Source: Butyrivibrio sp.
GTDB taxonomy: Bacteria; Bacillota; Clostridia; Lachnospirales; Lachnospiraceae
Reading direction: 5' to 3'
Length of the DNA stretch: 64,000 nt
Assembly: GCA_017535785.1 (NCBI GenBank)
Contig: JAFXTN010000037.1
Coordinates: forward strand, 62,001 to 126,000
The translations under genes and the position numbers were made by a program. Shown here in pieces: positions 1 to 64,000 of the stretch (its first letter is position 1; each line of letters opens with the position of its first letter). The notes under the pieces were generated by a model. That model ran no database searches, was not told where the DNA came from, and was given only the letters and a program-made list of their open reading frames with translations.

Positions 1-288
1 CTTATTTTAAAATTACTTTCTGAAAAAGATATGTATGGATATGAAATGATAGATACTCTGAGAAAGAGATCGGAGAACGTATTTGAACTCAAGGCGGGAA
101 CTCTTTATCCTTTGCTTCACGGCCTTGAGGATAAGGGGATGCTCAAAGTTTATGAGCAAGAATATCTTGGTAAGACAAGGAAGTATTACAGTATTACCAA
201 GGAGGGAAAGAAACTTTTGAAACGCAAAAAGGAAGAGTGGAATGTATATTCGGGAGCAATCGCGAATGTGCTGGCAGTAGGAGTTTGA
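1..288 (+). CDS. PadR-family transcriptional regulator (5' end missing)
   Basis: The reading frame is open from base 1 (ILKLLSEKD before the first internal Met at base 31), so the true start lies outside the window. The visible part is a winged-helix PadR domain: the helix with YGYEMIDTL, the recognition segment around KAGTLYPLLHGLEDKG, and the wing with RKYYSITKEGKKLL. PadR proteins of this small type repress a neighbouring membrane-protein gene. The next gene starts 2 bases after this stop, so the two are co-transcribed. The usual partner of such a PadR is a HAAS-domain membrane protein, which is what follows. Family assignment is firm; the ligand is unknown. Confidence 0.88.
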   Translation, partial: LILKLLSEKDMYGYEMIDTLRKRSENVFELKAGTLYPLLHGLEDKGMLKVYEQEYLGKTRKYYSITKEGKKLLKRKKEEWNVYSGAIANVLAVGV

Positions 289-290
289 CT

Positions 291-1730
291 ATGGAAAATT
301 ACATCAATAAGTTACTGGAGCAGGTGAGATTTACAAAAGCTCACAAGATGATAGCCGATGAGATCAGGTCACATATGGAAGATCAGATCAAAGCTAATAT
401 TTCCGAAGGAATGGAGCCTGAGGCTGCGGAGAAAAGAGCTGTTGAAGACATGGGAGATCCCGTTGAAGCAGGTGTCTCTCTTGACAGGGTTCATAGACCG
501 CAGATTGCATGGGGAGTGATAATAGCGGCTGTTGTTATAGCTATAATAGCAATAATAGTACATATCTATATAAGCAATGAAGTAATAACAGGCTACAAAA
601 TATCTACTTCCGGAGGCCGATTGGTATCAGAAGGTACATTGTTTGCCGTTCATACAATAGAGGGAATTGTTGTGATGTTACTTCTTTATCTTGTAGATTA
701 TACAACGATCGCGAAGTACTCTAAGCTCGTGGCGACAGTATTATTGGGAGCTAATTTTGTATCAAGCTATGCATATTTTACTATGCGAGCTATTAACGGG
801 GTTCCGGGCATGGGAGAAGCAGGCTTTTTTCATTTACTGTGTGCTCGGATGTATGGATATGCGTCATCGCTTATTGTTTTAATGATCCCACTTTTTGCGG
901 GGATACTATATAAGTATAAGGGGCAAAAGACAGGAGCTTTAGTTAAGTCGCTTCTTTGGATATTTGCAACAGCCGTATGTATGTCTTATAAAATAGGAAT
1001 CGGGTGGGAACATTCCAGCACAGTGGTTATGGCATTTTGCATGCTCATAGAGCTTACTGTCGCAATAAAAAAAGAATGGATAAAAGTTCCAAAGATTCCT
1101 GCTATTGCATCCGCATGGTCTTTGTTTACAGTAATTCCGGTGGCTATTACAGGCCTTTTGTATAAAAACAGAATGCTTGAATATGGACATATGGAACGAA
1201 TACGCAGCTTTTTTATTCCGAATACGGAAATGAATAGGATTAAAGAAATAAACAGTGGTCTTGTTCTGATTGGAAGTGGTTCTGTCAGTAGCTTTGGCGG
1301 GAAAGTGAATGTTTCAACCAAGAACTTATTGGGAAAAATACCATGGATCACTCACGAGTATATACTGACGGGGATAGGAGCTACTTTGGGTATAGCCGTG
1401 GTATTGGCTGTGGTTATAGCTGTAGCGGGCCTGATATTTTTGGGAATTATATCTTCATGTAAGTCCAAGAATCAGTTGGGCCAGGTAATGGGAAGCGGAT
1501 GCATGATGTGGCTTGCGTTATATGCTGTTGTCAATATATTTGTAGGATTTGGAATCCTGTCACCGTATTTCGGATCTTTCTTCCCGTTCCTTTCATACAA
1601 CAGATTGAGCGCATCTTATGCCTTTCTTGGAATAATACTGAGTATATATAAATACAAAAATGCCTATCCTGCGCATGTGGATATTGGAATTTTGAAAAAG
1701 AAAAAAGAATTGGATAAAGAATGCGTTTAA
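291..1730 (+). CDS. HAAS-domain membrane protein with SEDS (FtsW/RodA-like) C-terminal part
   Basis: I start at ATG 291, which begins MENYINKLLEQV; an upstream ATG in the same frame lies inside the PadR gene. Residues about 1-75 form a HAAS/permease-prefix domain (short helices, ending near EDMGDPVEAG). The rest is a polytopic membrane protein with about ten hydrophobic segments. The last 150 residues follow the SEDS order: ERIRSFFIPN, then GLVLIGSGS, then HEYILTGIGATLG, then FFPFLSYNRLS near the C-terminus. These match the FtsW/RodA signatures around RIxxFLxP, IGSGG, TDFIFAVIGEELG and LPFVSYGGSS. The loop that carries the catalytic Asp in FtsW/RodA (PxxDPxG) reads PNTEMNR here, so polymerase activity is doubtful. 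It follows padR directly, as is usual for HAAS proteins. Confidence 0.75.
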   Translation: MENYINKLLEQVRFTKAHKMIADEIRSHMEDQIKANISEGMEPEAAEKRAVEDMGDPVEAGVSLDRVHRPQIAWGVIIAAVVIAIIAIIVHIYISNEVITGYKISTSGGRLVSEGTLFAVHTIEGIVVMLLLYLVDYTTIAKYSKLVATVLLGANFVSSYAYFTMRAINGVPGMGEAGFFHLLCARMYGYASSLIVLMIPLFAGILYKYKGQKTGALVKSLLWIFATAVCMSYKIGIGWEHSSTVVMAFCMLIELTVAIKKEWIKVPKIPAIASAWSLFTVIPVAITGLLYKNRMLEYGHMERIRSFFIPNTEMNRIKEINSGLVLIGSGSVSSFGGKVNVSTKNLLGKIPWITHEYILTGIGATLGIAVVLAVVIAVAGLIFLGIISSCKSKNQLGQVMGSGCMMWLALYAVVNIFVGFGILSPYFGSFFPFLSYNRLSASYAFLGIILSIYKYKNAYPAHVDIGILKKKKELDKECV

Positions 1731-1742
1731 CTTGAGTTTTAA

Positions 1743-1794
1743 AAAGTTCCGATCACTTTTATGAATATCATAATTGTGACCGGAACTTTATTTT
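1743..1794 (+). terminator. Rho-independent terminator after the HAAS-SEDS gene
   Basis: A 14-base arm (AAAGTTCCGATCAC, 1743-1756) pairs with 1776-1789 (GTGACCGGAACTTT) with one mismatch. A short T-rich run follows. Confidence 0.8.
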
Positions 1795-1796
1795 TA

Positions 1797-1961
1797 AATT
1801 TTCTTTCTCAGGCAGAGTTGGCAGACAAATGTAATGTTAAGCAGCCTATGATTGCTCGTGTTGAAAAAGCTGTGCATTCTCCCCAGATAAACAGTCTACT
1901 CAAAATTTTGGTGCCTATGGGATATAAGTTGGAGATAGTACCAATGGACAAAAAGAGTTAA
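1797..1961 (+). pseudogene. Remnant of an XRE-type helix-turn-helix regulator
   Basis: The frame encodes LSQAELADKCNVKQPMIARV followed by a segment ending LLKILVPMGYKLEIVPMD. This is the second half of an XRE HTH domain as found in antitoxin-type proteins (LTQKELAxxxGVKQPxIARxE). The first helix is missing, and the in-frame ATG at 1761 lies inside the terminator hairpin of the previous gene, so no plausible start or ribosome site remains. I read it as a 5'-truncated relic. A toxin partner, if there was one, is not visible nearby. Confidence 0.55.
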
Positions 1962-1973
1962 AAATCATAACTA

Positions 1974-2894
1974 TTATCTTTGCTTTTTCTTTTCCTGAGC
2001 AGTAATTCCTTTTAGTAATTTAATATATTCATTCGTAAGTGTTGTCGGTTTGATACCGTTAGGTAGAATATATCCGACTTCCATGTAATCGTCAATCTTA
2101 AGAGGTCTGGCGACGATATTGGGACCGTTGAGCTTATCATTTATGATTCCGCTGCAGATCGTATAACCGTTCATACCGATGAGCAGGTTAAAAAGAGTGG
2201 CTCTGTCGCAGACAACAAGTTCTTTATCACAGTCCATGGTGCTGAGGATCTCTTCCGAAAAGTAGAAGGAGTTGTGGTTGCCCTGCTCGTAGGACAGTCT
2301 CGGGAAAGGCGCGAGATCTTCAAGCTTTATGGATTTCTTTTTCGCAAGCGGAGAATCCTTTCCGACAAATACGTGAGGTTTGGCTTTAAATAAAGGCTCG
2401 AAGGACAGATTGTTGTCCCGAAGAGTCTTTTTGATTACTGTCTCATTGAAGCTATTCAAATAAAGAACGCCGATCTCGCTTCGAAGATGCGCGACGTCGT
2501 CGATGATATCGAAAGTCTGAGTCTCTCTCATATGGAACTCGTATTTGTCGCCGCCGTACTCTTTTAACAACGCAACGAAAGCTTCGACAACAAAAGAGTA
2601 GTGCTGCGAAGAAATGCAGAATCTTAACTTGTTGGAAGTTTTGCCCGTATATCTTTCATCTATAAGGCTCGCCTGCTCCAGGATCTGGCGGGCGTAGCCA
2701 AGAAACTCATCACCTTCCGGAGTCAGAGTTATTCCCTTTTTGGATCTGTTAAATATAGTGATCCCGTATTCACTTTCAAGCTCCTGTATAGCCGCTGTGA
2801 GTGACGGCTGAGCTATAAAAAGTTTTCCCGCCGCTTCTGTTATGCTGCCGGTATCGGCAACTGTCACTATGTAATTTAGCTGCTTTAAAGTCAT
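1974..2894 (-). CDS. LysR-family regulator, probably of methionine/cysteine genes
   Basis: This is a 306-residue protein with the LysR layout: an N-terminal winged HTH (MTLKQLNYIVTVADTGSITEAAGKLFIAQPSLTAAIQELE) and a CysB-like effector domain from about residue 90. It diverges from metE across a 169-base promoter region, the classic arrangement of a MetR/CysB-type activator with its target. It is clearly paralogous to the LysR gene at 46771-47667: both share segments such as RETQT, IDD, LRSE-GV and the NSFYF/TSFYY region in the effector domain. The effector (homocysteine, O-acetylserine or similar) cannot be told from sequence. Confidence 0.88.
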   Translation of the reverse strand: MTLKQLNYIVTVADTGSITEAAGKLFIAQPSLTAAIQELESEYGITIFNRSKKGITLTPEGDEFLGYARQILEQASLIDERYTGKTSNKLRFCISSQHYSFVVEAFVALLKEYGGDKYEFHMRETQTFDIIDDVAHLRSEIGVLYLNSFNETVIKKTLRDNNLSFEPLFKAKPHVFVGKDSPLAKKKSIKLEDLAPFPRLSYEQGNHNSFYFSEEILSTMDCDKELVVCDRATLFNLLIGMNGYTICSGIINDKLNGPNIVARPLKIDDYMEVGYILPNGIKPTTLTNEYIKLLKGITAQEKKKQR

Positions 2895-3063
2895 GTTTTT
2901 TCTACCCTTACGATTTGTTGTCTATATATTATCCATAATTATCATCTGATATTATACCACTTATCATAGATTAAAACTATGGATAACCGACATAAATAGA
3001 TATTATACCTATCGCTTCGCTAGGCGTATACTTCTCATACATACATTAGAAAGGGGTAGAACA
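2895..3063. promoter_or_regulatory. Divergent LysR/metE promoter region with paired repeats
   Basis: The region is AT-rich. It holds an inverted pair TTATCCATA (2929-2937) / TATGGATAA (2978-2986) and a direct repeat GATATTATACC (2948-2958 and 2999-3009) spaced 51 bases apart. A possible metE -10 is TATACT (3027-3032). I see no S-box, T-box or other known methionine leader, so control is probably by the divergent LysR protein. A GAAAGGGG ribosome site precedes the GTG start of metE. Confidence 0.5.
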
Positions 3064-5316
3064 GTGAGAACAGCAGTAATAGGTTATCCGAGAGTAGGAA
3101 AAGACAGAGAGCTTAAATTTGCTTCAGAGAAATATTTTAAGAACGAGATCACAGAAAAAGAGTTAAAAGAGATCGCGCAGGAGCTTAAGAAAGAGCATCT
3201 TACGCTTCAGAAGGAAAATAAGATTGATTTCATCTCTTCAAACGATTTTTCTTTTTATGACAATATGCTCGATACGGCAGTCCTTTTTAACATCATTCCA
3301 AAGAGATACAGAGATCTGGGCGCATCGGAGCTAGATACATATTTTGCAATGGCAAGAGGCTATCAGGGGGAGAAGGGTAATGTAAAAGCACTTGCCATGA
3401 AGAAGTGGTTCAATACCAACTATCACTATATTGTGCCTGAGATTGAAGATGATACGAGGGTGGAGCTTGTAGGCAATAAGCCTTTTGAAGAGTACAGAAA
3501 TGCGTATGCACAGGGTGTGGACACCAAGGTCGCTATAATAGGACCTTTCACTTTCCTTAAGCTTGCAAAGTATGTAGGAAGTAAGACACTCAGCGACTTT
3601 GCGGATGCTTTCGCAGATGAGTACGTTAAGCTCCTTGATAAGTTAAATGCAGACAATGTCTCATGGGTCGAGTTTGACGAACCTTATCTTGTAAGAGATC
3701 TCGACGTAGCAGATATCGAGATTTTCGAGGAACTCTATAAAAAAATCCTTGCAGGAAAGAAAGGTGTTAAAGTCCTTCTTCAGACATATTTCGGAGATGT
3801 GAGAGATGCTTACGACAGGATCGTGAAGCTCGATTTTGACGCTATCGGACTTGACCTTCTTGAGGGAAGAAAGACTCTTTCTCTTGTAAAAGAGAACGGA
3901 TTCCCTAAGGATAAGCTTCTTTTTGCGGGACTTGTAAACGGCAAGAATATCTGGAGAAATAATTACACCAAGACATTTGAAATTCTTGATGAGTTAAAGA
4001 CAGTGCTTGGAGGCGATGAAAACTTAGTCCTTAATACTTCATGCTCTCTTTTGCATGTGCCTTACACACTTGAAAGTGAGACAGAACTTTCGGACGGAGT
4101 AAAGAAGCACTTTTCATTTGCAAAAGAGAAGCTGCAGGAGCTTAAAGAGATTGCGAATATTACTGATGAAGCTCTTTTGACCAATAAAAAATTGTTCGAG
4201 AACAGAGAAGGAAGCGTAGACAAGGTGGTTCAAAACCGTGTTGCGGCTATTAAGGATGAAGACTACACCAGACTTCCGGCGTTTGAAGAAAGAGAAGAGA
4301 TCCAGAAAAAAGAGTTGGGTCTTCCGGCATTCCCTACAACAACGATCGGCTCTTTCCCTCAGACAACAGATGTAAGAAAGAACAGACAGCTCTTTAGAAA
4401 GGGCGAGATCAGTAGGGAAGAATATGTTGAATACAACAAGAAGAAGATAAAAGAGTGTGTGGAGCTCCAGGAGGAGATCGGCCTAGATGTACTTGTGCAT
4501 GGTGAGTTTGAACGAAATGACATGGTTGAGTACTTCGGAGAGCACCTCGAAGGCTATGTATTTACCAAGAAGGCGTGGGTTCAGTCCTACGGAACAAGAT
4601 GCGTTAAGCCTCCGATCATCTGGGGCGATGTATCAAGAAAAACACCGATCACAGTTGAGTGGTCTAAGTTCGCAAAGAGCTGTACCGATAAGCCTATGAA
4701 GGGAATGCTCACGGGTCCTGTTACCATACTTAACTGGTCATTCCCAAGAGAGGATATCTCTTTAAAGGAGAGCACACTTCAGATCGCGCTTGCTATCCGC
4801 GATGAGGTGCTTGATCTTGAGGCGGCAGGGATCAACATAATCCAGATCGACGAGGCGGCGCTCAGGGAGAAGCTTCCTCTTAGAAAATCGGATTGGTACA
4901 GCGAGTATCTTGATTGGGCAATTCCCGCTTTCAGACTTGTGCACAGCGGAGTTAAGCCACAGACTCAGATCCATACACACATGTGCTACAGCGAATTCAC
5001 GGATATCATACCTGCTATAGATGCGATGGATGCTGATGTCATTACATTTGAAGCGTCCCGTTCTGATCTGCAGATCCTTGATTCACTCAGAGAGAATAAC
5101 TTTAAAACCGAGGTTGGCCCCGGTGTTTACGATATCCACAGCCCGAGAGTCCCTTCGGTTGAGGAGATTGTCGAGGCACTTGGCAAGATGAGAAGTAAGA
5201 TCGATGACAAGAAGCTCTGGATCAATCCCGACTGCGGACTTAAGACAAGAGGAGAGACTGAGACAAAGGCAAGCCTGATCAATCTTGTAAAGGCTGCACA
5301 GATTGTAAGAGCGTAA
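3064..5316 (+). CDS. metE: Cobalamin-independent methionine synthase MetE
   Basis: MetE transfers the methyl group of 5-methyl-tetrahydropteroyltriglutamate to homocysteine, making methionine in the cytosol. The 750-residue length is typical. Seen here are the N-terminal start [19 protein letters not shown] and the C-terminal catalytic half with [10 protein letters not shown] (near residue 425), [56 protein letters not shown] (the zinc-binding His/Cys segment) and NPDCGLKTR near the end (second zinc Cys). The start is GTG with a GAAAGGGG ribosome site 7 bases upstream. It forms an operon with metF 15 bases downstream and faces a divergent LysR gene. Confidence 0.97.
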
Positions 5317-5331
5317 AAGAGAGTAATAAAA

Positions 5332-6192
5332 ATGAAAGTATCGGAAATATATAAGAGCGGCAAGAAGACATTGTCATTTGAGATCTTTCCGCCCAAAAAA
5401 GATGAAGCACTTAAAAATATAGATGCAACGCTTGAAGTACTTACGGAGCTTAAGCCGGATTTCATCAGTGTGACGTTCGGAGCAGGCGGATCTTCAAACC
5501 GTAACAAGACAATAGATATTGCCAAAAAGATCAAGCATGAATATCATGTCGAGCCTGTTGTGCATCTTACGGGGCTTCAGTATAACAAGAATGAGATTGA
5601 TGAGTTTGCTCGTGTCATGAAGGATGAAGGGATCGAGAATGTCCTTGCGCTTCGTGGAGACCGCAATCCGCAGCTTGTTGAGAAGGATGATTTTAAGCAT
5701 GCAAGCGATGTGATCAAGTATTTAAAAGAAACATATGATTTTTGTTTACTTGGCGCTTGTTATCCCGAATGCCATCCCGAATCCGAGAGCAGGGTTTCAG
5801 AGCTTAAGAATTTGAAAAAGAAAGCTGACAGCGGAGCCAGTGCGCTGCTGTCACAGCTCTTTTTTGACAATGATAAGTTCTTTAATTTCTATGATGAATG
5901 TAGGATAGCGGATATAAACATACCGATCATTCCGGGAGTCATGCCCGTTATCAATGCTGCTCAGATAAAACGTATGATCACAATGTGCAACGCATCCTTT
6001 CCCGAGCGCTTTCAGAAGATCATAAACAGGTATGAGGACAACAAAGAAGCACTATTTGACGCCGGAATGTCATATGCGCTGAGTCAGATAATCGATCTGC
6101 TTGTAAGCGACATACAGGGAATCCATCTTTATACCATGAACAATCCGCTTGTTGCCCGCAGGATCTGCGAGGGAATAAGGAATATAGTGTGA
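5332..6192 (+). CDS. metF: Methylenetetrahydrofolate reductase MetF
   Basis: A 286-residue TIM-barrel flavoprotein that reduces 5,10-methylene-THF to 5-methyl-THF, the methyl donor used by MetE encoded just upstream. Family signatures seen are LSFEIFPPKKDEA at residues 14-26 with the catalytic Glu, FISVTFGAGGSSN, NVLALRGDRN, ACYPECHPES and SQLFFDNDKF followed by a PIIPGVMPV segment. The gap to metE is 15 bases and the terminator begins 9 bases after the stop, so metEF is a closed two-gene operon. Confidence 0.96.
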   Translation: MKVSEIYKSGKKTLSFEIFPPKKDEALKNIDATLEVLTELKPDFISVTFGAGGSSNRNKTIDIAKKIKHEYHVEPVVHLTGLQYNKNEIDEFARVMKDEGIENVLALRGDRNPQLVEKDDFKHASDVIKYLKETYDFCLLGACYPECHPESESRVSELKNLKKKADSGASALLSQLFFDNDKFFNFYDECRIADINIPIIPGVMPVINAAQIKRMITMCNASFPERFQKIINRYEDNKEALFDAGMSYALSQIIDLLVSDIQGIHLYTMNNPLVARRICEGIRNIV

Positions 6193-6200
6193 AATAATAT

Positions 6201-6235
6201 AGAGCTTTGGCCTTTGTGACCGGAGCTCTTTTTAC
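6201..6235 (+). terminator. Terminator of metEF
   Basis: AGAGCT (6201-6206) pairs with AGCTCT (6224-6229), extended by GG/CC inside, followed by a T-run. Confidence 0.8.
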
Positions 6236-6308
6236 TATGTGGAAATGTCAAAAGAAATGTGCAATAATGTATCCGAAGTAAACGAAACAATAGAGGGATT
6301 ATGAAAAA

Positions 6309-7499
6309 ATGGATACTTTGATAGTCTTAAGAAATCTGGCGATAATCATTGTCGCTGCCAAGGCATTCGGCCTTTTGGCGAGGAGATTGAAGGCACCGCA
6401 GGTTGCGGGTGAGATCGTGGCAGGCCTACTTATAGGACCTACCCTCTTTAATATTGTGCAAACGGATGACTTCTTGTCCGGAATGGCGGAGATCGGTGTT
6501 ATTCTCCTTATGTTCAGTGCCGGACTTGAGACTGATATAGACAAGCTGAAAAAATCCGGTGTTAAGGCGACGATCCTTGCCTGCGCGGGAGTTGCGATAC
6601 CGCTTGTTTTGGGAACGATCATGTATATGTGCTTCTACGGTTTTTCACAGCCGGGAACACAAGGCTTTATACAGGCTCTTTTTATAGGAACGATCCTTAC
6701 AGCGACTTCTGTGAGCATTACCGTTCAGGCGCTCAGAGAGCTTGGCAAGATCTCCACGGAAGTGGGAACAACCATAATGAGTGCGGCGATAATAGATGAC
6801 GTTATCGGAATCGTGGTACTTACTGCCGTTATCGGACTTAAGGATGCCAACGCCAACCTTGGAATGGTATGCATAAAGACAGTTCTTTTCTTCATAGTTT
6901 CACTTGGAGCGGGAATCCTGATCTTTAAGATCATGCAGAGACTCGATGCGAGATGGACTCACACCAGGAGAATCCCCATCATGGCGATGGCACTTGCATT
7001 TGTGTTATCATATGTAGCGGATAAGTACTTTGGAGTTGCGGACATCACCGGCGCGTTTGTTGCGGGTATCATCTTAAGTTCACTGGATGATAAGGCATAC
7101 ATCGACAGAAAGATGGACATCAACTCATATATGATCTTCGGACCGGTATTCTTTGCAAGCGTAGGACTTCAGACCAATCTCAGAGAAGTGGATGTGACCA
7201 TCCTTGTATTCTCGCTTGCGTTTGTTGCTGTGGGACTTCTCGGAAAAGTCTGTGGATGCGGACTTGTTGCCAAGGCTCTTGGATACAATGCTTCCGATTC
7301 ACTTAAGATCGGTATCGGAATGATGACAAGAGGCGAAGTTGCGCTTATCGTTGCGCAGAGGGGACTTAAGACCGGGATCATAGACGGAAGATTTTTTACT
7401 GCGGTTATTTTACTTATAGTTATAAGTTCGATAATGACACCTATCTTACTAAAGGCTATTTACGCTTCGGATGAGAGGAAAAATGAAGGGCGAGTATAA
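6309..7499 (+). CDS. Cation/proton antiporter, CPA2 (KefB/NapA-like) membrane domain
   Basis: A 396-residue membrane protein of about 12 hydrophobic segments. Recognisable CPA2 features are the N-terminal segment RLKAPQVAGEIVAGLLIGP, the TATSVSITVQALRELGK motif, and the paired acidic site SAAIIDDVIGIVVL (Asp-Asp, ion binding). The conserved GMMTRGEVALIVAQRGL appears near residue 335. It exports Na+ or K+ in exchange for protons. It has only the transporter domain, without TrkA or universal-stress domains. The ATG at 6309 follows an AGAGGGA ribosome site; an earlier ATG at 6301 runs straight into a stop. Its 3' end overlaps the Fur-type gene by 17 bases, implying translational coupling. Confidence 0.9.
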   Translation: MDTLIVLRNLAIIIVAAKAFGLLARRLKAPQVAGEIVAGLLIGPTLFNIVQTDDFLSGMAEIGVILLMFSAGLETDIDKLKKSGVKATILACAGVAIPLVLGTIMYMCFYGFSQPGTQGFIQALFIGTILTATSVSITVQALRELGKISTEVGTTIMSAAIIDDVIGIVVLTAVIGLKDANANLGMVCIKTVLFFIVSLGAGILIFKIMQRLDARWTHTRRIPIMAMALAFVLSYVADKYFGVADITGAFVAGIILSSLDDKAYIDRKMDINSYMIFGPVFFASVGLQTNLREVDVTILVFSLAFVAVGLLGKVCGCGLVAKALGYNASDSLKIGIGMMTRGEVALIVAQRGLKTGIIDGRFFTAVILLIVISSIMTPILLKAIYASDERKNEGRV

Positions 7500-7893
7500 G
7501 ACAAAAGCAAGAAAGTGCATAGTTGATTTTCTAAAGGCTCATGCCGACACAAGATTCACGGTGCGTGAGATCTACGATCAGATAAGCGCCGAGGCCGGCG
7601 GAATAGACAAGACCACCGTGTACAGGAATCTTGAAAGACTCAGCGACCAGGGCGAGATCATCAAGATAAAAGAGCCTAATTCCGACTCATGGTTCTTCCA
7701 GTATTCCGAGGATCACAAGCATTGCAATTCACATATGCATGCGCAGTGCTCGGAGTGCGGCAAGGTATTTCACCTTGAAGAGGACTTTGTTGAGGAGTTT
7801 GAAGAAAAGGTTCGCAAGGAGTACGGACTTGACGTGAATCTCGGTAAGACGGTAATAGTCGGCAAGTGTGATGATTGTAAGAAAAAAGATTGA
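7483..7893 (+). CDS. Fur-family metalloregulator
   Basis: A small Fur/PerR/Zur-type repressor of about 136 residues. The N-terminal winged helix contains RFTVREIYDQI and DKTTVYRNLERLSDQGEI. The dimerisation part has a His-rich segment (HKHCNSHMHAQCSECGKVFHL) and a second CxxC (CDDCKK) at the end, so the structural zinc site is complete. I prefer ATG 7483 (GAGAGGA 4-5 bases upstream) to ATG 7471, which lacks a ribosome site. It overlaps the antiporter gene, and the metal it senses cannot be deduced. Confidence 0.9.
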   Translation: MKGEYKTKARKCIVDFLKAHADTRFTVREIYDQISAEAGGIDKTTVYRNLERLSDQGEIIKIKEPNSDSWFFQYSEDHKHCNSHMHAQCSECGKVFHLEEDFVEEFEEKVRKEYGLDVNLGKTVIVGKCDDCKKKD

Positions 7894-7932
7894 TGATATG
7901 TGAGCTGTAAGCTCTTTTTGAAAGGAAATAAA

Positions 7933-8130
7933 ATGGATAAGAAACAAAAGCTCTTGGATCTCATAGACAGAGCGGGAAAAGGAAGCATAGAAGCCGCGGA
8001 GCAGATCGCGGAAGGCTATTTCAAAGGCTCTTTTGGCGAAAAGAATCATGAAAAAGCCAGGAAGTGGGCTTCATATGCTGCCAAGCACGGAAGCGAAACA
8101 GCGGAAAATATACTCGCGTCATTAGACTGA
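7933..8130 (+). CDS. Small Sel1-like repeat protein
   Basis: A 65-residue protein starting MDKKQKLLDLIDRAGKGS, with one Sel1-like repeat pattern (AAEQIAEGYFKGSFGEKNHEKARKWASYAAKHGS). An AAAGGAAAT ribosome site lies in front of ATG 7933. Single Sel1 units usually form part of larger scaffolds, so this may be a stand-alone adaptor. It sits between fur and the diaminopimelate dehydrogenase gene with no terminator seen. Function unknown. Confidence 0.7.
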   Translation: MDKKQKLLDLIDRAGKGSIEAAEQIAEGYFKGSFGEKNHEKARKWASYAAKHGSETAENILASLD

Positions 8131-8164
8131 GAATATATAAATACATAAATTTAGGAGGAACAAA

Positions 8165-9151
8165 ATGAGCATCAAGATAGGAATTTTAGGATACGGAAAT
8201 CTTGGAAAGGGTGTAGAGCTTGCGGTTGCAGCAGCCCCTGATATGGAGCTTGTAGCTGTATTTACAAGAAGAGACCCTTCTTCATTACAGATAAAGACAC
8301 AGGGAGTTCCCGTTGTTTCAGTTAACGACGTGGAGAACTGGAAGGACAAGATCGACGTTATGATCCTTTGCGGAGGAAGTGCTACGGATCTTCCCGTTCA
8401 GACACCTCAGTACGCTAAGCTTTTCAACGTAGTAGACAGCTTTGATACACACGCAAGGATCCCTGAGCATTTTGCCAACGTAGATGCCGCAGCGCAGGCA
8501 GCAGGAAAGGTCGCAGTTATTTCATGTGGTTGGGATCCCGGAATGTTCTCACTTGCAAGAGTATATTCCAATGCGATCCTTCCCGAAGGAAACGACTACA
8601 CATTCTGGGGCAAGGGCGTATCACAGGGTCACTCTGATGCGATCAGAAGAGTTAAGGGCGTTAAGAATGCCAAGCAGTATACAATTCCCGTTGAGAGTGC
8701 ACTTGAAGCAGTTAGAAGCGGCAAGAATCCTGAGCTTACAACAAGAGATAAGCACACAAGAGAGTGCTTTGTAGTTCTTGAAGAGGGCGCAGATGCAGCA
8801 GCTGTAGAAAAAGAGATCAAGGAGATGCCTAACTACTTCTCTGATTACAACACAACAGTTCATTTCATCAGCGAGGAAGAGCTTCTTAAGAACCACAGCG
8901 GAATGGCTCACGGCGGTTTCGTATTCAGAAGCGGAAAGACAGGCGCCGACAAGGAGCACAACCACATCATCGAGTATAGCCTTAAGCTTGATTCAAACCC
9001 TGAGTTTACAACAAGCGTACTCGTTGCTGTAGCAAGAGCTGCATTCCGTATGCAGAATGAAGGAATGAAGGGTTGCAAGACTATGCTTGATATTGCACCT
9101 GCATACCTTTCAGAAAAGAGCGGAGAAGAGCTCAGAGCACACCTTCTTTGA
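8165..9151 (+). CDS. ddh: Meso-diaminopimelate D-dehydrogenase
   Basis: A 328-residue NADPH-dependent enzyme that aminates tetrahydrodipicolinate directly to meso-diaminopimelate, the single-step lysine and cell-wall route. Seen are the Rossmann start KIGILGYGNLGKGVELAV, the substrate segment MILCGGSATDLPVQTPQ, VVDSFDTHARIPEHF, and SCGWDPGMFSLARVY with WGKGVSQGHSDAIRR in the domain that holds diaminopimelate. Length and motifs match the Corynebacterium/Clostridium enzyme. A TAGGAGG ribosome site precedes ATG 8165. tcdA follows after 12 bases. Confidence 0.96.
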   Translation: MSIKIGILGYGNLGKGVELAVAAAPDMELVAVFTRRDPSSLQIKTQGVPVVSVNDVENWKDKIDVMILCGGSATDLPVQTPQYAKLFNVVDSFDTHARIPEHFANVDAAAQAAGKVAVISCGWDPGMFSLARVYSNAILPEGNDYTFWGKGVSQGHSDAIRRVKGVKNAKQYTIPVESALEAVRSGKNPELTTRDKHTRECFVVLEEGADAAAVEKEIKEMPNYFSDYNTTVHFISEEELLKNHSGMAHGGFVFRSGKTGADKEHNHIIEYSLKLDSNPEFTTSVLVAVARAAFRMQNEGMKGCKTMLDIAPAYLSEKSGEELRAHLL

Positions 9152-9163
9152 TAAGGAACGAAT

Positions 9164-9880
9164 ATGAGTGAGATCTTTTCAAGAACAGAATTACTTCTGG
9201 GAGAGGACGCGGTAAAAGAGCTTTCTAAAAAGCGAGTAGCTGTATTCGGCGTAGGCGGAGTAGGCGGATATGTCTGTGAAGCCCTTATAAGGAGCGGGAT
9301 CGGAGCCTTTGATCTCTGCGACAATGATACCGTGGCCGTATCCAATATAAACAGGCAGATAATCGCAACGACGAGCAGTGTCGGCAAGTACAAGGTTGAT
9401 GTCATGAAAGAGAGAATGCTTGATATCAATCCCGAAGCGGACATAAGGGTTCACAAATGTTTCTTTTTACCTGAGAATGCCGACAGTTTCCCGTTTGAAG
9501 AGTATGATTACGTGGTTGATGCGGTAGATACCGTGACAGCCAAGATAGAGTTGATCATGCGGGCAAAAGAAAAAAACATACCCGTTATAAGTTCAATGGG
9601 AGCGGGCAATAAGCTTGATCCCACAGCCTTTACCGTTGCGGATATATATAAGACCTCGGTCGATCCTCTTGCGAGAGTGATGAGACGAGAGCTTAAAAAG
9701 CGCGGAGTTAAGGACCTTAAGGTCGTATATTCCACCGAGGAGCCTCTTGAGCCCATAGGCGGACACAAGTCCCCCGGTGAAGATTCTTCAAGAAGGAGCA
9801 CCCCCGGAAGTGTGGCGTTTGTCCCTTCAGTTGCAGGGCTGTGCATAGCTTCGGAGATAATTAAAGACCTCATAAGATAA
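9164..9880 (+). CDS. tcdA: tRNA threonylcarbamoyladenosine dehydratase TcdA (CsdL)
   Basis: An E1-like (ThiF/MoeB superfamily) ATP-dependent enzyme that cyclises t6A to ct6A at tRNA position 37. The 238-residue chain shows the adenylation site FGVGGVGGYVCEALIRSGIG, the arginine-bearing NINRQI segment, DYVVDAVDTVTAKIELI, and the late KSPGEDSSRRSTPGSVAFV typical of TcdA. The two CxxC zinc motifs of ThiF/MoeB are absent, as expected for TcdA. It is followed by a strong terminator and so ends this transcription unit. Confidence 0.93.
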   Translation: MSEIFSRTELLLGEDAVKELSKKRVAVFGVGGVGGYVCEALIRSGIGAFDLCDNDTVAVSNINRQIIATTSSVGKYKVDVMKERMLDINPEADIRVHKCFFLPENADSFPFEEYDYVVDAVDTVTAKIELIMRAKEKNIPVISSMGAGNKLDPTAFTVADIYKTSVDPLARVMRRELKKRGVKDLKVVYSTEEPLEPIGGHKSPGEDSSRRSTPGSVAFVPSVAGLCIASEIIKDLIR

Positions 9881-9886
9881 AAATTG

Positions 9887-9917
9887 ATCGCATGTACTAA
9901 TGTACATGCGATTTTTC
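9887..9917 (+). terminator. Terminator after tcdA
   Basis: A perfect 11-bp stem: ATCGCATGTAC (9887-9897) and GTACATGCGAT (9902-9912), TAAT loop, then TTTTC. Confidence 0.92.
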
Positions 9918-9983
9918 TTTAAATATGTGTTATTATTATTCACGGTATGGAATTAAATATAATATGCTTCCGGAGGTTTCTAA

Positions 9984-11405
9984 ATGGGCGGATTTTTTGG
10001 CGTTGCATCTAAAGAGAGCGCGGTATTTGATCTTTTCTACGGTACTGACTACCATTCACATCTTGGTACACGTCGTGCAGGATTAGCGGTATATGACAAG
10101 AAGAAAGGTTTCGATCGTTCGATACACAATATCGAGAGGTCTTATTTCAGACCTAAGTTTGAAGACGATATGCAGAAGATGGAGGGTAATCTCGGAATCG
10201 GATGTATCTCTGATTTTGAGCCACAGCCTCTTATTGTAAGATCACATCATGGCACATATGCCATTACTACAGTCGGCAAGATCAACAACATTGATGGTAT
10301 CACCAAGAAGCTTTTTGCGGATAACCACTCTCATTTCCTTGAGATGAGCGGCGGAGACATCAATCCCACTGAGCTTGTTGCATCTATTATCAATCAGAAA
10401 GATACCATCGTTGACGGTATACGTTACGCTCAAGAGATCATCAAGGGTTCCATGTCACTTCTTTTGATGACACCAGAAGGAATATATGCGGCAAGAGACA
10501 AATTCGGCCGTACTCCGGTTCAGATAGGACATAAGGACGAGGGATTCTGCGTCTGCTTTGAAAGTTTTTCATATTTAAATCTTGGATATACTACATACAA
10601 AGAGTTGGGACCCGGAGAGATAGCATATATCACACCGGAGAGCGTTGAGATAGTAGCACCTGCGTTTAACAAGATGCGCGTATGTACATTCCTTTGGATA
10701 TATTACGGATTCCCTGCTTCGACTTACGAGGGACTTAATGTAGAAAATGTAAGATACGGCTGTGGCGAGAAGCTTGCACAGCGCGATATGCAGAGGGGTA
10801 TTCATCCCGATATCGTTGCGGGAGTTCCCGATTCGGGTGTAGCACATGCAATAGGATATTCCAATGCATCAGGCATTCCTTATTCAAGACCTTTTGTAAA
10901 ATATACGCCTACTTGGCCAAGATCTTTCATGCCTACTATTCAGTCCAGAAGAGATCTTATTGCCAAGATGAAGCTCCTTCCGATAAATCAGCTCATAAAC
11001 GACAAGAGCCTTCTTCTTATCGACGATTCTATCGTAAGAGGAACGCAGCTTCGTGAGACTACCGAGTTCCTTTATAAGAGCGGAGCAAAAGAGGTACATA
11101 TAAGACCCGCATGTCCGCCTCTTGTATATGGATGTAAATATCTTAACTTCTCACGTTCAAACTCAGAGATGGAGCTTATCACAAGAAGAGTTATCGAAAA
11201 GCTTGAGGGTTATCCTTCACCAAACGAGGAGACCGTAAGAAAGTATACGGATCCGGATTCACCTCAGTATGCAGCGATGCTTGAGGAGATAAGAAAAGAG
11301 CTTAATTTCACATCTCTTCACTATCATCGTCTCGACGATATGGTTGAAGCTATCCCGCTTGAGCCTTGTAAGCTTTGTACTTACTGTTGGAGCGGTAAAG
11401 AGTGA
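9984..11405 (+). CDS. PurF-like phosphoribosyltransferase lacking the glutaminase cysteine
   Basis: A 473-residue PurF homologue. The C-terminal phosphoribosyltransferase half is well kept: VAGVPDSGVAHAIGY, the PRPP loop LLLIDDSIVRGTQLRETT, and CKLCTYCW at the end, which fits the 4Fe-4S ligands of Bacillus-type PurF. The N-terminal Ntn-glutaminase half starts MGGFFGVASKES, whereas active enzymes have Cys directly after the initiator or propeptide (CGVFG). The oxyanion segment HNGxxTN reads TVGKINN. It therefore probably cannot hydrolyse glutamine, and may use free ammonia or have another role. A TATAAT (9958-9963) and a GGAGG ribosome site precede it, and metY follows 47 bases later. The family call is firm; the reaction is uncertain. 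Confidence 0.8.
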   Translation: MGGFFGVASKESAVFDLFYGTDYHSHLGTRRAGLAVYDKKKGFDRSIHNIERSYFRPKFEDDMQKMEGNLGIGCISDFEPQPLIVRSHHGTYAITTVGKINNIDGITKKLFADNHSHFLEMSGGDINPTELVASIINQKDTIVDGIRYAQEIIKGSMSLLLMTPEGIYAARDKFGRTPVQIGHKDEGFCVCFESFSYLNLGYTTYKELGPGEIAYITPESVEIVAPAFNKMRVCTFLWIYYGFPASTYEGLNVENVRYGCGEKLAQRDMQRGIHPDIVAGVPDSGVAHAIGYSNASGIPYSRPFVKYTPTWPRSFMPTIQSRRDLIAKMKLLPINQLINDKSLLLIDDSIVRGTQLRETTEFLYKSGAKEVHIRPACPPLVYGCKYLNFSRSNSEMELITRRVIEKLEGYPSPNEETVRKYTDPDSPQYAAMLEEIRKELNFTSLHYHRLDDMVEAIPLEPCKLCTYCWSGKE

Positions 11406-11452
11406 TATTGAAAATATAATGATATAATTTTTGAATAATATGGAGGAATATT

Positions 11453-12730
11453 ATGAATCAGCAGAAAATCGGAACAAAGTGCGTACAGGCCGGATATACT
11501 CCGGGAAACGGTGAACCTCGTCAGATCCCGATCATTCAGTCTACAACTTTCAAATATGATACAAGTGAGGATATGGGAAAGCTTTTTGATCTGGAGGCTT
11601 CAGGTTATTTCTATACAAGACTTCAGAACCCCACCAATGACTATGTTGCAGCCAAGATCGCGGCACTTGAAGGCGGAACGGCAGCAATGCTCACATCTTC
11701 CGGACAGGCAGCAAACTTTTTTGCACTCTTTAATATCTGTGAGAACGGAAGCCATATAGTTGCTTCTTCTTCAATCTATGGCGGAACATTCAATCTTATC
11801 GCCGTTACAATGGCTAAGATGGGAATTGATGTTACATTCGTATCACCCGACAGCACAGAGGAAGAGCTCAATGCAGCGTTCAAGGACAACACAAGAGCGG
11901 TATTCGGTGAGACAATTGCAAATCCCGCGCTCACAGTTCTTGATATCGAGCTTTTTGCTAAGGTGGCTCATGCTCACGGAGTGCCTCTTATCGTTGATAA
12001 TACATTCCCCACACCCGTTAACTGCAGACCTATCGAGTGGGGCGCAGATATAGTAACTCATTCAACAACAAAGTACATGGACGGACATGGAGCTGCTGTA
12101 GGTGGAGTTATCGTTGATTCAGGTAAGTTTGACTGGATGGCTCACGCAGATAAGTTCCCCGGACTTACAACACCCGATGATTCTTATCACGGAATAGTAT
12201 ATGCAGAGAAGTTCGGAAAAGAAGGAGCGTTCATCACAAAGTGTACAGCACAGCTTATGCGTGACTTTGGTTGCATTCAGTCTCCTCAGAACGCATTTCT
12301 CTTGAATCTTGGTCTTGAGTCACTTCATGTTCGTATGCCCAAGCACGTTGAGAACGGACTTGCTGTTGCAAAGTTCCTTGAGTCACAGGATAAGGTTAAG
12401 AAGGTCAGCTACCCCGGACTTGAGTCAGATAAGTATTATGAGCTTGCCAAGAAATATCTTCCTAACGGCGGATGCGGCGTAGTTTCATTTGAGCTTGCCG
12501 GTGGAAGAGCAGCAGCGGAGAGCTTTATGAAGAAGCTCAAGATGGCAGCTATCGAGACACACGTAGCAGATGCTCGTACATGTTGTCTTAACCCTGCAAC
12601 ATCAACACATCGTCAGCTTACAGATGAGCAGCTTGAGGCAGCAGGAATCCCTGCAGGACTTATCCGTTTGTCATGCGGACTTGAAGATAAAGAAGATCTT
12701 ATAGCAGATATTGCTAATGCATTAGCATAA
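11453..12730 (+). CDS. metY: O-acetylhomoserine sulfhydrylase MetY
   Basis: A 425-residue PLP enzyme of the Cys/Met metabolism family that joins O-acetylhomoserine with sulfide or methanethiol to give homocysteine or methionine. Motifs are GTKCVQAGY and PIIQSTTFKYDTSEDM, the cofactor segment SSGQAANFFALFN, PLIVDNTFPTPVNCRPIEWGADIVTHSTTKYMDGHG (the Lys of STTKY binds PLP), and SIGLEDxxD-like SCGLEDKEDLIADI at the end. Length and the PIEWGADI insert favour the MetY clade over MetB. A methanethiol-using MetY would fit the nitrogenase-like system 20 kb downstream. Its own terminator follows. Confidence 0.93.
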   Translation: MNQQKIGTKCVQAGYTPGNGEPRQIPIIQSTTFKYDTSEDMGKLFDLEASGYFYTRLQNPTNDYVAAKIAALEGGTAAMLTSSGQAANFFALFNICENGSHIVASSSIYGGTFNLIAVTMAKMGIDVTFVSPDSTEEELNAAFKDNTRAVFGETIANPALTVLDIELFAKVAHAHGVPLIVDNTFPTPVNCRPIEWGADIVTHSTTKYMDGHGAAVGGVIVDSGKFDWMAHADKFPGLTTPDDSYHGIVYAEKFGKEGAFITKCTAQLMRDFGCIQSPQNAFLLNLGLESLHVRMPKHVENGLAVAKFLESQDKVKKVSYPGLESDKYYELAKKYLPNGGCGVVSFELAGGRAAAESFMKKLKMAAIETHVADARTCCLNPATSTHRQLTDEQLEAAGIPAGLIRLSCGLEDKEDLIADIANALA

Positions 12731-12743
12731 AAGAAAAAAGAAT

Positions 12744-12789
12744 ACGCGGGTTTCTGTAGCGTGACGCTTGCAGAAATCCGCGTTTTTTA
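12744..12789 (+). terminator. Terminator between metY and nadE
   Basis: ACGCGGGTTTCTG (12744-12756) pairs with CAGAAATCCGCGT (12771-12783), then a T6 run. It lies between convergent genes. Confidence 0.9.
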
Positions 12790-12802
12790 TTGAGATCATT
12801 TA

Positions 12803-13552
12803 TTACTTAACGTATGTAGGAATAGTCTGTAACTTATGCAGGTTATTCTTGTGCATCCTGTCTATCTTTTCTTTTGTGGCTGCATCCTCGCAGACACCTG
12901 TCATTACATATTTATCAAGAGTGTCATAAGTAAATCCGAGTTTGTCTTCATCAGAGAGACCGCAGAGTCCGTCTGAAGGAGTCTTGTGAATGAGCTCTGT
13001 GGGAAGACCGAGCGCATCGCCGATCTGTCTCATCTCGGTAACGAGGAAATCAGCGCAGGGACTGAAGTCTCCGGCTGCATCACCGTACTTGGTGGAGTAT
13101 CCCACATAGTCCTCCGACTTATTGCAGGTATTGGCTACACGTCCGCCGTTTGGAAGTGACTGAGCTATTGCATATAAAGTAGTCATCCTGATCCTGGGAG
13201 GAGTGTTTATTATCGCATCATTTCCCATTTCAATACCGGCTTCCGCGAGAGCTTTTTTCTCGCCTTCCACAGCAGGATTGATATTTACGATGTAGTGCTT
13301 GATATCAAGGAGCTTGGCAACTGCTTTTGAATCCTCGATATCCTTTTGCTCGCCGTTCGGCATAAGAACGCCGACAACTCTGTCTTTTCCAAGTGCTCTT
13401 ACAAGGAGAGCGGCAACGATTGTTGAGTCTTTTCCGCCTGAAAGACCGATGACTGCGCTTGCCTTGGGGCCGTTGTTGTCAAACCATTCTTTTATCCAGT
13501 TACAAATGTTTTCTATTTCCTGTTTGGGATCTATCTTTCTATATTCGCTCAT
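12803..13552 (-). CDS. nadE: NAD+ synthase, ammonia-dependent
   Basis: A 249-residue N-type ATP pyrophosphatase that amidates nicotinate adenine dinucleotide to NAD+. The P-loop AVIGLSGGKDSTIVAALLVRA, the IRMTTLYAIAQSLPNGGRVANTCNKSEDYVGY segment and KTPSDGLCGLSDEDKLGFTYDTLD are the family signature. There is no glutaminase domain, so it uses ammonia. Its start overlaps the stop of pncB by 4 bases, showing translational coupling within a nadM-pncB-nadE salvage operon. Confidence 0.95.
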   Translation of the reverse strand: MSEYRKIDPKQEIENICNWIKEWFDNNGPKASAVIGLSGGKDSTIVAALLVRALGKDRVVGVLMPNGEQKDIEDSKAVAKLLDIKHYIVNINPAVEGEKKALAEAGIEMGNDAIINTPPRIRMTTLYAIAQSLPNGGRVANTCNKSEDYVGYSTKYGDAAGDFSPCADFLVTEMRQIGDALGLPTELIHKTPSDGLCGLSDEDKLGFTYDTLDKYVMTGVCEDAATKEKIDRMHKNNLHKLQTIPTYVK

Positions 13553-14754
13553 ACCGTTTCGTGCTCCATTCTCCAGTTAATACATCTTTGTAAGTAGTCA
13601 ACATACGCGGGATTTTTGCACATGCCCTTTCCTTCAACGTCGGAAATCTTAGCAACATCCTGACCGTTGCAGGCTGTTGTCTTCATTACGATGTTGAGTG
13701 CAGGAACGAATGTATCGTTTGCAATGTATGTTCCGATTCCGAAAGCAACTCTTGCCTTTCCGTTGAAGTGAGCGAAGATATTGTTTGCTCTTTCAAAATC
13801 AAGGCTGTCACTGAAGAGAAGTGTCTTAGTTGTAGGATCGATACCGAGACTCTTGTAATGCTCGATCATCTTTTCACCCCACTCGATCGGGTCGCCGCTG
13901 TCGTGGCGTACACCGGAGAAGAGTGTTGAATAAGTCAACTGGAAGTCGCGAAGGAAGCAATCTGTTGTGATCGCATCTGTAAGGGCGGTTCCGTTGAGGA
14001 TTCCGTATTCTTTTACCCAGAAGTCAAGCGCGTACCAGTTTGAGTATGCGGGATTGTGCTTGTGATTGCCCTGACCTACGCACATGATCCACTCGTGCGC
14101 CATTGTTCCGACAGGGTTTACACCAAGCTCTTTTGCCAAAAGAACATTTGAAGTTCCGACAAACTTTGAATCGCCGAGATCGGCATTCTTAAGCTTCATA
14201 ACAGCAAGCTCCTGAGCCTCTGCGGAAAGTCTTCTTCTGAGACCGAACTCACTGAATGCACCGATGTTGAACTTTTTATCTGTAAGAGCCTTTATCTTTT
14301 CATCAAGCTTCTGCTCAAAAGAAGCCATGAGCTCTTCGTAGTCATATGCCATTCTGAAATACACTTCGTTAACGATAGCGAGAGTGGGGATTTCATAGAG
14401 TGAAGTGTTGAGCCATGTTCCGTTGGTCTCGATCGTAAGTCCGCAATCTGCATCTGTTCCGATAGTGAAATCTTCGTATCTTGGATGCCAGAGACGAAGG
14501 AAATCAACGTAGGATTTCTTGATCCACTTGATACCTTTAAGATAAGTAAGCTCATCCTCGGTAAAAGTAAGGTCGCAATAAGCGAGGATCTGTCGCTTTA
14601 TTTCCTCGACCATTTCCTCTGTGAAAAAGACATCTTTGTTTCTGCACTTGAAAGACCAGGTCGTTGTGTAATCAGGGAAGTTGTGATAGATTGCCTGTCC
14701 CATTGAAAACTTGTAAAGATCTGTTTCAAGTAGACTGCTGATTATGTTTTGCAT
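13549..14754 (-). CDS. pncB: Nicotinate phosphoribosyltransferase PncB
   Basis: A 401-residue enzyme converting nicotinate and PRPP to nicotinate mononucleotide at the entry of NAD salvage. It starts SLLETDLYKFSMGQAIYHNFP, with TTWSFKCRN next, FSEFGLRRRLS at about residues 165-175 (the catalytic-loop segment), MAHEWIM and FSGVRHDSGDPIEWGEKMI, all typical of the family. A GAGGAGA ribosome site precedes ATG 14754. It sits between the adenylyltransferase and nadE, giving a compact three-step pathway. Confidence 0.95.
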   Translation of the reverse strand: MQNIISSLLETDLYKFSMGQAIYHNFPDYTTTWSFKCRNKDVFFTEEMVEEIKRQILAYCDLTFTEDELTYLKGIKWIKKSYVDFLRLWHPRYEDFTIGTDADCGLTIETNGTWLNTSLYEIPTLAIVNEVYFRMAYDYEELMASFEQKLDEKIKALTDKKFNIGAFSEFGLRRRLSAEAQELAVMKLKNADLGDSKFVGTSNVLLAKELGVNPVGTMAHEWIMCVGQGNHKHNPAYSNWYALDFWVKEYGILNGTALTDAITTDCFLRDFQLTYSTLFSGVRHDSGDPIEWGEKMIEHYKSLGIDPTTKTLLFSDSLDFERANNIFAHFNGKARVAFGIGTYIANDTFVPALNIVMKTTACNGQDVAKISDVEGKGMCKNPAYVDYLQRCINWRMEHETV

Positions 14755-14781
14755 TTTTTCTCTCCTCTTTGGTGGTGCTTG

Positions 14782-15297
14782 TTATAATAATTTTCCGTTT
14801 TCGGATAAGTATTCTCTGAAGGTTTCGTTTATATCATCAGCGTGAATTCCGGGGTTTTCTCTTATCTGAGTTCCCGAAGTCTTGATGATCGTGCGGTCGA
14901 CCAATCTGAAGTTGTGATCAGGGTAGATTGCGCTGAGCTTCTCAACGTAAGAAGGTTCTCCTGTGTACCAGTTAAACGTAGCGCTGTCAGGGCTGATGCC
15001 TGCATTTGAGAATAGCTCGTCTCCCCAGAGCACCCAGTTTTCATGGGTGAAGGTTCCGTCGAGCCCAAGCTTTTTATCATCGATCTGTACGACAATAACT
15101 CTGTCTTTTTGTGCTTCAAACATCTTGGTTACGAGCTTGATGCGTGTATTAAAGTCAAGAAAATCACGGCCGCGGTCGTTCTGATAGCCGCAGACTGCGA
15201 TTATTACTTTATCATTTTCAGAAAGAGCTGTTTTAATAAGTGATTCATGTCCCTTGTGCATGGGAATAAAGCAGCCAAATACAATACCTATATTCAT
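14782..15297 (-). CDS. NadR/NadM-like nicotinamide-nucleotide adenylyltransferase
   Basis: A 171-residue nucleotidyltransferase of the HIGH superfamily. The ATP site is GIVFGCFIPMHKGHESLI (HKGH is the HxGH motif) and the second motif is TSGTQIRENPG near residue 145. This resembles the NMN adenylyltransferase domain of NadR, without its HTH or kinase domains. Position upstream of pncB and nadE supports a role in making the dinucleotide from the mononucleotide. The start has an AAAGG ribosome site and a TATAAT box inside a short inverted repeat upstream. Confidence 0.8.
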   Translation of the reverse strand: MNIGIVFGCFIPMHKGHESLIKTALSENDKVIIAVCGYQNDRGRDFLDFNTRIKLVTKMFEAQKDRVIVVQIDDKKLGLDGTFTHENWVLWGDELFSNAGISPDSATFNWYTGEPSYVEKLSAIYPDHNFRLVDRTIIKTSGTQIRENPGIHADDINETFREYLSENGKLL

Positions 15298-15310
15298 TGT
15301 TGGTGCCTTT

Positions 15311-15342
15311 CGTTAGTTTTTACGTATTATATCACACTAACG
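15311..15342 (-). promoter_or_regulatory. Promoter and probable operator of the NAD salvage operon
   Basis: On the minus strand a TATAAT hexamer (15331-15326) sits between the inverted arms CGTTAG (15311-15316) and CTAACG (15337-15342). An operator flanking the -10 would give simple repression. The region lies inside the last codons of the upstream membrane-protein gene. The regulator is not identifiable here. Confidence 0.5.
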
Positions 15343-15983
15343 GCCTTGGAACATATTTTTTCACTAAAAGGCATAAAGAAACCGGCGACCGGACCGACGA
15401 GGGCAGCGCAGATGAGCGTGCCTATGCCGAAAGTGCCGCCAAGAAGCCAGCCTATTATAACAAAAAGGCTGTCGACTATGATCCTCATGATGCTGAATTT
15501 CTTTTTGAGCTTATCGCTTATAACAACGGCAACAAGGTCATTAGGGCCTGTTCCCGCATCTGACTTTATTACTATCGTCATTCCGAAAGCCAAGATCACG
15601 CAGCCGAGGGCAAGAATAATGATCCTTACCGGCAAGGCCGTAACCTTGCCGATAATAGGATTTAATATCAGAGAAAAGAAATCTATTATAGGGCCTCCGA
15701 ATATCATGCAAAGAAGAGTTCCGATCTTGATATAGCTTCTGTCTACAGCAAGCAGAACAAAGATTATAAGAAGGCTGATCGCGATGTGTACACGTCCGTG
15801 CGTAAGCCCCGGGATAAGGCTGATGGCATCAAGGCGTCTGAAAATACCCTGGATCAGGACGTTAAACGGATCGGAGCCTAGATCCACCAGAAGAAACAGT
15901 GTTACGCCAAGGTGGGCGATGATAAGTCCGATCATCAGTAGTGCGACTCTTATGAGCCATTCTTTTACGGATCTCTTTTCCAT
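15327..15983 (-). CDS. YczE/YitT-type integral membrane protein
   Basis: A 218-residue protein with five or six membrane segments. It contains the repeated family motif of YczE/YyaS proteins: LGSDPFNVLIQGI near residue 36 and DAGTGPNDLVAVVISDKL near 142, each after a hydrophobic helix. These proteins are abundant in Firmicutes and their role is poorly defined; YczE has been linked to surfactin synthesis in Bacillus. Its 3' end contains the promoter for the NAD salvage operon. Confidence 0.8.
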   Translation of the reverse strand: MEKRSVKEWLIRVALLMIGLIIAHLGVTLFLLVDLGSDPFNVLIQGIFRRLDAISLIPGLTHGRVHIAISLLIIFVLLAVDRSYIKIGTLLCMIFGGPIIDFFSLILNPIIGKVTALPVRIIILALGCVILAFGMTIVIKSDAGTGPNDLVAVVISDKLKKKFSIMRIIVDSLFVIIGWLLGGTFGIGTLICAALVGPVAGFFMPFSEKICSKAVSVI

Positions 15984-16004
15984 GCATTCCCCCTATAAAA
16001 TGAA

Positions 16005-17171
16005 TTATGAAAAGATAATGTTTCTGAGTTTCCTTGTAAGCGGGCCTGTACCGTAATCAAAGCGCTGAACGAGCATGATAAATGTAGTCATGGTAGTCGG
16101 ATCGTTTACAAAATATGCTCCCAGCCAGCCATCCCAGCCGTATTCGCCTTTATTACCTATAATAGAAGCCTGTGAAGGATCATCAAGCACTCTCATAAGA
16201 TTACCGTAGGTAAAGCCTTCAAGTCCCTGCCAAGCATCGAAATCAGGCTGCTGATAAGGCGTGAGCTTTCCTGATGTAAGGAATTTAACACTGTTAGCTG
16301 AAAGAAGCTGCTTGTTGCCGAACTTTCCGTCGTTAAGGAGCATCTGTCCGAAGCGTGCATAATCATCTACAGTTGAGAAAAGACCTGCTCCGCCTGATTC
16401 AAACGGGTTAGTACCGCCGTCATTTCTGATAACGAGTCTGTCACCGTGATACTCGATAAGTCTTCCCTTAACGCTCTTATATGCCTTAGAAAGACGATCC
16501 AATTTGCTCGCGGGAACATAGAAGTCCGTATCGTTCATTCTAAGAGGATCAAGGATCCTTGCTCTTACAAAATCTCCGAATGTCATTCCGGAAGCTTTTT
16601 CTATTACAGCACCGAGAACATCCGCACTTGTACCGTACTGGAAGTGACTTCCCGGCATAAAGTTAAGCGGGATCTTTCCGATCTTTTCCGCGAATTCGAT
16701 CGTTGACATCATCTTATCTGTGCCAAGTCTCTTTTCCATTCCGTTCATAAGGCGGCCTACCGCAACTTCCGTGGGCGTACCAAGACCCGGATAAACAAGC
16801 CCTGAAGTCATATTAAGAAGATCACGGATCCTCATCTTTTTATCAGCGGGAACCTTGTGAACCTTGCCTTTTGAAAGATAGCTCTGGTTGTTGAAGCTGT
16901 CGATATAGTTGCCTACAGGCTCGCCGAGATCTATGATCCCATCCTCAACAAGCATCATTGCTGCTGTTGCTGTTATCGGCTTGGTCTGTGAATATAGTCT
17001 GAAAATCGTATCGCGGCTGATAGGGATGCCGTTCTTGATATCAGAAAAACCGCTCTTTGCAAAGAGAACTTCCTTACCATCTTTGATCTCAAGGGCAACA
17101 ACTCCGGCAACCTCTTGTTTATAGACTGCTTTGTCCATACATTCCTGGACGAGTTTAAGTTTGTCTCTCAT
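16005..17171 (-). CDS. Serine hydrolase of the beta-lactamase (class C)/esterase family
   Basis: A 388-residue protein with the penicillin-binding-protein-like fold. The catalytic Ser-x-x-Lys is Ser61-Gln-Thr-Lys64 in FRLYSQTKPITA. The Tyr motif is probably YGTSADVLG near residue 183. There is no signal peptide, so it is probably cytosolic and esterase-like (EstB type) rather than a wall enzyme. A GAGAGG ribosome site precedes ATG 17171. Substrate unknown. Confidence 0.85.
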   Translation of the reverse strand: MRDKLKLVQECMDKAVYKQEVAGVVALEIKDGKEVLFAKSGFSDIKNGIPISRDTIFRLYSQTKPITATAAMMLVEDGIIDLGEPVGNYIDSFNNQSYLSKGKVHKVPADKKMRIRDLLNMTSGLVYPGLGTPTEVAVGRLMNGMEKRLGTDKMMSTIEFAEKIGKIPLNFMPGSHFQYGTSADVLGAVIEKASGMTFGDFVRARILDPLRMNDTDFYVPASKLDRLSKAYKSVKGRLIEYHGDRLVIRNDGGTNPFESGGAGLFSTVDDYARFGQMLLNDGKFGNKQLLSANSVKFLTSGKLTPYQQPDFDAWQGLEGFTYGNLMRVLDDPSQASIIGNKGEYGWDGWLGAYFVNDPTTMTTFIMLVQRFDYGTGPLTRKLRNIIFS

Positions 17172-17332
17172 ATATTAGACCTCTCCCAAATACTTTAAAA
17201 TCATACCTAATACAACGAATTGCTTCGTTTTAGACTATTAACTATTGTATTACGAAATCGTGCAATATGAAATGGTTATCTCTACCTATAAGTTGTCAAT
17301 ATTATACATATTAAAAAAATGGGGTGATAATT

Positions 17333-17383
17333 ATGTTGAATATAAAAGTAAATTGTGACACACAGATCATCAAAGGAGAGTAA
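17333..17383 (+). CDS. Candidate 16-residue upstream open reading frame
   Basis: The ATG at 17333 follows a GGGGTGAT ribosome site and encodes MLNIKVNCDTQIIKGE. Its TAA at 17381-17383 lies 6 bases before the SGNH hydrolase ATG, inside that gene's ribosome site. It could couple translation of the next gene, or be chance. Confidence 0.25.
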   Translation: MLNIKVNCDTQIIKGE

Positions 17384-17389
17384 AGGATA

Positions 17390-18010
17390 ATGAAAAACAT
17401 ACTTGCATTCGGTGATTCAAATACATGGGGCCTTATCCCCGGGACAAAAGAAAGATATCCGGGAGAAATAAGATGGACAGGTCTCGTTCAAAATAAACTA
17501 GGTGATACAAAGATAATAGAAGAGGGACTTTGCGGAAGAACAACCGTATTCGAAGATGAGATAAGACCTTTCAGAAAGGGCGTAGACACACTTCCTCTTA
17601 TCCTGGAGAGTGCATCGCCGCTGGACGGCGTGATCATCATGCTCGGAACCAATGACTGCAAGTCATACTATCATGCCAATCCTCATATAATAGGAAAGGG
17701 TCTTGAGCGCTGCATTGAGGAGATCGAAAAGTACGTCTCTCCGGAGAAAGTACTCGTCGTTTCGCCTATTCACCTTGGCGATGATGTCTGGAAGCCAAGC
17801 AAAGATCCTGAGTTTGATACAGCCTCTGTGACAAGGAGTAAAGAGCTTGCCGATACCTACAGACGAATCGCAGAAAGAAGAGGAAACAGGTTCCTCGCTG
17901 CTTCATCATACGCAAAGGCAAGCAAGCGCGACGATGAACATCTTGATGAGAGAGGACATGAGGCACTGGCTGAAGCTATTACCGAGAAGATAGAGGCTAT
18001 GCAGATATAA
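17390..18010 (+). CDS. SGNH/GDSL-family hydrolase (arylesterase-like)
   Basis: A 206-residue single-domain lipase/acylhydrolase. Block I is AFGDSNTWGL (catalytic Ser10), block III is MLGTNDCKSYY (Gly and Asn of the oxyanion hole), and block V is DEHLDERGHEAL (catalytic Asp and His). The order and length fit the TesA/arylesterase group, with deacetylation of small or sugar esters most likely. There is no secretion signal. Translation starts after AAAGGAGAG/AAAGGA. Confidence 0.9.
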   Translation: MKNILAFGDSNTWGLIPGTKERYPGEIRWTGLVQNKLGDTKIIEEGLCGRTTVFEDEIRPFRKGVDTLPLILESASPLDGVIIMLGTNDCKSYYHANPHIIGKGLERCIEEIEKYVSPEKVLVVSPIHLGDDVWKPSKDPEFDTASVTRSKELADTYRRIAERRGNRFLAASSYAKASKRDDEHLDERGHEALAEAITEKIEAMQI

Positions 18011-18065
18011 GGACTTATATCTTAAGTATTTATTTTTACTCAAATTGATCAATCATCCGTTTGCT

Positions 18066-18094
18066 TTGACCTTTTTCTCTATTCAATCTATTAT
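18066..18094 (+). promoter_or_regulatory. Sigma-A-type promoter of the DUF2130 gene
   Basis: TTGACC (18066-18071), a 17-base spacer and TATTAT (18089-18094). The start region also carries CTATT/AATAG arms and a 14-base string TAGTAGGTAAAAGG that recurs at 38643-38656 in front of the TauT-type transporter. Confidence 0.6.
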
Positions 18095-18145
18095 TGAATA
18101 GTAGGTAAAAGGCATTGATATTTGAACTGAAAACGGAGGGGTGAT

Positions 18146-19384
18146 ATGGCGGAACTTAAGTGCCCGCACTGCGGACAGGCGTTTACGGTTGATGATACGG
18201 AGCTTGGCTCCATAATGAAGCAGATAAGAGACAAGGAATTCGAAAAAGATCTTTCGAGCCGTGTTTCCGAGCTTGAGAGACATTATAAAGAAAAGCATGA
18301 GCTTGAGCTTGCGGCAAAGGAGAATGAGATAATCCTTAAGAGCAAGTCTCAGTATGAAAAAGAAAAAGAGGATCACAGGAAGGAGCTTGAAGAACTTCAA
18401 GCCAAACTTAACAAGGCTCTTGAGGAAAAGAGCCTTCTTTCCATGGAAATAAAGGGAGCAGAAGACAAGACAAAGCTTGCCGTTCTCGAGGCCGTTAATA
18501 AGGTTGAGAATGAGAAGAATAAGCTCACAGCGGCATTCAACGACGAGAAGCACAATCTTGAGAATGCTCTTTTGCAGGAAAAAGAAAAGGGAAAGATACT
18601 CCTTGAGCAGAAGGAAAAAGAGGTTGAGTTCTATAAGGATTTAAAGGCCAAGATGTCTACAAAGATGGTCGGCGAAACGCTTGAGCAGCACTGTGAGATA
18701 CAGTTTAATCAGCTTAGAGCCACTGCTTTTAAGAATGCTTATTTTGAAAAAGATAACGATGCAAGAAGCGGAAGCAAGGGCGATTACATCTACAGAGAGT
18801 GCGATGAAAACGGCGTTGAGATCATTTCCATCATGTTTGAGATGAAGAACGAGATGGATGAGACTGCGACCAAGCACAAGAACGAAGACTTTTTCAAGGA
18901 GCTTGATAAGGACCGCAGAGAGAAAAACTGCGAATATGCAGTTCTTGTATCGCTTCTTGAGAGTGACAGCGACCTCTATAATGCAGGAATTGTTGATGTG
19001 TCATACAAATTCGATAAGATGTACGTTGTAAGGCCTCAGTGCTTTATCCCTATGATCACACTTCTAAGAAACGCAGCTCTCGGCGCGCTTGAATACAAGC
19101 AGGAGCTCGCAATGGTCCGCAATCAGGACATCGATATCTCCAATTTCGAAGACAGCCTTATGAAGTTTAAGGACGATTTTTCAAGGAATTACAATCTTGC
19201 ACATAATCATTTTGACAAGGCTATCGACGAGATCGACAAGACCATACAGCACCTTGAGAAAGTGAAAAAAGAACTTCTCGGTTCGGACAATCAGCTCAGA
19301 ATCGCCAACAGTAAGGTGGAAGACGTAAGTGTCAAGAAGCTTACTAAGGATAATCCAACTATGAAAGCGAAGTTCAATAAGTAA
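18146..19384 (+). CDS. DUF2130 domain protein with zinc ribbon and coiled coil
   Basis: A 412-residue protein beginning with CPHCGQAF, half of a zinc-ribbon. A long Glu/Lys-rich coiled coil spans about residues 30-165. The DUF2130 domain follows from about 170 (TKMVGETLEQHCEIQFNQLR, KGDYIYRECDENGVEIISIMFEMKNE, NCEYAVLVSLLE). DUF2130 has a restriction-endonuclease-like pattern of acidic and Lys residues (E-x-K in FEMKNE), so a nuclease role is possible but unproven. It has its own promoter and a GGAGGGG ribosome site. Confidence 0.85.
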   Translation: MAELKCPHCGQAFTVDDTELGSIMKQIRDKEFEKDLSSRVSELERHYKEKHELELAAKENEIILKSKSQYEKEKEDHRKELEELQAKLNKALEEKSLLSMEIKGAEDKTKLAVLEAVNKVENEKNKLTAAFNDEKHNLENALLQEKEKGKILLEQKEKEVEFYKDLKAKMSTKMVGETLEQHCEIQFNQLRATAFKNAYFEKDNDARSGSKGDYIYRECDENGVEIISIMFEMKNEMDETATKHKNEDFFKELDKDRREKNCEYAVLVSLLESDSDLYNAGIVDVSYKFDKMYVVRPQCFIPMITLLRNAALGALEYKQELAMVRNQDIDISNFEDSLMKFKDDFSRNYNLAHNHFDKAIDEIDKTIQHLEKVKKELLGSDNQLRIANSKVEDVSVKKLTKDNPTMKAKFNK

Positions 19385-19390
19385 TCATTA

Positions 19391-19453
19391 GACTCGGTTC
19401 TTACGAGTCGTAGTGTACTACTTAGTTCCGGCGAGCGTAGGCGAGAGCGGAAC
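19391..19453 (+). repeat. Three consecutive small stem-loops
   Basis: GACTCG/CGAGTC (19391-19396, 19404-19409), GTAG/CTAC (19410-19421) and GTTCCG/CGGAAC (19435-19440, 19448-19453) follow one another between the DUF2130 and MATE genes. No T-run follows, so this is not a standard terminator. Confidence 0.45.
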
Positions 19454-19476
19454 ATCATTATTACATGAGGTTTACA

Positions 19477-20835
19477 ATGGCAACACAGAACAGAAGAGAA
19501 TATCTTACCACCACCCCTATTCCGAAGCTCATCATGACGTTGGCTTTTCCGACCATCATGAGTATGCTGGTTACGGGAATCTATAATACCGCGGATACTT
19601 TTTTCGTGGCGAGGGTATCAAACGATCCTACGGTAAACACGGCGGCGACTGCGGCAGTAGGACTTGTATTTACGGTTATGGCGCTTATTCAGGCAACAGG
19701 TTTCTTTTGCGGACATGGTTCGGGTAATTATCTTTCCAGAATGCTTGGCGCTGAGAATTATAAAGAAGCCGACGAGATGGCTTCGACAGGTTTTGCATTA
19801 GCTATAATCTTAGGCGTTATCTTTGCGATAGTCGGAAATATTTTTCTTACAGATATAGCAAGTGCACTTGGCCCCAAGACTGTCCAGAGCCTTATATTCA
19901 CCAAGGACTATATGAGGATCATCCTTCTTGGTGCACCATTTATGATGGCTCAGTTTGTAATAAACAATCAGCTGAGGTTTCAGGGAAGTGCATATTATGC
20001 CATGATTGGGCTTATGAGCGGAGCGGTCATGAATATGATTCTCGATCCGCTTCTTATCATGGGATTCCACATGCAGGTTACGGGAGCCGCTATCGCGACC
20101 GTAATGGGACAGATAACAAGCTTTGTTGTTCTTCTTATCGGAACGACAAAGGGCGAGAATATAAAACTCAGCATTAAGAATGTCAGATTTAATGGTCATT
20201 ATCTTAAGGAAATAGTAAATGGCGGAGCACCATCTCTGTTTAGGCAAGGTCTTGCAGCCATTGCAACTCTTATTCTTAACAGGACGGCAGGTTCTATCGG
20301 TTCTGATGCTGCTATAGCCGGAATGAGCGTAGCAACCAGGATCATGATGCTCATGGCATCTGCATTAATAGGATTTGGACAGGGCTATCAGCCCGTGTGC
20401 TCATTTAACTATGGCGCCGGACTTACTAAGAGAGTAAAAGAGGGATTTTTTTTCTGTGTGAAATATTCAACTATATTTCTTTTGGGACTTGGGGCAGTTT
20501 GCTTTTACTTTGCACCGGATCTTATATCTCTGTTTTCCAAGGATGCTGCAGCAATGGAAGTGGGAACTGCAGCGCTTCGCTACCAGTGCATAACATTGTT
20601 CCTGTCCGGCGGAATTGTTATGAGTAATATGATGCTCCAGTCCATCGGAAAAGGGGTTAAGGCATCTATTATGGCATCTGCCAGAAACGGAATATGTTTT
20701 ATTCCATTTATCCTGATACTCCCGTTGTTTATGGGAATTACCGGAGTTGAGATTGCGCAGCCCTGCGCTGACGTTTTAGCTATGCTCCTTGCAATCCCGC
20801 TGGCGTATTCGGAACTTAGAAACTTTAAAGATTGA
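19477..20835 (+). CDS. MATE-family multidrug/metabolite efflux protein
   Basis: A 452-residue, 12-helix membrane protein of the NorM/DinF family. The MATE signature is seen in PIPKLIMTLAFPTIMSMLVTGIYNTADTFFVARV and in the second half in LFRQGLAAIATLILNRTAG and IGFGQGYQPVCSFNYGAG. Substrates are exported against Na+ or H+. I choose ATG 19477 because TGAGG lies 6 bases upstream; ATG 19465 is inside that site. Confidence 0.9.
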   Translation: MATQNRREYLTTTPIPKLIMTLAFPTIMSMLVTGIYNTADTFFVARVSNDPTVNTAATAAVGLVFTVMALIQATGFFCGHGSGNYLSRMLGAENYKEADEMASTGFALAIILGVIFAIVGNIFLTDIASALGPKTVQSLIFTKDYMRIILLGAPFMMAQFVINNQLRFQGSAYYAMIGLMSGAVMNMILDPLLIMGFHMQVTGAAIATVMGQITSFVVLLIGTTKGENIKLSIKNVRFNGHYLKEIVNGGAPSLFRQGLAAIATLILNRTAGSIGSDAAIAGMSVATRIMMLMASALIGFGQGYQPVCSFNYGAGLTKRVKEGFFFCVKYSTIFLLGLGAVCFYFAPDLISLFSKDAAAMEVGTAALRYQCITLFLSGGIVMSNMMLQSIGKGVKASIMASARNGICFIPFILILPLFMGITGVEIAQPCADVLAMLLAIPLAYSELRNFKD

Positions 20836-20872
20836 TCTTTTTTATTGATAATAATAATTATAAAAAAAATTG

Positions 20873-20908
20873 TTGACAAAGACAGACTTCAATGTATACT
20901 TGTATACA
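20873..20908 (+). promoter_or_regulatory. Promoter with GTATAC-palindrome operator
   Basis: TTGACA (20873-20878), a 16-base spacer and TATACT (20895-20900). The -10 is embedded in TGTATACTTGTATACA (20893-20908), a near-palindrome of two GTATAC units. That resembles operators of GntR-type repressors. Confidence 0.7.
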
Positions 20909-20911
20909 AAC

Positions 20912-21027
20912 AAAGGCGTTTTGATTCACTTAGTGTTTCAGAGCGCCTTTCACTGTTATTCTTATTCATACTCATCCTAATACAGATGCATTGAAACAAT
21001 GGCGTTTCGGTTTGATACCGGAGCGCC
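20912..21027 (+). ncRNA. Two-hairpin 5' leader RNA of an amino-acid ABC transporter
   Basis: Hairpin 1 (20912-20950): AAAGGCG pairs with CGCCTTT around an inner stem and a TTA loop. Hairpin 2 (21001-21027): GGCG/CGCC with inner CGGT/ACCG. Both have the same plan: GGCG, then UUU facing GAG as an internal loop, then an inner stem, then CGCC. They lie 51 bases apart between the promoter and the ribosome site. I do not recognise the motif among known riboswitches. Confidence 0.5.
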
Positions 21028-21060
21028 TTCTTTGCATTTGGGAAAGAAAGGCAACAGCTT

Positions 21061-21789
21061 ATGGCAATGATCAAGCTTGAAAATGTAAATAAAAACTTTG
21101 GAGACCTGCACGTTCTTAAAGACGTGAATCTTGAAGTCGAGGAGGGAGAAAAGCTTGTAATAATCGGTCCTTCCGGTTCCGGCAAATCGACAACCGTTCG
21201 GTGTATGAATTTTCTTGAGGTTCCAAGCAGCGGACACGTTTACATTAACGGGACGGAGCTTACGACCAAGAATAAGACCAAGGTCATCAGGGATAACACT
21301 TCGATGGTATTTCAGCAGTTTAATCTGTATCCTCACATGACAGTACTTAAAAATCTCACGATCGGTCCCATAAAGCTTCAGCATAAACCCAAGAAAGAAG
21401 CGGAGGAGCTTGCTTATCACTATCTTGATATTGTAGGGCTCAAAGATAAAGCGGATGTTTATCCAACAACTCTTTCGGGCGGACAGCAGCAGAGAATAGC
21501 GATTGCCAGAGCACTTTGTTCGCAGAGTAAGATAATTCTTTTTGATGAACCGACATCGGCGCTTGATCCCGAGACAATTCAGGAAGTTCTTGACGTAATG
21601 ATCAAGCTTGCAAAAGAAAATATAACGATGGTGGTCGTTACCCACGAGATGGGATTTGCAAAACAAGTTGCTGACAGAGTGATCTTCATGGAGGACGGAC
21701 AGATAATCGAGTCCGGAACTCCGGAGCACTTTTTCAATAATCCTGAGAGCGAAAGAGTAAAACAGTTCTTGGGAAAGATAATCAGGTAA
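21061..21789 (+). CDS. Polar amino-acid ABC transporter, ATP-binding protein (GlnQ-like)
   Basis: A 242-residue ATPase of the polar amino-acid uptake class. Walker A is [20 protein letters not shown], the Q-loop is [18 protein letters not shown], the signature is [16 protein letters not shown], Walker B is [13 protein letters not shown], and the switch His is in VVTHEMGFA. It is the first gene of an operon with a binding protein and two permeases, all with 1-21 base gaps. Expression probably depends on the GTATAC operator and the hairpin leader upstream. Confidence 0.94.
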
Positions 21790-21809
21790 TAGATAGGAGG
21801 AACAATATT

Positions 21810-22712
21810 ATGAAAAAGAAGGTTTTGAGTGCAATAATGGTGGGAGTGATGAGCGCCATGCTGGTAGCGTGCGGAAGTGCAGCACCTGAAAGTACGGCAT
21901 CGGCGGATTCAACAGAGGATATAGTAGTTGCATCGTCCGAGGATTCGATCGCAGCGCCTGCTTCTGAAGATGTACAGGCTATCAAGGACAGAGGAGTATT
22001 AAAGGTCGGAGTTAAGAATGCCGTTATGGGATTTGGCTTCGAAGATCCTCTTACAGGTGAGTATACGGGACTTGAGATCGAACTTGCCAAAGCACTTGCG
22101 GATAAGCTCGGAGTCGGTATTGAGTTTACTGCAGTTACAGCAGCGACAAGAACAGAACTTCTTGATTCGGGTGATATCGACTGCGTGCTTGCGACATTTA
22201 CAATAACCGATGAGAGAAAAGAAAGCTGGGATTTCACGACTCCCTACTACACAGATTATGTAAGTGTTCTTGTTGAAGATTCCAAGGGAATTAAGACGCT
22301 TGACGATCTTGTTGATGCTACTGTCGGTGTTTCATCCGGATCGACATCAGCCAAGTCACTTGTAAAAGCTATGATCGAAAAAGGTCTGATAAGCGGAGAC
22401 GGTTTTGATAAAGAGAGCTTTGATCCTGCAACATGGACTACAGGTATTAAGTTCAGACAGTACGATGATTATCCGACAATTTCCACAGCTCTGAGCGCTG
22501 GTGAGGTTGATGCGTTCTGTGTAGATAAGTCAATTCTTGCTATCTACAAGACAGAGGGAAGATCATACATCGATGCAGAGTTTGCTCCTCAGGAGTATGG
22601 CATTGCAACAACAAAAGGTTCAGGACTTTCAAAGGTTGCAGAGGAACTCGTTTCCGCAAGCTTAAGTGACGGAACGATCGATAAGCTTATTAAAGATAAC
22701 GGACTTGATTAA
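21810..22712 (+). CDS. Amino-acid ABC transporter substrate-binding lipoprotein
   Basis: A 300-residue family-3 solute-binding protein. The signal ends in a lipobox (MLVACGSAAPES; Cys near residue 24), so it is a membrane-anchored lipoprotein. The mature part has IKDRGVLKVGVKNAVMGFGF, YTGLEIELAKALADKLG and DCVLATFTITDERKESWDFT, the hallmark of glutamate/glutamine/polar amino-acid binders. The ligand is not determined; glutamate/aspartate-type is the most likely guess. Confidence 0.92.
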   Translation: MKKKVLSAIMVGVMSAMLVACGSAAPESTASADSTEDIVVASSEDSIAAPASEDVQAIKDRGVLKVGVKNAVMGFGFEDPLTGEYTGLEIELAKALADKLGVGIEFTAVTAATRTELLDSGDIDCVLATFTITDERKESWDFTTPYYTDYVSVLVEDSKGIKTLDDLVDATVGVSSGSTSAKSLVKAMIEKGLISGDGFDKESFDPATWTTGIKFRQYDDYPTISTALSAGEVDAFCVDKSILAIYKTEGRSYIDAEFAPQEYGIATTKGSGLSKVAEELVSASLSDGTIDKLIKDNGLD

Positions 22713-22735
22713 GTAAGGATAGCGGAGGACCGGTG

Positions 22736-23452
22736 ATGTCAGGATTATTATCTCCAAGAGCATGGAACAAAATATGGACATATAGAGGAACGTTTTTACT
22801 TGGTTTTGCCAATACTCTGAAAACTGCTTTGGTAGCTCTTATGATAGCTTTAGTACTTGGTATTGTTTTCGGACTTATGGCTACAAGCGGAAAAAAAGTT
22901 CTAAGGACAATAAGCAGAATATACGTTGAGGTAATTCAGAACACACCGATCCTTCTTCAAATGTGCTTTTTATATTACGCACTGGCTTTTTCTGGACATA
23001 GCCCCGGAATCATAGTTACAGGCTTTTTGGCACTTGGAATATATACAGGTGCATATATGGCAGAGGTAATAAGAGCGGGAATCGAATCGGTTCCCAAGGG
23101 TCAGTTTGAAGCAGCGCAGGCTCAGGGCTTTGGATATGCGGAGAGGATGTTCTACATCATAATCCCTCAGAGCATCAAGGTAATATTACCGCCAATGACC
23201 AATGTGATAGTCAATATGATAAAAAACACATCATGTTTATACATTGTAGGAGGTGCGGATCTGTTATCTTTGACATACAGTTTTGTAACAGGTGAAAACA
23301 CAGGCGGTTCCTATGCTCCCGCATATATCGTCTGTGGAGTGATCTTCTTTTTGATATGCTTCCCGTTATCAACTTTTGCTTCAATGTGGGAGTCATCACT
23401 TAAAAAGAGAGACAGCAAAGTGTTCCAAAACGGAAGACCTAAGGAGGCATGA
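22736..23452 (+). CDS. Amino-acid ABC transporter permease (first of two)
   Basis: A His/Glu/Gln/Arg-type permease with an N-terminal TLKTALVALMIALVLGIVFG and the cytoplasmic EAA-type loop (FEAAQAQGFGYAERMFYIIIPQ). I use ATG 22736, 7 bases after GGAGG; the GTG just before it is less likely. The second permease begins one base after this stop. Confidence 0.92.
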   Translation: MSGLLSPRAWNKIWTYRGTFLLGFANTLKTALVALMIALVLGIVFGLMATSGKKVLRTISRIYVEVIQNTPILLQMCFLYYALAFSGHSPGIIVTGFLALGIYTGAYMAEVIRAGIESVPKGQFEAAQAQGFGYAERMFYIIIPQSIKVILPPMTNVIVNMIKNTSCLYIVGGADLLSLTYSFVTGENTGGSYAPAYIVCGVIFFLICFPLSTFASMWESSLKKRDSKVFQNGRPKEA

Positions 23453-23453
23453 T

Positions 23454-24206
23454 ATGAGTACATTGGGAAACAGTCTTTCGATGTTAAAAGACCCGGCAAT
23501 AATAAAGTTCATACTGCAAGGAGTTCTTTTTACCATGATCATATCAGTCGCCGCGGTTCTTTTCAGCATAGCGATAGGAACAGTGCTTGCCCTGATGAGA
23601 AACTACTGCGTAAGTAAAAAGAGCAGGATATTTAAGGCAGCATCAGCTATCTACATAGAGATGTTCAGGAATACACCGCTTTTATTTTGGATATTTATAT
23701 GTGTTGTTTTTTGCCCGACTCCCGGCTTTGTTGATAAGCAGATGTTCGGATTGTCTTCCGTAAATAACAAGCTTCTTTTCAAGGCAGCAGTCGCACTTAT
23801 CCTGTATACGTCCGGTGTTATAGCGGAGATAGTAAGAGGCGGACTTAATTCGGTGGCACCCGGACAGATTGAAGCGGGACATTCACAAGGGTTTTCGATG
23901 CTACAGATAATGTGGTACATAGTGCTTCCTCAGACGTTTAAATCTATCGTTCCGACGCTCCTTAGCCAGGTTATTACCACTATTAAAGACAGTTCGTTCC
24001 TTGCCAACGTCGCTGTGATAGAGCTTATGGCAAGAACCAAGCAGGTCTTGTCGGCAGCCAACAGATACAACGGACTTAATTCAATAAATGTATCCGACGT
24101 TTTTGTCTTATTCGGTCTGGCAGCGGCAATATATTTTGTGATCAATTTTTCCATTTCGATGACGGTAAGGAATCTGCAAAAAGGCGGGGTGGTAAATAAT
24201 GGATAA
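23454..24206 (+). CDS. Amino-acid ABC transporter permease (second of two)
   Basis: This 250-residue partner permease has the same fold; its EAA loop is IEAGHSQGFSMLQIMWYIVLPQ. ATG 23454 has AAGGAGG upstream, within the end of the previous gene. The 3' end overlaps the next gene by 8 bases, so the kinase-like protein is translated with the transporter. Confidence 0.92.
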   Translation: MSTLGNSLSMLKDPAIIKFILQGVLFTMIISVAAVLFSIAIGTVLALMRNYCVSKKSRIFKAASAIYIEMFRNTPLLFWIFICVVFCPTPGFVDKQMFGLSSVNNKLLFKAAVALILYTSGVIAEIVRGGLNSVAPGQIEAGHSQGFSMLQIMWYIVLPQTFKSIVPTLLSQVITTIKDSSFLANVAVIELMARTKQVLSAANRYNGLNSINVSDVFVLFGLAAAIYFVINFSISMTVRNLQKGGVVNNG

Positions 24207-24792
24207 ATACGTAATTACTATTTCGAGACAATTCGGAGCGCTTGGAAGAACGATAGCTCAGCAGATGTCTAAAGAGCTTGGCATAGAGTTTTTTGACAGG
24301 GATATAGTCGAACTTACGGCAAAGAGAATGGGACTTCCCATTTCGGAAATAAGTAAAGAAGAGGAACGACACGGAGGCTTTTTTGCCGAAAGAAGATATC
24401 CTCTCGGCATGGGACCTGTCAGTATGCAGGAGGAGCTCTTTCAGATCCAGAGCAACATTATAAAAGATATAGCAGCCATGGAGTCCTGCATTATAGTCGG
24501 AAGATGCGGTGATTACTGTTTAAGACATGTTGACAGAGTGCTTGACGTATATGTGTACGCATCTTTTGAAAAGAGACTTGAGAACTGCAAATCCATACTG
24601 GGCATGGATGAAAAGACAGCAAGATCGATGATACAGGATGTTGATAAGGCACGTGAAAATTACAGACGTAAGTACTGCAAAGATATGGCAGGTGTTTTTG
24701 ACAACAGAGATATTTGCATAGACTCGGGAAAATTTGGAGCAGAGAAAACCGCAGAGATTCTATGCGGTATAGCAAGGAGTATATTTAGCTGA
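24199..24792 (+). CDS. Cytidylate-kinase-like protein
   Basis: A 197-residue protein of the cytidylate kinase-like (Cytidylate_kin2) family. It opens with VITISRQFGALGRTIAQQMSKELG, where the usual P-loop GxGGxxI is replaced by FGALGRTI, as in this subfamily. FFDRDIVELTA, IVGRCGDYCLR and DVDKARENYRRKYC follow. Such proteins often sit with transporters in Clostridia and their substrate is unknown. It overlaps the upstream permease gene by 8 bases. Confidence 0.82.
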   Translation: MDKYVITISRQFGALGRTIAQQMSKELGIEFFDRDIVELTAKRMGLPISEISKEEERHGGFFAERRYPLGMGPVSMQEELFQIQSNIIKDIAAMESCIIVGRCGDYCLRHVDRVLDVYVYASFEKRLENCKSILGMDEKTARSMIQDVDKARENYRRKYCKDMAGVFDNRDICIDSGKFGAEKTAEILCGIARSIFS

Positions 24793-24795
24793 TAT

Positions 24796-25283
24796 ATGAA
24801 AAAAGACAGAGTGCATATTCCGCACATTGGGCTTCGGATAATTAAATCGGCGCTGGGAGTTCTTATATGCTTTGCGATATATTTTTTGAGGCGGAAAAAG
24901 ATATCTACAGAAAAATGCAAAAGTCACCCTACAGAAACTATCTTAATAAGAAGAGACCAAAGGAACATTCTGTAGTTTACATGATGTGTGTGGATGAAAC
25001 ATCCAAAATAGAAAAGCTTTCCGAAGAAATAAAGGGAAGTGACGTCTATGAAGAGCTGAAAATCTTAACGTATCCATCTGACGATTACATAGGTTATTCA
25101 TATATAAAAATCTATAACAAAAATGCTTCGGTTCAGAATATGATTGATTATCTTGGGACTTCGTCAGAAGCAAAAAGAGTTATCACATTCAGTGACAATA
25201 ATAGAAATAAAGCGGATTATATCTATGCTTCATGCGATCGTATTGTGCATAAAATGTATAACATGTTCAATTGGTATAAGTGA
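24796..25283 (+). pseudogene. Deletion scar: start of an aromatic-acid exporter joined to the end of a HAD hydrolase
   Basis: In one frame, ATG 24796 encodes VHIPHIGLRIIKSALGVLIC and then FAIYFLRRK, the first membrane helix of FUSC/DUF939-type exporters, but a stop ends it after about 60 codons. From 24867, in another frame, a 138-residue reading frame matches the C-terminal half of a Cof-like HAD phosphatase (KIYNKNASVQNMIDYLG, then VITFSDNNRNKADYI in place of the usual GDxxND motif). The catalytic DxD of HAD enzymes is missing. The simplest reading is a decayed region left by deletion between two genes. An intact small protein from 24867 cannot be excluded. Confidence 0.5.
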
Positions 25284-25350
25284 ATACATTATGGTATGAT
25301 TAATACGAAGGCAAAGGCGCCAAGAAATTGGTGGCCTTTGCCTTATTTTA
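25271..25350 (+). promoter_or_regulatory. Promoter plus attenuator-like hairpin before the PEP-binding protein gene
   Basis: TTGGTA (25271-25276), 18 bases, TATGAT (25295-25300). The predicted transcript starts almost at an 11-bp stem, AAGGCAAAGGC (25308-25318) / GCCTTTGCCTT (25334-25344), followed by ATTTTATT. The hairpin could terminate upstream transcription or attenuate this gene. Confidence 0.55.
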
Positions 25351-25381
25351 TTGGTCGATAATGAGAGCGGAGGTACTATCT

Positions 25382-27952
25382 ATGGCAGCATTTGACAGAG
25401 TAATGTCCGGTATTCCCGAGATGGACGAAGCACTTGATAATATCAGGCTTGGAGATAACGTTGTTTTCAGAGTTTCGGAACTGTCTGAGTTCAAGTTATT
25501 CGTTGATCCTTATATTGAGCAGGCCAAAAAAGATAAGCGGAACATTATCTATTTTCGCTTTGCTACGCATGAGCCGCTTGTGGAGGACTGCCCGGAAGTT
25601 AAGACCGTGAGGGTACCTCTTTCACACCGATTCGAGACCTTCACTGTAGAGATCCATAATGTCATAGAAAAAGAGGGAAAAGATGCCTTCTATGTTTTTG
25701 ATTGCCTGTCCGAGCTTCAGATCGCGTGGGCAACAGACCTTATGATGGGTAATTTCTTCAGGGTTACCTGCCCGTTTCTTTTTATTCTTGATACAGTCGC
25801 GTTCTTTCCTATCATCAGAGGAAAACATTCTTTTCATTCCATAAACAAGATCCTGAATACAACGCAGCTTTTTCTTGATGTGTATTCCGATCCAAAAAAT
25901 GTATATGTCCGTCCCGAGAAGGTATGGAACAGAGATTCCGATACCATGTTCCTTCCGCATATTTACAGGAAAGAGGATGGTTATTTCAGACCGATATTGG
26001 ACGGCGTTCAAAGTAGCCGCTTTTATCAGCTGTTGGAGAACTTCCAGCGCCCCGGAGAAGATCAGTATGTTGATTTCTGGGATAAGTTTTTTAACACGGC
26101 TAAGTTTCAATATGACAGCCACATGAACATGGACGAGCCGTGCGACATAATGTGCAAGGTAATGATGACCAGAGATGATAAAATGCGTGCGATGGTAAAA
26201 AAGCATTTTAGGCCGGAAGATTATTTCAATGTTCGAAATCACATGATAGGCACAGGCCTTATAGGCGGAAAGGCCTGTGGAATGCTCCTTGCAAGAGCCA
26301 TCATAAGAAACATGGAGCCTGAGATAAATGAGATCCTTGAGCCGCATGATTCTTTTTTCCTCGGATCCGATATTTATTATACGTACATAGTGGACAACGA
26401 TTTCTGGGATATCAGAGTTAGGCAGAGGACGGAAGAAGAGTATTTTTCCTTGGCAAAAGAGTTTGCGGATAAGCTGAAAACCGGCGTATTAGCAGAGGAT
26501 TTCAAGACGCAGCTTAGGCATATCCTTGAGTATTACGGACAAGACCCGTTTATAGTTCGATCAAGCAGTATTTTGGAAGACGGCTTCGGAAATGCTTTTG
26601 CGGGTAAGTATGAGTCGGTATTCTGCGCCAACAGAGGAACGCTTGAAGAGCGCCTTGATGAGTTTGAAAATGCGATAAGAACGGTATATGCAAGCACCAT
26701 GAGTCTTTCGGCTCTTGATTATCGTAAGAGGAGAGGACTTGATAAAAGAGATGAGCAGATGGCGCTTCTTGTTCAGAGAGTTTCGGGCTCATATTACGGA
26801 CAGTACTACATGCCGTGCGCTGCGGGTGTTGGATATTCGTACAGCCCTTATAAATTTCTTTCGGGGATCGATCCAAAGGCCGGCATGCTAAGGCTTGTCA
26901 TGGGACTTGGAACGTCTGCGGTAGACAGGACAATGGGCTCTTATCCCCGTCTTGTAAGTCTTGATATGCCTGAGGCAACATCATGCGTGACAATGGCTGA
27001 GAAGCATCAGTTTTCTCAAAGAGCCGTGGAAGTAGTGGACGTAACAGAGCACGAGCTAAAGCGTCTTGAACTCAGAGACATTGAAAAGAAGCTTCCGATG
27101 TATCTTGTAAATTCGCTTCTTGAGCACGACTACGAGGTCGAGGATTCGTTAAAAGAGCGCGGAATAGTCCGTGATGTCAGATTTATTTCCTGCAAAGGAC
27201 TGGTGAAAAAAGAAGAGATAATGAAAAGAATGCAGCAGCTGATGAAATGCATTCAGGATGAGTATGAGCATCCCGTGGATATCGAGTTTACGATCAACCT
27301 ATCTGAGACCGGTGAGTATTCCATAAACCTTCTGCAGTGCAGACCCCTGCAGGTGTCCAAGGATACAGGAAGCGTGGCACTTCCCGAAAATGTGCCGGAA
27401 GAGAATATTTTATTGGAAACAGTGGATTCCTCAATGGGTCTTTCAAGAAGTGTGCCTATAGACCTTATCGTATACGTCGATCCAAAGGCCTATTACAATA
27501 TGCCCTACGCAGATAAGCCGGGTATCGCAAGCATCATCGGTAAGATCAACTGGAGCTACAGAGATAAGGGCAGACATATGATGCTCATAGTCCCCGGACG
27601 TATCGGAACATCATCTCCCGAGCTTGGGGTTCCCACTACCTTTGCGGACATAAGTGAGTTTGAAGCGGTATGCGAGGTTGAGGAAAAAGAAGCGGGTTAT
27701 AACCCGGAGCTTTCATACGGAAGCCATATCTTCCAGGATCTTGTTGAGGCTGACATCCTTTATACAGCTGTTTTCTCCGGTGAAAAGACCAAGATCTTTT
27801 CTCCCGAAAGATTTAAAAAGGGTAAGGATATAACAGAGGAATTTGCGGAAAGTGAAGCAGAGCGCAGCATTGTAAGTGTCTATGATATGAAGGACTTAAG
27901 CTGCGAACTCTTCTATGATCTTGAGGCGAATCATCTGATGGTAAGGCTTTGA
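25382..27952 (+). CDS. PEP/pyruvate-binding domain protein with N-terminal KaiC-like pseudo-ATPase domain
   Basis: An 856-residue protein. The middle (from about residue 380) is a PEP-synthase/PPDK N-terminal ATP-grasp domain: PFIVRSSSILEDGFGNAFAG, the KYESVFCANRG segment, and INLLQCRPLQ. It lacks the phosphohistidine and PEP-barrel domains of true PEP synthase. Residues 1-200 resemble a KaiC/RecA fold (VMSGIPEMDEALDNI, later DAFYVFDCLSEL), but the Walker A position reads RVSELSEFK, so nucleotide binding there is probably lost. The C-terminal part has GRIGTSSPELGVP and ELSYGSHIFQDLVEADI, conserved in a family of unknown function. I choose ATG 25382 with GCGGAGG 7 bases upstream. Role: perhaps phosphotransfer or signalling. 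Confidence 0.75.
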   Translation: MAAFDRVMSGIPEMDEALDNIRLGDNVVFRVSELSEFKLFVDPYIEQAKKDKRNIIYFRFATHEPLVEDCPEVKTVRVPLSHRFETFTVEIHNVIEKEGKDAFYVFDCLSELQIAWATDLMMGNFFRVTCPFLFILDTVAFFPIIRGKHSFHSINKILNTTQLFLDVYSDPKNVYVRPEKVWNRDSDTMFLPHIYRKEDGYFRPILDGVQSSRFYQLLENFQRPGEDQYVDFWDKFFNTAKFQYDSHMNMDEPCDIMCKVMMTRDDKMRAMVKKHFRPEDYFNVRNHMIGTGLIGGKACGMLLARAIIRNMEPEINEILEPHDSFFLGSDIYYTYIVDNDFWDIRVRQRTEEEYFSLAKEFADKLKTGVLAEDFKTQLRHILEYYGQDPFIVRSSSILEDGFGNAFAGKYESVFCANRGTLEERLDEFENAIRTVYASTMSLSALDYRKRRGLDKRDEQMALLVQRVSGSYYGQYYMPCAAGVGYSYSPYKFLSGIDPKAGMLRLVMGLGTSAVDRTMGSYPRLVSLDMPEATSCVTMAEKHQFSQRAVEVVDVTEHELKRLELRDIEKKLPMYLVNSLLEHDYEVEDSLKERGIVRDVRFISCKGLVKKEEIMKRMQQLMKCIQDEYEHPVDIEFTINLSETGEYSINLLQCRPLQVSKDTGSVALPENVPEENILLETVDSSMGLSRSVPIDLIVYVDPKAYYNMPYADKPGIASIIGKINWSYRDKGRHMMLIVPGRIGTSSPELGVPTTFADISEFEAVCEVEEKEAGYNPELSYGSHIFQDLVEADILYTAVFSGEKTKIFSPERFKKGKDITEEFAESEAERSIVSVYDMKDLSCELFYDLEANHLMVRL

Positions 27953-27962
27953 GCTACAGATA

Positions 27963-28026
27963 AGCAGAGTTTATACTCTGCTATAAGTATTCCTTAATTT
28001 TCACCCATAAATGTCTGTGCTATGAT
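27963..28026 (+). promoter_or_regulatory. LysR-type promoter of cysK, with hairpin
   Basis: AGCAGAG/CTCTGCT (27963-27969, 27976-27982) form a hairpin ending the previous gene. CTATAAG starts at 27981 and TTA lies at 27994-27996 (ATAA-N7-TTA). The -10 TATGAT is at 28021-28026, exactly 40 bases after the C of CTATAA. The same layout occurs at 31605, 38569 and 50580 (minus). Confidence 0.65.
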
Positions 28027-28091
28027 TCAATCATCAAATAAAACAAACCAAACCACTAAAACAAAAAATGATGATAAAGGAGAAAACAATT

Positions 28092-29027
28092 ATGGCAGAC
28101 ATCAAAGAAAGCGCATTAGATCTTATCGGAGGAACACCTCTTCTTAAACTTAACGGCTACAGCAAGAAGGTTGGAAATACAAACGCAACGATCCTTGCAA
28201 AGCTTGAGTATTTAAATCCCGCAGGATCGGTTAAGGATAGAGTAGCACTTAGCATGATCGAGGATGCTGAAAAGAGCGGAAAGCTTAAACCCGGAGCAAC
28301 AATCATCGAGCCCACAAGCGGAAACACAGGAATCGGACTTGCAGCAGTTGCAGCAGCAAAGGGATACAAAGCAATCCTTACACTTCCCGATACGATGAGT
28401 GTTGAAAGAAGAAATCTCCTTAAGGCTTACGGCGCAGAGATAGTTCTTACAGAAGGCGCTAAGGGAATGAAGGGAGCTATCGCTAAGGCGGAAGAGCTTG
28501 AGAAAGAGATCGAAGGATCATTGATCCTCGGACAGTTCGTTAACCCTGCAAACCCTGCGATCCACAAAGCAACAACAGGTCCCGAGATCTGGGAGCAGGC
28601 AGGCGGAAAGGTTGATATCTTCATCGCAGGCGTAGGTACAGGCGGAACAGTAACAGGTGTTGGTGAGTACCTCAAGGAGCAGGATCCTAACGTTAAGGTT
28701 ATCGCAGTTGAGCCCGCTACAAGCCCTGTTCTTTCAAAGGGCGAGGCAGGACCTCACAAGATCCAGGGTATTGGTGCAGGATTTGTTCCCGACACACTTA
28801 ATACAAAGGTTTATGACGAAGTAATCGCAATAGATAACGAAGATGCATTCAAAGAGGGAAAGAACTTTGCAGTTTCAGAGGGTATCCTTGTAGGAATCTC
28901 CTCAGGTGCAGCACTTAAGGCTGCTACAATCGTTGCAGCAAGACCTGAGAATGCAGGAAAGAATATTGTAGTTCTTCTTCCCGATTCAGGTGACAGATAT
29001 CTTTCTACACCTTTGTTTGCAAACTAA
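28092..29027 (+). CDS. cysK: Cysteine synthase A
   Basis: A 311-residue PLP enzyme making cysteine from O-acetylserine and sulfide. The PLP lysine is in NPAGSVKDRVALSMI, the substrate loop is PTSGNTGIGLAAVAAAKGY, the phosphate-binding loop is GVGTGGTVTGVGEYL, and SSGAALKAA is near the end. It starts at ATG 28092 after AAAGGAG. The promoter carries the LysR-type element described at 27963-28026. A second, divergent copy lies inside the nitrogenase-like cluster (34130-35128). Confidence 0.96.
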   Translation: MADIKESALDLIGGTPLLKLNGYSKKVGNTNATILAKLEYLNPAGSVKDRVALSMIEDAEKSGKLKPGATIIEPTSGNTGIGLAAVAAAKGYKAILTLPDTMSVERRNLLKAYGAEIVLTEGAKGMKGAIAKAEELEKEIEGSLILGQFVNPANPAIHKATTGPEIWEQAGGKVDIFIAGVGTGGTVTGVGEYLKEQDPNVKVIAVEPATSPVLSKGEAGPHKIQGIGAGFVPDTLNTKVYDEVIAIDNEDAFKEGKNFAVSEGILVGISSGAALKAATIVAARPENAGKNIVVLLPDSGDRYLSTPLFAN

Positions 29028-29095
29028 TTTCCTAAAGAGATTAGCATCATTAGCGAGTTTCAAAAGGGAAAGGGTATATAAAAAGAAACAAGATG

Positions 29096-29135
29096 AGATC
29101 GCTGGTCATCATATATGACAAGCGATCTTATTTTA
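29096..29135 (+). terminator. Terminator of cysK
   Basis: AGATCGCTGGTCAT (29096-29109) pairs with ATGACAAGCGATCT (29115-29128), one mismatch, followed by TATTTTAA. This rules out the in-frame ATG at 29115 as a start for the next gene. Confidence 0.9.
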
Positions 29136-29171
29136 AAAGAGGCTACGACCAAACAAAAGGAGTGTATTCTC

Positions 29172-30362
29172 GTGGGAAGATACGATTTTGACAAGATATA
29201 TGACAGACGCGGCACAAGCAGTCTGAAATATGATTTCGGGATAGAGAGAAGGAGAAGAGACGACCTGCTTCCTTTGTGGGTTGCTGATATGGATTTCAGG
29301 CTCCCGGATGAAATACTTGATGACATCAAGTCAAGGGTCGACCATGGAATATTCGGATATACAGACCCAAAGGAAGATTACAAAAGAGCTGTAGCAAGCT
29401 GGTACAGAGAAAGACACGGCTTTGAAACCAAGGATGAATGGATCACGGTTGTGCCGGGGATAGTGTACGCCATCGCAGTTGCTGTGAGAGCTTTTACAGA
29501 GCCGGGTGAGAGCGTGCTCATACAGGAACCTGTCTATTATCCTTTCAGTGAGACAGTGGAACTAAATCACAGGAAGCTTGTGAACAATCAGCTTGTTAAT
29601 AAAAACGGACACTATGAGATCGACTTTGAGGATTTTGAGAAAAAGATCGTTGATGAAAAGGTTAAGCTATTTCTTTTGTGCAGTCCTCATAATCCCGTGG
29701 GAAGAGTGTGGACCAAAGAAGAACTTACAAAAATTGCAGATATATGCTTAAAGCACGACGTCACAATATTTGCGGATGAGATCCATTCTGATTTCGTTTA
29801 TGAGGGATATAAGCACACTTCCTTTATGACTTTGGATGATAAATACAAAGAGAAGCTGATCCTTGGAACATCACCAAGTAAGACCTTCAATATAGCGGGG
29901 CTTCAGATCGCCAATATCATCATTCCAAACAGCACATTGAAGGATAAATTTGATCTTGAAAACGGAGCGGGAGGCTACAGTCAGTGCAATGTGCTTGGGC
30001 TTGTCGCTACAAAAGCCTGCTATGAAAAGGGAAAGCAGTGGCTTGATGAACTCATTGATTATCTTGAAGGAAATATAGATTACGTCAGGAATTTCATAAA
30101 AGAAAAACTTCCTAAGGTTAAATTCACAGAGCCGGAGGGCACATACCTTGTATGGCTTGATTTTTCTGAGGTTACCGATAACTACAGGGATTTAAGGAAT
30201 CTTATCGAAAATGAGGCCAAGCTCTGGCTTGACGGAGGAGTGATCTTTGGAAGGGAGACAGCTCTTTTTGAAAGAATAAATATAGCAAGTCCAAGAAGCA
30301 TAATAGAAAAGGCAATGGAACAGCTATATGAGGCATATGAAAAGAGATATGGCAAGGACTGA
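29172..30362 (+). CDS. MalY/PatB-type cystathionine beta-lyase (PLP aminotransferase fold)
   Basis: About 396 residues of fold-type I PLP enzyme. It has WVADMDFRLPDEILDDI, VPGIVYAIAVAVRAFTEPGE, LLCSPHNPVGRVW, TIFADEIHSDFVYEGYKH and the PLP-Lys segment TSPSKTFNIAGLQIANIIIP. This is the PatB/MalY clade of C-S lyases that split cystathionine to homocysteine, pyruvate and ammonia. I choose GTG 29172 (AAAGGAG 9 bases upstream); upstream in-frame ATG 29115 falls inside the cysK terminator. It is co-directional with the cystathionine synthase/lyase gene 46 bases downstream. Confidence 0.88.
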   Translation: MGRYDFDKIYDRRGTSSLKYDFGIERRRRDDLLPLWVADMDFRLPDEILDDIKSRVDHGIFGYTDPKEDYKRAVASWYRERHGFETKDEWITVVPGIVYAIAVAVRAFTEPGESVLIQEPVYYPFSETVELNHRKLVNNQLVNKNGHYEIDFEDFEKKIVDEKVKLFLLCSPHNPVGRVWTKEELTKIADICLKHDVTIFADEIHSDFVYEGYKHTSFMTLDDKYKEKLILGTSPSKTFNIAGLQIANIIIPNSTLKDKFDLENGAGGYSQCNVLGLVATKACYEKGKQWLDELIDYLEGNIDYVRNFIKEKLPKVKFTEPEGTYLVWLDFSEVTDNYRDLRNLIENEAKLWLDGGVIFGRETALFERINIASPRSIIEKAMEQLYEAYEKRYGKD

Positions 30363-30408
30363 CAGTATGTCATAGCGGGTTACAAGAAAGCTATCAGGAG
30401 GAGTAAAA

Positions 30409-31587
30409 GTGAGTACGGAAAATGGCTGTATACTACAAGAAAAATACAGTGCTGATACCAAGTGTCAGCTTAGCGATACGGGATTAAAAGATGTGTGGGG
30501 CGCTGTCAGCTATCCTATTTATCAGACGGCGACATTCGCGCACAAGGGGCTTGGAGAGAGTACGGGATTTGATTATACAAGGCAGCAGAATCCCACGAGG
30601 CAGCAGCTTGAGTCTGTTGTAGCTCTTTTGGAAAACGGAAAAGATGCGATCGCATTTTCAAGCGGAATGGCTGCAGTTGCGGCTGTGATGGAGCTCTTTT
30701 CCCCGGGAGATCATTTTATTATCGATTCGGATCTCTATGGCGGAAGCGTAAGACTCTTTAATGAGATAAGCAGAAAGAACGGACTTTCATATACCGCTGC
30801 GAATCTGAGCGTTGACGATGTGATCCCTCTTATTAAAGAAAATACCAAGGCGGTCTATATAGAGACACCGACCAATCCGATGATGAACGTTACGGATATA
30901 GAGAAATTGGCAAAAAAAGTACATGATAAAGGCTTGATACTTATTGTCGACAATACTTTTCTTTCGCCTTATTTCCAGAATCCGCTAGATCTCGGAGCTG
31001 ATATAGTTATCCATTCGGGGACAAAGTTTCTGGGCGGCCATCATGACACGATAGGCGGATTCGTGGTCGTAAATGATAAAGAACTTGATGAGAGGCTTCG
31101 ATTTATATATAAGACAACAGGTGCCGGTTTAAGTCCTTTTGACAGTTGGCTGATCTTAAGGGGAATAAGGACACTGTCCGTGAGGCTTAACAAAGCGCAG
31201 GAAAATGCATTTGCAATAGCTGAACACCTTAAGAAGAACAAGCATGTGACCAAAGTTATCTATCCGGGACTTAAAGAACATCCCGGTCATGAGATCATGA
31301 AAAAGCAGGCACGAGGCTTTGGCGCGATGCTCACCTTCGAGGTCGACTCAGCAGAGTTTGCAAAAGAGATTCTGGCAAACGTAGATCTTATTTATTTCGC
31401 AGAGAGCCTTGGAGGAACTGAGACACTTATTACTTATCCCATAACTCAGACACATGCGGATGTACCCGCGGACGTTCTTGAAAAGAATGGAATAAACGAC
31501 CGTATTCTCAGACTTTCTGTGGGAATCGAGGGCATAGAAGATCTGATTAACGAGTTCGAAAGAGTGTTTAAAAAAGCGGAGGGATAA
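30409..31587 (+). CDS. Cystathionine gamma-synthase/lyase family enzyme
   Basis: A 392-residue Cys/Met-metabolism PLP enzyme. Motifs are YPIYQTATFAHKGLGESTGFDYTRQQNPTR, FSSGMAAVAAVMELF, IVDNTFLSPYFQNPLDLGADIVIHSGTKFLGGHHD (PLP Lys in SGTKF) and LSVGIEGIEDLINEF. Sequence alone does not separate synthase from lyase. Pairing with a MalY-type lyase suggests transsulfuration from cysteine to homocysteine, i.e. MetB-like. GTG start with AGGAGG. Confidence 0.88.
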   Translation: MSTENGCILQEKYSADTKCQLSDTGLKDVWGAVSYPIYQTATFAHKGLGESTGFDYTRQQNPTRQQLESVVALLENGKDAIAFSSGMAAVAAVMELFSPGDHFIIDSDLYGGSVRLFNEISRKNGLSYTAANLSVDDVIPLIKENTKAVYIETPTNPMMNVTDIEKLAKKVHDKGLILIVDNTFLSPYFQNPLDLGADIVIHSGTKFLGGHHDTIGGFVVVNDKELDERLRFIYKTTGAGLSPFDSWLILRGIRTLSVRLNKAQENAFAIAEHLKKNKHVTKVIYPGLKEHPGHEIMKKQARGFGAMLTFEVDSAEFAKEILANVDLIYFAESLGGTETLITYPITQTHADVPADVLEKNGINDRILRLSVGIEGIEDLINEFERVFKKAEG

Positions 31588-31593
31588 GTTTTA

Positions 31594-31689
31594 TTTATAC
31601 CCTGCTATAAATTATAAGTGTTTTACAATGGCAGCGAACTAAAGCATAATGCATATAACGTCATTATTAAAACCTACTTACCGAGTAGG
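31594..31689 (+). promoter_or_regulatory. Promoter of the nitrogenase-like operon: LysR-type element and downstream operator
   Basis: TTTATACCCTGCTATAA (31594-31610) matches 16 of 17 bases with the cysK site at 27970-27986. CTATAA starts at 31605; TTTACA at 31622-31627 fits a -35, and CATAAT (31645-31650) is the -10, 40 bases after CTATAA. Downstream of the predicted start lies CCTACTTACCGAGTAGG (31673-31689), an inverted repeat related (14 of 17) to 38633-38649. That form resembles Rrf2/CymR-type operators, by inference only. Confidence 0.65.
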
Positions 31690-31725
31690 GAGATGGGTTA
31701 TAAAACAGGCGAGGAGATAAAGTTT

Positions 31726-31884
31726 ATGGCAAAGGCAGAAATACCAAAGACTACAGAAGTCGATGAGGCTATTTTGGAAAGCATAGTTGATAGCATCAAA
31801 AGTATACAGTATGGCACGATAACAATAACAGTACACGATGGCAAAGTAACTCAGCTCGAGACAAGCCGTAAACAGAGATTCTGA
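31726..31884 (+). CDS. yezD: YezD-family small protein (DUF2292)
   Basis: A 52-residue protein: AILESIVDSIKSIQYGTITI, VHDGKVTQLETSRKQRF. This short beta-hairpin family (YezD) is repeatedly found beside sulfur-assimilation genes in Firmicutes; biochemical role unknown. ATG 31726 has GAGGAGA upstream. It is the first gene of the nitrogenase-like operon, 14 bases before nifB-like. Confidence 0.85.
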   Translation: MAKAEIPKTTEVDEAILESIVDSIKSIQYGTITITVHDGKVTQLETSRKQRF

Positions 31885-31898
31885 GAGGAGATTTGATC

Positions 31899-32771
31899 AT
31901 GGCAAGAACATATGAAGAGCTTGAGAAAAACCATCCTTGCTTTGGCGGATGTAAGTTCAATGCGGGAAGAATTCATCTTCCTGTAAGTCCCGGATGTAAC
32001 ATAGCTTGCAGATTTTGCGACAGGACAATAAATGATGTCGAGCAAAGACCGGGCGTAACTTCTAAAGTGATATCCCCTGACGAAGCAAATACATTTATAG
32101 ACAGAGCACTTGGATTTGTGCCGAACATCAAGGTGGCAGGAATTGCAGGCCCCGGCGATACATTGGCGACGGATTACGCTTTTGAGACTTTTAAAAAGAT
32201 CGGAAAAAGCCATCCGGAACTTCTAAAGTGCATGAGCACCAACGGACTTCTTTTGTATGAGAAGGCGGATGAACTGATAGATATCGGAATCGATACACTA
32301 ACGGTTACGGTAAATGCAGTTGATCCCAAGATCGAAGCTAAGCTGAATGAATATATCATCTGGCACGGCGAGAAGATATACGGAGAGGAAGGCGCAAAGA
32401 TTCTTATCGAGAATCAGCTCAAAGGAATCAAGAAGGTCGCAGATGCGGGAGTGACGCTCAAGATCAACACCGTTCTCGTACCGGGAATAAATGATGAGCA
32501 CATAGCTACCATCGCTAAGACGGTCAAAGAAGCCGGAGCGCTGATGTATAACATTATTCCGCTGATACCGCAGCATCAGCTTAAGGATATACCAAAGCCG
32601 ACATGTGAGCAGATAGAAAAAGCCAGAGAGGATGCGGAGCAGTACATCAAAGTGTTCAGACACTGCGCACACTGCCGTGCAGATGCGGTCGGAGTTCCGG
32701 GAATGAGCGAGTACAGCAAGCTCGTATACCAGAGCAGAGTTAACGTAAGGAATACATTTTCACATGGATAA
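31899..32771 (+). CDS. NifB-like radical SAM cofactor-maturation protein
   Basis: About 290 residues. HPC at residues 12-14 and the radical-SAM triad CxxxCxxC at Cys33-Cys37-Cys40 (GCNIACRFCDR) are present. The NifB-specific C-terminal FRHCAHCRADAVGVPG is also present (NifB proper: RHCRQCRADAVG). This means ligands for the SAM cluster and at least part of the two substrate clusters that fuse into NifB-co are kept. It lacks the fused NifX domain, but a separate NifX-like gene overlaps its end by 8 bases. Role: likely builds the 8Fe core for the NifDK-like enzyme encoded downstream. Start ATG 31899, GAGGAG 8 bases before. Confidence 0.9.
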   Translation: MARTYEELEKNHPCFGGCKFNAGRIHLPVSPGCNIACRFCDRTINDVEQRPGVTSKVISPDEANTFIDRALGFVPNIKVAGIAGPGDTLATDYAFETFKKIGKSHPELLKCMSTNGLLLYEKADELIDIGIDTLTVTVNAVDPKIEAKLNEYIIWHGEKIYGEEGAKILIENQLKGIKKVADAGVTLKINTVLVPGINDEHIATIAKTVKEAGALMYNIIPLIPQHQLKDIPKPTCEQIEKAREDAEQYIKVFRHCAHCRADAVGVPGMSEYSKLVYQSRVNVRNTFSHG

Positions 32772-33138
32772 AGCAGTTTACAGAGTCGCGCTTGCATCTA
32801 CTGACAACCGATATGTAGATCAGCATTTCGGAAGAGCTGAAAGCTTTTTGATAGTTGATGTTGATGAGAACGGCGACTATGAGGAAATTGAACAGCGTTT
32901 TGTGATTCCGGTATGTGAAGGCGGGCATCACAACGCTGAGAAATTAAAAAGAGGAGTAGATGGCGTTGCGGATTGCAATTTCGTTCTGGTAGCCAAGATC
33001 GGAGGCGGAGCGATGGGCGAACTCGAAGACAGAGGAATCGCAGCATTTGAAATGCCGGGACCCGTAGATGCGGCGATAAAAAAGCTGGACGGGTACCTCA
33101 GATTACTTAAGGAAATGAACAGCATAAGCGGACAGTAA
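32764..33138 (+). CDS. NifX/NafY-family cofactor-binding protein
   Basis: A 124-residue protein of the dinitrogenase iron-molybdenum cofactor-binding family: VALASTDNRYVDQHFGRAESFLIVDV at the start, CEGGHHNAEKLKRGVDG with adjacent His, and GIAAFEMPGPVDAAIKKL. Such proteins carry NifB-co or the finished cofactor. The overlap with nifB-like suggests hand-over of the nascent cluster. It starts in the last codons of the previous gene and is followed by a structured leader before nifH. Confidence 0.85.
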   Translation: MDKAVYRVALASTDNRYVDQHFGRAESFLIVDVDENGDYEEIEQRFVIPVCEGGHHNAEKLKRGVDGVADCNFVLVAKIGGGAMGELEDRGIAAFEMPGPVDAAIKKLDGYLRLLKEMNSISGQ

Positions 33139-34092
<954 letters not shown>

Positions 34093-34129
34093 TATATACA
34101 GAAGGATTCAGACTTAAGGAGGAAAAGGT

Positions 34130-35128
34130 ATGTCACGCGTATACAAATCTATTACAGAACTTGTGGGAAGAACACCGCTATTAGAGCTTTCAGGATATGA
34201 GAAGAAACATAATTTGAAGGCAAATATTATCGGTAAGCTTGAGTATTTTAATCCCAATCAGAGTGTTAAAGACAGGATTGCTCTTGCGATGATCGAAGAG
34301 GCTGAGAAGAGCGGCAAGCTTAAACCCGGCGATACAGTAGTTGAGACAACAAGTGGTAACACAGGAATCGGACTTGCGGCTATTGCGGCAGCTAAGGGAT
34401 ATCCCTTCAGAGTATATATACAGGATCAGGTAAGCAAGGAGAGATTCCAGGTAATACAGGCATTTGGCGGAAAGACAATAAAGCTTGGTGAAGAGCCCGT
34501 TATTGCAAAGGTACTTGAAGAGACAGGCGGAGACTTCGTTGCTGCAATCAAGGCGCTCAAGGAACAGGTTCTTGATAAAGAGGAAAATGTAGTATTTCTT
34601 GACCAGTGTTCAAACCCTGCAAACCCCGCAGTTCATAAGAGAACAACAGGTCCCGAGATCTGGGAAGATACAGACGGACAGGTTGATATCCTTGTAGCCT
34701 GTGTAGGTACAGGCGGAACTGTTTCAGGAACAGGTGCTTATCTCAAGGAAAAGAATCCTAACATAAAGATAGTTGCTGTTCAGCCCGGACCCAACTCACT
34801 TCCGGATGCAGATAAGAATCCTCCGGAGGAAGAGATAACAGGAGTACATCCTTTTGAAGGAGTTCCCGACAATCTTGTTCCTGCAACAATGGACAGAAAT
34901 ATCTATGATGAATATCTCGAAGTAGAGGCGCTTGATGCATACAATGCAGCAAGAGAGCTTGCTGCAAACGACGGTGTTCTTATCGGTACATCATCAGGTG
35001 CGGCTCTCCATGCAGCAAGAGTATTGGCAGAAAGAGAAGAGAATAAGGGCAAGAAGATTGTTGCTGTATTCCCTGACACAGGACTTAGATATCTTTCAAC
35101 CAATCTTTTTGCTAAGGCTCAGGATTAA
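34130..35128 (+). CDS. Cysteine-synthase-like enzyme embedded in the nitrogenase-like operon
   Basis: A 332-residue fold-type II PLP enzyme, divergent from CysK at 28092. It keeps the PLP lysine (NPNQSVKDRIALAMI), ETTSGNTGIGLAAIAAAKGY and VGTGGTVSGTGAYLKE. It carries an extra loop GPNSLPDADKNPPEEEI (about residues 222-238) before GVHPFEGVPDNLVP. Position between nifH and nifD, with a 37-base gap on one side and 39 on the other, shows tight co-expression. Possible roles are trapping sulfide or a thiol released by the reductase onto O-acetylserine, or a dedicated substrate. The exact substrate is unknown. Confidence 0.85.
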   Translation: MSRVYKSITELVGRTPLLELSGYEKKHNLKANIIGKLEYFNPNQSVKDRIALAMIEEAEKSGKLKPGDTVVETTSGNTGIGLAAIAAAKGYPFRVYIQDQVSKERFQVIQAFGGKTIKLGEEPVIAKVLEETGGDFVAAIKALKEQVLDKEENVVFLDQCSNPANPAVHKRTTGPEIWEDTDGQVDILVACVGTGGTVSGTGAYLKEKNPNIKIVAVQPGPNSLPDADKNPPEEEITGVHPFEGVPDNLVPATMDRNIYDEYLEVEALDAYNAARELAANDGVLIGTSSGAALHAARVLAEREENKGKKIVAVFPDTGLRYLSTNLFAKAQD

Positions 35129-35167
35129 ATAGGATTTTGACATAGTTTATATAGGAGAAAAGAAATA

Positions 35168-36637
35168 ATGGCAACGAATTTAAATAACTCCAATGTGGCT
35201 ACCAGAGAGGCCAGGATCGGCTCTATAACAGGTTACATCGGATCGCTCAAGGATCTTGCAAGTCAGAGCGAATGTGGAACACTTAAAGGATGTTCAAGAT
35301 GTTTTTCACAGTCAAGCTCTTGTCTTTCAAGCTGTGCCCTTGGTCAGCTTTCTGCGATAAGAGACATCGCCATCATTCATCACGGACCTGCAGGCTGTTC
35401 GGTCGCGGCAGCAGGTACATATTACCTTGATAAGGTTATGGCCAAAAAGCGTGGTGTTACCAATGATACTGTCTATGTTGGAACAGATATGAATGAGAAT
35501 GACACTATCTTTGGTTCAACCAATACTCTTAGAAATATCATTCTGGAAGTAAACAAAAGATACAGCCCCAAGGCTATTTTCGTATCAAGCTCCTGTGCAA
35601 CGGGAATCATCGGAGAGGATATCGACAGTATTGTGGATGAGCTCAAAGATGAGATTCAGGTTCCTATAGTTGCGGTTCACTGTGAGGGATTCAAGTCAAG
35701 AATCTGGGCAACAGGATTTGATATTGCAGACCACGCGGTTCTACAGTCTATTGTTAAACCGCCAAGAGAGGGAGTAAAGAGCAACAAGATTAACTTCAAG
35801 AATTTCTATGAGAGTGCAAGACCTGAGATCATAGAGATGTTCAAGGAATTTGATCTTGAGCCGACATTCCTTTACTGTAACTCTACTATTGAGGAGCTTT
35901 CTCACATATCTGAAGCAGTAGCTACCACATGTATCTGCGGAACACTTGGTAACTATCTTGGAAACGTACTTGAAGAAAAATACGGCGTTCCTTATGTAAG
36001 AAGCATCAACCAGTGCGGTATCGTAGGTTTTGAGGCTTGGCTTCGCGAGATAGGTAAGGTTACAGGCAGAAGTGAAAAGATAGAAAAGTACATTCAGGAG
36101 CAGAGAGCAATCTATCTTCCCAAGATTGAGGAAGTTAAGAAAGAGCTTAAGGGACTTAGAGCAGTACTCGGTATGGGACCCGGATATACATTCGAGGTAT
36201 CCCGTGTTCTTAACGAACTTGGCATTGAGGTTGTATGGGCTCTTGCATGGCACTATGACAAGAAGTATGAGAACGGAGATGTACCTCCTTCAATGAAATA
36301 TCTTCTTGATAACAATATTGATTTCGAGGCCAGTGTTGCGGATCAGCAGAACTTCGAGGTTATGAACATTCTGAACAAGTATCAGCCGGATCTGTATCTA
36401 TCAAGACATCCCGGTTCAACTGTTTGGGCAATCAAGAACGGAACACCTTCTGTATATGTTGCGGATGAGTATATGATCTTCGGATACAAGCACACACTTG
36501 AGTTTGCATATTCAATCCTTGACAGTATCAGAAACAGAAGCTTTGAGCAGAATCTCGCAAAGAGAACAAAGCTTCCTTATACAGATTGGTGGTACAAACA
36601 GAATGTAGGAGAGTTCCTCGTTCAGGACAAAGCATGA
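35168..36637 (+). CDS. NifD-like catalytic subunit (MarD-like)
   Basis: A 489-residue component-1 protein. P-cluster ligands align at Cys56 (SSCALGQ), Cys77 (HHGPAGC) and Cys143 (SSSCATGIIGED). Cys257 (TCICGTLGNYLGNVLEEKYG) aligns with the cofactor cysteine 275 of NifD by identical spacing to the KYG-V/I-P segment. The position of NifD His442, after the GxP turn, appears to be Ala here (GTPSVYVADE). An unusual N-terminal cluster of Cys36, 42, 45, 52 and 56 is present. These features place it among nitrogenase-like enzymes with a NifB-derived cofactor, best matched by the methylthio-alkane reductases. By inference it reduces an organic sulfur compound rather than N2. Confidence 0.82.
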   Translation: MATNLNNSNVATREARIGSITGYIGSLKDLASQSECGTLKGCSRCFSQSSSCLSSCALGQLSAIRDIAIIHHGPAGCSVAAAGTYYLDKVMAKKRGVTNDTVYVGTDMNENDTIFGSTNTLRNIILEVNKRYSPKAIFVSSSCATGIIGEDIDSIVDELKDEIQVPIVAVHCEGFKSRIWATGFDIADHAVLQSIVKPPREGVKSNKINFKNFYESARPEIIEMFKEFDLEPTFLYCNSTIEELSHISEAVATTCICGTLGNYLGNVLEEKYGVPYVRSINQCGIVGFEAWLREIGKVTGRSEKIEKYIQEQRAIYLPKIEEVKKELKGLRAVLGMGPGYTFEVSRVLNELGIEVVWALAWHYDKKYENGDVPPSMKYLLDNNIDFEASVADQQNFEVMNILNKYQPDLYLSRHPGSTVWAIKNGTPSVYVADEYMIFGYKHTLEFAYSILDSIRNRSFEQNLAKRTKLPYTDWWYKQNVGEFLVQDKA

Positions 36638-36656
36638 TTCACGGAGGCTGATTTAA

Positions 36657-37955
36657 ATGGCAAAGTTACTTGATAAACAAAGATATAAATGTGCGCTGGG
36701 TGCAATGCAGACAGTGCAGGCAATTGAAAGAGCTATCCCTATTCTTCACTCCGGCCCCGGATGTGCTCAGAAGCTCTCTGACGGAAACGGAAGCAGCGGA
36801 TACTTTTCACCAAATATTTTTCCATGTACAAGTATCAATGAAAAAGACGTTGTATTCGGCGGTGTAAAAAAGCTTCATTCAACCATCGATAATGCGCTTA
36901 AGGTCATCGATGCGGACATGTACGTTGTACTTACAGGATGTATCCCCGAGATTGTAGGTGATGATTCAGGAGAAGTTGTATCTGAGTTTGCAGATGCGGA
37001 TAAGCCTGTAATCTATGCTCCTACAGCAGGATTTAAAGGAAACAACTACAAGGGACATGAGCAGATTATTGATGCGATCATTGACCAGTACATAAAGAAG
37101 ACTGATAAGAAGGAAAAGGGTCTTGTAAATATCTGGGCTGACGTTCCTTATCAGGATCTTTACTGGCTTGGAAACTTAAGAGCACTTGAGAAACTGTTAA
37201 AAGAGATAGGTCTTACACCTAATACTATATTTGGATATCAGAGAGGAATAAAGAACGTAGATAAGATTGCCTCTGCTGAGTTTAACCTTCTTGTTTCTCC
37301 TTGGGTTTCACTCAAGAATGTAAAGAAGCTTGAGAAAAAACTCGGAACACCTTATCTTCACTACAATACACTTCCTATCGGAGCTTTCGAGACAAGTAAA
37401 TTCCTTAGAGAAGTAGGAAAGTTTGCAGGAGTAGATGAGAAGCTTGTAGAGGATGTTATAACAGAGCATGAGAATTATTACTACTATCTCATCGAGAGAT
37501 TTGCGGATCTGTTCCTTGAGAACCGAGTAATCAACAAGCAGTTCTCAGTTGTTGCTGATGCTCAGTATGCTCTTGGCATCACCAAGTTCCTTACAAATGA
37601 TCTGGGACTTGTGCCTGCTAAGCAGTTCATTACTGATGATACTCCCAAGGAGTACAGAGAGGCTATAACAGAGGAGTTCAAAAAGCTCAACTACGGTCTT
37701 GAAGCAGAAGTTGTATTTGAGACTGACGGCTACAAGATCCATGAAGAGATAAAGAGCCATGACTATCATGGATATCCGCTTGTTCTTGGCGGCTACTATG
37801 ATAAAGAAGTAACTGAGGATCTTAAAGGTAACTTCCTCAACATCTCATGGCCCGTTAAGGACAAGATAGTTCTTAATGATGCAATTGTGGGTTACGAAGG
37901 CGGTATCAGACTTATCGAAGATATCTACACCGTAGCATCACAGAGATTTAACTAA
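36657..37955 (+). CDS. NifK-like subunit (MarK-like)
   Basis: A 432-residue partner of the NifD-like protein. Cys12 (YKCALGA), Cys36 (HSGPGC) and Cys95 (VLTGCIPEIVGDD) match the three P-cluster ligands of NifK with nearly the same spacing (24 and 59, against 25 and 58). The chain is shorter than true NifK (about 520) because the N-terminal extension is missing, as is usual in nitrogenase-like enzymes. It is separated from the nifD-like gene by 19 bases with its own GGAGG site. Confidence 0.85.
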   Translation: MAKLLDKQRYKCALGAMQTVQAIERAIPILHSGPGCAQKLSDGNGSSGYFSPNIFPCTSINEKDVVFGGVKKLHSTIDNALKVIDADMYVVLTGCIPEIVGDDSGEVVSEFADADKPVIYAPTAGFKGNNYKGHEQIIDAIIDQYIKKTDKKEKGLVNIWADVPYQDLYWLGNLRALEKLLKEIGLTPNTIFGYQRGIKNVDKIASAEFNLLVSPWVSLKNVKKLEKKLGTPYLHYNTLPIGAFETSKFLREVGKFAGVDEKLVEDVITEHENYYYYLIERFADLFLENRVINKQFSVVADAQYALGITKFLTNDLGLVPAKQFITDDTPKEYREAITEEFKKLNYGLEAEVVFETDGYKIHEEIKSHDYHGYPLVLGGYYDKEVTEDLKGNFLNISWPVKDKIVLNDAIVGYEGGIRLIEDIYTVASQRFN

Positions 37956-38011
37956 GGCGACGACACAGTTCTGCCATAAACTGTTGTTTCTAAATTGATA
38001 GAGGTAAAGCG

Positions 38012-38494
38012 ATGTCATATTTGATTGCCGTCGCAACATCAAATGCCAAGGACGTAGACCTTGGCTTTGGTGCTGCTAGGGGGTTCCATATCTACGAAGT
38101 AGACGGAACCGATTATAAAGAAAAAGAATACAGAGAGTTTGTTGAAGACGAAAACATTAATGCAGGAGTACAGAATAAGAGCGAGACTTCTGATACTCAG
38201 ATAAGCGGATGCGCAGGAGCGCAGAACGGTTGCGGCGACGGTTCCCAAGGAGGTTGCGGCGGAAACGGTGGCCACGGCGGCTGCGGAGGTGGCGACGGAG
38301 CGCTTAAGAAAGTCGAACTTATTTCGGATTGCCGAAGCCTTGTCTGCAAGAAGATCGGATTCCAAGCACAAAAGCAGCTTGAGAAAAAAGCCATTGCGGG
38401 ATTCGATGTAGAGTGCAGCGTTGATGAAGCAATCGTCAAGATAGCAACGTATTTCAACAAGATAGACAATCATATAAGTCTAAGAAGAGGGTAA
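38012..38494 (+). CDS. NifX-like protein with Cys/Gly/His-rich insert
   Basis: A 160-residue protein of the NifX/NafY-like fold split by a low-complexity insert. The start SYLIAVATSNAKDVDLGFGAARGFHIYEV and the end AIAGFDVECSVDEAIVKIATYF are NifX-like. Residues about 66-97 contain five Cys, one His and runs of Gly (GCGDGSQGGCGG, NGGHGGCGGGDG). Such an insert could bind iron or nickel, or a cluster. It is the last gene of the nitrogenase-like operon, followed by a strong terminator. The metal-delivery role is inferred. Confidence 0.78.
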   Translation: MSYLIAVATSNAKDVDLGFGAARGFHIYEVDGTDYKEKEYREFVEDENINAGVQNKSETSDTQISGCAGAQNGCGDGSQGGCGGNGGHGGCGGGDGALKKVELISDCRSLVCKKIGFQAQKQLEKKAIAGFDVECSVDEAIVKIATYFNKIDNHISLRRG

Positions 38495-38506
38495 GAAAAA
38501 TATAGG

Positions 38507-38546
38507 AAGAGCAAAGTCGGTGTAAAAACCTGCTTTGCTCTTTTTT
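38507..38546 (+). terminator. Terminator of the nitrogenase-like operon
   Basis: AAGAGCAAAG (38507-38516) and CTTTGCTCTT (38533-38542), followed by T-run. Confidence 0.92.
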
Positions 38547-38568
38547 AATAAGCTCAAATTATCATTCG

Positions 38569-38656
38569 CTATAAGCAATCTTTAATTTTCGCTTCCGTTT
38601 TCGTGTGTTATTATTCAATCAATACAAATTACCCTATTGACCTAGTAGGTAAAAGG
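38569..38656 (+). promoter_or_regulatory. LysR-type promoter and operator of the TauT-type transporter/cooS operon
   Basis: The 24 bases from CTATAAG at 38569 match 20 of 24 with the cysK site (27981). TATTAT (38609-38614) is the -10, again 40 bases after the C of CTATAA, and TATKATTCAATCA follows in both promoters. CCTATTGACCTAGTAGG (38633-38649) matches the yezD operator in 14 of 17 positions and sits at a comparable distance downstream of the -10. Confidence 0.65.
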
Positions 38657-38679
38657 AATTATAGTGGAGGATAGTTATT

Positions 38680-39636
38680 ATGAAAAAACACCTATTATTA
38701 ACAATACTTATCATATCAGTGCTTGCACTCTTTGGATGTGGAAATACCAATGGTAATGGTTCGGATACCGGCTCCGGAGGAGGCAGTGCTAAGGCAGAAG
38801 AGACAGTAAAGATAGCTTATCTTCCCATAACACATTCACTTGCCGTGTTGGAAGAAGCAGATGAACTTGCAAATAATGACAAGGTTAATGTTGAACTTGT
38901 TAAATACGGATCCTGGCCCGAACTTTTGGATGCACTTAATTCGGGTAAGGTTGACGGAGCATCGGTTCTTATAGAGCTTGCAATGAAATCAAAAGCTGAA
39001 GGCGTAGGTATCAAAGCTGTTGCTCTCGGACATAAAGACGGAAATGTTCTCATTGTTTCTAATGAAGTTAAGGACGGAGCAGACTTAAAGGGAAGAACAA
39101 TTGCAATTCCGCATCGCCAGTCTTCACATAATATTTTGGTAAATGATGCACTTGCAAAGAACGGACTTACTATCGATGATATTAACGTCGTTGAACTTGC
39201 TCCGACAGAAATGCCGTCTGCGCTCGTTACGGGAACAATAGACGGTTACTGCGTTGCGGAACCTTTCGGTGCCGTAGGTGTTTCGACAGGAAAAGCAAAA
39301 GTACTGTATACCTCTGAGGAGCTTTGGGAGAATTCGATTTGCTGCGCACTTGTATTAACGGATGATTTTATAGATAAGCATGCGGATACAGCCAAGGCTT
39401 TTGTCGAAGGTTACAAGACAGCGGGTAATAATCTTGATGCCGAAGCAGCTAAGAAGATTGCGGGAAAATATCTTAAGCAGAAAGACGATGTACTTGAAAC
39501 TTCTTTAAAGTGGATTTCTTATGACGACCTTGATATCACAGAGGAACAGTATAACAAGCTCGTTGATAAGGTTAAAGAATATGGGCTTTCTGATAATCCG
39601 CCTGCATACTCTGATTTTGTAAAGACAGATTTTTGA
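38680..39636 (+). CDS. NitT/TauT-family substrate-binding lipoprotein
   Basis: A 318-residue lipoprotein (lipobox LFGCGNTNG, Cys near 20) of the SsuA/TauA type. It has VKIAYLPITHSLAVLEE, YGSWPELLDALNSGKVDGASVLIELAMK, RTIAIPHRQSSHNILV and TIDGYCVAEPFGAVGV. These proteins bring in sulfonates, taurine, nitrate or similar anions. With a cysteine-type promoter and cooS in the same operon, an organosulfur substrate for the nitrogenase-like enzyme is the attractive guess. Ligand not determined. Confidence 0.88.
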   Translation: MKKHLLLTILIISVLALFGCGNTNGNGSDTGSGGGSAKAEETVKIAYLPITHSLAVLEEADELANNDKVNVELVKYGSWPELLDALNSGKVDGASVLIELAMKSKAEGVGIKAVALGHKDGNVLIVSNEVKDGADLKGRTIAIPHRQSSHNILVNDALAKNGLTIDDINVVELAPTEMPSALVTGTIDGYCVAEPFGAVGVSTGKAKVLYTSEELWENSICCALVLTDDFIDKHADTAKAFVEGYKTAGNNLDAEAAKKIAGKYLKQKDDVLETSLKWISYDDLDITEEQYNKLVDKVKEYGLSDNPPAYSDFVKTDF

Positions 39637-39686
39637 TTATATTACTTGTGATTGTTTAGTTACCGGGTAATAAGTAAGGGGACCTG

Positions 39687-40448
39687 ATGAAAAAATTACT
39701 CTCTATTAAATATGTTGTTGTATCGATACTTATATTATTGGGAATTTGGCAGCTTGCATTTACTGTAAGCGATTACAGTTCGGCTCTGTTTCCGTCACCT
39801 TTGATGGCAATTCAGGCTTTGGGCGAAATGATAGCTGACGGAACGCTCATAGCTTCTATAGCCGCAAGTATGTACAGATTTGTGATAGGTTATGGATTAT
39901 CGGTTTTAATAGCAGTCTTTCTTGGACTTATCCTAGGAAGCCTTCCGAAGGTTTTTAATTATGTTAATCCTTCGCTTCAGCTACTCAGACCGATATCTCC
40001 GACAGCGTGGATGCCATTTGTGGTGCTTCTGTTTGGAATAGGAGATCTTCCTGCTATTGTAATCATTTTTATAGCAGCGTTTTTCCCGGTACTGCTTTCT
40101 ACGGTATCAGCTGTAAGTAAGATCGACGATATGTACTTCAGAGTTGCGGATAATTTCGGAATCAGGCAGCCTCAGCTTATGTGGAAGGTGATCCTTCCGG
40201 CGGCATTCCCTCAGATTGCAAATGCAGTTCACCTTGCGCTTGGAAGTGCATGGATATTCCTTGTTGCCGGCGAGATGGTAGGCGCGCAGTCAGGACTTGG
40301 TTTCCAGATCATTGATGCGAGAAACAATATCAGAGCTGACATTCTTTTGGCGACAATACTTGTAATAGGGCTTATAGGACTGCTACTGGATTTCCTTATC
40401 GGTCTCTTGGAAAAAAGAATTCTTAAAGCCTGGGGAGGTGAGCAGTAA
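39687..40448 (+). CDS. NitT/TauT-family ABC permease
   Basis: A 253-residue permease with six membrane segments and the SsuC/TauC motifs LRPISPTAWMPFVVLLFGIG and ADNFGIRQPQLMWKVILPAAFPQI (the EAA loop contacting the ATPase). Its TAA shares one base with the ATG of the ATPase gene (TAATG). Confidence 0.9.
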   Translation: MKKLLSIKYVVVSILILLGIWQLAFTVSDYSSALFPSPLMAIQALGEMIADGTLIASIAASMYRFVIGYGLSVLIAVFLGLILGSLPKVFNYVNPSLQLLRPISPTAWMPFVVLLFGIGDLPAIVIIFIAAFFPVLLSTVSAVSKIDDMYFRVADNFGIRQPQLMWKVILPAAFPQIANAVHLALGSAWIFLVAGEMVGAQSGLGFQIIDARNNIRADILLATILVIGLIGLLLDFLIGLLEKRILKAWGGEQ

Positions 40449-41221
40449 TGTCATATATTCATATAGAAAACGCAGGAAAAACCTTCATACAAAACGGCGC
40501 GGAATTCACGGCTTTGTCGGATGTAAATCTTGATATTGAAAAAGGCGAGTTTATCTGCCTTTTGGGACCTTCGGGCTGCGGAAAAAGTACGCTTTTAAAT
40601 GCTATCGCAGGTTTTGATCCCGTTAATCACGGAAGCGTTAAGATAGATGGAAACGAAGTAACCGCGCCAAGTACAAAGAATGTTACCATATTTCAGAACT
40701 ACGGATTACTTCCGTGGCGCACTGTTATCAAAAATGTCGAGCTTGGTCTCGAATCAAAAGGAATAGATAAAAAGCGCAGAAAAGAGATTGCTAAAGAGTA
40801 TCTTAAACTTGTGAAGCTTGAAAATTTTGCAAACAGTTTTCCAAGACAGCTTTCGGGAGGTATGAAACAGAGAGTCGCTATAGCCAGAGCTCTGGCTGTG
40901 GAACCTGATATCATCTTCATGGATGAGCCTTTCGGAGCGTTGGATGCAATTACAAGAATGAAGCTTCAGGATGATATTCTGGATATCTGCAAAAACGAAA
41001 AGAAGACTATCATCTTTGTGACGCATGATATTGAAGAAGCAGTTTATCTTGCGGACAGGATAGTTGTGATGACACCTAATCCCGGCAAAGTAAGAGGTGT
41101 GATCACGGTTCCGATTCATCATTTCAGAGACAGAACAAGCGGAGACTTTTTGCTGATAAGAGACAAGATCTTCGATCTGCTTCAGATGAAGGTAGAAGAA
41201 GATATTGAATATACAATTTAA
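40448..41221 (+). CDS. NitT/TauT-family ABC ATPase
   Basis: A 257-residue SsuB/TauB-like ATPase: Walker A LLGPSGCGKSTLLNAIAGFD, Q-loop IFQNYGLLPWRTVIKNVELG, signature LSGGMKQRVAIARALA, Walker B IIFMDEPFGALDAITR, switch VTHDIEEAVYLADRIVVM. It is coupled to the permease gene by a TAATG junction and followed 22 bases later by cooS-like. Confidence 0.93.
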   Translation: MSYIHIENAGKTFIQNGAEFTALSDVNLDIEKGEFICLLGPSGCGKSTLLNAIAGFDPVNHGSVKIDGNEVTAPSTKNVTIFQNYGLLPWRTVIKNVELGLESKGIDKKRRKEIAKEYLKLVKLENFANSFPRQLSGGMKQRVAIARALAVEPDIIFMDEPFGALDAITRMKLQDDILDICKNEKKTIIFVTHDIEEAVYLADRIVVMTPNPGKVRGVITVPIHHFRDRTSGDFLLIRDKIFDLLQMKVEEDIEYTI

Positions 41222-41243
41222 GTTAAGGTTAAGGTAGGAAAAA

Positions 41244-43343
41244 ATGAGTCATACACATTCGCATGAACACGAACATCACCATCATCACGGCAAAAACGGA
41301 CTGTCACATATTCACTCTCACAGAAACCTTATAGGTTTCGATGAGCATGGAATTCCGACAGTGACGCTTAAGGCAAGTGACCATGGCGGAGAGAGCAGTC
41401 CTGAGGATTTTACCAAGGATTACATGAACGCCGTGGCGGAATACAGAAAGACGTTTCCGTCGAAGCAGGATGTGATTGACAATACACCCGATCCCGCCGT
41501 TCGCGAGATGATACTTAGAATGGAGCAGATCGGAATAGATACAACCTTTGACAGATTCGATGCGCAGAAGCCTCAGTGTGCATTCGGACTTAGCGGAACC
41601 TGTTGTAAGATCTGCAATATGGGACCTTGTCATATTACCGCAAAGGCACAGAGAGGAGTCTGCGGTGCCGATGCGGATCTTATTGTGTCAAGAAATCTTT
41701 TAAGATCAGCTGCTTCAGGAGCAGCACAGCACGGTATGCATGCCCGTGAAGTAATGCTTACACTTAAGAAAGTTGCCGAGGGAGAGCTTGATATTCCTAT
41801 TCTCGGAGAGCAGAAAATAAGAAGCACTGCAGAGGCTTTCGGAATAAAACAAAAGAACAGACAGCTTAAAAACGTAGCAAGAGACCTTGCTGATGTTTTG
41901 CTTGAGGATATGTCAAGATCGGTTCCCGATGATTATAAGACGATCAAAGCCTGCGCGCTTCCCGAGAGACAGAAGGTATGGGAGGAACTTGATATTCTTC
42001 CTATCAGTGCTTACCATGAAGTTTTTGAAGCTTATCATAAATCAGGCTGTGCTACGGATGGCGATTGGAAGAGCATAATGCAGCAGTTCCTTCGCTGCGG
42101 TCTTGCATTTACTTTTTCCGGGGTTGTCGGTGCAGGTATAGCAACTGATGCTTTATTTGGAGTAGGTGACAGAGTTACATCCAAAGTTAATATCGGAGCG
42201 CTCAAAAAGGGCTATGTGAATATTGCCGTACACGGACATCTTCCTACACTTGTAAGCCAGATTGTTGCTGCGGGCAAGAGAGAAGATCTGATCGAACTAG
42301 CCAAGTCCAAAGGAGCTAAGGGTATCAGATTCTACGGTATCTGTTGTTCGGGACTTTCAGCGATGTACAGAGACAGCGGAGTTATTCCGCTTTCCAACGC
42401 TGTATCGGCTGAGCTTGTACTTGGAACCGGAGCGCTTGATCTGTGGGTTGCGGATGTTCAGGATGTATTCCCTTCGATCATGGATGTCGCAAAGTGCTTT
42501 AAGACTACAGTTATAACTACAAGTGATTCCGCACGTCTTCCGGGCGCCGAGAGATATGAGTATGACCATCATCACAGTAATATCGGACAGACTAAAGAGC
42601 TTGCCGAGAAGATAGTAAGACGAGCAATAGAAAGCTTTGAGAACAGAAAAGGAATTCCTGTTTATATTCCTCCGTATGAGGTTGAGGCAGAGGTCGGATT
42701 CTCTGTAGAGTATGTTCACAAGAGATTCGGAAGTATGAAGCCGCTCGCAGAAGCTATAAGATCAGGACAGATTCTTGGCGTTGTAAATATGGTCGGATGC
42801 AACAATCCAAAAGTACTTTATGAGAAGTGTATTATTGATGTTGCCGATGAGCTTCTTAAGAACAACGTTCTTATTATCACCAACGGATGCGCATCCTTCC
42901 CGCTTATGAAGCTTGGATATTGTGCAATCTCAGGAAAAGAAAAAGCGGGTGAGTCATTGAGGAAATTCCTTGAACCCGACCTTCCGCCCGTATGGCATGT
43001 AGGAGAGTGTATCGACAATACACGTTCTACAGGTATATTTGCGGGAATTGCAGGTGTGCTTGGAAAGAACCTTTACGAGCTTCCTTTTGCATTTTCATCT
43101 CCCGAGTGGGGCAATGAAAAAGGAATTGATGCGGCTCTTGGATTCAGACTTAACGGAATCAGTTCTTATCACTGCGTCGAGGCTCCGATCTTTGGCTCAA
43201 AGAATGTAATAGAGTTCCTTAAGCATGGTACGAAAGAGTTACTTGGCTCAACAATGAACGTAAATACAGATCCCGTAGCACTTGCCAAGCAGATAGTACA
43301 GGATATGAAGGACAAGAGAAAAACTCTTGGCTGGGATAAGTAA
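41244..43343 (+). CDS. CooS-type Ni-Fe carbon monoxide dehydrogenase homologue with Cys-to-Asp change in the C-cluster
   Basis: A 699-residue CooS-family protein. The D- and B-cluster ligands are complete (Cys112, 120, 121, 124, 129, 140 in CAFGLSGTCCKICNMGPC and the RGVCGAD segment). C-cluster equivalents to C. hydrogenoformans CODH-II are His332 (VHGHLP), Cys367 (GICCSG), Cys519 (VGCNNPKV), Cys549 (NGCASF) and Cys589 (GECIDN), and the acid-base Lys is Lys626. The position of Cys333 (DVQC) is Asp407 in WVADVQDVFPS. The N-terminus is His-rich, a possible nickel store. Co-transcription with a TauT-type importer is unusual and suggests a reaction other than plain CO oxidation. No cooC or cooF gene is seen nearby. 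Confidence 0.85.
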   Translation: MSHTHSHEHEHHHHHGKNGLSHIHSHRNLIGFDEHGIPTVTLKASDHGGESSPEDFTKDYMNAVAEYRKTFPSKQDVIDNTPDPAVREMILRMEQIGIDTTFDRFDAQKPQCAFGLSGTCCKICNMGPCHITAKAQRGVCGADADLIVSRNLLRSAASGAAQHGMHAREVMLTLKKVAEGELDIPILGEQKIRSTAEAFGIKQKNRQLKNVARDLADVLLEDMSRSVPDDYKTIKACALPERQKVWEELDILPISAYHEVFEAYHKSGCATDGDWKSIMQQFLRCGLAFTFSGVVGAGIATDALFGVGDRVTSKVNIGALKKGYVNIAVHGHLPTLVSQIVAAGKREDLIELAKSKGAKGIRFYGICCSGLSAMYRDSGVIPLSNAVSAELVLGTGALDLWVADVQDVFPSIMDVAKCFKTTVITTSDSARLPGAERYEYDHHHSNIGQTKELAEKIVRRAIESFENRKGIPVYIPPYEVEAEVGFSVEYVHKRFGSMKPLAEAIRSGQILGVVNMVGCNNPKVLYEKCIIDVADELLKNNVLIITNGCASFPLMKLGYCAISGKEKAGESLRKFLEPDLPPVWHVGECIDNTRSTGIFAGIAGVLGKNLYELPFAFSSPEWGNEKGIDAALGFRLNGISSYHCVEAPIFGSKNVIEFLKHGTKELLGSTMNVNTDPVALAKQIVQDMKDKRKTLGWDK

Positions 43344-43369
43344 ATTATATTGAATTATAACTTTTAGTT

Positions 43370-43423
43370 ATAGCCTCCCTAAAGATTAGCGTAATTGTGC
43401 TAACGGGGAGGCTATTGTATATT
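43370..43423 (+). terminator. Terminator of the transporter/cooS operon, overlapping the next promoter
   Basis: ATAGCCTCCC (43370-43379) pairs with GGGAGGCTAT (43406-43415), with an inner TTAGC/GCTAA stem. An inverted repeat TATAACT-TTT-AGTTATA (43356-43372), similar to LysR-type sites, overlaps its left arm. TTGTGC (43395) and TATATT (43418) are a possible weak promoter for the following leader. Confidence 0.7.
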
Positions 43424-43457
43424 AAACTCAACAAAAGCAAACAAGGAGCAAACTCAT

Positions 43458-43487
43458 ATGTTTACTAACCGGACAACCGGAGGTTAG
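43458..43487 (+). CDS. Candidate 9-residue leader peptide
   Basis: ATG 43458, preceded by AAGGAG (43443-43448), encodes MFTNRTTGG and stops at TAG 43485-43487. The coding sequence overlaps the first of two mutually exclusive hairpins of the attenuator below. Three Thr codons, one CGG Arg and two Gly codons are present; no Cys or Met. Confidence 0.4.
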   Translation: MFTNRTTGG

Positions 43488-43531
43488 TGGTTCGTCACCA
43501 TTAGGCGGATCAGTAATCTCCGGTTTTCTTG
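43464..43531 (+). promoter_or_regulatory. Transcription attenuator before the cystine-type ABC transporter
   Basis: Terminator form: AACCGGAGGTTA (43475-43486) pairs fully (one G-U) with TAATCTCCGGTT (43514-43525), followed by TTCTTGT. The loop holds a GTGG-TTCG-TCAC hairpin. Alternative form: ACTAACC (43464-43470) pairs with GGTTAGT (43482-43488). The two forms share bases 43475-43486, so only one can exist at a time. Confidence 0.6.
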
Positions 43532-43570
43532 TAAAAGCTTTTGATTTCAGGATAAAGCGAGGAGACGATT

Positions 43571-44479
43571 ATGAAAAAGAGAACAGTTAAAAATATTATG
43601 GTAGCGGGAGCCGTGACAGCAGCAATGATGGCATCTGTAGTCGGATGCGGAAAAGAGGCTTCTGCAGGACCGGAGACTGAAGTAAAAGCTGCTGAGGAAG
43701 CAATAAGCTCAGGCGAAACCGATCCTTCCAAGAGAGAAGAGGCTTCGGGTGAAGTTACGAAGGTTATCGTCGGATCCGGAATCAACTACAATCCGTACTG
43801 CTATGTGGATGAAAACGGAGATGCGGTCGGATATGAATATGACGTATTGAAAGAGATAGATGAGCTTCTTCCTCAATACGAATTCGAATATCAGTCAATG
43901 GCATTCGATCAGCTTGTACTTTCGCTCGATGCCGGAAAGATAGATTTTGCGGCGCATCAGTATGAGTACACACCTGAAAGAGAGGAGAAATATCTTTTCT
44001 CGGGTGAATCATATACATCTTACATTACATACCTTGCAGTGCTTATCGATGATGACGCAACATCACTTGAGGATCTTGCGGGAGAAAAGATAAGAACGGG
44101 CGGTGCGACAAGTGCAACAACTCAGATCCTTACAAAGTGGAATGAGGAGCATCCGGGACAGGAGGTTGTTCTTGTAAACTCCGAGAGCAGTTCCGATGAA
44201 GAAGGTGCCGCTGCACTTAAGTCAGGCGCAGCAAGAGCTTCGGTTCTTAAAAAGAGTGATGTTATCAAGATGAACAAGAACTTCAGTGATGACGGAAAAG
44301 ACTGGCTTAAATCGGTTGGAGAGCCGATCAACAACTCAAAGACATATTATCTGTATCGCAAGGATGAGACAGAGCTTAGAGATGCAATAGACGGGGCTCT
44401 TAAGACACTTAAAGAAAACGGAAAGCTTTCCGAGCTTGCGATCAAGTGGGTTGGCTACGACGTAACGGAAGAGGAATAA
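43571..44479 (+). CDS. Cystine/polar amino-acid ABC transporter substrate-binding lipoprotein
   Basis: A 302-residue family-3 solute-binding lipoprotein (lipobox VVGCGKEAS). The mature domain has IVGSGINYNPYCYVDENGDA, YEYDVLKEIDELLPQYEFEY, KIDFAAHQYEYTPEREEKYLFS and SSDEEGAAALKSGAARASVL. It resembles TcyJ/TcyK-type cystine or S-sulfocysteine binders, and two permeases, an ATPase and a LysR gene follow, as in the Bacillus tcy operon. The ligand is inferred from context. Confidence 0.85.
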   Translation: MKKRTVKNIMVAGAVTAAMMASVVGCGKEASAGPETEVKAAEEAISSGETDPSKREEASGEVTKVIVGSGINYNPYCYVDENGDAVGYEYDVLKEIDELLPQYEFEYQSMAFDQLVLSLDAGKIDFAAHQYEYTPEREEKYLFSGESYTSYITYLAVLIDDDATSLEDLAGEKIRTGGATSATTQILTKWNEEHPGQEVVLVNSESSSDEEGAAALKSGAARASVLKKSDVIKMNKNFSDDGKDWLKSVGEPINNSKTYYLYRKDETELRDAIDGALKTLKENGKLSELAIKWVGYDVTEEE

Positions 44480-44483
44480 AGCA

Positions 44484-45194
44484 ATGGGAAATTATTTTAG
44501 CGCAGAAAGATTTATAAATGTCTTTCCTAAAGTGATTTCAAACTTATCGGTTAATCTTCATATAGTTTTTTGGTCAATGCTTCTTGGCACCATACTCGCG
44601 ATATTCGTGGCGGTGCTTAGGATACGCAGAGTGCCTGTGATAAGCGGTTTACTGGGAATATACATTTCTTTTATGAGGGGCACGCCGCTTTTGGTACAGA
44701 TGATGATAGCGTTTTACGGAATACCAATAGTACTCGGCAATATTTTTTTGAATCTGTTCGGAATAAACCTAAACAGACTCGAACCTGTGATATTTATAGA
44801 AATTGCAATCATTCTGAATGAGGGGGCGTTTTTAGGCGAGATATTCAGAGGCGCAATAACATCTGTACCGTCTGTTCAGGCGGAAGCAGGATACTCGATT
44901 GGGATGACGGGGGCACAAACCTTTTACAGGATTGTGCTCCCTCAGGCTTTTAAAGTTGCACTTCCGCATTATGGTGTTGATTTTATCGGAGTATTCCAAA
45001 ACACATCTTTAGTTTTTATCTTGGGAGTGGTTGATCTTTTGGGAAAAGCCAAGACACTTGGAGCTGCGACGGGACATTCCTTGGAAGGATATCTTTCGGC
45101 GGAGATCATATATATTTCGTTCAGTTTGTTCCTAAAGGGAGTATTTCTTTTGATCGAGAACAGGCTAAATAACGGAACGGCAAAAGCAGTGTAA
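44484..45194 (+). CDS. Polar amino-acid (cystine-type) ABC permease 1
   Basis: A 236-residue permease, with the EAA loop VQAEAGYSIGMTGAQTFYRI. It begins 4 bases after the binding-protein stop, with a GAGGA ribosome site inside that gene's end. It forms a heterodimer with the next gene product, to which it is clearly related. Confidence 0.9.
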   Translation: MGNYFSAERFINVFPKVISNLSVNLHIVFWSMLLGTILAIFVAVLRIRRVPVISGLLGIYISFMRGTPLLVQMMIAFYGIPIVLGNIFLNLFGINLNRLEPVIFIEIAIILNEGAFLGEIFRGAITSVPSVQAEAGYSIGMTGAQTFYRIVLPQAFKVALPHYGVDFIGVFQNTSLVFILGVVDLLGKAKTLGAATGHSLEGYLSAEIIYISFSLFLKGVFLLIENRLNNGTAKAV

Positions 45195-45206
45195 GGAGAA
45201 GGACAG

Positions 45207-45914
45207 ATGAGTTTTAGCATAACAAGTTTTTTTGATTCGTTTAAATCGGCTCTTCTCTATGCTCCGGTTACGATAAAGCTTACTGCGATAACATTCGTAG
45301 TGAGTTTGCTGCTGGGGGCGGTGATAGCGACCGTAAGAAATTATAGGGTGCCGGTGCTTTCGCAGTTCTTTGCGGCATTTGTGACAATATACCTTGGGCT
45401 TCCAACGATGGTTGCGCTGCTTTTATACAATCTTTTGTTTATGACTTTTTATTCGGATGTGGCGGCAGCACTTCATATTTCTGTCCCGATAAGTGACGTG
45501 AATCCGATATTTATCGGTTATATCACTCTTATAATCGGAACGACGTGTTCTGTCAGCGAGAGCATACGAGGAGCATTTCGAGGGATCGAGAAGGTGCAGT
45601 ACGAAGCGGGATACAGCATAGGAATGGGCAAGTTTAAGACGCTTACGAGAATTATCTTTCCCCAGATGGTTCCGATACTTCTTCCCGGAATGCAGAATTC
45701 GCTCATAGGTCTTTTGAAGGCATCTAACTTAGTGAGCGCCATTTCGGTAGTTGAGATCATGACGGGAGCTCTTTTGCCAAGTCTTATGTACTACAGTTAT
45801 CTTGAAGGATATGTGGCGGCGGCGCTGGTGTACTGGATGATAGGAGCCGCGATAGAGATACTTGCGCATTTTGCTGAGAAAAACAGTGGGAAATATTTAA
45901 AAAGAACTGCGTAG
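45207..45914 (+). CDS. Polar amino-acid (cystine-type) ABC permease 2
   Basis: A 235-residue partner permease with EAA loop VQYEAGYSIGMGKFKTLTRI, nearly the same motif as permease 1, so the pair arose by duplication. AAGGAGA precedes ATG 45207. Confidence 0.9.
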   Translation: MSFSITSFFDSFKSALLYAPVTIKLTAITFVVSLLLGAVIATVRNYRVPVLSQFFAAFVTIYLGLPTMVALLLYNLLFMTFYSDVAAALHISVPISDVNPIFIGYITLIIGTTCSVSESIRGAFRGIEKVQYEAGYSIGMGKFKTLTRIIFPQMVPILLPGMQNSLIGLLKASNLVSAISVVEIMTGALLPSLMYYSYLEGYVAAALVYWMIGAAIEILAHFAEKNSGKYLKRTA

Positions 45915-45976
45915 GACTAAGGCGAGTGGACAGAAAAGATTTTGAGAATTAATCGGAAACAGGAAGGAATATAGCT

Positions 45977-46729
45977 GTGATAGAGCTTACGGGAGTAAAA
46001 AAGTCCTTTGGTAAACAGGAAGTTCTAAGGGATGTTTCGATAAAAGTAAATGACGGCGAAGTTGTTGTAATCCTTGGACCGAGCGGTTCGGGAAAGACGA
46101 CGCTTCTTAGGAGCATAAATTTCCTTGAGAGAGCCGACAGCGGAATAATGAAGTTTGGCGAAAAGGAAATAAATTTTAAGACCGCCAAGAAAAAAGATGT
46201 GCTTTATATGAGAAGGCACACGGGCTTTGTGTTTCAGAACTACGGACTGTTTGCGCATAAAACGGTGCTTCAGAACGTGATGGAGGGACTTGTTCAGGTT
46301 CAGAAAAAGAGTAAGTCCGAGGCACAAAGGATTGCGGAAGAGGTTCTTGATAATGTAGGAATGCTGGAAAAGAAAGATTCCTATCCCTCTCAGCTTTCGG
46401 GCGGACAGCAGCAAAGAGTGGGAATTGCGAGAGCCGTGGCGCTTAAGCCGGATCTGATATTATTTGACGAACCTACATCGGCACTCGACCCAGAGCTTGT
46501 GGGAGAAACTCTTGAAGTAATCAAGAAGGTGGCAAAGACCGGAATAACGATGATCGTGGTGACTCACGAGATGTCTTTTGCCGAGGATGTTGCTGACAGG
46601 GTGATCTTTATGGACGGCGGAGTTGTCGTTGAAGAAGGGAAACCGAGCGAAATATTCTATAAGCCTAAGGAGGAGCGAACCAGGCAATTCTTATCAAGAA
46701 TTATTCCTCAGGATGCATATGTTATTTAA
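45977..46729 (+). CDS. Polar amino-acid (cystine-type) ABC ATPase
   Basis: A 250-residue ATPase with Walker [22 protein letters not shown]-loop [20 protein letters not shown], signature [17 protein letters not shown], Walker [17 protein letters not shown] and switch [19 protein letters not shown] start at 45977 after AGGAAGGA. It is similar to TcyN/GlnQ-type ATPases. Confidence 0.92.
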
Positions 46730-46770
46730 GTGTGGTATTATGTATAAAAATCTGTTCGGAGATTATACAT

Positions 46771-47667
46771 ATGACCATTTTACAGCTTAAATACGTAATA
46801 GCGATTGATGAGGAATGCTCGATGAGAAAGGCGGCCGACAGGCTTTATGTGTCGCAGCCGGGTCTTTCAAGTGCGGTAAGAGATCTTGAAAACGAGCTTG
46901 GAATTCAGATATTCCAGAGAGTCCACAACGGCGTTGTGACGACGGTTGCAGGCGGAGCGTTTATTGCTTATGCAAGAAGTGCGGTTGAGCAGTTTGAAAA
47001 GATTGAGGACAAGTATATCAATTCCAAGGTTGATAAGCCTACATTCTCAGTTTCCATGCAGCATTACACCGTAGCTGTAAATGCATTTATAGATACCGTT
47101 AAGGAATACGATCTTGAAGAGTATCAGTTCTCTATCAGAGAGACTCAGACAAGTGAAGTTATAGACGACCTCAAGAGCCTTAGGAGTGAGGTCGGCGTTA
47201 TCGCGCTCAGCGAGTTCAACAGAAATATGTTCAAGAAGATCTTTGCGGATGCTTCTCTCGAGTTCCATGAGCTGTTTACAAGAGACACATTTGTATATCT
47301 TAGAAAGGATCATCCTCTTGCAGACAGAGATGAGATATCTCTTGAGGAACTTCAGGATTATCCTTGCATGGTATTCGATCAGGGCGACAACACTTCTTTC
47401 TATTACAGAGAGGAAGCTCTTGCAACCTACGATTACAAGAAGGTTATAAGCACCAACGAAAGAGCCACATCTGTAGAGCTTATGCTTGGCCTTAACGGCT
47501 ACGCGGTTGGCGCGGCTATGCTAGGTGAGAGTCTTAACACTTCAGGAATCCATCATGTTAAGCTTAAGGAAGAAGAGACACTCACACTCGGGTATATCAT
47601 CCGAAAAGGCAGTGAGCTTAGCGATATGGCGCAGACCTTTATCGAGAAGCTTCAGCAGTATAAATAA
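46771..47667 (+). CDS. LysR-family regulator linked to the cystine-type transporter
   Basis: A 298-residue LysR protein: HTH ILQLKYVIAIDEECSMRKAADRLYVSQPGLSSAVRDLENELG and a CysB-like effector domain. I start at ATG 46771 (CGGAG about 10 bases upstream) rather than an in-frame GTG/ATG further up that has no ribosome site. It is a paralogue of the LysR gene at 1974-2894, sharing RETQT, LRSEVGVI, DQGDNTSFYYREE and LNGY segments. One of the two probably reads the ATAA-N7-TTA promoters in this window. Confidence 0.9.
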   Translation: MTILQLKYVIAIDEECSMRKAADRLYVSQPGLSSAVRDLENELGIQIFQRVHNGVVTTVAGGAFIAYARSAVEQFEKIEDKYINSKVDKPTFSVSMQHYTVAVNAFIDTVKEYDLEEYQFSIRETQTSEVIDDLKSLRSEVGVIALSEFNRNMFKKIFADASLEFHELFTRDTFVYLRKDHPLADRDEISLEELQDYPCMVFDQGDNTSFYYREEALATYDYKKVISTNERATSVELMLGLNGYAVGAAMLGESLNTSGIHHVKLKEEETLTLGYIIRKGSELSDMAQTFIEKLQQYK

Positions 47668-47689
47668 AGATAAAGAATTGTATTTTAAA

Positions 47690-47730
47690 AGCCGGCGGCG
47701 TCAAACCAGACGTCTCCGGCTTTATTTATT
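47690..47730. terminator. Terminator shared by convergent lysR and metI
   Basis: AGCCGG/CCGGCT outer stem with inner GCGTC/GACGT, 47690-47721, T-rich on the plus-strand side (TTTATTTATT). Confidence 0.85.
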
Positions 47731-47741
47731 GTTTAATTTAA

Positions 47742-48404
47742 TCAGCTCATTTTTTTATACATATAGTTTCCGAGCATCTGAATAGCCTGTACGAATGCGA
47801 TCAGGATAACCGAGCATACAATAAGATATTCGGTCTTGTACTGCTGATATCCGTAACGGATGGCTATATCACCGATTCCGCCACCTCCGACAGTTCCTGC
47901 CATAGCGGAATAACCGATAAGTGAGATCACTAGAAGGATGATTCCGTTAAGCATTCTCGGAATTGATTCTTTTACATAAACTCTTATAAGAATCTGTAAA
48001 TTTGATGCTCCGAACGATCTTGCGGCTTCTATGACTCCGGGATTGGTCTCGCGAAGGCTCGTTTCAAACACTCTTGCGATATATGGAATCGCAGATACCG
48101 TAAGAGGCACGATAGAAGCTGTTGTTCCGATCGATTTTCCTACAACCATTCTTGTAAAAGGAATAAGTATTACAAGAAGGATGATAAAAGGAAAGCTTCT
48201 GAATACGTTAACCAAAAAGCTTAAGATCTCATATACGATCTTGTTGGGCTTAAGTCCGTCGGGAGCCGTAAGCGTAAGTATTATGGCCGGAATAAATCCG
48301 AGTATCACTGAAAAGAGAGTTGACCAAAATACCATGTATAATGTTTGTTTAAAGGCAGTCATTATAACAGAACTCATGCCTGTTGTTGATAAAATTCCTG
48401 ACAT
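47742..48404 (-). CDS. metI: Methionine ABC transporter permease MetI
   Basis: About 220 residues, six membrane segments, with VNVFRSFPFIILLVILIPFTR, ASIVPLTVSAIPYIARVFE and the EAA loop GVIEAARSFGASNLQILIRV, typical of MetI. ATG 48404 overlaps the metN stop by one base (TAATG), with GGAGGTGAT upstream. An in-frame earlier start would lie within metN. Confidence 0.94.
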   Translation of the reverse strand: MSGILSTTGMSSVIMTAFKQTLYMVFWSTLFSVILGFIPAIILTLTAPDGLKPNKIVYEILSFLVNVFRSFPFIILLVILIPFTRMVVGKSIGTTASIVPLTVSAIPYIARVFETSLRETNPGVIEAARSFGASNLQILIRVYVKESIPRMLNGIILLVISLIGYSAMAGTVGGGGIGDIAIRYGYQQYKTEYLIVCSVILIAFVQAIQMLGNYMYKKMS

Positions 48405-49375
48405 TATCTGATCACCTCCCATGTTACATCTTTACTGTCTAAGAAAGCACATGCTCTCTCAAGATCTTTTTCGTCCATGTTTAGTACGAGACTTCCGTAG
48501 ACATCTTCTCTGAAGTCTTCAAGCTTGGCCCAACAGATGTTGAAGTTGGTCTGTAGCTCTCTGGACATTTCGGTAACTATAGGACGCTGATTGCCTTCTC
48601 CGTAGAAAAAGAGTTTGAGATTTATTCCCGATGTCGGAAGCTTGTCACTCTCTTCACGAAGGAATTCTCTGATCTCGCGTTCCTTGGGCCATACAAAAAG
48701 TTGTTCGGGCTTTCCTACAGCAAGAACCTTGCCGTTACTAAGGAAAGCGACCTTCTGGCAGACCTGCTTAACCACTTCCATCTGATGAGTTACGATGATG
48801 ATCGTAATGCCCATCTCTTTATTTATTCTTTGTAAAAGAGCAAGGATACCCTTGGTGATCTCGGGATCGAGTGCACTTGTTGCTTCATCGCACAAAAGAA
48901 AATCAGGATCTAGTGCAAGCGCTCTGGCAATAGCGACACGCTGCTTTTGTCCGCCTGAGAGTTCTCTTGGTTTTGAATGAACTTTTTCTTCGAGTCCAAC
49001 GAGTTTTATGAGGTTTAAGATTTTTTCTTTTGCCTCGGGTGTATTGGTTGGGATTCCCCAGAATTTCATGGGAAGGGCGATATTGTGATAAACATCCAGT
49101 CTCTCAAGAAGGTTAAAGCCCTGGAATATCATGCCCATTCTGCGCTGGAGGTTTCGAAGAACTTTTTTGTTCCTGATGTCAACGAGTGTATCGTCAACAA
49201 CGATCGAACCTTCGTCGTAGGATTCAAGGCCGTTGATGCATCTAAGAAGAGTGGATTTACCGGCACCGCTTTGTCCGATAATGCCGAAGATCTCGCCTTT
49301 TTCAATGTCGATATTTATTCCCTTCAATACTTCGGTTTTGTTAAAAGTTTTTTTGACGTTTTTTATCTGTATCAT
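48404..49375 (-). CDS. metN: Methionine ABC transporter ATPase MetN
   Basis: A 323-residue ATPase. It has Walker A IIGQSGAGKSTLLRCINGLE, signature LSGGQKQRVAIARALA, Walker B LLCDEATSALDPEITKG, and a C-terminal ferredoxin-like NIL domain (about residues 245-323). That domain binds methionine and mediates trans-inhibition in the Escherichia transporter. It is separated from metQ by 190 bases that include a large hairpin. Confidence 0.95.
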   Translation of the reverse strand: MIQIKNVKKTFNKTEVLKGINIDIEKGEIFGIIGQSGAGKSTLLRCINGLESYDEGSIVVDDTLVDIRNKKVLRNLQRRMGMIFQGFNLLERLDVYHNIALPMKFWGIPTNTPEAKEKILNLIKLVGLEEKVHSKPRELSGGQKQRVAIARALALDPDFLLCDEATSALDPEITKGILALLQRINKEMGITIIIVTHQMEVVKQVCQKVAFLSNGKVLAVGKPEQLFVWPKEREIREFLREESDKLPTSGINLKLFFYGEGNQRPIVTEMSRELQTNFNICWAKLEDFREDVYGSLVLNMDEKDLERACAFLDSKDVTWEVIR

Positions 49376-49460
49376 AGATAGTTAAACCACCTGTCTACTG
49401 TAAATATGATGACATGAATTGCTCCGTCATCATTATGGCATTATTTCATTTAAACATCAA

Positions 49461-49496
49461 ATATGACACGTCACCGGCAAATGAGACGTGTCATAT
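49461..49496 (-). repeat. Perfect 12-bp hairpin between metQ and metN
   Basis: ATATGACACGTC (49461-49472) and GACGTGTCATAT (49485-49496). Read on the minus strand it is followed by TTTGATGTTTAAATG. It may act as a partial terminator or an mRNA-stabilising structure that makes more MetQ than MetNI. A TATAAT box (49514-49509 region, minus) lies just upstream of it. Confidence 0.6.
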
Positions 49497-49565
49497 CTAT
49501 GTTTACATTATATGAAAGGTAGGATTTTTATGATATTACACAAATTAACTTGGTTACGTTCTGTA

Positions 49566-50501
49566 TTACTGAGGATCGATGAATGAAGGGATAACTGCGC
49601 CCTTGTATGTATCCTCAATGTATTTTTTAACTTCGTCTGACTTAAGAGCTGCTACAAGAGCCTTGATCTTCTCAGAATCCTGCTCACCGTCCTTAACTAC
49701 AAGGAAGTTTGTTCTCTTAACTGTTGTCTCGTCGTCGAATTCCTCGATATCAAGTGCGGGATATTTAGCGGGAAGCTCTGCTTCAAGTGCGTAGTTTCCG
49801 TTGATGGCTGCCGCATCAAGATCGGGAAGTGAAAGAGGAAGGCTTGCTGCCTCAAGAGGTGTGATCTTGTATCCGTGAGGGTTAGCATCCTTGTCTTTTG
49901 AAAGAGCATCCTCTGTGTAGCTTGCATCCTCGCCGAAAGAACCCTTTGATGTAAGAAGTCCCTTCTGAACTAGAAGGTCAAGTGCTCTTGCACCGTTGTC
50001 GGGGTCGTTAGGGATACCGATCTCAGCGCCGTCGGGAATCTCGTCGAGTTTAGTGTACTTCTGTGAGTAGATACCCATGGGCTCAATGTGGATTCCTGCT
50101 ACAGCTGCAAGGTGAAGACCTGCATCTTTATTCTGCTGATCGAGATATCCGAGTGTCTGGAAGTAGTTTGCATCAATCTCGCCTGCTTCAAGTGAAGTGT
50201 TGGGAAGAACGTAGTCCTGGAAGACAACGGTCTCAAGTGTCCATCCGTCTTTTGCAAGTACTTCTTTTACTATGTTGTCAAGAATCTCTGCATGAGGAAC
50301 AGGTGTTGCTCCTACGGTGATCTTCTTATCGGTGTCAGCTGTTGTATCAGTTGCTTCTGCTGCAGGCTCTGTCTCTGCTTCAGCCTGAGTGGTTTCTGCT
50401 GCAGGTGTCTGTGTTTCTTCTGCTTTTGCACCGCATCCTGTAAGTGCTCCGAATGAAAGAGCTGCGGTTAAGATTAAACTTGTAATTATTCTCTTTTTCA
50501 T
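49566..50501 (-). CDS. metQ: Methionine-binding lipoprotein MetQ
   Basis: About 311 residues of NlpA/MetQ family. The lipobox is LTGCGAKAEET (Cys near residue 23), then a Thr/Glu/Ala-rich linker (about 24-55). The core has KITVGATPVPHAEILDNIV, LPNTSLEAGEIDANYFQTLGYLD, IGIPNDPDNGARALDLLV and DAAAINGNYALEA, all standard for MetQ. Start at ATG 50501 after GAGGAGG; the in-frame codons upstream lie in the promoter. Confidence 0.95.
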   Translation of the reverse strand: MKKRIITSLILTAALSFGALTGCGAKAEETQTPAAETTQAEAETEPAAEATDTTADTDKKITVGATPVPHAEILDNIVKEVLAKDGWTLETVVFQDYVLPNTSLEAGEIDANYFQTLGYLDQQNKDAGLHLAAVAGIHIEPMGIYSQKYTKLDEIPDGAEIGIPNDPDNGARALDLLVQKGLLTSKGSFGEDASYTEDALSKDKDANPHGYKITPLEAASLPLSLPDLDAAAINGNYALEAELPAKYPALDIEEFDDETTVKRTNFLVVKDGEQDSEKIKALVAALKSDEVKKYIEDTYKGAVIPSFIDPQ

Positions 50502-50524
50502 AATCTGTATTTCCTCCTCGATTG

Positions 50525-50580
50525 GTATAACTGAATTATACAAGATGAAAAAACATATGGGAAATAATTAAAAATTATCA
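50525..50580 (-). promoter_or_regulatory. LysR-type promoter of metQ
   Basis: On the minus strand ATAA-TTTTTAA-TTAT begins at 50578 and the -10 TATAAT is at 50540-50535, the same 38-base distance as in the other three promoters. The -10 is part of a palindrome GTATAA-TTCAG-TTATAC (50541-50525). Confidence 0.6.
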
Positions 50581-50619
50581 GTAGTGAAAAGGTGTGATTA
50601 TCGACTATAATATATGACA

Positions 50620-51708
50620 ATGGATATAAATATAAAGAAGAAAAACAACTACATAGGCGCCGCATTACCGGTACTGGTGTCGGCTGCCGCTATGAGCTTT
50701 CTTGCGGGATGCAGTTCCACGCAGTTAATGAATACGTCTACCATATTTGCCATGGATACTGTTATGGAGCTTGAGATCCAAGGCGATGAAACGCTCCTTA
50801 CGGAAGCTGAGCAAAAGATAAGAGAGCTTGAGAATACACTTTCTGTTACCAAAAGCGGCAGTGAAGTAAGTGTTCTTAATGAAAAGAAGAAGGCTATGTT
50901 TACTAAGCAGAGCGGTAAGATACTTCTTGAGGCGATCGATGTCTGCGATAAAACCGGTGGAAGCCTGGATATATCGGTATATCCGGTTTTGAGAGAATGG
51001 GGCTTTACAACGGGAGAGTACAAGGTTCCCGGGGACGAAGAGCTTGCAGAGCTTATTAAGAAGGTTGATCACAGCAAGATCTCTGTAGAGGAAATGCCGG
51101 ATCACAGCTATGAAGTGACTATTCCTGATGATATGCAGATCGATCTCGGAAGCGTGGTAAAAGGCTATACGGGATCATATATAGCGGATTATTTCAAAGA
51201 AAATGGAGTAAGATCCGGACTAGTAAATCTTGGCGGAAACGTTGAATGCATAGGAAATAAGCCTGACGGGTCTCCTTGGAGAGTTGCGGTCAAGAGCCCT
51301 TTTTCCGACAGTAAGAGCGGAGTGCTGGGAGTTCTTGAAGCAAGCGATACCGCTGTAATAACTTCGGGCGGATACGAGAGATTTTTTGAAAAAGACGGAG
51401 AGACATATTGGCATATCCTTAATCCAAAGACCGGGAAACCTGCTAAAAACGGGCTTGTCTCGGTTACGATCGTAGGTCATAATGGGCTTATGGCTGATGG
51501 GCTTTCGACAGCTCTTTTTGTAAAAGGAACGGAAAAGGCTATAGACTTTATAAAAGCAAATGCCGAAGGAACGAGAGAAAGAGAAGGCTTTGGAGCCATA
51601 CTCGTTACGGAAGATAAAAAGGTATATGTCACGGAGGATATTGCAAGCAGTTTTTCGCTTTCTTCCGAATACAATGACTGTGAGATTTCCGTGATAAAAA
51701 TAAAATAA
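50620..51708 (+). CDS. apbE: FAD:protein FMN transferase ApbE
   Basis: About 362 residues. It has a lipoprotein-type N-terminus (KKNNYIGAALPVLV, then AMSFLAGCSS), so the enzyme is anchored outside the membrane, where it attaches FMN to Thr residues of redox proteins. Motifs are DTVMELEIQGD, DLGSVVKGYTGSYIADYF, SGLVNLGGNVECIG and HILNPKTGKPAKNGLVSV. A TATAAT (50606-50611) lies so close that the transcript should begin near ATG 50620; there is no ribosome site. ATG 50614 is the alternative start. RnfG/RnfD or urocanate-reductase-type clients are not nearby. Confidence 0.9.
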   Translation: MDINIKKKNNYIGAALPVLVSAAAMSFLAGCSSTQLMNTSTIFAMDTVMELEIQGDETLLTEAEQKIRELENTLSVTKSGSEVSVLNEKKKAMFTKQSGKILLEAIDVCDKTGGSLDISVYPVLREWGFTTGEYKVPGDEELAELIKKVDHSKISVEEMPDHSYEVTIPDDMQIDLGSVVKGYTGSYIADYFKENGVRSGLVNLGGNVECIGNKPDGSPWRVAVKSPFSDSKSGVLGVLEASDTAVITSGGYERFFEKDGETYWHILNPKTGKPAKNGLVSVTIVGHNGLMADGLSTALFVKGTEKAIDFIKANAEGTREREGFGAILVTEDKKVYVTEDIASSFSLSSEYNDCEISVIKIK

Positions 51709-51731
51709 AGGATATAAGAGGAGAGTTGTAG

Positions 51732-52649
51732 ATGAAAGATTCTTTTAAGAGGATACACAGCGATAATTTTAAATGGTATGATTTTTCCTTATTGTCGCTG
51801 ATCTTAACGTACGCGATCATGTTATTGGGAGTGATCCTGGGAGAGATAATACTGGCTTCGTTCATATCTTTGTTGAAGACCATTGATCCGGATCTTGGTT
51901 TTTCCAATCCCTTTATTCTTATAACATTTTTTTATGCGTCATTTTTGGGAGTTTGGATTTTGGCTTTCTTGTTCATGTATCTGTTTAAGCCTGACAGACC
52001 GATAATTTCCAAGATCGGAAACAAGCAGCCGGGAAACAATGTGAAGATGCTCCTTGTGGGCTTTGCGATCGGTTTTGTGATGAATATAGCCTGCGCATTG
52101 GTCGCATTTCTCAATAAGGACATAGCGGTTTATTTCAATTCGTTTAATCCTATTAAAGTTCTTGTGGTATTCGTAGCCGTATTTATACAGTCGGCTGCAG
52201 AGGAAATGGCGTGCAGAGGATTTCTGTATCAAAGACTTCTTCGCAGTTACAGACATCACGCAGTAGCTGTAGTCGGAAACTCAGTGTTGTTCGGCCTTCT
52301 TCATATTTTCAACGAAGGCGTTTCAGTTGCGGGAGTCATAAATGTTATACTTTTCGGAATCCTGTGCTCCCTGTTTGTATATTTCTATGACAGTATCTGG
52401 TGTGCAATGGCAGTTCACGCCGCTTGGAACTTCACGCAGAATATTTTGCTTGGACTTCCCAACAGCGGAAGCGTTTTTGAATTTTCGATCTTTAAGCTTG
52501 ACGCCGCATCAGCCAGAAACAGCTTTGCATATGATATTAATTTCGGAATCGAAGGAACACTTGTGTCATGCATTGTCGAGGCATTGGCAATTTTTATTGT
52601 TCTTTATTTCGGCCTGAAAAAGAAGAAAGCACAAGCTGCAGAGTCCTGA
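51732..52649 (+). CDS. CPBP-family intramembrane metalloprotease
   Basis: A 305-residue protein with about eight membrane segments. The Abi/CAAX motifs are SAAEEMACRGFLYQRLL (EExxxR), FGLLHIFNEG (second His) and MAVHAAWNFTQN (HxxxN). It starts 23 bases after apbE with GGAGAG. Its last 56 bases overlap the end of the convergent cobD gene. Role in Firmicutes: often bacteriocin self-protection or membrane-protein processing; substrate unknown. Confidence 0.88.
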   Translation: MKDSFKRIHSDNFKWYDFSLLSLILTYAIMLLGVILGEIILASFISLLKTIDPDLGFSNPFILITFFYASFLGVWILAFLFMYLFKPDRPIISKIGNKQPGNNVKMLLVGFAIGFVMNIACALVAFLNKDIAVYFNSFNPIKVLVVFVAVFIQSAAEEMACRGFLYQRLLRSYRHHAVAVVGNSVLFGLLHIFNEGVSVAGVINVILFGILCSLFVYFYDSIWCAMAVHAAWNFTQNILLGLPNSGSVFEFSIFKLDAASARNSFAYDINFGIEGTLVSCIVEALAIFIVLYFGLKKKKAQAAES

Positions 52650-53742
52650 TAAGCTTAAGATTATCTTCATGATCTCTTATGGCGATCCTATAGTATGAAT
52701 CATCAAGACCATGGAAATTACTGCAATTTCTAAGCAGTATTCCGTGGTCTTTTATCATGCTGTGATAGATAGTAGTTGAGTCTGTACCAGCCGGTATCTT
52801 CAAGAGGATAAATGGAGCGCAGCTTGGATAAACCGTAAAACCGAGGTTTGTGAGCTCTTTTGTCAAAAAAGATTTCTCTTTTTCTATAAGTTCTTGCGCT
52901 TGCCTGATATAAGCATCTTCCGAAAGGACCGCTACCCCCATTGCCTCTGAGAAGGTTGAGATATTCCATTCCGGAGTGAGATCCTGCAGCTTCTTAATAA
53001 GAGATGTGTCGCTGCAGATGCAGTAACCAAGCCGTATTCCCGGCATAGAATAAAGCTTAGTGAAGGCGTCGATCAGGATTATGTGATCGTTGTCGCGAAG
53101 GGAATTTATGGCACTGTATTCGTGGTTGTTTTTTACAAAGCCCATGAAACACTCATCTATGATTAGGAGTGTATTTAATTCCTTGCATGTGTCCGAAAGC
53201 TTTTTAAGAAGAAGGGGGGCAATAGTCTGCCCGGTGGGATTGTTCGGGCTGCAGGCAAAGAGCATGTCTACAGGGTTTTCTCTTATATAATCAATGATAT
53301 CATCCGTGAGTTCAAAGGTGTTTGGTAGTTCGTAGTGAAGAACTTTTATTCCGCGGGCACTGAGCGCTCTTTCATATCCGGAGAAGGTGGGCTCGACGAT
53401 TAAAGCCTTGGTGTAAGGTACATCTGTTGCAGCCAAATTGGATGAACCAATACTTTCCGCAATAATACTGATGATCTCTGAAGCTCCGTTTCCCATAAGT
53501 ATCCAGTCCTTGGGGATATTTCTTTTCTCAGCAAGATGTGATCTTATGACGTCGTGATCAAGCGTTGGATAATGCGAAATCATCTCTGAAAGGGCGGTGT
53601 TATCCTTTAAGAGCGTAGCGATGGATTCAGGGATACCTAAGGGATTAAGGTTTACACTGAAATCCAGTTTAATCGAATCTTTTCCGTATTCATTTATTTC
53701 ATATTCACCGCCGTGCGCGGGGAGTCTTGTAATCTTTTTCAT
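52594..53742 (-). CDS. cobD: CobD-like L-threonine-O-3-phosphate decarboxylase
   Basis: About 382 residues of PLP-dependent fold-type I enzyme. It starts MKKITRLPAHGGEYEIN; the HGG followed by LDFSVNLNPLGIPESI is the CobD hallmark. FACSPNNPTGQTI, LIIDECFMGFV and the PLP-Lys in LIDAFTKLYSMPGIRLGYCI follow. It makes aminopropanol phosphate for the cobalamin side chain, which CbiB (59917-60957) attaches. I reject a 66-codon hydrophobic N-terminal extension of the frame as non-coding. It is separated from the other cob genes by the toxin cassette. Confidence 0.85.
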   Translation of the reverse strand: MKKITRLPAHGGEYEINEYGKDSIKLDFSVNLNPLGIPESIATLLKDNTALSEMISHYPTLDHDVIRSHLAEKRNIPKDWILMGNGASEIISIIAESIGSSNLAATDVPYTKALIVEPTFSGYERALSARGIKVLHYELPNTFELTDDIIDYIRENPVDMLFACSPNNPTGQTIAPLLLKKLSDTCKELNTLLIIDECFMGFVKNNHEYSAINSLRDNDHIILIDAFTKLYSMPGIRLGYCICSDTSLIKKLQDLTPEWNISTFSEAMGVAVLSEDAYIRQAQELIEKEKSFLTKELTNLGFTVYPSCAPFILLKIPAGTDSTTIYHSMIKDHGILLRNCSNFHGLDDSYYRIAIRDHEDNLKLIRTLQLVLSSFSGRNKEQ

Positions 53743-53872
53743 AAATATAGCATACCTAAGTTTGGGAAAAGCATCAATGATCCTATTGACTCTCCTTCTC
53801 CGATTGTAATAAACTATTAACAAAAAATTGATAATTAAGCTGGTCAATAAAAAGGAAAGATGGGGAAGAAAA

Positions 53873-54202
53873 ATGGCAGAAAACAAAGTGTTAATGGACA
53901 CTAACGTGTTTACTGAAATTACAACTGGAATTAAGGGCAACGCATCTAATTGTGTGTTTTCAGATGAATTGTTAAGAAAAACAGATATATGGGAGGATAC
54001 GGCTACCGGAAGGAAGATGAACGAGCTGTTGAAATCCTTCTACAAGATGTCAGATGCATATAGACTTGAAGCTGCTGAGTCGCTTCCCAGGGCTCTTCTT
54101 ACACTTCGTGACAGCATGGTTGGAGTGGATAAAAATTTGAGTGAGAGTATAGATGTAGAAAAAGCGATTGAGCCTAAAAGGAACATTCCGGAGGTGATCT
54201 GA
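53873..54202 (+). CDS. Small helical protein of a type VII-like toxin cassette
   Basis: About 109 residues, starting MAENKVLMDTNVFTEITTG, mostly alpha-helical; no WxG motif is obvious. Position directly before a DUF5082-like coiled-coil gene (TGATG overlap) and the toxin gene fits the small WXG100/DUF5344-like secretion helper of LXG operons. GGGGAAG precedes ATG 53873. Confidence 0.6.
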   Translation: MAENKVLMDTNVFTEITTGIKGNASNCVFSDELLRKTDIWEDTATGRKMNELLKSFYKMSDAYRLEAAESLPRALLTLRDSMVGVDKNLSESIDVEKAIEPKRNIPEVI

Positions 54203-54615
54203 TGAGCAGGAGAGATGATATCAAATCCAGAATCCATCACCTTGAGGAAAAGATAGCAAGGTATAAAGGCTATATAGAAGAGCTCAGAGAAGCACACAGA
54301 CTTATAATGGAAAAATACGAACATCTTCAAAAAGAAGCATATGAGCCTGCAAAAGCTTACGATATGACATCTTCGGAAAAATGGCTTGGAGATCTTTTGG
54401 ATACGGCAAGGACATTGCAGGAAAAGATCGTCTGTAGGACGAGTGAAGGTCAGAGTGAGACGGCTGAACTCCTTTCAGATATAGAGAGAATAATTGCAAG
54501 ATTAGAAAAACTGATAGAAGAATGCGAGGACGAGATCGCAGAGCTTGAAGCAGAGCTGGAATCACTTCCGGATGAGGATGAGAATGGGGCCGGATACGAG
54601 GGACGTGGCCAATAA
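54202..54615 (+). CDS. DUF5082/YwqH-like coiled-coil protein
   Basis: A 137-residue protein of two long helices (SRIHHLEEKIARYKGYIEEL early; IIARLEKLIEECEDEIAELE late), with a central region that may include the WxG-like turn EKWLGDLLD. In Bacillus the DUF5082 protein YwqH precedes the LXG toxin gene ywqJ and helps its export by the type VII system. No ESX/type VII core genes are in this window. Confidence 0.7.
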   Translation: MSRRDDIKSRIHHLEEKIARYKGYIEELREAHRLIMEKYEHLQKEAYEPAKAYDMTSSEKWLGDLLDTARTLQEKIVCRTSEGQSETAELLSDIERIIARLEKLIEECEDEIAELEAELESLPDEDENGAGYEGRGQ

Positions 54616-54665
54616 GGCAACGGAAATGCAGTAAGTCAACGCTTAAAAATTGGGGAGTAAAAGGA

Positions 54666-56177
54666 ATGAGACAATATTATCTTGAGGACTGTGGTCGTGG
54701 CGAGTCTGATATCATACGCTACGATGCCGGAAAAGTAGCTGAATTCATCTCAGATATGGAAACGTGCATGAGCAGCTACAATACAAAAGCAAGTGCGCTT
54801 GAAACGGAATATCATAGATATTACAATAATCATACATATGTAGGTAAAGCTGCGGAAGCATCCAAAGAGTTCATAAGTAACGGTCAGGTCGGAAGGCTCC
54901 ATGAGGGACATCATGCCCTGATGTACAAGCTTTATAAGAGATATTTGGATATAGACGATACCTTCAAAAGCATCGCAGATACTGCACCTAATGCAAGGGT
55001 AGACACTGAGGTCATGAAAAAGGGAAAAAGAGACTTTAGTGTATATAGTGAAGTCACCAATGATGATGCGCATTTCATTGAGAACTACGCAGAAGAGATA
55101 AAGAAAAGATTTGAAAAATACCTTAAGGGTGAAAAAGGTGTTACCGTTCCCGATTACAGACTGGCAAGAAAAGCATATGAAGAACTATGCGGCGAAGGAG
55201 GACACCTTGATGAGAGTATCGATAAGTGTTTTGAATTCGACGAATCTGCCCTTTCAGCCATAAACAGATCAGGCCTTGAAGGCCAGATATATGACCATAC
55301 TCGTGATATCACAAACGTGGCGAGGGCACTTGATGGATTTAGGGTCTATACACCGGATGTAGAGAAAACGTCTTTGTCACTTTTGGCGCTCAATAATGCC
55401 AAGGTTGTCACGGCATTTAACTCATTGAATCCGAATAAAAATAACGCCGAGGTTGTTCAGCTTGCCAATCTTCTTAATGTAAACTGCAGCCTAAATACGG
55501 TTGTGGACGCAGCGACTGTCAGTACAGCAACTGAACTAGCACTTCTTAATTGCAAAACAGCTCAGGATAGAGCTGCTGTAATGCAGTGTTCAGCAATGAT
55601 AGCTCCGGCTGAAGCGATTATTACTATAGGAAGTATTCTTGAAACATTAGCAGCTATTATTGCCGAAACAAATCCTGTTGGAATAGCTATTACGTTAATA
55701 CTTATTCTTGTGGGGGTTATTATTTATGAGGTAGCAGAGTCGCAACCCGCAGAAAAGAAAGAGGATACAAGTAATAAGGAAAAAGCGGGGGAAGCTGAAG
55801 AGAAGTCGGGGGCGCAAAGTCAAAATGCTAATCCCAGTCCACCGGATGATGACGATGATGAAAAATCCAATAACAATTCAGAACAAGGTGGGAACTATGA
55901 TGACCAAGAAAGGTTAGATAACGCAAATGATGTCGCAAACCAAATAAAGGAGAATGGCGGAAAGGCTCCAAATGGATATAAAGGTGGGAGAACATATAAT
56001 AATGTTCCCAAAAACCCAACGGATCAAAAATTACCAGAAGGAACAAACTATCGAGAATATGATGTAAATCCTAGAAAACCGGGAGTTAATAGAGGAGCTG
56101 AAAGAATCGTTATTGGTGAAGACGGAAGCGTTTGGTATACAAATGATCATTATCATTCATTTTTTAGAATACAATAA
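54666..56177 (+). CDS. Polymorphic toxin with C-terminal barnase-like RNase domain
   Basis: A 503-residue protein. The N-terminal about 240 residues are helical and LXG-like. Residues about 300-360 are hydrophobic (ITIGSILETLAAIIAE, GIAITLILILVGVIIYEV). An acidic linker follows (PPDDDDDEKSNNNSEQ). The last 80 residues are a guanyl-specific RNase of the barnase/RNase Sa type: NYREYDV (Glu464), RGAERIV (Arg476, Arg480) and TNDHYHSF (His495) correspond to barnase Glu73, Arg83, Arg87 and His102. The tail and the next gene are visibly more AT-rich, suggesting the toxin tip was exchanged together with its immunity gene. Probable role: contact- or secretion-dependent killing of competitors. Confidence 0.82.
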   Translation: MRQYYLEDCGRGESDIIRYDAGKVAEFISDMETCMSSYNTKASALETEYHRYYNNHTYVGKAAEASKEFISNGQVGRLHEGHHALMYKLYKRYLDIDDTFKSIADTAPNARVDTEVMKKGKRDFSVYSEVTNDDAHFIENYAEEIKKRFEKYLKGEKGVTVPDYRLARKAYEELCGEGGHLDESIDKCFEFDESALSAINRSGLEGQIYDHTRDITNVARALDGFRVYTPDVEKTSLSLLALNNAKVVTAFNSLNPNKNNAEVVQLANLLNVNCSLNTVVDAATVSTATELALLNCKTAQDRAAVMQCSAMIAPAEAIITIGSILETLAAIIAETNPVGIAITLILILVGVIIYEVAESQPAEKKEDTSNKEKAGEAEEKSGAQSQNANPSPPDDDDDEKSNNNSEQGGNYDDQERLDNANDVANQIKENGGKAPNGYKGGRTYNNVPKNPTDQKLPEGTNYREYDVNPRKPGVNRGAERIVIGEDGSVWYTNDHYHSFFRIQ

Positions 56178-56190
56178 ATTGGAGGGCTAG

Positions 56191-56733
56191 ATGTCGGAGA
56201 TTATAAAAATATTAAAGAAAAACAATATTGCTGTAGAAAAAGGTATGGATGATAAAGAAATTGAAGAAATACAGTTATTATATGGCATAAGGTTTCCTAA
56301 ATCTTTATTGGAACTCTTGCAAGAAGGGGTTCCGCATTCGAAAGGCTTTCTAAATTGGAGAGATATGTCACCGGATAATATTGCACAAATTAAAGGAGCG
56401 ATAGAGACGCCAATTAAAGATCTTTCAGATAATGCGGATGCTGTTTATTGGAATGAAATATGGGGCGAAGAGCCCGATACCTCAGAGGAAATTGCGGAGT
56501 ATATAAGAAATAAAATAATAACAGCACCTAAACTAATACCAATTTATTCTCATAGATATATTCCTGCGGGGAACTTATATAATCCACCTGTTTTTTCAGT
56601 ATACGATGCTGATGTTATCTATTATGGGAAAGATTTGGAAGAATATTTTCAGCTTGAATTTGGTGGCAAGAATCAGAAGGATGTAGATTATAGTACAGTT
56701 CAAGCTGTACCCTTTTGGTCAGAGTTAATATAA
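56191..56733 (+). CDS. SMI1/KNR4 (SUKH)-family immunity protein
   Basis: A 180-residue protein: DDKEIEEIQLLYGIRFPKSL, LLELLQEG, GFLNWRDMS and the acidic C-terminal part with YYGKDLEEYFQLEFGG. SUKH proteins are the commonest immunity family for nuclease toxins. It begins 13 bases after the toxin stop with GGAGGG. It is probably the antidote to the RNase tip, instead of barstar. Confidence 0.82.
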   Translation: MSEIIKILKKNNIAVEKGMDDKEIEEIQLLYGIRFPKSLLELLQEGVPHSKGFLNWRDMSPDNIAQIKGAIETPIKDLSDNADAVYWNEIWGEEPDTSEEIAEYIRNKIITAPKLIPIYSHRYIPAGNLYNPPVFSVYDADVIYYGKDLEEYFQLEFGGKNQKDVDYSTVQAVPFWSELI

Positions 56734-56795
56734 TAATCTGTAAATCCAGGTGCCAATATAGTTATGGCCCAGACTTCCCACTGGAGAGATAAAAG

Positions 56796-56852
56796 ATGGA
56801 TAAGATGATAAAAAAATTGAATTCCTTCAAAAATGGGGAGAATAATTTATGA
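56796..56852 (+). CDS. Candidate 18-residue orphan reading frame after the immunity gene
   Basis: ATG 56796 after GGAGAG encodes MDKMIKKLNSFKNGENNL and stops just before the terminator. It may be the residual start of a lost second immunity gene, or a chance frame. Confidence 0.25.
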   Translation: MDKMIKKLNSFKNGENNL

Positions 56853-56858
56853 TCAAGG

Positions 56859-56893
56859 CTTCCTACATCTGTAAGATGTGGGAAGTTTTTTTT
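56859..56893 (+). terminator. Terminator of the toxin-immunity cassette
   Basis: CTTCCTACATCT (56859-56870) and AGATGTGGGAAG (56874-56885), one T-G wobble, followed by T8. Confidence 0.92.
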
Positions 56894-56926
56894 GATTACT
56901 GCAATATACAGTGTAAAATAAATGTA
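56892..56926 (+). promoter_or_regulatory. Promoter of cobT, apparently leaderless
   Basis: TTGATT (56892-56897), a 16-base spacer and TAAAAT (56914-56919). The expected start site, 7 bases after the -10, coincides with the A of the cobT ATG (56926). No Shine-Dalgarno sequence and no cobalamin riboswitch are present. Confidence 0.5.
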
Positions 56927-58128
56927 TGAATACAAATGAATTTCAAAAACTTTCAGATATAGTAAATACAATAAAGACTCAGGATCAGATTGCAGCCGGC
57001 AAGGCACAGGAGTATGTTGACAGCCTGGTAAAGCCGCCAAGGAGCATGGGAAAGCTTGAGGATATTGCGGTTAAGCTTTCAGGAATCACTGGAAGCGTTA
57101 AGAATACTGTCGCTTCGAAGAGCATTCTTGTTTTCTGCGCAGACAACGGGGTGACGGATGAGGGCGTAGCCTCGGCTCCGGTGTCGGTAACGATGATGCA
57201 GGCAGTGAACATGACTAAGGGTGTCACGGGGATGGCTGCTCTTGCAAAGCAGTTTGGCGTTGATGTTACCGTAGTTGATGTCGGGATAAAGACAGACTAC
57301 GAGGGACTTGTAAAGAAGTGTGACCTTGAGCACAGTTCTCAAGGTATCGTTTATAAGAACATAAGAAAAGGCACAGGGAATATTGTAAAAGAGCCTGCTA
57401 TGACGCAGGATGAATGTATAGAAGCCATGCTCATCGGGGCAGAGTGCGCAAAGAAGGCCGGTTTATGCTATCCGCAGGACAGCAGAGCCAATAGTGCAGA
57501 TACCGTTGATGGAATCGGATCTGTAGGGATAGAGCTGGTCGGGATCGGCGAGATGGGAATCGGTAATACGACGACTTCTACAGCGGTCCTGTGCGCCTTG
57601 ACGGGAGCAGACCCCGAGGCGGTGACGGCAAGAGGCGCAGGTATCACCGATGAGTCTTTTGACAGGAAGAAGGAAGTGATCAAGAGGACGCTTGAATTCC
57701 ACGGGCTAAAAGGTGGAGCAAACGGCTCTGCAGGTGATGGAATCGAGGCAATAGTAAGCATTCTTTCAAAGGTTGGAGGCCTCGATATTGCAGCTATGTG
57801 CGGAGCTTTTATCGGAGCTGCCGCTGCAGGGAAGGTTGCGGTCATTGACGGATATATTTCCGCAGTTGCGGCATTGTGCGCGGTTAAGATATGTCCGGCG
57901 GTTTCGGGATATCTTTTGCCATCCCATGTTTCAAAAGAACCGGGATATAAGCTTGCGATAAAAGAACTTTCACTTGATCCGTATCTTGATCTTAATATGG
58001 GACTTGGTGAGGGCTCGGGATGCGTCGTTGCATTTTCCGTGATAGAGGCGGCATGCGCAATGATGAACAACATGGCGACTTTTGATGAAGGCAAGATAGA
58101 CGATTCGTATTTAGAGGGGATCAGATGA
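56926..58128 (+). CDS. cobT: Nicotinate-nucleotide:dimethylbenzimidazole phosphoribosyltransferase CobT
   Basis: A 400-residue enzyme making alpha-ribazole phosphate for the lower ligand of cobalamin. Motifs are KPPRSMGKLEDIAVKLSGI at the start, FCADNGVTDEGVASAP, IGIGEMGIGNTTTSTAVL, GRGAGx-like TARGAGITDESFDRK, and NMGLGEGSGCVVAF with the late Glu region. It is longer than the usual 350 residues because of a segment around 155-180 (AKKAGLCYPQDSRANSADTV). It overlaps cobU by 4 bases. Confidence 0.94.
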   Translation: MNTNEFQKLSDIVNTIKTQDQIAAGKAQEYVDSLVKPPRSMGKLEDIAVKLSGITGSVKNTVASKSILVFCADNGVTDEGVASAPVSVTMMQAVNMTKGVTGMAALAKQFGVDVTVVDVGIKTDYEGLVKKCDLEHSSQGIVYKNIRKGTGNIVKEPAMTQDECIEAMLIGAECAKKAGLCYPQDSRANSADTVDGIGSVGIELVGIGEMGIGNTTTSTAVLCALTGADPEAVTARGAGITDESFDRKKEVIKRTLEFHGLKGGANGSAGDGIEAIVSILSKVGGLDIAAMCGAFIGAAAAGKVAVIDGYISAVAALCAVKICPAVSGYLLPSHVSKEPGYKLAIKELSLDPYLDLNMGLGEGSGCVVAFSVIEAACAMMNNMATFDEGKIDDSYLEGIR

Positions 58129-59141
58129 TAATTCTTTTGACCGGAGGATGCAAGAACGGAAAATCGGGATCGGCTCAGAAGCTCGCAGTGCTTTTGTCAA
58201 AGAGAAAGCAGGGGAGGCTCTTTTATGTTGCGACGATGAAGTCGACGGGAGCTGAGGACGATGAGAGGATACGCCGCCATGTTGAGGACAGAGCGGGACT
58301 TGGGTTTGAGACGTTGGAGATCAAAACGGAGATAGGCTCGCTTTTTGATACGGAAAAAACTTCGGAAGTAGTTGAGGGAAGCACTTGCTCTGGTACTTAT
58401 CTCATCGACAGTCTGACGGCACTTCTTGCAAATGAGATGTTTAAGGAAGTTGAAGGAAAGTTCATTACAGATAAGGATGCCACGAAAAGAGTTTCGGATG
58501 AGCTTGAAGCGCTTATGAATGAAGCGGGTGAAAACGGTGCTGATCTTATCTTTGTAAGTGATGGGATCTACAGTGATGCCACGGTTTACGCAGGAGATAC
58601 CTTTTGGTATCGGGAAGGACTGGGAGAGCTTGAGAGAGTTGTAGCTGCAAGCGCCGATCTTGTGATCGAGATGTGCGCGGGTGTTCCTGTTATTTATAAG
58701 AAAAGCGACAAGGCAGCAGAGGATAAAGAGCTTATGGATCAATTAAAAAGAACCGGCGAAAAGGAAGGCGCACTTATAATCGGAGGCGCGGCTCAGGGGA
58801 AAAGAGCATTTGCAAAAGAAAAATACGGACTAAAGGATGAAGATATCTATTCCTTTGAAGCAGACGAGGTCATGCGCGGAGGATTATGCATTCCCGGCAG
58901 TTATAAAGCGTATGATCATGTTGAGAGAACAGCTCTTTTGGAAGGGACGGATATACGGGAGATCGCGGATTATTTCCCGGAGAATGCGATTTTGATATGT
59001 GAAGATATAACATGCGGGATCGTTCCGATGAGCAGAGAAGACAGGAAGTGGCGCGACGACGCGGGAAGGCTCATGCAGGCGCTCGGAGCGGACAGAGAAG
59101 TTTACCGCGTATTTTGCGGAAAGGGAACGAGAATAGGATAG
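58125..59141 (+). CDS. cobU: Tandem CobU-like adenosylcobinamide kinase/guanylyltransferase
   Basis: A 338-residue protein made of two CobU-like halves. Half 1 (1-197): P-loop LLTGGCKNGKSGSAQKLA, YVATMKSTGAEDDERIRRH, VVAASADLVIEMCAGVPVIYK. Half 2 (about 212-338): P-loop-like LIIGGAAQGKRAFAKEKYGL, then ICEDITCGIVPMSREDRKWRDDAGRLMQ and VYRVFCGKGTRI. A normal CobU is about 180 residues. Half 1 keeps GKS and the ERIRRH segment but has lost the NEVGxGIVP motif, which half 2 keeps in altered form (CEDITCGIVP), so the two halves may share the two reactions. Confidence 0.85.
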   Translation: MIILLTGGCKNGKSGSAQKLAVLLSKRKQGRLFYVATMKSTGAEDDERIRRHVEDRAGLGFETLEIKTEIGSLFDTEKTSEVVEGSTCSGTYLIDSLTALLANEMFKEVEGKFITDKDATKRVSDELEALMNEAGENGADLIFVSDGIYSDATVYAGDTFWYREGLGELERVVAASADLVIEMCAGVPVIYKKSDKAAEDKELMDQLKRTGEKEGALIIGGAAQGKRAFAKEKYGLKDEDIYSFEADEVMRGGLCIPGSYKAYDHVERTALLEGTDIREIADYFPENAILICEDITCGIVPMSREDRKWRDDAGRLMQALGADREVYRVFCGKGTRIG

Positions 59142-59149
59142 GGATGATC

Positions 59150-59938
59150 ATGAAAAATCTTTTGAGAGCATTTTGCATAGCGTTTTCCATGTACTCGAGC
59201 ATTCCCATGCCTCAGTTCAAATGGGAAAAAGAGGATATGAAATACAGCATCTGCTTTTTTCCTCTAATCGGAATCGTGGTAGGTGCTATTTGCTATGGTT
59301 GGTGCATGGTTGCGCAGATGTTTGATATAAATCTTCTTGCCTCGACGCTTTTATTTTTTGTGATACCGCTTGTGGTAACGGGCGGAATACATGTCGACGG
59401 ATTTATGGATTGCAGCGATGTTTTTTCATCATACAGGGAAAAAGAAAAGAAGCTTGAGATCTTAAAGGATCCGCATATCGGGGCTTTTGCGGTGATAAAA
59501 CTGATAGTTCTGTGCGCTGTTTATGTCTCTGCGATCTCTGTGATCATAGCATCGGGGAGAGGTTTTGAAGGAAGATATTTTATAGTTCTTTGTCTTGGAT
59601 TTATTCTTTCGAGAGCATTGAGCGCGGTAGCGGTCGTAAGCTTTCCGTGCGCCAAGAACGAGGGAAGCCTTTATACTTTTGCGGAAGGCTCTGATAAAAA
59701 GAGATGTCTTTCTATTCTTGTTAAAGAGGCTGCGATAGTTGCTCTAATAATGGCGGTGTTTGGTAGGATTGGTGGAGTTGTGGCTATAACGACAGCTCTT
59801 TTGACATTTGGATATTATTATTTAAAAACCAAGAAGGAACTTGGAGGGATCACGGGCGATACAGCCGGATGGTTTGTGTGCTTGTGTGAGACTGTGATTG
59901 CGGTGGCGGTGTGTGTATGTTCTCTATTTGCCTTATAG
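59150..59938 (+). CDS. cobS: Adenosylcobinamide-GDP ribazoletransferase CobS
   Basis: A 262-residue integral membrane enzyme that joins alpha-ribazole to adenosylcobinamide-GDP in the last step of cobalamin assembly. Seen are RAFCIAFSMYSSIPMPQFKWE, the GGIHVDGFMDCSDVFSSYREKEKKLEILKDPHIGAFAV metal/substrate segment (DGFMD) and GITGDTAGW near the end. I prefer ATG 59150 (ATAGGG 6 bases before) over ATG 59144. It overlaps cbiB by 22 bases. Confidence 0.93.
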   Translation: MKNLLRAFCIAFSMYSSIPMPQFKWEKEDMKYSICFFPLIGIVVGAICYGWCMVAQMFDINLLASTLLFFVIPLVVTGGIHVDGFMDCSDVFSSYREKEKKLEILKDPHIGAFAVIKLIVLCAVYVSAISVIIASGRGFEGRYFIVLCLGFILSRALSAVAVVSFPCAKNEGSLYTFAEGSDKKRCLSILVKEAAIVALIMAVFGRIGGVVAITTALLTFGYYYLKTKKELGGITGDTAGWFVCLCETVIAVAVCVCSLFAL

Positions 59939-60957
59939 ATTTTTTTAAAGAATATTACAAATATGTCCCCATAGCGATAACTGTGGGCGTCATCATAGAT
60001 CTTATCCTCGGCGATCCCATGTGGCTGATCCACCCGGTGCAGGTCATAGGAAAGCTTATAAGTGCTTTGGAAAAAAAGCTTCTGGGAGAGGGAAAGGCTT
60101 TAAATTTTTGGAAAGGCGTACTTCTTTGGTTTGTTGTTGTGATATCAACAGGCGGCGCGTCCTTTGCGATCATTTTTTTGTGCTATAAAATAAACTGCTA
60201 TCTTATGCTTTTTGTCATGTCGGTAATGAGCTGGCAGTGCATTGCGGCAAGGAGTCTTTCCAAAGCGGCGATGAAGGTTTATAAGGCTCTTTCTAAAAGC
60301 GACATAGAGCTTGCCAAAAAAGAAGTATCGATGATAGTCGGAAGAGATACGGAAAAGCTTGATGAAAAAGGAATTGCAAGGGCAGCGGTAGAGACCGTTG
60401 CGGAGAATACAAACGATGGCGTTATCTGTCCTCTTTTTTATCTTATGCTGGGAGGACCGGTACTTGCCTTTATTTACAAAGCAGTAAGCACAATGGATTC
60501 CATGATCGGATATAAGAATGATAAGTATATGTTCTTTGGGAGATTTGCGGCGAAAGCCGATGATGTCTTTGCGTATGTTCCGGCAAGACTTAGCGCAGTG
60601 CTTATGATAATTGCTGCAGGGATCCTTGGAGCAGCGGAGCGATTTAAGTGGTTAATTGTCAGGCGCCCGGATTCAAGAGTAAATAATTATAGTTTTACAC
60701 GTGCTATCAAAATATATATAAGAGACAGATACAACCACGCAAGCCCCAATTCCGCTCATTGTGAGAGCGTATGCGCCGGAGCGCTCGGGATACGTCTTGC
60801 GGGGCCCACTTCATATTTTGGAAAGCTTCACGACAAGCCATATATAGGTGATGGCACAAGAGATATTGAAAACGAGGATATAAAGCGCAGTTCACTCCTT
60901 ATGTATACAACGGAGCTTTTGATAGTATTACTTTATATTATCGTGAGCTTTCTTTAG
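59917..60957 (+). CDS. cbiB: Adenosylcobinamide-phosphate synthase CbiB
   Basis: A 346-residue membrane enzyme attaching aminopropanol phosphate (from CobD) to adenosylcobyric acid. Motifs: VGVIIDLILGDPMWLIHPVQVIGKLI, GRDTEKLDEKGIARAAVETVAENTNDGVICPLFY, YKAVSTMDSMIGYKND, RDRYNHASPNSAHCESVCAGALG. The start codon at 59917 lies in the end of cobS. The four genes cobT-U-S-cbiB are overlapping and form one operon. No cobC phosphatase is seen. Confidence 0.93.
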   Translation: MFSICLIDFFKEYYKYVPIAITVGVIIDLILGDPMWLIHPVQVIGKLISALEKKLLGEGKALNFWKGVLLWFVVVISTGGASFAIIFLCYKINCYLMLFVMSVMSWQCIAARSLSKAAMKVYKALSKSDIELAKKEVSMIVGRDTEKLDEKGIARAAVETVAENTNDGVICPLFYLMLGGPVLAFIYKAVSTMDSMIGYKNDKYMFFGRFAAKADDVFAYVPARLSAVLMIIAAGILGAAERFKWLIVRRPDSRVNNYSFTRAIKIYIRDRYNHASPNSAHCESVCAGALGIRLAGPTSYFGKLHDKPYIGDGTRDIENEDIKRSSLLMYTTELLIVLLYIIVSFL

Positions 60958-60964
60958 AACCTGA

Positions 60965-61687
60965 TCAAAGGTCGATTTCTGTAACTGTATATTCAGGGAG
61001 TGCAGTAATGCTTTCTCTGTAAGCAGTGTCGAGATCAGTATATCCGTATACGGGATAGTTACCCAGATATTCCATGTGGAAATCCCAATCGGGGCTGTAG
61101 TTTGATTTGATCTTATTATCTTCTGTCATGCGGATGTTTTTAAAATTTATAGCGACGTAACGTTCATCGGTTTCTCCGTCTTCTTTTTCCCAGCTGAATT
61201 CGTAAAAGAACCAGAGCATGTTGTCATCTTCGCTGTTTAAGAGGTACTCACCTACAAGCTTAGGATCGCCTACACGCGTCCAAGAGCCGGTGTAGCTTTC
61301 CTTCATGTTCTTTGCGCAGCTGTCCGCAGCCTTGGTAAACTCTGAAAGATCTGTTCCTGCTTCGATATCTTTTGCATCTAAGAGGCGAAGCTGTGGCTTT
61401 TTGCTTGAAGCCTGTTCTGATTGAGTTGTAGTTGAAGAGCTTTGACCGGTCTCACGGATCCTTATAAAAAGAGACAGAGCGATGATCACAACAATGATCA
61501 CGAACAAAAACATTGCGATGAGTTTCGGTGTACTGTTTTTGGATTTATTAATGATGACCTCCGCATCCTCTTTGTCGTAATCTATGAGGAATATCGCATC
61601 GCAGTATGAGCATTTGTACTGCTCATCGTTTATTTTCTTTATTTCCGAACTTCCGCAATTCGGACATGTGACCTTTTTGAGTTCCAT
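60965..61687 (-). CDS. Zinc-ribbon membrane protein of unknown function
   Basis: A 240-residue protein: an N-terminal zinc ribbon (CPNCGSSEIKKINDEQYKCSYC, Cys pairs at about residues 9-12 and 27-30), one membrane helix (residues about 54-74, LIAMFLFVIIVVIIALSLFI), a Ser/Thr-rich linker, and a C-terminal extracytoplasmic domain rich in Tyr/Glu. A zinc-ribbon, membrane-helix, outer-domain layout is common among uncharacterised Lachnospiraceae proteins. It is convergent with cbiB, 7 bases apart, without a clear terminator. Confidence 0.65.
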   Translation of the reverse strand: MELKKVTCPNCGSSEIKKINDEQYKCSYCDAIFLIDYDKEDAEVIINKSKNSTPKLIAMFLFVIIVVIIALSLFIRIRETGQSSSTTTQSEQASSKKPQLRLLDAKDIEAGTDLSEFTKAADSCAKNMKESYTGSWTRVGDPKLVGEYLLNSEDDNMLWFFYEFSWEKEDGETDERYVAINFKNIRMTEDNKIKSNYSPDWDFHMEYLGNYPVYGYTDLDTAYRESITALPEYTVTEIDL

Positions 61688-61861
61688 CTTTATTCTGCTC
61701 CCTTGAATTATTATTAGGATAGTCTTATAAGAGTGTATCTCAAATTACAGATAATGTGAATCGTTTAGAATGCTTATAGCAAAGAAATGAGAAAGTTTTT
61801 TGCTGAACGGATTGAGGTGCTATAATAATTATCACGAATAAATAGATAGGAGTAATTACCC

Positions 61862-63478
61862 TTGAATAAGTACAGCATATTAAATAATAAGCTTTTTCTT
61901 TATCTGACGGAGTTCTTTGCGGGAATGTCCGTCATGGCGGTGGAACTTGGAGCGAGCAGACTTCTTGCACCGTATTTTAGTTCATCGCAGATCGTTTGGA
62001 CTATCATCATCGGAACGATCATGATAGCGATGGCACTGGGTAACATCTACGGAGGAAGAGCTGCGGATAAGAACCCGGATCCTCAGAAGCTTTACGGAAG
62101 GATACTCATTGCGGCTATCTGGATCGCTGCGATACCTGTGGTTGGTAAATATATCATTATCGGTATCTCAGCTCTTTTGATATTTACAGTAAACAACAAT
62201 TTCCTTGTTATAGCGGCTTTTGCGACATGTATGGTGGTGTTTGTGTTCCCGCTCTTTTTACTCGGAACGGTTACACCAAGTCTTGCAAAATACACGACAG
62301 ATTCTCTTGATGACAACGGAAAGATCATCGGAACGCTGGGAGCGTTCAACACTGTTGGAAGTATCATCGGAACTTTTGTTCCGACTTTCGTTACTATCCC
62401 TGCTGTCGGAACATCTGTGACATTTCTTATTTTTGCGGGAATACTTATAGTTTTATGTGCTTGTTTTTTCTTGAACAGCACAGGTAACAGAAAGAAGCTG
62501 ATCGTAGGCGTGATCTCTTTTATCCTGTGCTGCATCCTGGGACACAATGCAAGCTTTTCTTTTTGGGAGAAAGATCTTACTTTCGAGGGCGAGTCGGTAT
62601 ATAACTATCTTCAGGTAAAAGAGAATGCTAACAGCGTTATTCTTTCGACCAACGTGCTTTTCGGCGTTCAGTCTATCCTTATAAAAGACGGGGCGCTCAC
62701 CGGAATGTATTACGATTATGCGATGGCTGCGCCCTATATGAGCGGGATAAAAGAGAAGGAGGCAGTCGGAGAGAATACAGATATCCTTATACTGGGAATG
62801 GGCTCGGGAACATATGCGACACAGCTTTCGAGGCATTTTGACAATATCGATATCGAGGGCGTTGAGATAGATCAGAAGATAACAGATCTTGCTCACGAGT
62901 ATTTTGAGCTTCCGATGGACACAAAGGTCACAACCTACGACGGAAGGGCGTATCTTGCCGCAGTTGATAAAAAGTATGATGTGATAATGGTAGATGCTTA
63001 TCAGGATATAACGATCCCGTTTCAGATGTCCTCAAAAGAGTTTTTTACCATGGTAAAAGATCATCTTAATCCGGGCGGTGTCATGGTCGTAAACATGAAT
63101 ATGTTCAGTGATGATAACGAATCGACCATCAACAGATATCTTGCGGATACGATCTCATCGGTTTTTGACAATGTGAAGATCGCTCCTGTCAGCAACTCCA
63201 CAAACAGAGAGCTTTTTGCGACGGATTCAGCTGATTTCATGAGCACATTTGATGAGAATCTTGCTCTTGAGGATGAGCCTGAGCTTAAAAACATGATGGC
63301 CGCCGTTAAGAATGTGCTTAGCGATTATGAGGCCGGAAACAATGTTATGACTGATGACAAAGCGCCGGTTGAGCTACTTGGAATGCGCCAGATCGACTCT
63401 ATCATCAAGGAGGAAGTGGCTGTTTACAAGAGCGTCTATAAGGAAAAAGGCCTCAAGGGGCTCATGGAAATTCTTTAA
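61862..63478 (+). CDS. Fused membrane transporter/spermidine-synthase-like protein
   Basis: A 538-residue protein. Residues 1-235 have six to eight membrane segments with ELGASRLLAPYFSSSQIVWTIIIGTIMIAMALGN and YGGRAADKN, typical of the MFS-like half of fused MFS/spermidine synthase proteins. Residues about 240-480 are a SpeE-like methyltransferase/aminopropyltransferase fold: SVYNYLQV, ILGMGSGTYATQLSRHF, VEIDQKITDLAHEYF, DGRAYLAAVDKKYDVIMVDAY. The TTG start at 61862 follows AGGAG 9 bases upstream, and TGCTATAAT (61818-61826) is an extended -10. Function uncertain; polyamine synthesis is unproven for this fusion. Confidence 0.85.
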   Translation: MNKYSILNNKLFLYLTEFFAGMSVMAVELGASRLLAPYFSSSQIVWTIIIGTIMIAMALGNIYGGRAADKNPDPQKLYGRILIAAIWIAAIPVVGKYIIIGISALLIFTVNNNFLVIAAFATCMVVFVFPLFLLGTVTPSLAKYTTDSLDDNGKIIGTLGAFNTVGSIIGTFVPTFVTIPAVGTSVTFLIFAGILIVLCACFFLNSTGNRKKLIVGVISFILCCILGHNASFSFWEKDLTFEGESVYNYLQVKENANSVILSTNVLFGVQSILIKDGALTGMYYDYAMAAPYMSGIKEKEAVGENTDILILGMGSGTYATQLSRHFDNIDIEGVEIDQKITDLAHEYFELPMDTKVTTYDGRAYLAAVDKKYDVIMVDAYQDITIPFQMSSKEFFTMVKDHLNPGGVMVVNMNMFSDDNESTINRYLADTISSVFDNVKIAPVSNSTNRELFATDSADFMSTFDENLALEDEPELKNMMAAVKNVLSDYEAGNNVMTDDKAPVELLGMRQIDSIIKEEVAVYKSVYKEKGLKGLMEIL

Positions 63479-63481
63479 AAT

Positions 63482-63523
63482 GTACAAAAATTTATGAAAA
63501 TTAGTACAAAAATGTGCTATTAT
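63482..63523 (+). promoter_or_regulatory. Promoter region with direct repeat before the 93-residue protein gene
   Basis: GTACAAAAAT occurs at 63482-63491 and 63504-63513 (22 bases apart, two helical turns). The extended -10 TGCTATTAT lies at 63515-63523. Confidence 0.4.
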
Positions 63524-63595
63524 TTATAGCAGAGGGGTTATACACCTTCGGATATTCAATTCAATAGTTTGTAAAAAGAGAAAGGAGCACTTCCT

Positions 63596-63877
63596 ATGAG
63601 TAGTAGCCAGTTGCAATATTCTCCGTTCAAACCAAATTTGAAGACAGCCGAAGTATTTGCCTGGGGAGATCCGGAGTACAACTTGTTTGATCAGCTAAGT
63701 GAGAAGTATGAAAGGAGCCATCCTGAATTTCAGAATCTTTCAACTTACGAAAAGATGGTTATAAGAGAGCAGATTCATCATGAAGCGATTGGGCTTACAC
63801 CGCTCAACCTTATCATGGATTTCATAGAAGATCCTCAGTTTGATGAATTCAGATTCGTGCGTACGGAAAGAAAATGA
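63596..63877 (+). CDS. Hypothetical 93-residue protein
   Basis: A small acidic/aromatic protein, MSSSQLQYSPFKPNLKTAEV, ending EDPQFDEFRFVRTERK. No domain is recognised; there is no signal peptide or membrane helix. It has its own extended -10 promoter, a AAAGGAG ribosome site and a strong terminator, so it is a real monocistronic gene. Confidence 0.65.
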   Translation: MSSSQLQYSPFKPNLKTAEVFAWGDPEYNLFDQLSEKYERSHPEFQNLSTYEKMVIREQIHHEAIGLTPLNLIMDFIEDPQFDEFRFVRTERK

Positions 63878-63886
63878 CAGAATAAA

Positions 63887-63928
63887 AGGCTGTGAACCGG
63901 GATAAGCCAAAGTTCACAGCCTGTTTTT
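63887..63928. terminator. Bidirectional terminator at the right end
   Basis: AGGCTGTGAAC (63887-63897) and GTTCACAGCCT (63912-63922), followed by GTTTTTA. It lies between convergent genes. Confidence 0.9.
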
Positions 63929-63942
63929 ATATGATAGTGATC

Positions 63943-64000
63943 TTATTGTTTTAATCTTGTGAGCATACGCGCTTCACGGATTTTTTCATTTACATCCGAT
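63943..64000 (-). CDS. C-terminal end of an unidentified minus-strand gene
   Basis: Reading the minus strand from the edge, the frame ending at TAA 63945-63943 encodes SDVNEKIREARMLTRLKQ, a plausible basic helical tail directly facing the shared terminator. Too little is visible to name it. Confidence 0.45.
   Translation of the reverse strand, partial: SDVNEKIREARMLTRLKQ

Follow-up and report, generated by a model that had tools for sequence, protein, structure and literature searches.

The described systems closest to the locus studied here are the nitrogenase-like reductases MarBHDK of R. rubrum (9FMG, 9D9U) and IsrBHDK of R. capsulatus, together with Mo-nitrogenase (NifHDK/NifEN). Mar combines a B, H, D and K gene set with a NifB-type maturase, P-cluster cysteines, Cys270 and an Arg428-His429 loop that PMC12552129 proposes as a Mar hallmark. 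Isr, which has been reported from Bacillota including intestinal bacteria, likewise joins nitrogenase-like HDK subunits to a radical SAM partner and serves sulfur assimilation; IsrD carries one of the three P-cluster cysteines and no Cys275, the likeness of IsrB to NifB is confined to the radical SAM motif, and the product is sulfite (PMC11423573). That Cys275-bearing nitrogenase-like proteins can stand beside cysteine synthase or O-acetylhomoserine sulfhydrylase was noted as a hint of sulfur metabolism by Dos Santos et al. 2012 (PMC3464626), in passages that do not work out the clade, the ligand loop, the specialised CysK or the rumen distribution. In this study we focus on an operon of this kind in a 64,000-nucleotide stretch of Butyrivibrio sp. 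DNA (the window). From sequence comparison we lean, by a small measure, towards an ATP-driven two-component reductase of the nitrogenase family, from a sister lineage of Mar, that would obtain sulfur from an organosulfur compound and feed it into cysteine.

The operon is real and complete, and reads yezD-like, nflB, nflX1, nflH, cysK2, nflD, nflK and nflX2 (Table 1). Its genes are uninterrupted ORFs, all on the + strand and placed where the first-pass annotation of this DNA had put them. Pfam and NCBIfam models recognise a DUF2292 protein (YezD/OscA family), a NifB-type radical SAM protein, two Nitro_FeMo-Co (NifX) proteins, NifH, a CysK-type PLP enzyme and two Oxidored_nitro subunits, which bears out the gene set of that annotation (yezD, NifB-, NifX-, NifH-, CysK-, NifD- and NifK-like genes and a second NifX-like gene). 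Its residue-level readings hold as well. NflB, whose best PDB match is NifB (7bi7/7jma, 317 bits), has the SAM triad and CxxCRADA along with the other motifs (HPC, CxxxCxxC, ExRP, AGPGD, TxTxNA); the Cys97, Arg100 and Cys132 of NifH are all present in NflH; NflD has three P-cluster-type cysteines (Cys52, Cys77, Cys143) and Cys257, equivalent to NifD-Cys275 and MarD-Cys270; and NflK has its three (Cys12, Cys36, Cys95) besides Cys57. The YezD-like frame is open from 31618 (GTG), and the likely ATG at 31726 was chosen by sequence reading. Among the nflX2 ORFs of the named loci (n=57), the motif DCR[CSA][VIL][VIL][CF] occurs in 55/57, and 56/57 have at least four cysteines ahead of it.

Table 1 Features of the operon and of its sulfur-related surroundings in the window
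Feature	Coordinates	Strand	Model or structure match
MetY	11453-12730	not given	passes its own family model
cysK1	28068-29027	+	TIGR01139 445 bits, over cut-off
patB, C-S lyase	29115-30362	+	TIGR04350 459 bits, over cut-off
Cystathionine-enzyme homologue	30409-31587	+	all below cut-off among the models listed (best 25 of 42)
YezD/OscA-like small protein (DUF2292)	31726..31884	+	PF10055 53 bits; OscA model 27 bits, below the 85-bit cut-off
nflB, NifB-type radical SAM cofactor synthase, no fused NifX domain	31899..32771	+	TIGR01290 270 bits (cut-off 344)
nflX1, NifX-like	32764..33138	+	PF02579; matches the NifB model over its C-terminal part (TIGR01290 positions 330-437)
nflH, Fe-protein ATPase, NifH type	33244..34092	+	TIGR01287 nifH 465 bits (cut-off 394)
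cysK2, divergent cysteine-synthase-like PLP enzyme	34130..35128	+	PF00291; below CysK cut-off
nflD, catalytic subunit D	35168..36637	+	MarD 9fmg top PDB match, 300 bits
nflK, catalytic subunit K	36657..37955	+	MarK top PDB match, 371 bits
nflX2, NifX-like, Cys/Gly-rich linker, DCRxxVC motif	38012..38494	+	PF02579 38 bits

The operon stands among sulfur genes. MetY and metQNI, both named in the first-pass annotation, are indeed there, the latter as an NlpA/NIL-domain importer of the MetQNI type. The cysK1, patB and cystathionine-type kinds of gene also recur near nflD in relatives; neighbours include cysK1, patB, metC/B and Rrf2- and NifS-type genes. The label CysE comes from sequence reading (no Pfam match at 1e-10). 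We assigned MacB/FtsX, SsuABC2 and Isr-type as labels ourselves, from sequence reading and the cysteine pattern in PMC11423573.

Among solved structures, MarD and MarK are the best matches of NflD and NflK (300 and 371 bits), the best nitrogenase reaching 120 and 78 bits, and NflD is about 34% identical to MarD. The Mar features, namely the P-cluster cysteines, Cys270 and Arg428-His429 on loop I, are all kept in NflD/NflK, the last pair as Arg413-His414. Of the residues lining the Mar pocket, Trp195, Phe199, His375 and Gln74 are kept in NflD, whereas His194 and Cys73 are replaced by Ile179 and Gly59, which leaves room for a substrate quite unlike methyl sulfides. CysK2 and the two NifX-like genes also set the operon apart from MarBHDK.

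The trees, quick searches with SH-aLRT support only, took in 77 of the 132 D rows and a selection of 53 K rows; the K row L188_7107 carries the K of a neighbouring pair, and the D rows L194_5654 and L187_453, for which no K was called, were left out of the K tree. In the D tree, the 40 rows of the superclade that includes MarD and the window hold together at SH-aLRT 100, apart from the NifD/NifE and Isr-type rows. The window clade falls outside the Mar-side branch with support of 99 for D (23 rows) and 96 for K (20 rows), and is joined to its nearest relatives with moderate support (83 for D, 87 for K). On these sequences NflDK is a sister lineage of Mar and does not lie inside the MarD/MarK clade. 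The first-pass annotation had set against its own reading a grouping of NifD/NifK inside true nitrogenases or Cfb; the D tree, with its NifD/NifE rows, places NflD elsewhere, and Cfb was compared through the family model alone (56.5 bits to CfbD TIGR03282, cut-off 268), the D tree holding no CfbD row and no named NfaD row.

Likeness to Mo-nitrogenase is found in the NifB motifs, the P-cluster-type cysteines and NflH, which passes the nifH cut-off. Its best PDB match is C. pasteurianum NifH (1cp2, 479 bits), with MarH at 292 bits; by sequence the Fe protein is nearer NifH than MarH, so the reductase component is not of the MarH type. A PF00142 search of the genome returned one NifH-type protein (435 bits) and three further matches of 20-44 bits. 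NflD differs: it scores 139 bits against a nifD cut-off of 654, and has no histidine in the alignment column of NifD His442, where the NifD rows have one. In the 2.9 Mb genome (90.8% complete) there is no nifD-model match at E ≤ 1e-100, and the only two DK-type pairs, that of the window and one on contig C4, both lie outside the NifD/NifE rows, in agreement with the earlier statement that nifE and nifN are lacking. We rule out a nitrogenase on sequence, from the nifD score far below cut-off, the missing His442 and the failure to find NifEN. A minimal nitrogenase as proposed for Endomicrobium (NfaHDK, group IV-A) could draw on the NifH-type Fe protein and on E. proavitum, which is reported to incorporate 15N2 without NifE/NifN (PMC9147875), yet the features of NflD and the sulfur neighbours make it very unlikely here. 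The operon probably does not fix nitrogen and breaks carbon-sulfur bonds instead.

This bears on the rumen: of 501 cultured rumen genomes in one survey, 23% were scored as carrying nitrogenases, although ratios of nifH expression in sheep were low and N2 fixation in the rumen is described as negligible, the latter a further point against a minimal nitrogenase (PMC6776011). Since NflH lies over the NCBI nifH cut-off, operons of the NflHDK kind can be taken for nitrogenase. Many bacteria of the rumen and gut have close relatives of this operon, which may go some way to explaining how common nitrogenase genes seem to be among them; the contradiction may come partly from annotation, sulfur offering an explanation that can be tested.

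The conserved partner of nflDK is a cysteine-synthase-like gene. In 69/77 named loci its nearest upstream gene is a divergent CysK2 (50) or CysK3 (19), at a median gap of 17 bases; within 12 ORFs, CysK2/K3 is found in 72/77 loci, nflH in 64/77 and MetY in 9/77. In three of 80 loci (L076, L078 and L090) nflD was missed by the simple ORF caller, and counts over loci and genomes are not independent, as both are related. In L081 a gap of 1,072 bases precedes nflD, and the cysK was probably lost there to an antisense ORF call. CysK2 scores 309 bits with TIGR01139 (cut-off 351; the neighbouring CysK1, 445) and has an altered flap and altered acceptor-side loops, with PLP and carboxylate motifs retained. 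In the CysK tree, printed without support values, CysK2 and CysK3 are two different groups filling the same slot. In Bacteroidota, CysK2 adjoins nflDK in 4/5 loci and lies three genes upstream in the fifth; nflH is not adjacent there and is found elsewhere in the genome in 4/5. The link marks the core of the clade: among its more distant members, a CysK1-like gene two positions downstream is all that L187 (68%) has, and L029 (64%) is without any. Nor is it exclusive, the Mar-related L037 having a CysK2-like gene (58%) four genes upstream; CysK1-like genes lie near 4/13 Mar-side pairs, and MetY near 6/13 in one group, 1/5 in the true Mar group and 0/4 in a third. The divergent cysteine-synthase-like gene directly upstream of nflD is the distinctive feature of the lineage.

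The first-pass annotation had proposed a probable methylthio-alkane-reductase-type system that reduces an organosulfur compound, after the R. rubrum Mar, which releases methanethiol. The minimal nitrogenase-like operon among sulfur genes, its nearness to Mar and the Mar-type cluster-binding loop stand; membership of the Mar clade does not, and the Fe protein is of NifH type. Methanethiol is not the best-supported product either, given the sister lineage, this Fe protein and a conserved partner that is a divergent CysK rather than MetY. A functional Mar, turning dimethyl sulfide, 2-(methylthio)ethanol or the like into methanethiol and a hydrocarbon, with methanethiol passed to methionine by MetY, would fit the identical cluster-binding residues, the top similarity to MarDK, the MetY elsewhere in the window and the CysK-like genes near some Mar-side pairs. 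We consider it unlikely all the same, with NflDK outside the MarD/MarK branch, a Fe protein that is not MarH-like and MetY so much rarer than CysK2/K3 beside nflD; moreover, in one genome (G278) D proteins of the window type occur together with true Mar-type ones.

In the reading we prefer, NflB would make an [Fe8S9C]-type cluster, likely carried by NflX1 and NflX2, that conservation with the MarD structure would place in NflD between Cys257 and His414. Electrons from NflH would travel by way of a P-cluster lying where NflD and NflK meet, and the [Fe8S9C]-type cluster, by homology with Mar, would reductively cleave a C-S bond. The neighbourhood and the retained PLP and carboxylate motifs suggest that the adjacent CysK2 then joins the released sulfur to an O-acetylserine-type acceptor, giving cysteine or a cysteine derivative. 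The two steps might also run in reverse, CysK2 joining a thiol such as methanethiol to O-acetylserine and NflHDK reducing the S-substituted cysteine to cysteine and an alkane. The position of CysK2/K3 directly upstream of nflD in 69/77 loci, where nflH comes within 12 ORFs in 64/77, the nearby PatB-family C-S lyase and the thioethers given as known Mar substrates in PMC12552129 are consistent with this order; it is purely inferential, Mar is described as acting on small, volatile compounds, and we regard it as improbable. Returning to cleavage before cysteine formation, we tentatively suggest, at less than even confidence, a distinct enzyme, a cysteine-forming counterpart of Mar in which NflHDK and a dedicated CysK2 (or the separate lineage CysK3) turn organic C-S sulfur into cysteine, and which has spread through Bacillota, Spirochaetota and Bacteroidota of the rumen and hindgut and makes up a good part of the supposed rumen nitrogenase genes. 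If true, it would join Mar and Isr as a third nitrogenase-like lineage that cleaves C-S bonds, for which cultured Butyrivibrio strains would serve as test organisms; if methyl-sulfur compounds are cleaved, methane or other hydrocarbons could be released where methane is closely studied.

The sulfur would leave at the sulfide or thiol level rather than as sulfite, because no sulfite reductase domain (PF01077) was found in this genome. This domain is rarer with the clade (4/22 genomes, against 142/277 without it; Fisher p 0.0033 in a test that ignores kinship), and it occurs in both genomes that carry Isr-type pairs. An enzyme like IsrBHDK, which would reduce a sulfonate of the isethionate type and set sulfite free, would agree with the SsuABC-like importer after the operon and with the intestinal reports of Isr. 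The window has all four cysteines in NflD and a NifB-type NflB where Isr has neither, and Isr-pattern rows lie far from its clade, though on long branches. The cysteine pattern, a partner of NifB type and the missing domain together rule out an isethionate reductase by sequence, and we give an Isr-like enzyme hardly any weight. The importer itself is paired with a CooS gene, and the two form a unit present in 4/77 loci (many of them cut by contig ends). NitT/TauT importers paired with clade B CODH, some of which have a His-rich N-terminus and Asp replacing one C-cluster Cys, are already described in PMC6344411; for both reasons the importer is not counted in the system, and the idea that CO dehydrogenase is tied to the enzyme reducing carbonyl sulfide was dropped on the same grounds.

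The second DK pair, neighbour of the first in some relatives, raises the thought that NflDK is a NifEN-like cofactor-assembly scaffold for that pair (NflDK2), the genome having one NifH-type protein. We set this aside as scarcely credible, since eight clade genomes (G276, G171, G068, G279, G129, G266, G097, G142; some are drafts, 85-86% complete) hold a single D and a single K match at E ≤ 1e-10; in addition, NflD rows group with the catalytic MarD and not with NifE.

The cysteine-type promoter of the first-pass annotation was not confirmed: an Rfam scan of the window gave no match at the gathering threshold, and what remains is a short motif whose meaning is uncertain. When up to one mismatch is allowed, TANTNACCNAGTAGG has 7 genome matches, against 22 for the backward-read pattern. 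The looser form ACCNANTNGG is absent upstream of nflB in L066-L068 and altogether from L069 and L070, and occurs upstream of ssuA in L066-L068. Exact copies of TANTNACCNAGTAGG number two in the genome and lie at 31675 and 38635 of the window.

The minimal nitrogenase-like gene set without nifE and nifN read from the first-pass annotation is borne out by ORF and family-model searches, with the genes placed as described and all on the plus strand. No NifEN was found in the genome, whose sole further DK-type pair (NflDK2) lies on contig C4. The genome carrying the window is Butyrivibrio-like, and the NflD of the window is 100% identical over 489 residues to that of Butyrivibrio sp. INlla21. In the assembly, which is 90.8% complete, we found no second NifH-type protein, the three other PF00142 matches scoring 20-44 bits, no nifD-model match at E <= 1e-100, and no siroheme sulfite/nitrite reductase domain (PF01077); of 14 control genomes searched likewise for this last domain, 11 gave a match. 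The sequence TANTNACCNAGTAGG has only two exact matches in the genome, one 5' of the nfl operon and one 5' of the ssuABC-cooS operon, and its one-mismatch count is below that of a backwards control. The product of nflX2, the last gene of the operon, is NifX-like and has a Cys/Gly-rich linker; its DCR[CSA][VIL][VIL][CF] motif is present in 55 of 57 relatives, and it is a possible cluster carrier.

Features of the window, of its genome and of related genomes (positions without contig or locus count from the window start)
Feature	Position	Strand	Basis or remark
cysK1, PatB-type C-S lyase gene, cystathionine-enzyme homologue	5' of nfl operon	+	family models
YezD/OscA-like gene, nflB, nflX1, nflH, cysK2, nflD, nflK, nflX2	31618-38494	+	ORF and family-model searches
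TANTNACCNAGTAGG	31675-31689 and 38635-38649		exact matches
nflH	33244-34092	+	
nflX2	38012-38494	+	
SsuABC-like importer and CooS-type CO dehydrogenase	3' of nfl operon, unit 38680-43343		ORF and family models; NitT/TauT-type ABC importer 5' of CooS
CooS-type CO dehydrogenase	41244-43343		
NflDK2	contig C4, locus L025, 8330-16290		adjoins a MacB/FtsX-like exporter and an SsuABC-like importer other than that of the window (our labels)
True Mar-type D proteins, genome G278	L035 8902-10503; L036 913-2508		55-58% identical to 9FMG
Isr-type pairs, two family genomes	L179 6365; L185 7474		
Nitrogenase-like pair by methyltransferase genes	L187 2141-3876		

Among solved structures, the catalytic proteins score highest against methylthio-alkane reductase (Mar; 9FMG), with 300 bits for NflD against MarD versus 120 bits for the best nitrogenase alpha chain, and 371 bits for NflK against MarK versus 78 bits for the best beta chain, while the best structural match of NflB is NifB (317 bits). 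The Fe protein departs from Mar, since NflH scores higher against that of Clostridium pasteurianum (479 bits) than against MarH (292 bits). With 465 bits, NflH also passes the cut-off of the NCBI nifH equivalog model (394 bits). NflD has no His in the alignment column of His442, where the NifD rows have one. Mapped on 9FMG numbering, in a mapping that reproduces the residues named in the consulted part of PMC12552129, NflD keeps the three D-side P-cluster-type Cys, Cys270, Arg428-His429, Trp195, Phe199, His375 and Gln74 of MarD, but has Ile in place of His194 and Gly in place of Cys73. Leaving MarD aside, 64 of 131 D-type rows show this C-C-C-C-R-H pattern, a count that includes near-copies.

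The trees set the operon beside Mar rather than within it. In the D tree (77 rows picked from 132, near-copies dropped), MarD and the window share a 40-row superclade with an SH-aLRT support of 100, which divides into a Mar side of 23 rows (99) and a separate window side of 17 rows (83). NflD does not group inside the true nitrogenases, as the NifD/NifE rows lie outside this superclade, together with two rows of isethionate reductase (Isr) type on long branches. In the K tree (53 rows), the window clade comprises 11 rows (SH-aLRT 100), is joined by four relatives at 87, and stands apart from a Mar side of 20 rows (96); one locus that is Mar-side by D, L192, falls outside both groups. In the Fe-protein tree, a split with an SH-aLRT of 99 puts NflH with the Nif-type and Mar-side Fe proteins of Firmicutes, apart from those of Isr-type loci, with the Mar-side L189 on the opposite side. 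The first-pass reading of a Mar-type system therefore stands for the nearest relatives and the retained ligand residues, but not for membership of the Mar branch. Furthermore, genome G278, of the same family, holds a window-type pair besides its true Mar-type D proteins, so that the two types are paralogues within that genome. Owing to the separate branches and this co-occurrence, the operon is not classed here as Mar. In its mechanism the nfl enzyme probably resembles Mar, with an [Fe8S9C] cluster held by the protein.

A single D and a single K match at E <= 1e-10 were found in eight of the 22 genomes with the clade (G276, G171, G068, G279, G129, G266, G097 and G142), and the nfl system thus seems able to do without both NifEN and the second pair. 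With a single NifH-type protein found in the genome, NflDK2, which keeps the four cluster Cys and not the Arg-His loop, would need to share it.

The neighbourhood of nflD was described in the 77 named loci in which its ORF was called; these loci are related, and the counts are descriptive. The nearest same-strand 5' gene of more than 100 residues encodes CysK2 in 50 loci, CysK3 in 19, NflH in six, and is another gene or the contig edge in two, with a median gap of 17 bases and a largest of 237. In 72/77 loci, CysK2 or CysK3 is encoded no more than 12 ORFs from nflD. These are separate divergent groups that both retain the PLP lysine and the TSGN[T/M]G and GTGG motifs, and differ from CysK1 in their flap and acceptor-side loops; against the CysK cut-off of 351 bits, CysK1 is above (445), and the CysK2 of the window (309) and the single CysK3 tested (254) are below. 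Within the same 12 ORFs were nflX2 (57 loci), nflX1 (54), cysK1 (50), patB (37), metC/B (35), a Rrf2-type regulator (26), a NifS-type gene (16) and MetY (9). On the Mar side, MetY occurs within about five genes in 6/13 pairs of the 38-46% group, 1/5 true Mar pairs and 0/4 of a third group; CysK1-like genes are near 4 of those 13 pairs, and in the third group the pair L037 is accompanied by a CysK2-like gene (58%). Part of the Mar side thus tends to have MetY nearby, and the window clade CysK2 or CysK3, a contrast that is not clean and fades toward the clade edge, where L187 (68%) carries a CysK1-like gene two positions 3' and L029 (64%) none. Cys275-type nitrogenase-like proteins near cysteine synthase or O-acetylhomoserine sulfhydrylase appear in the consulted part of Dos Santos et al. 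(PMC3464626). Our literature search, with subscription papers mostly outside its coverage, did not turn up any account of a CysK-coupled sister clade of Mar among rumen bacteria.

Judged from sequence, the nfl operons form a sister lineage of methylthio-alkane reductase, with a probable coupling to cysteine synthesis, and are common in rumen-type bacteria. The founding Mar paper is reportedly that of North et al. 2020, and Zheng et al. 2016 is said to be the Endomicrobium paper. The clade is present in 22 of 299 genomes of the family, as two fragments and 20 full-length matches at 65-100% identity. In named genomes, at least 224 loci were confirmed by a scan, of which the best 80, all at least 83% identical, were analysed. 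By record title, these best 80 of at least 224 comprise 68 Bacillota, 7 Spirochaetota and 5 Bacteroidota; 30 bear RUG or RUI codes, 13 a named gut part or an RGIG code, 9 are 'Lapin' bins and 28 are others, including cultured Butyrivibrio. We take the RUG, RUI and RGIG codes to mean ruminant, and Lapin rabbit. Identity this high between phyla points to transfer among gut bacteria, although bins may contain foreign contigs and the tree requires just three phylum changes. A 93% identical nflH was found elsewhere in the genome in four of the five Bacteroidota. Because NflH is above the NCBI nifH cut-off, such genomes can be labelled nitrogenase-positive, though that of the window is without a nifD-model match.

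PF01077 was found in 146 of the 299 family genomes, namely in 4/22 with the clade (G268, G276, G171 and, as a weak match, G151) versus 142/277 without it (Fisher p 0.0033, kinship ignored); on dropping G151, which is 72% complete, it is in 3/21 clade genomes (p 0.0011, kinship ignored). It is also in both genomes with Isr-type pairs, and in 1 of 13 listed as Mar-side, two of which also have the clade. The depletion in genomes with the clade fits a release of sulfur as sulfide or a thiol, and not as sulfite. The gene set, the cluster-ligand residues, the failure to find NifEN and the neighbourhood can be read directly from the DNA; in the mechanism we propose, the NflX proteins would carry the cluster, NflH would provide ATP-driven electron transfer, the nfl enzyme would cleave a C-S bond reductively, and the sulfur would be handed to CysK2.

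The SsuABC-like importer 3' of the operon is not taken as the substrate importer, because the unit with CooS is seen in 4/77 loci and fits the clade B CO dehydrogenase unit with a NitT/TauT importer already described in the consulted part of PMC6344411. This CooS has a His-rich N-terminus, and Asp replaces one C-cluster Cys. The Isr-type pairs at L179 and L185, both in genomes with the sulfite reductase domain, adjoin SsuABC-like genes and show the IsrD Cys pattern, with Pro at the third P-cluster position and Asn at Cys275. Another nitrogenase-like pair, at L187, lies beside genes for a MtaA/CmuA-type methyltransferase and a corrinoid protein, both slightly below their family cut-offs; it resembles the mlp clusters of PMC10418091, the consulted part of which places MarHDK-like genes near methyltransferase clusters.
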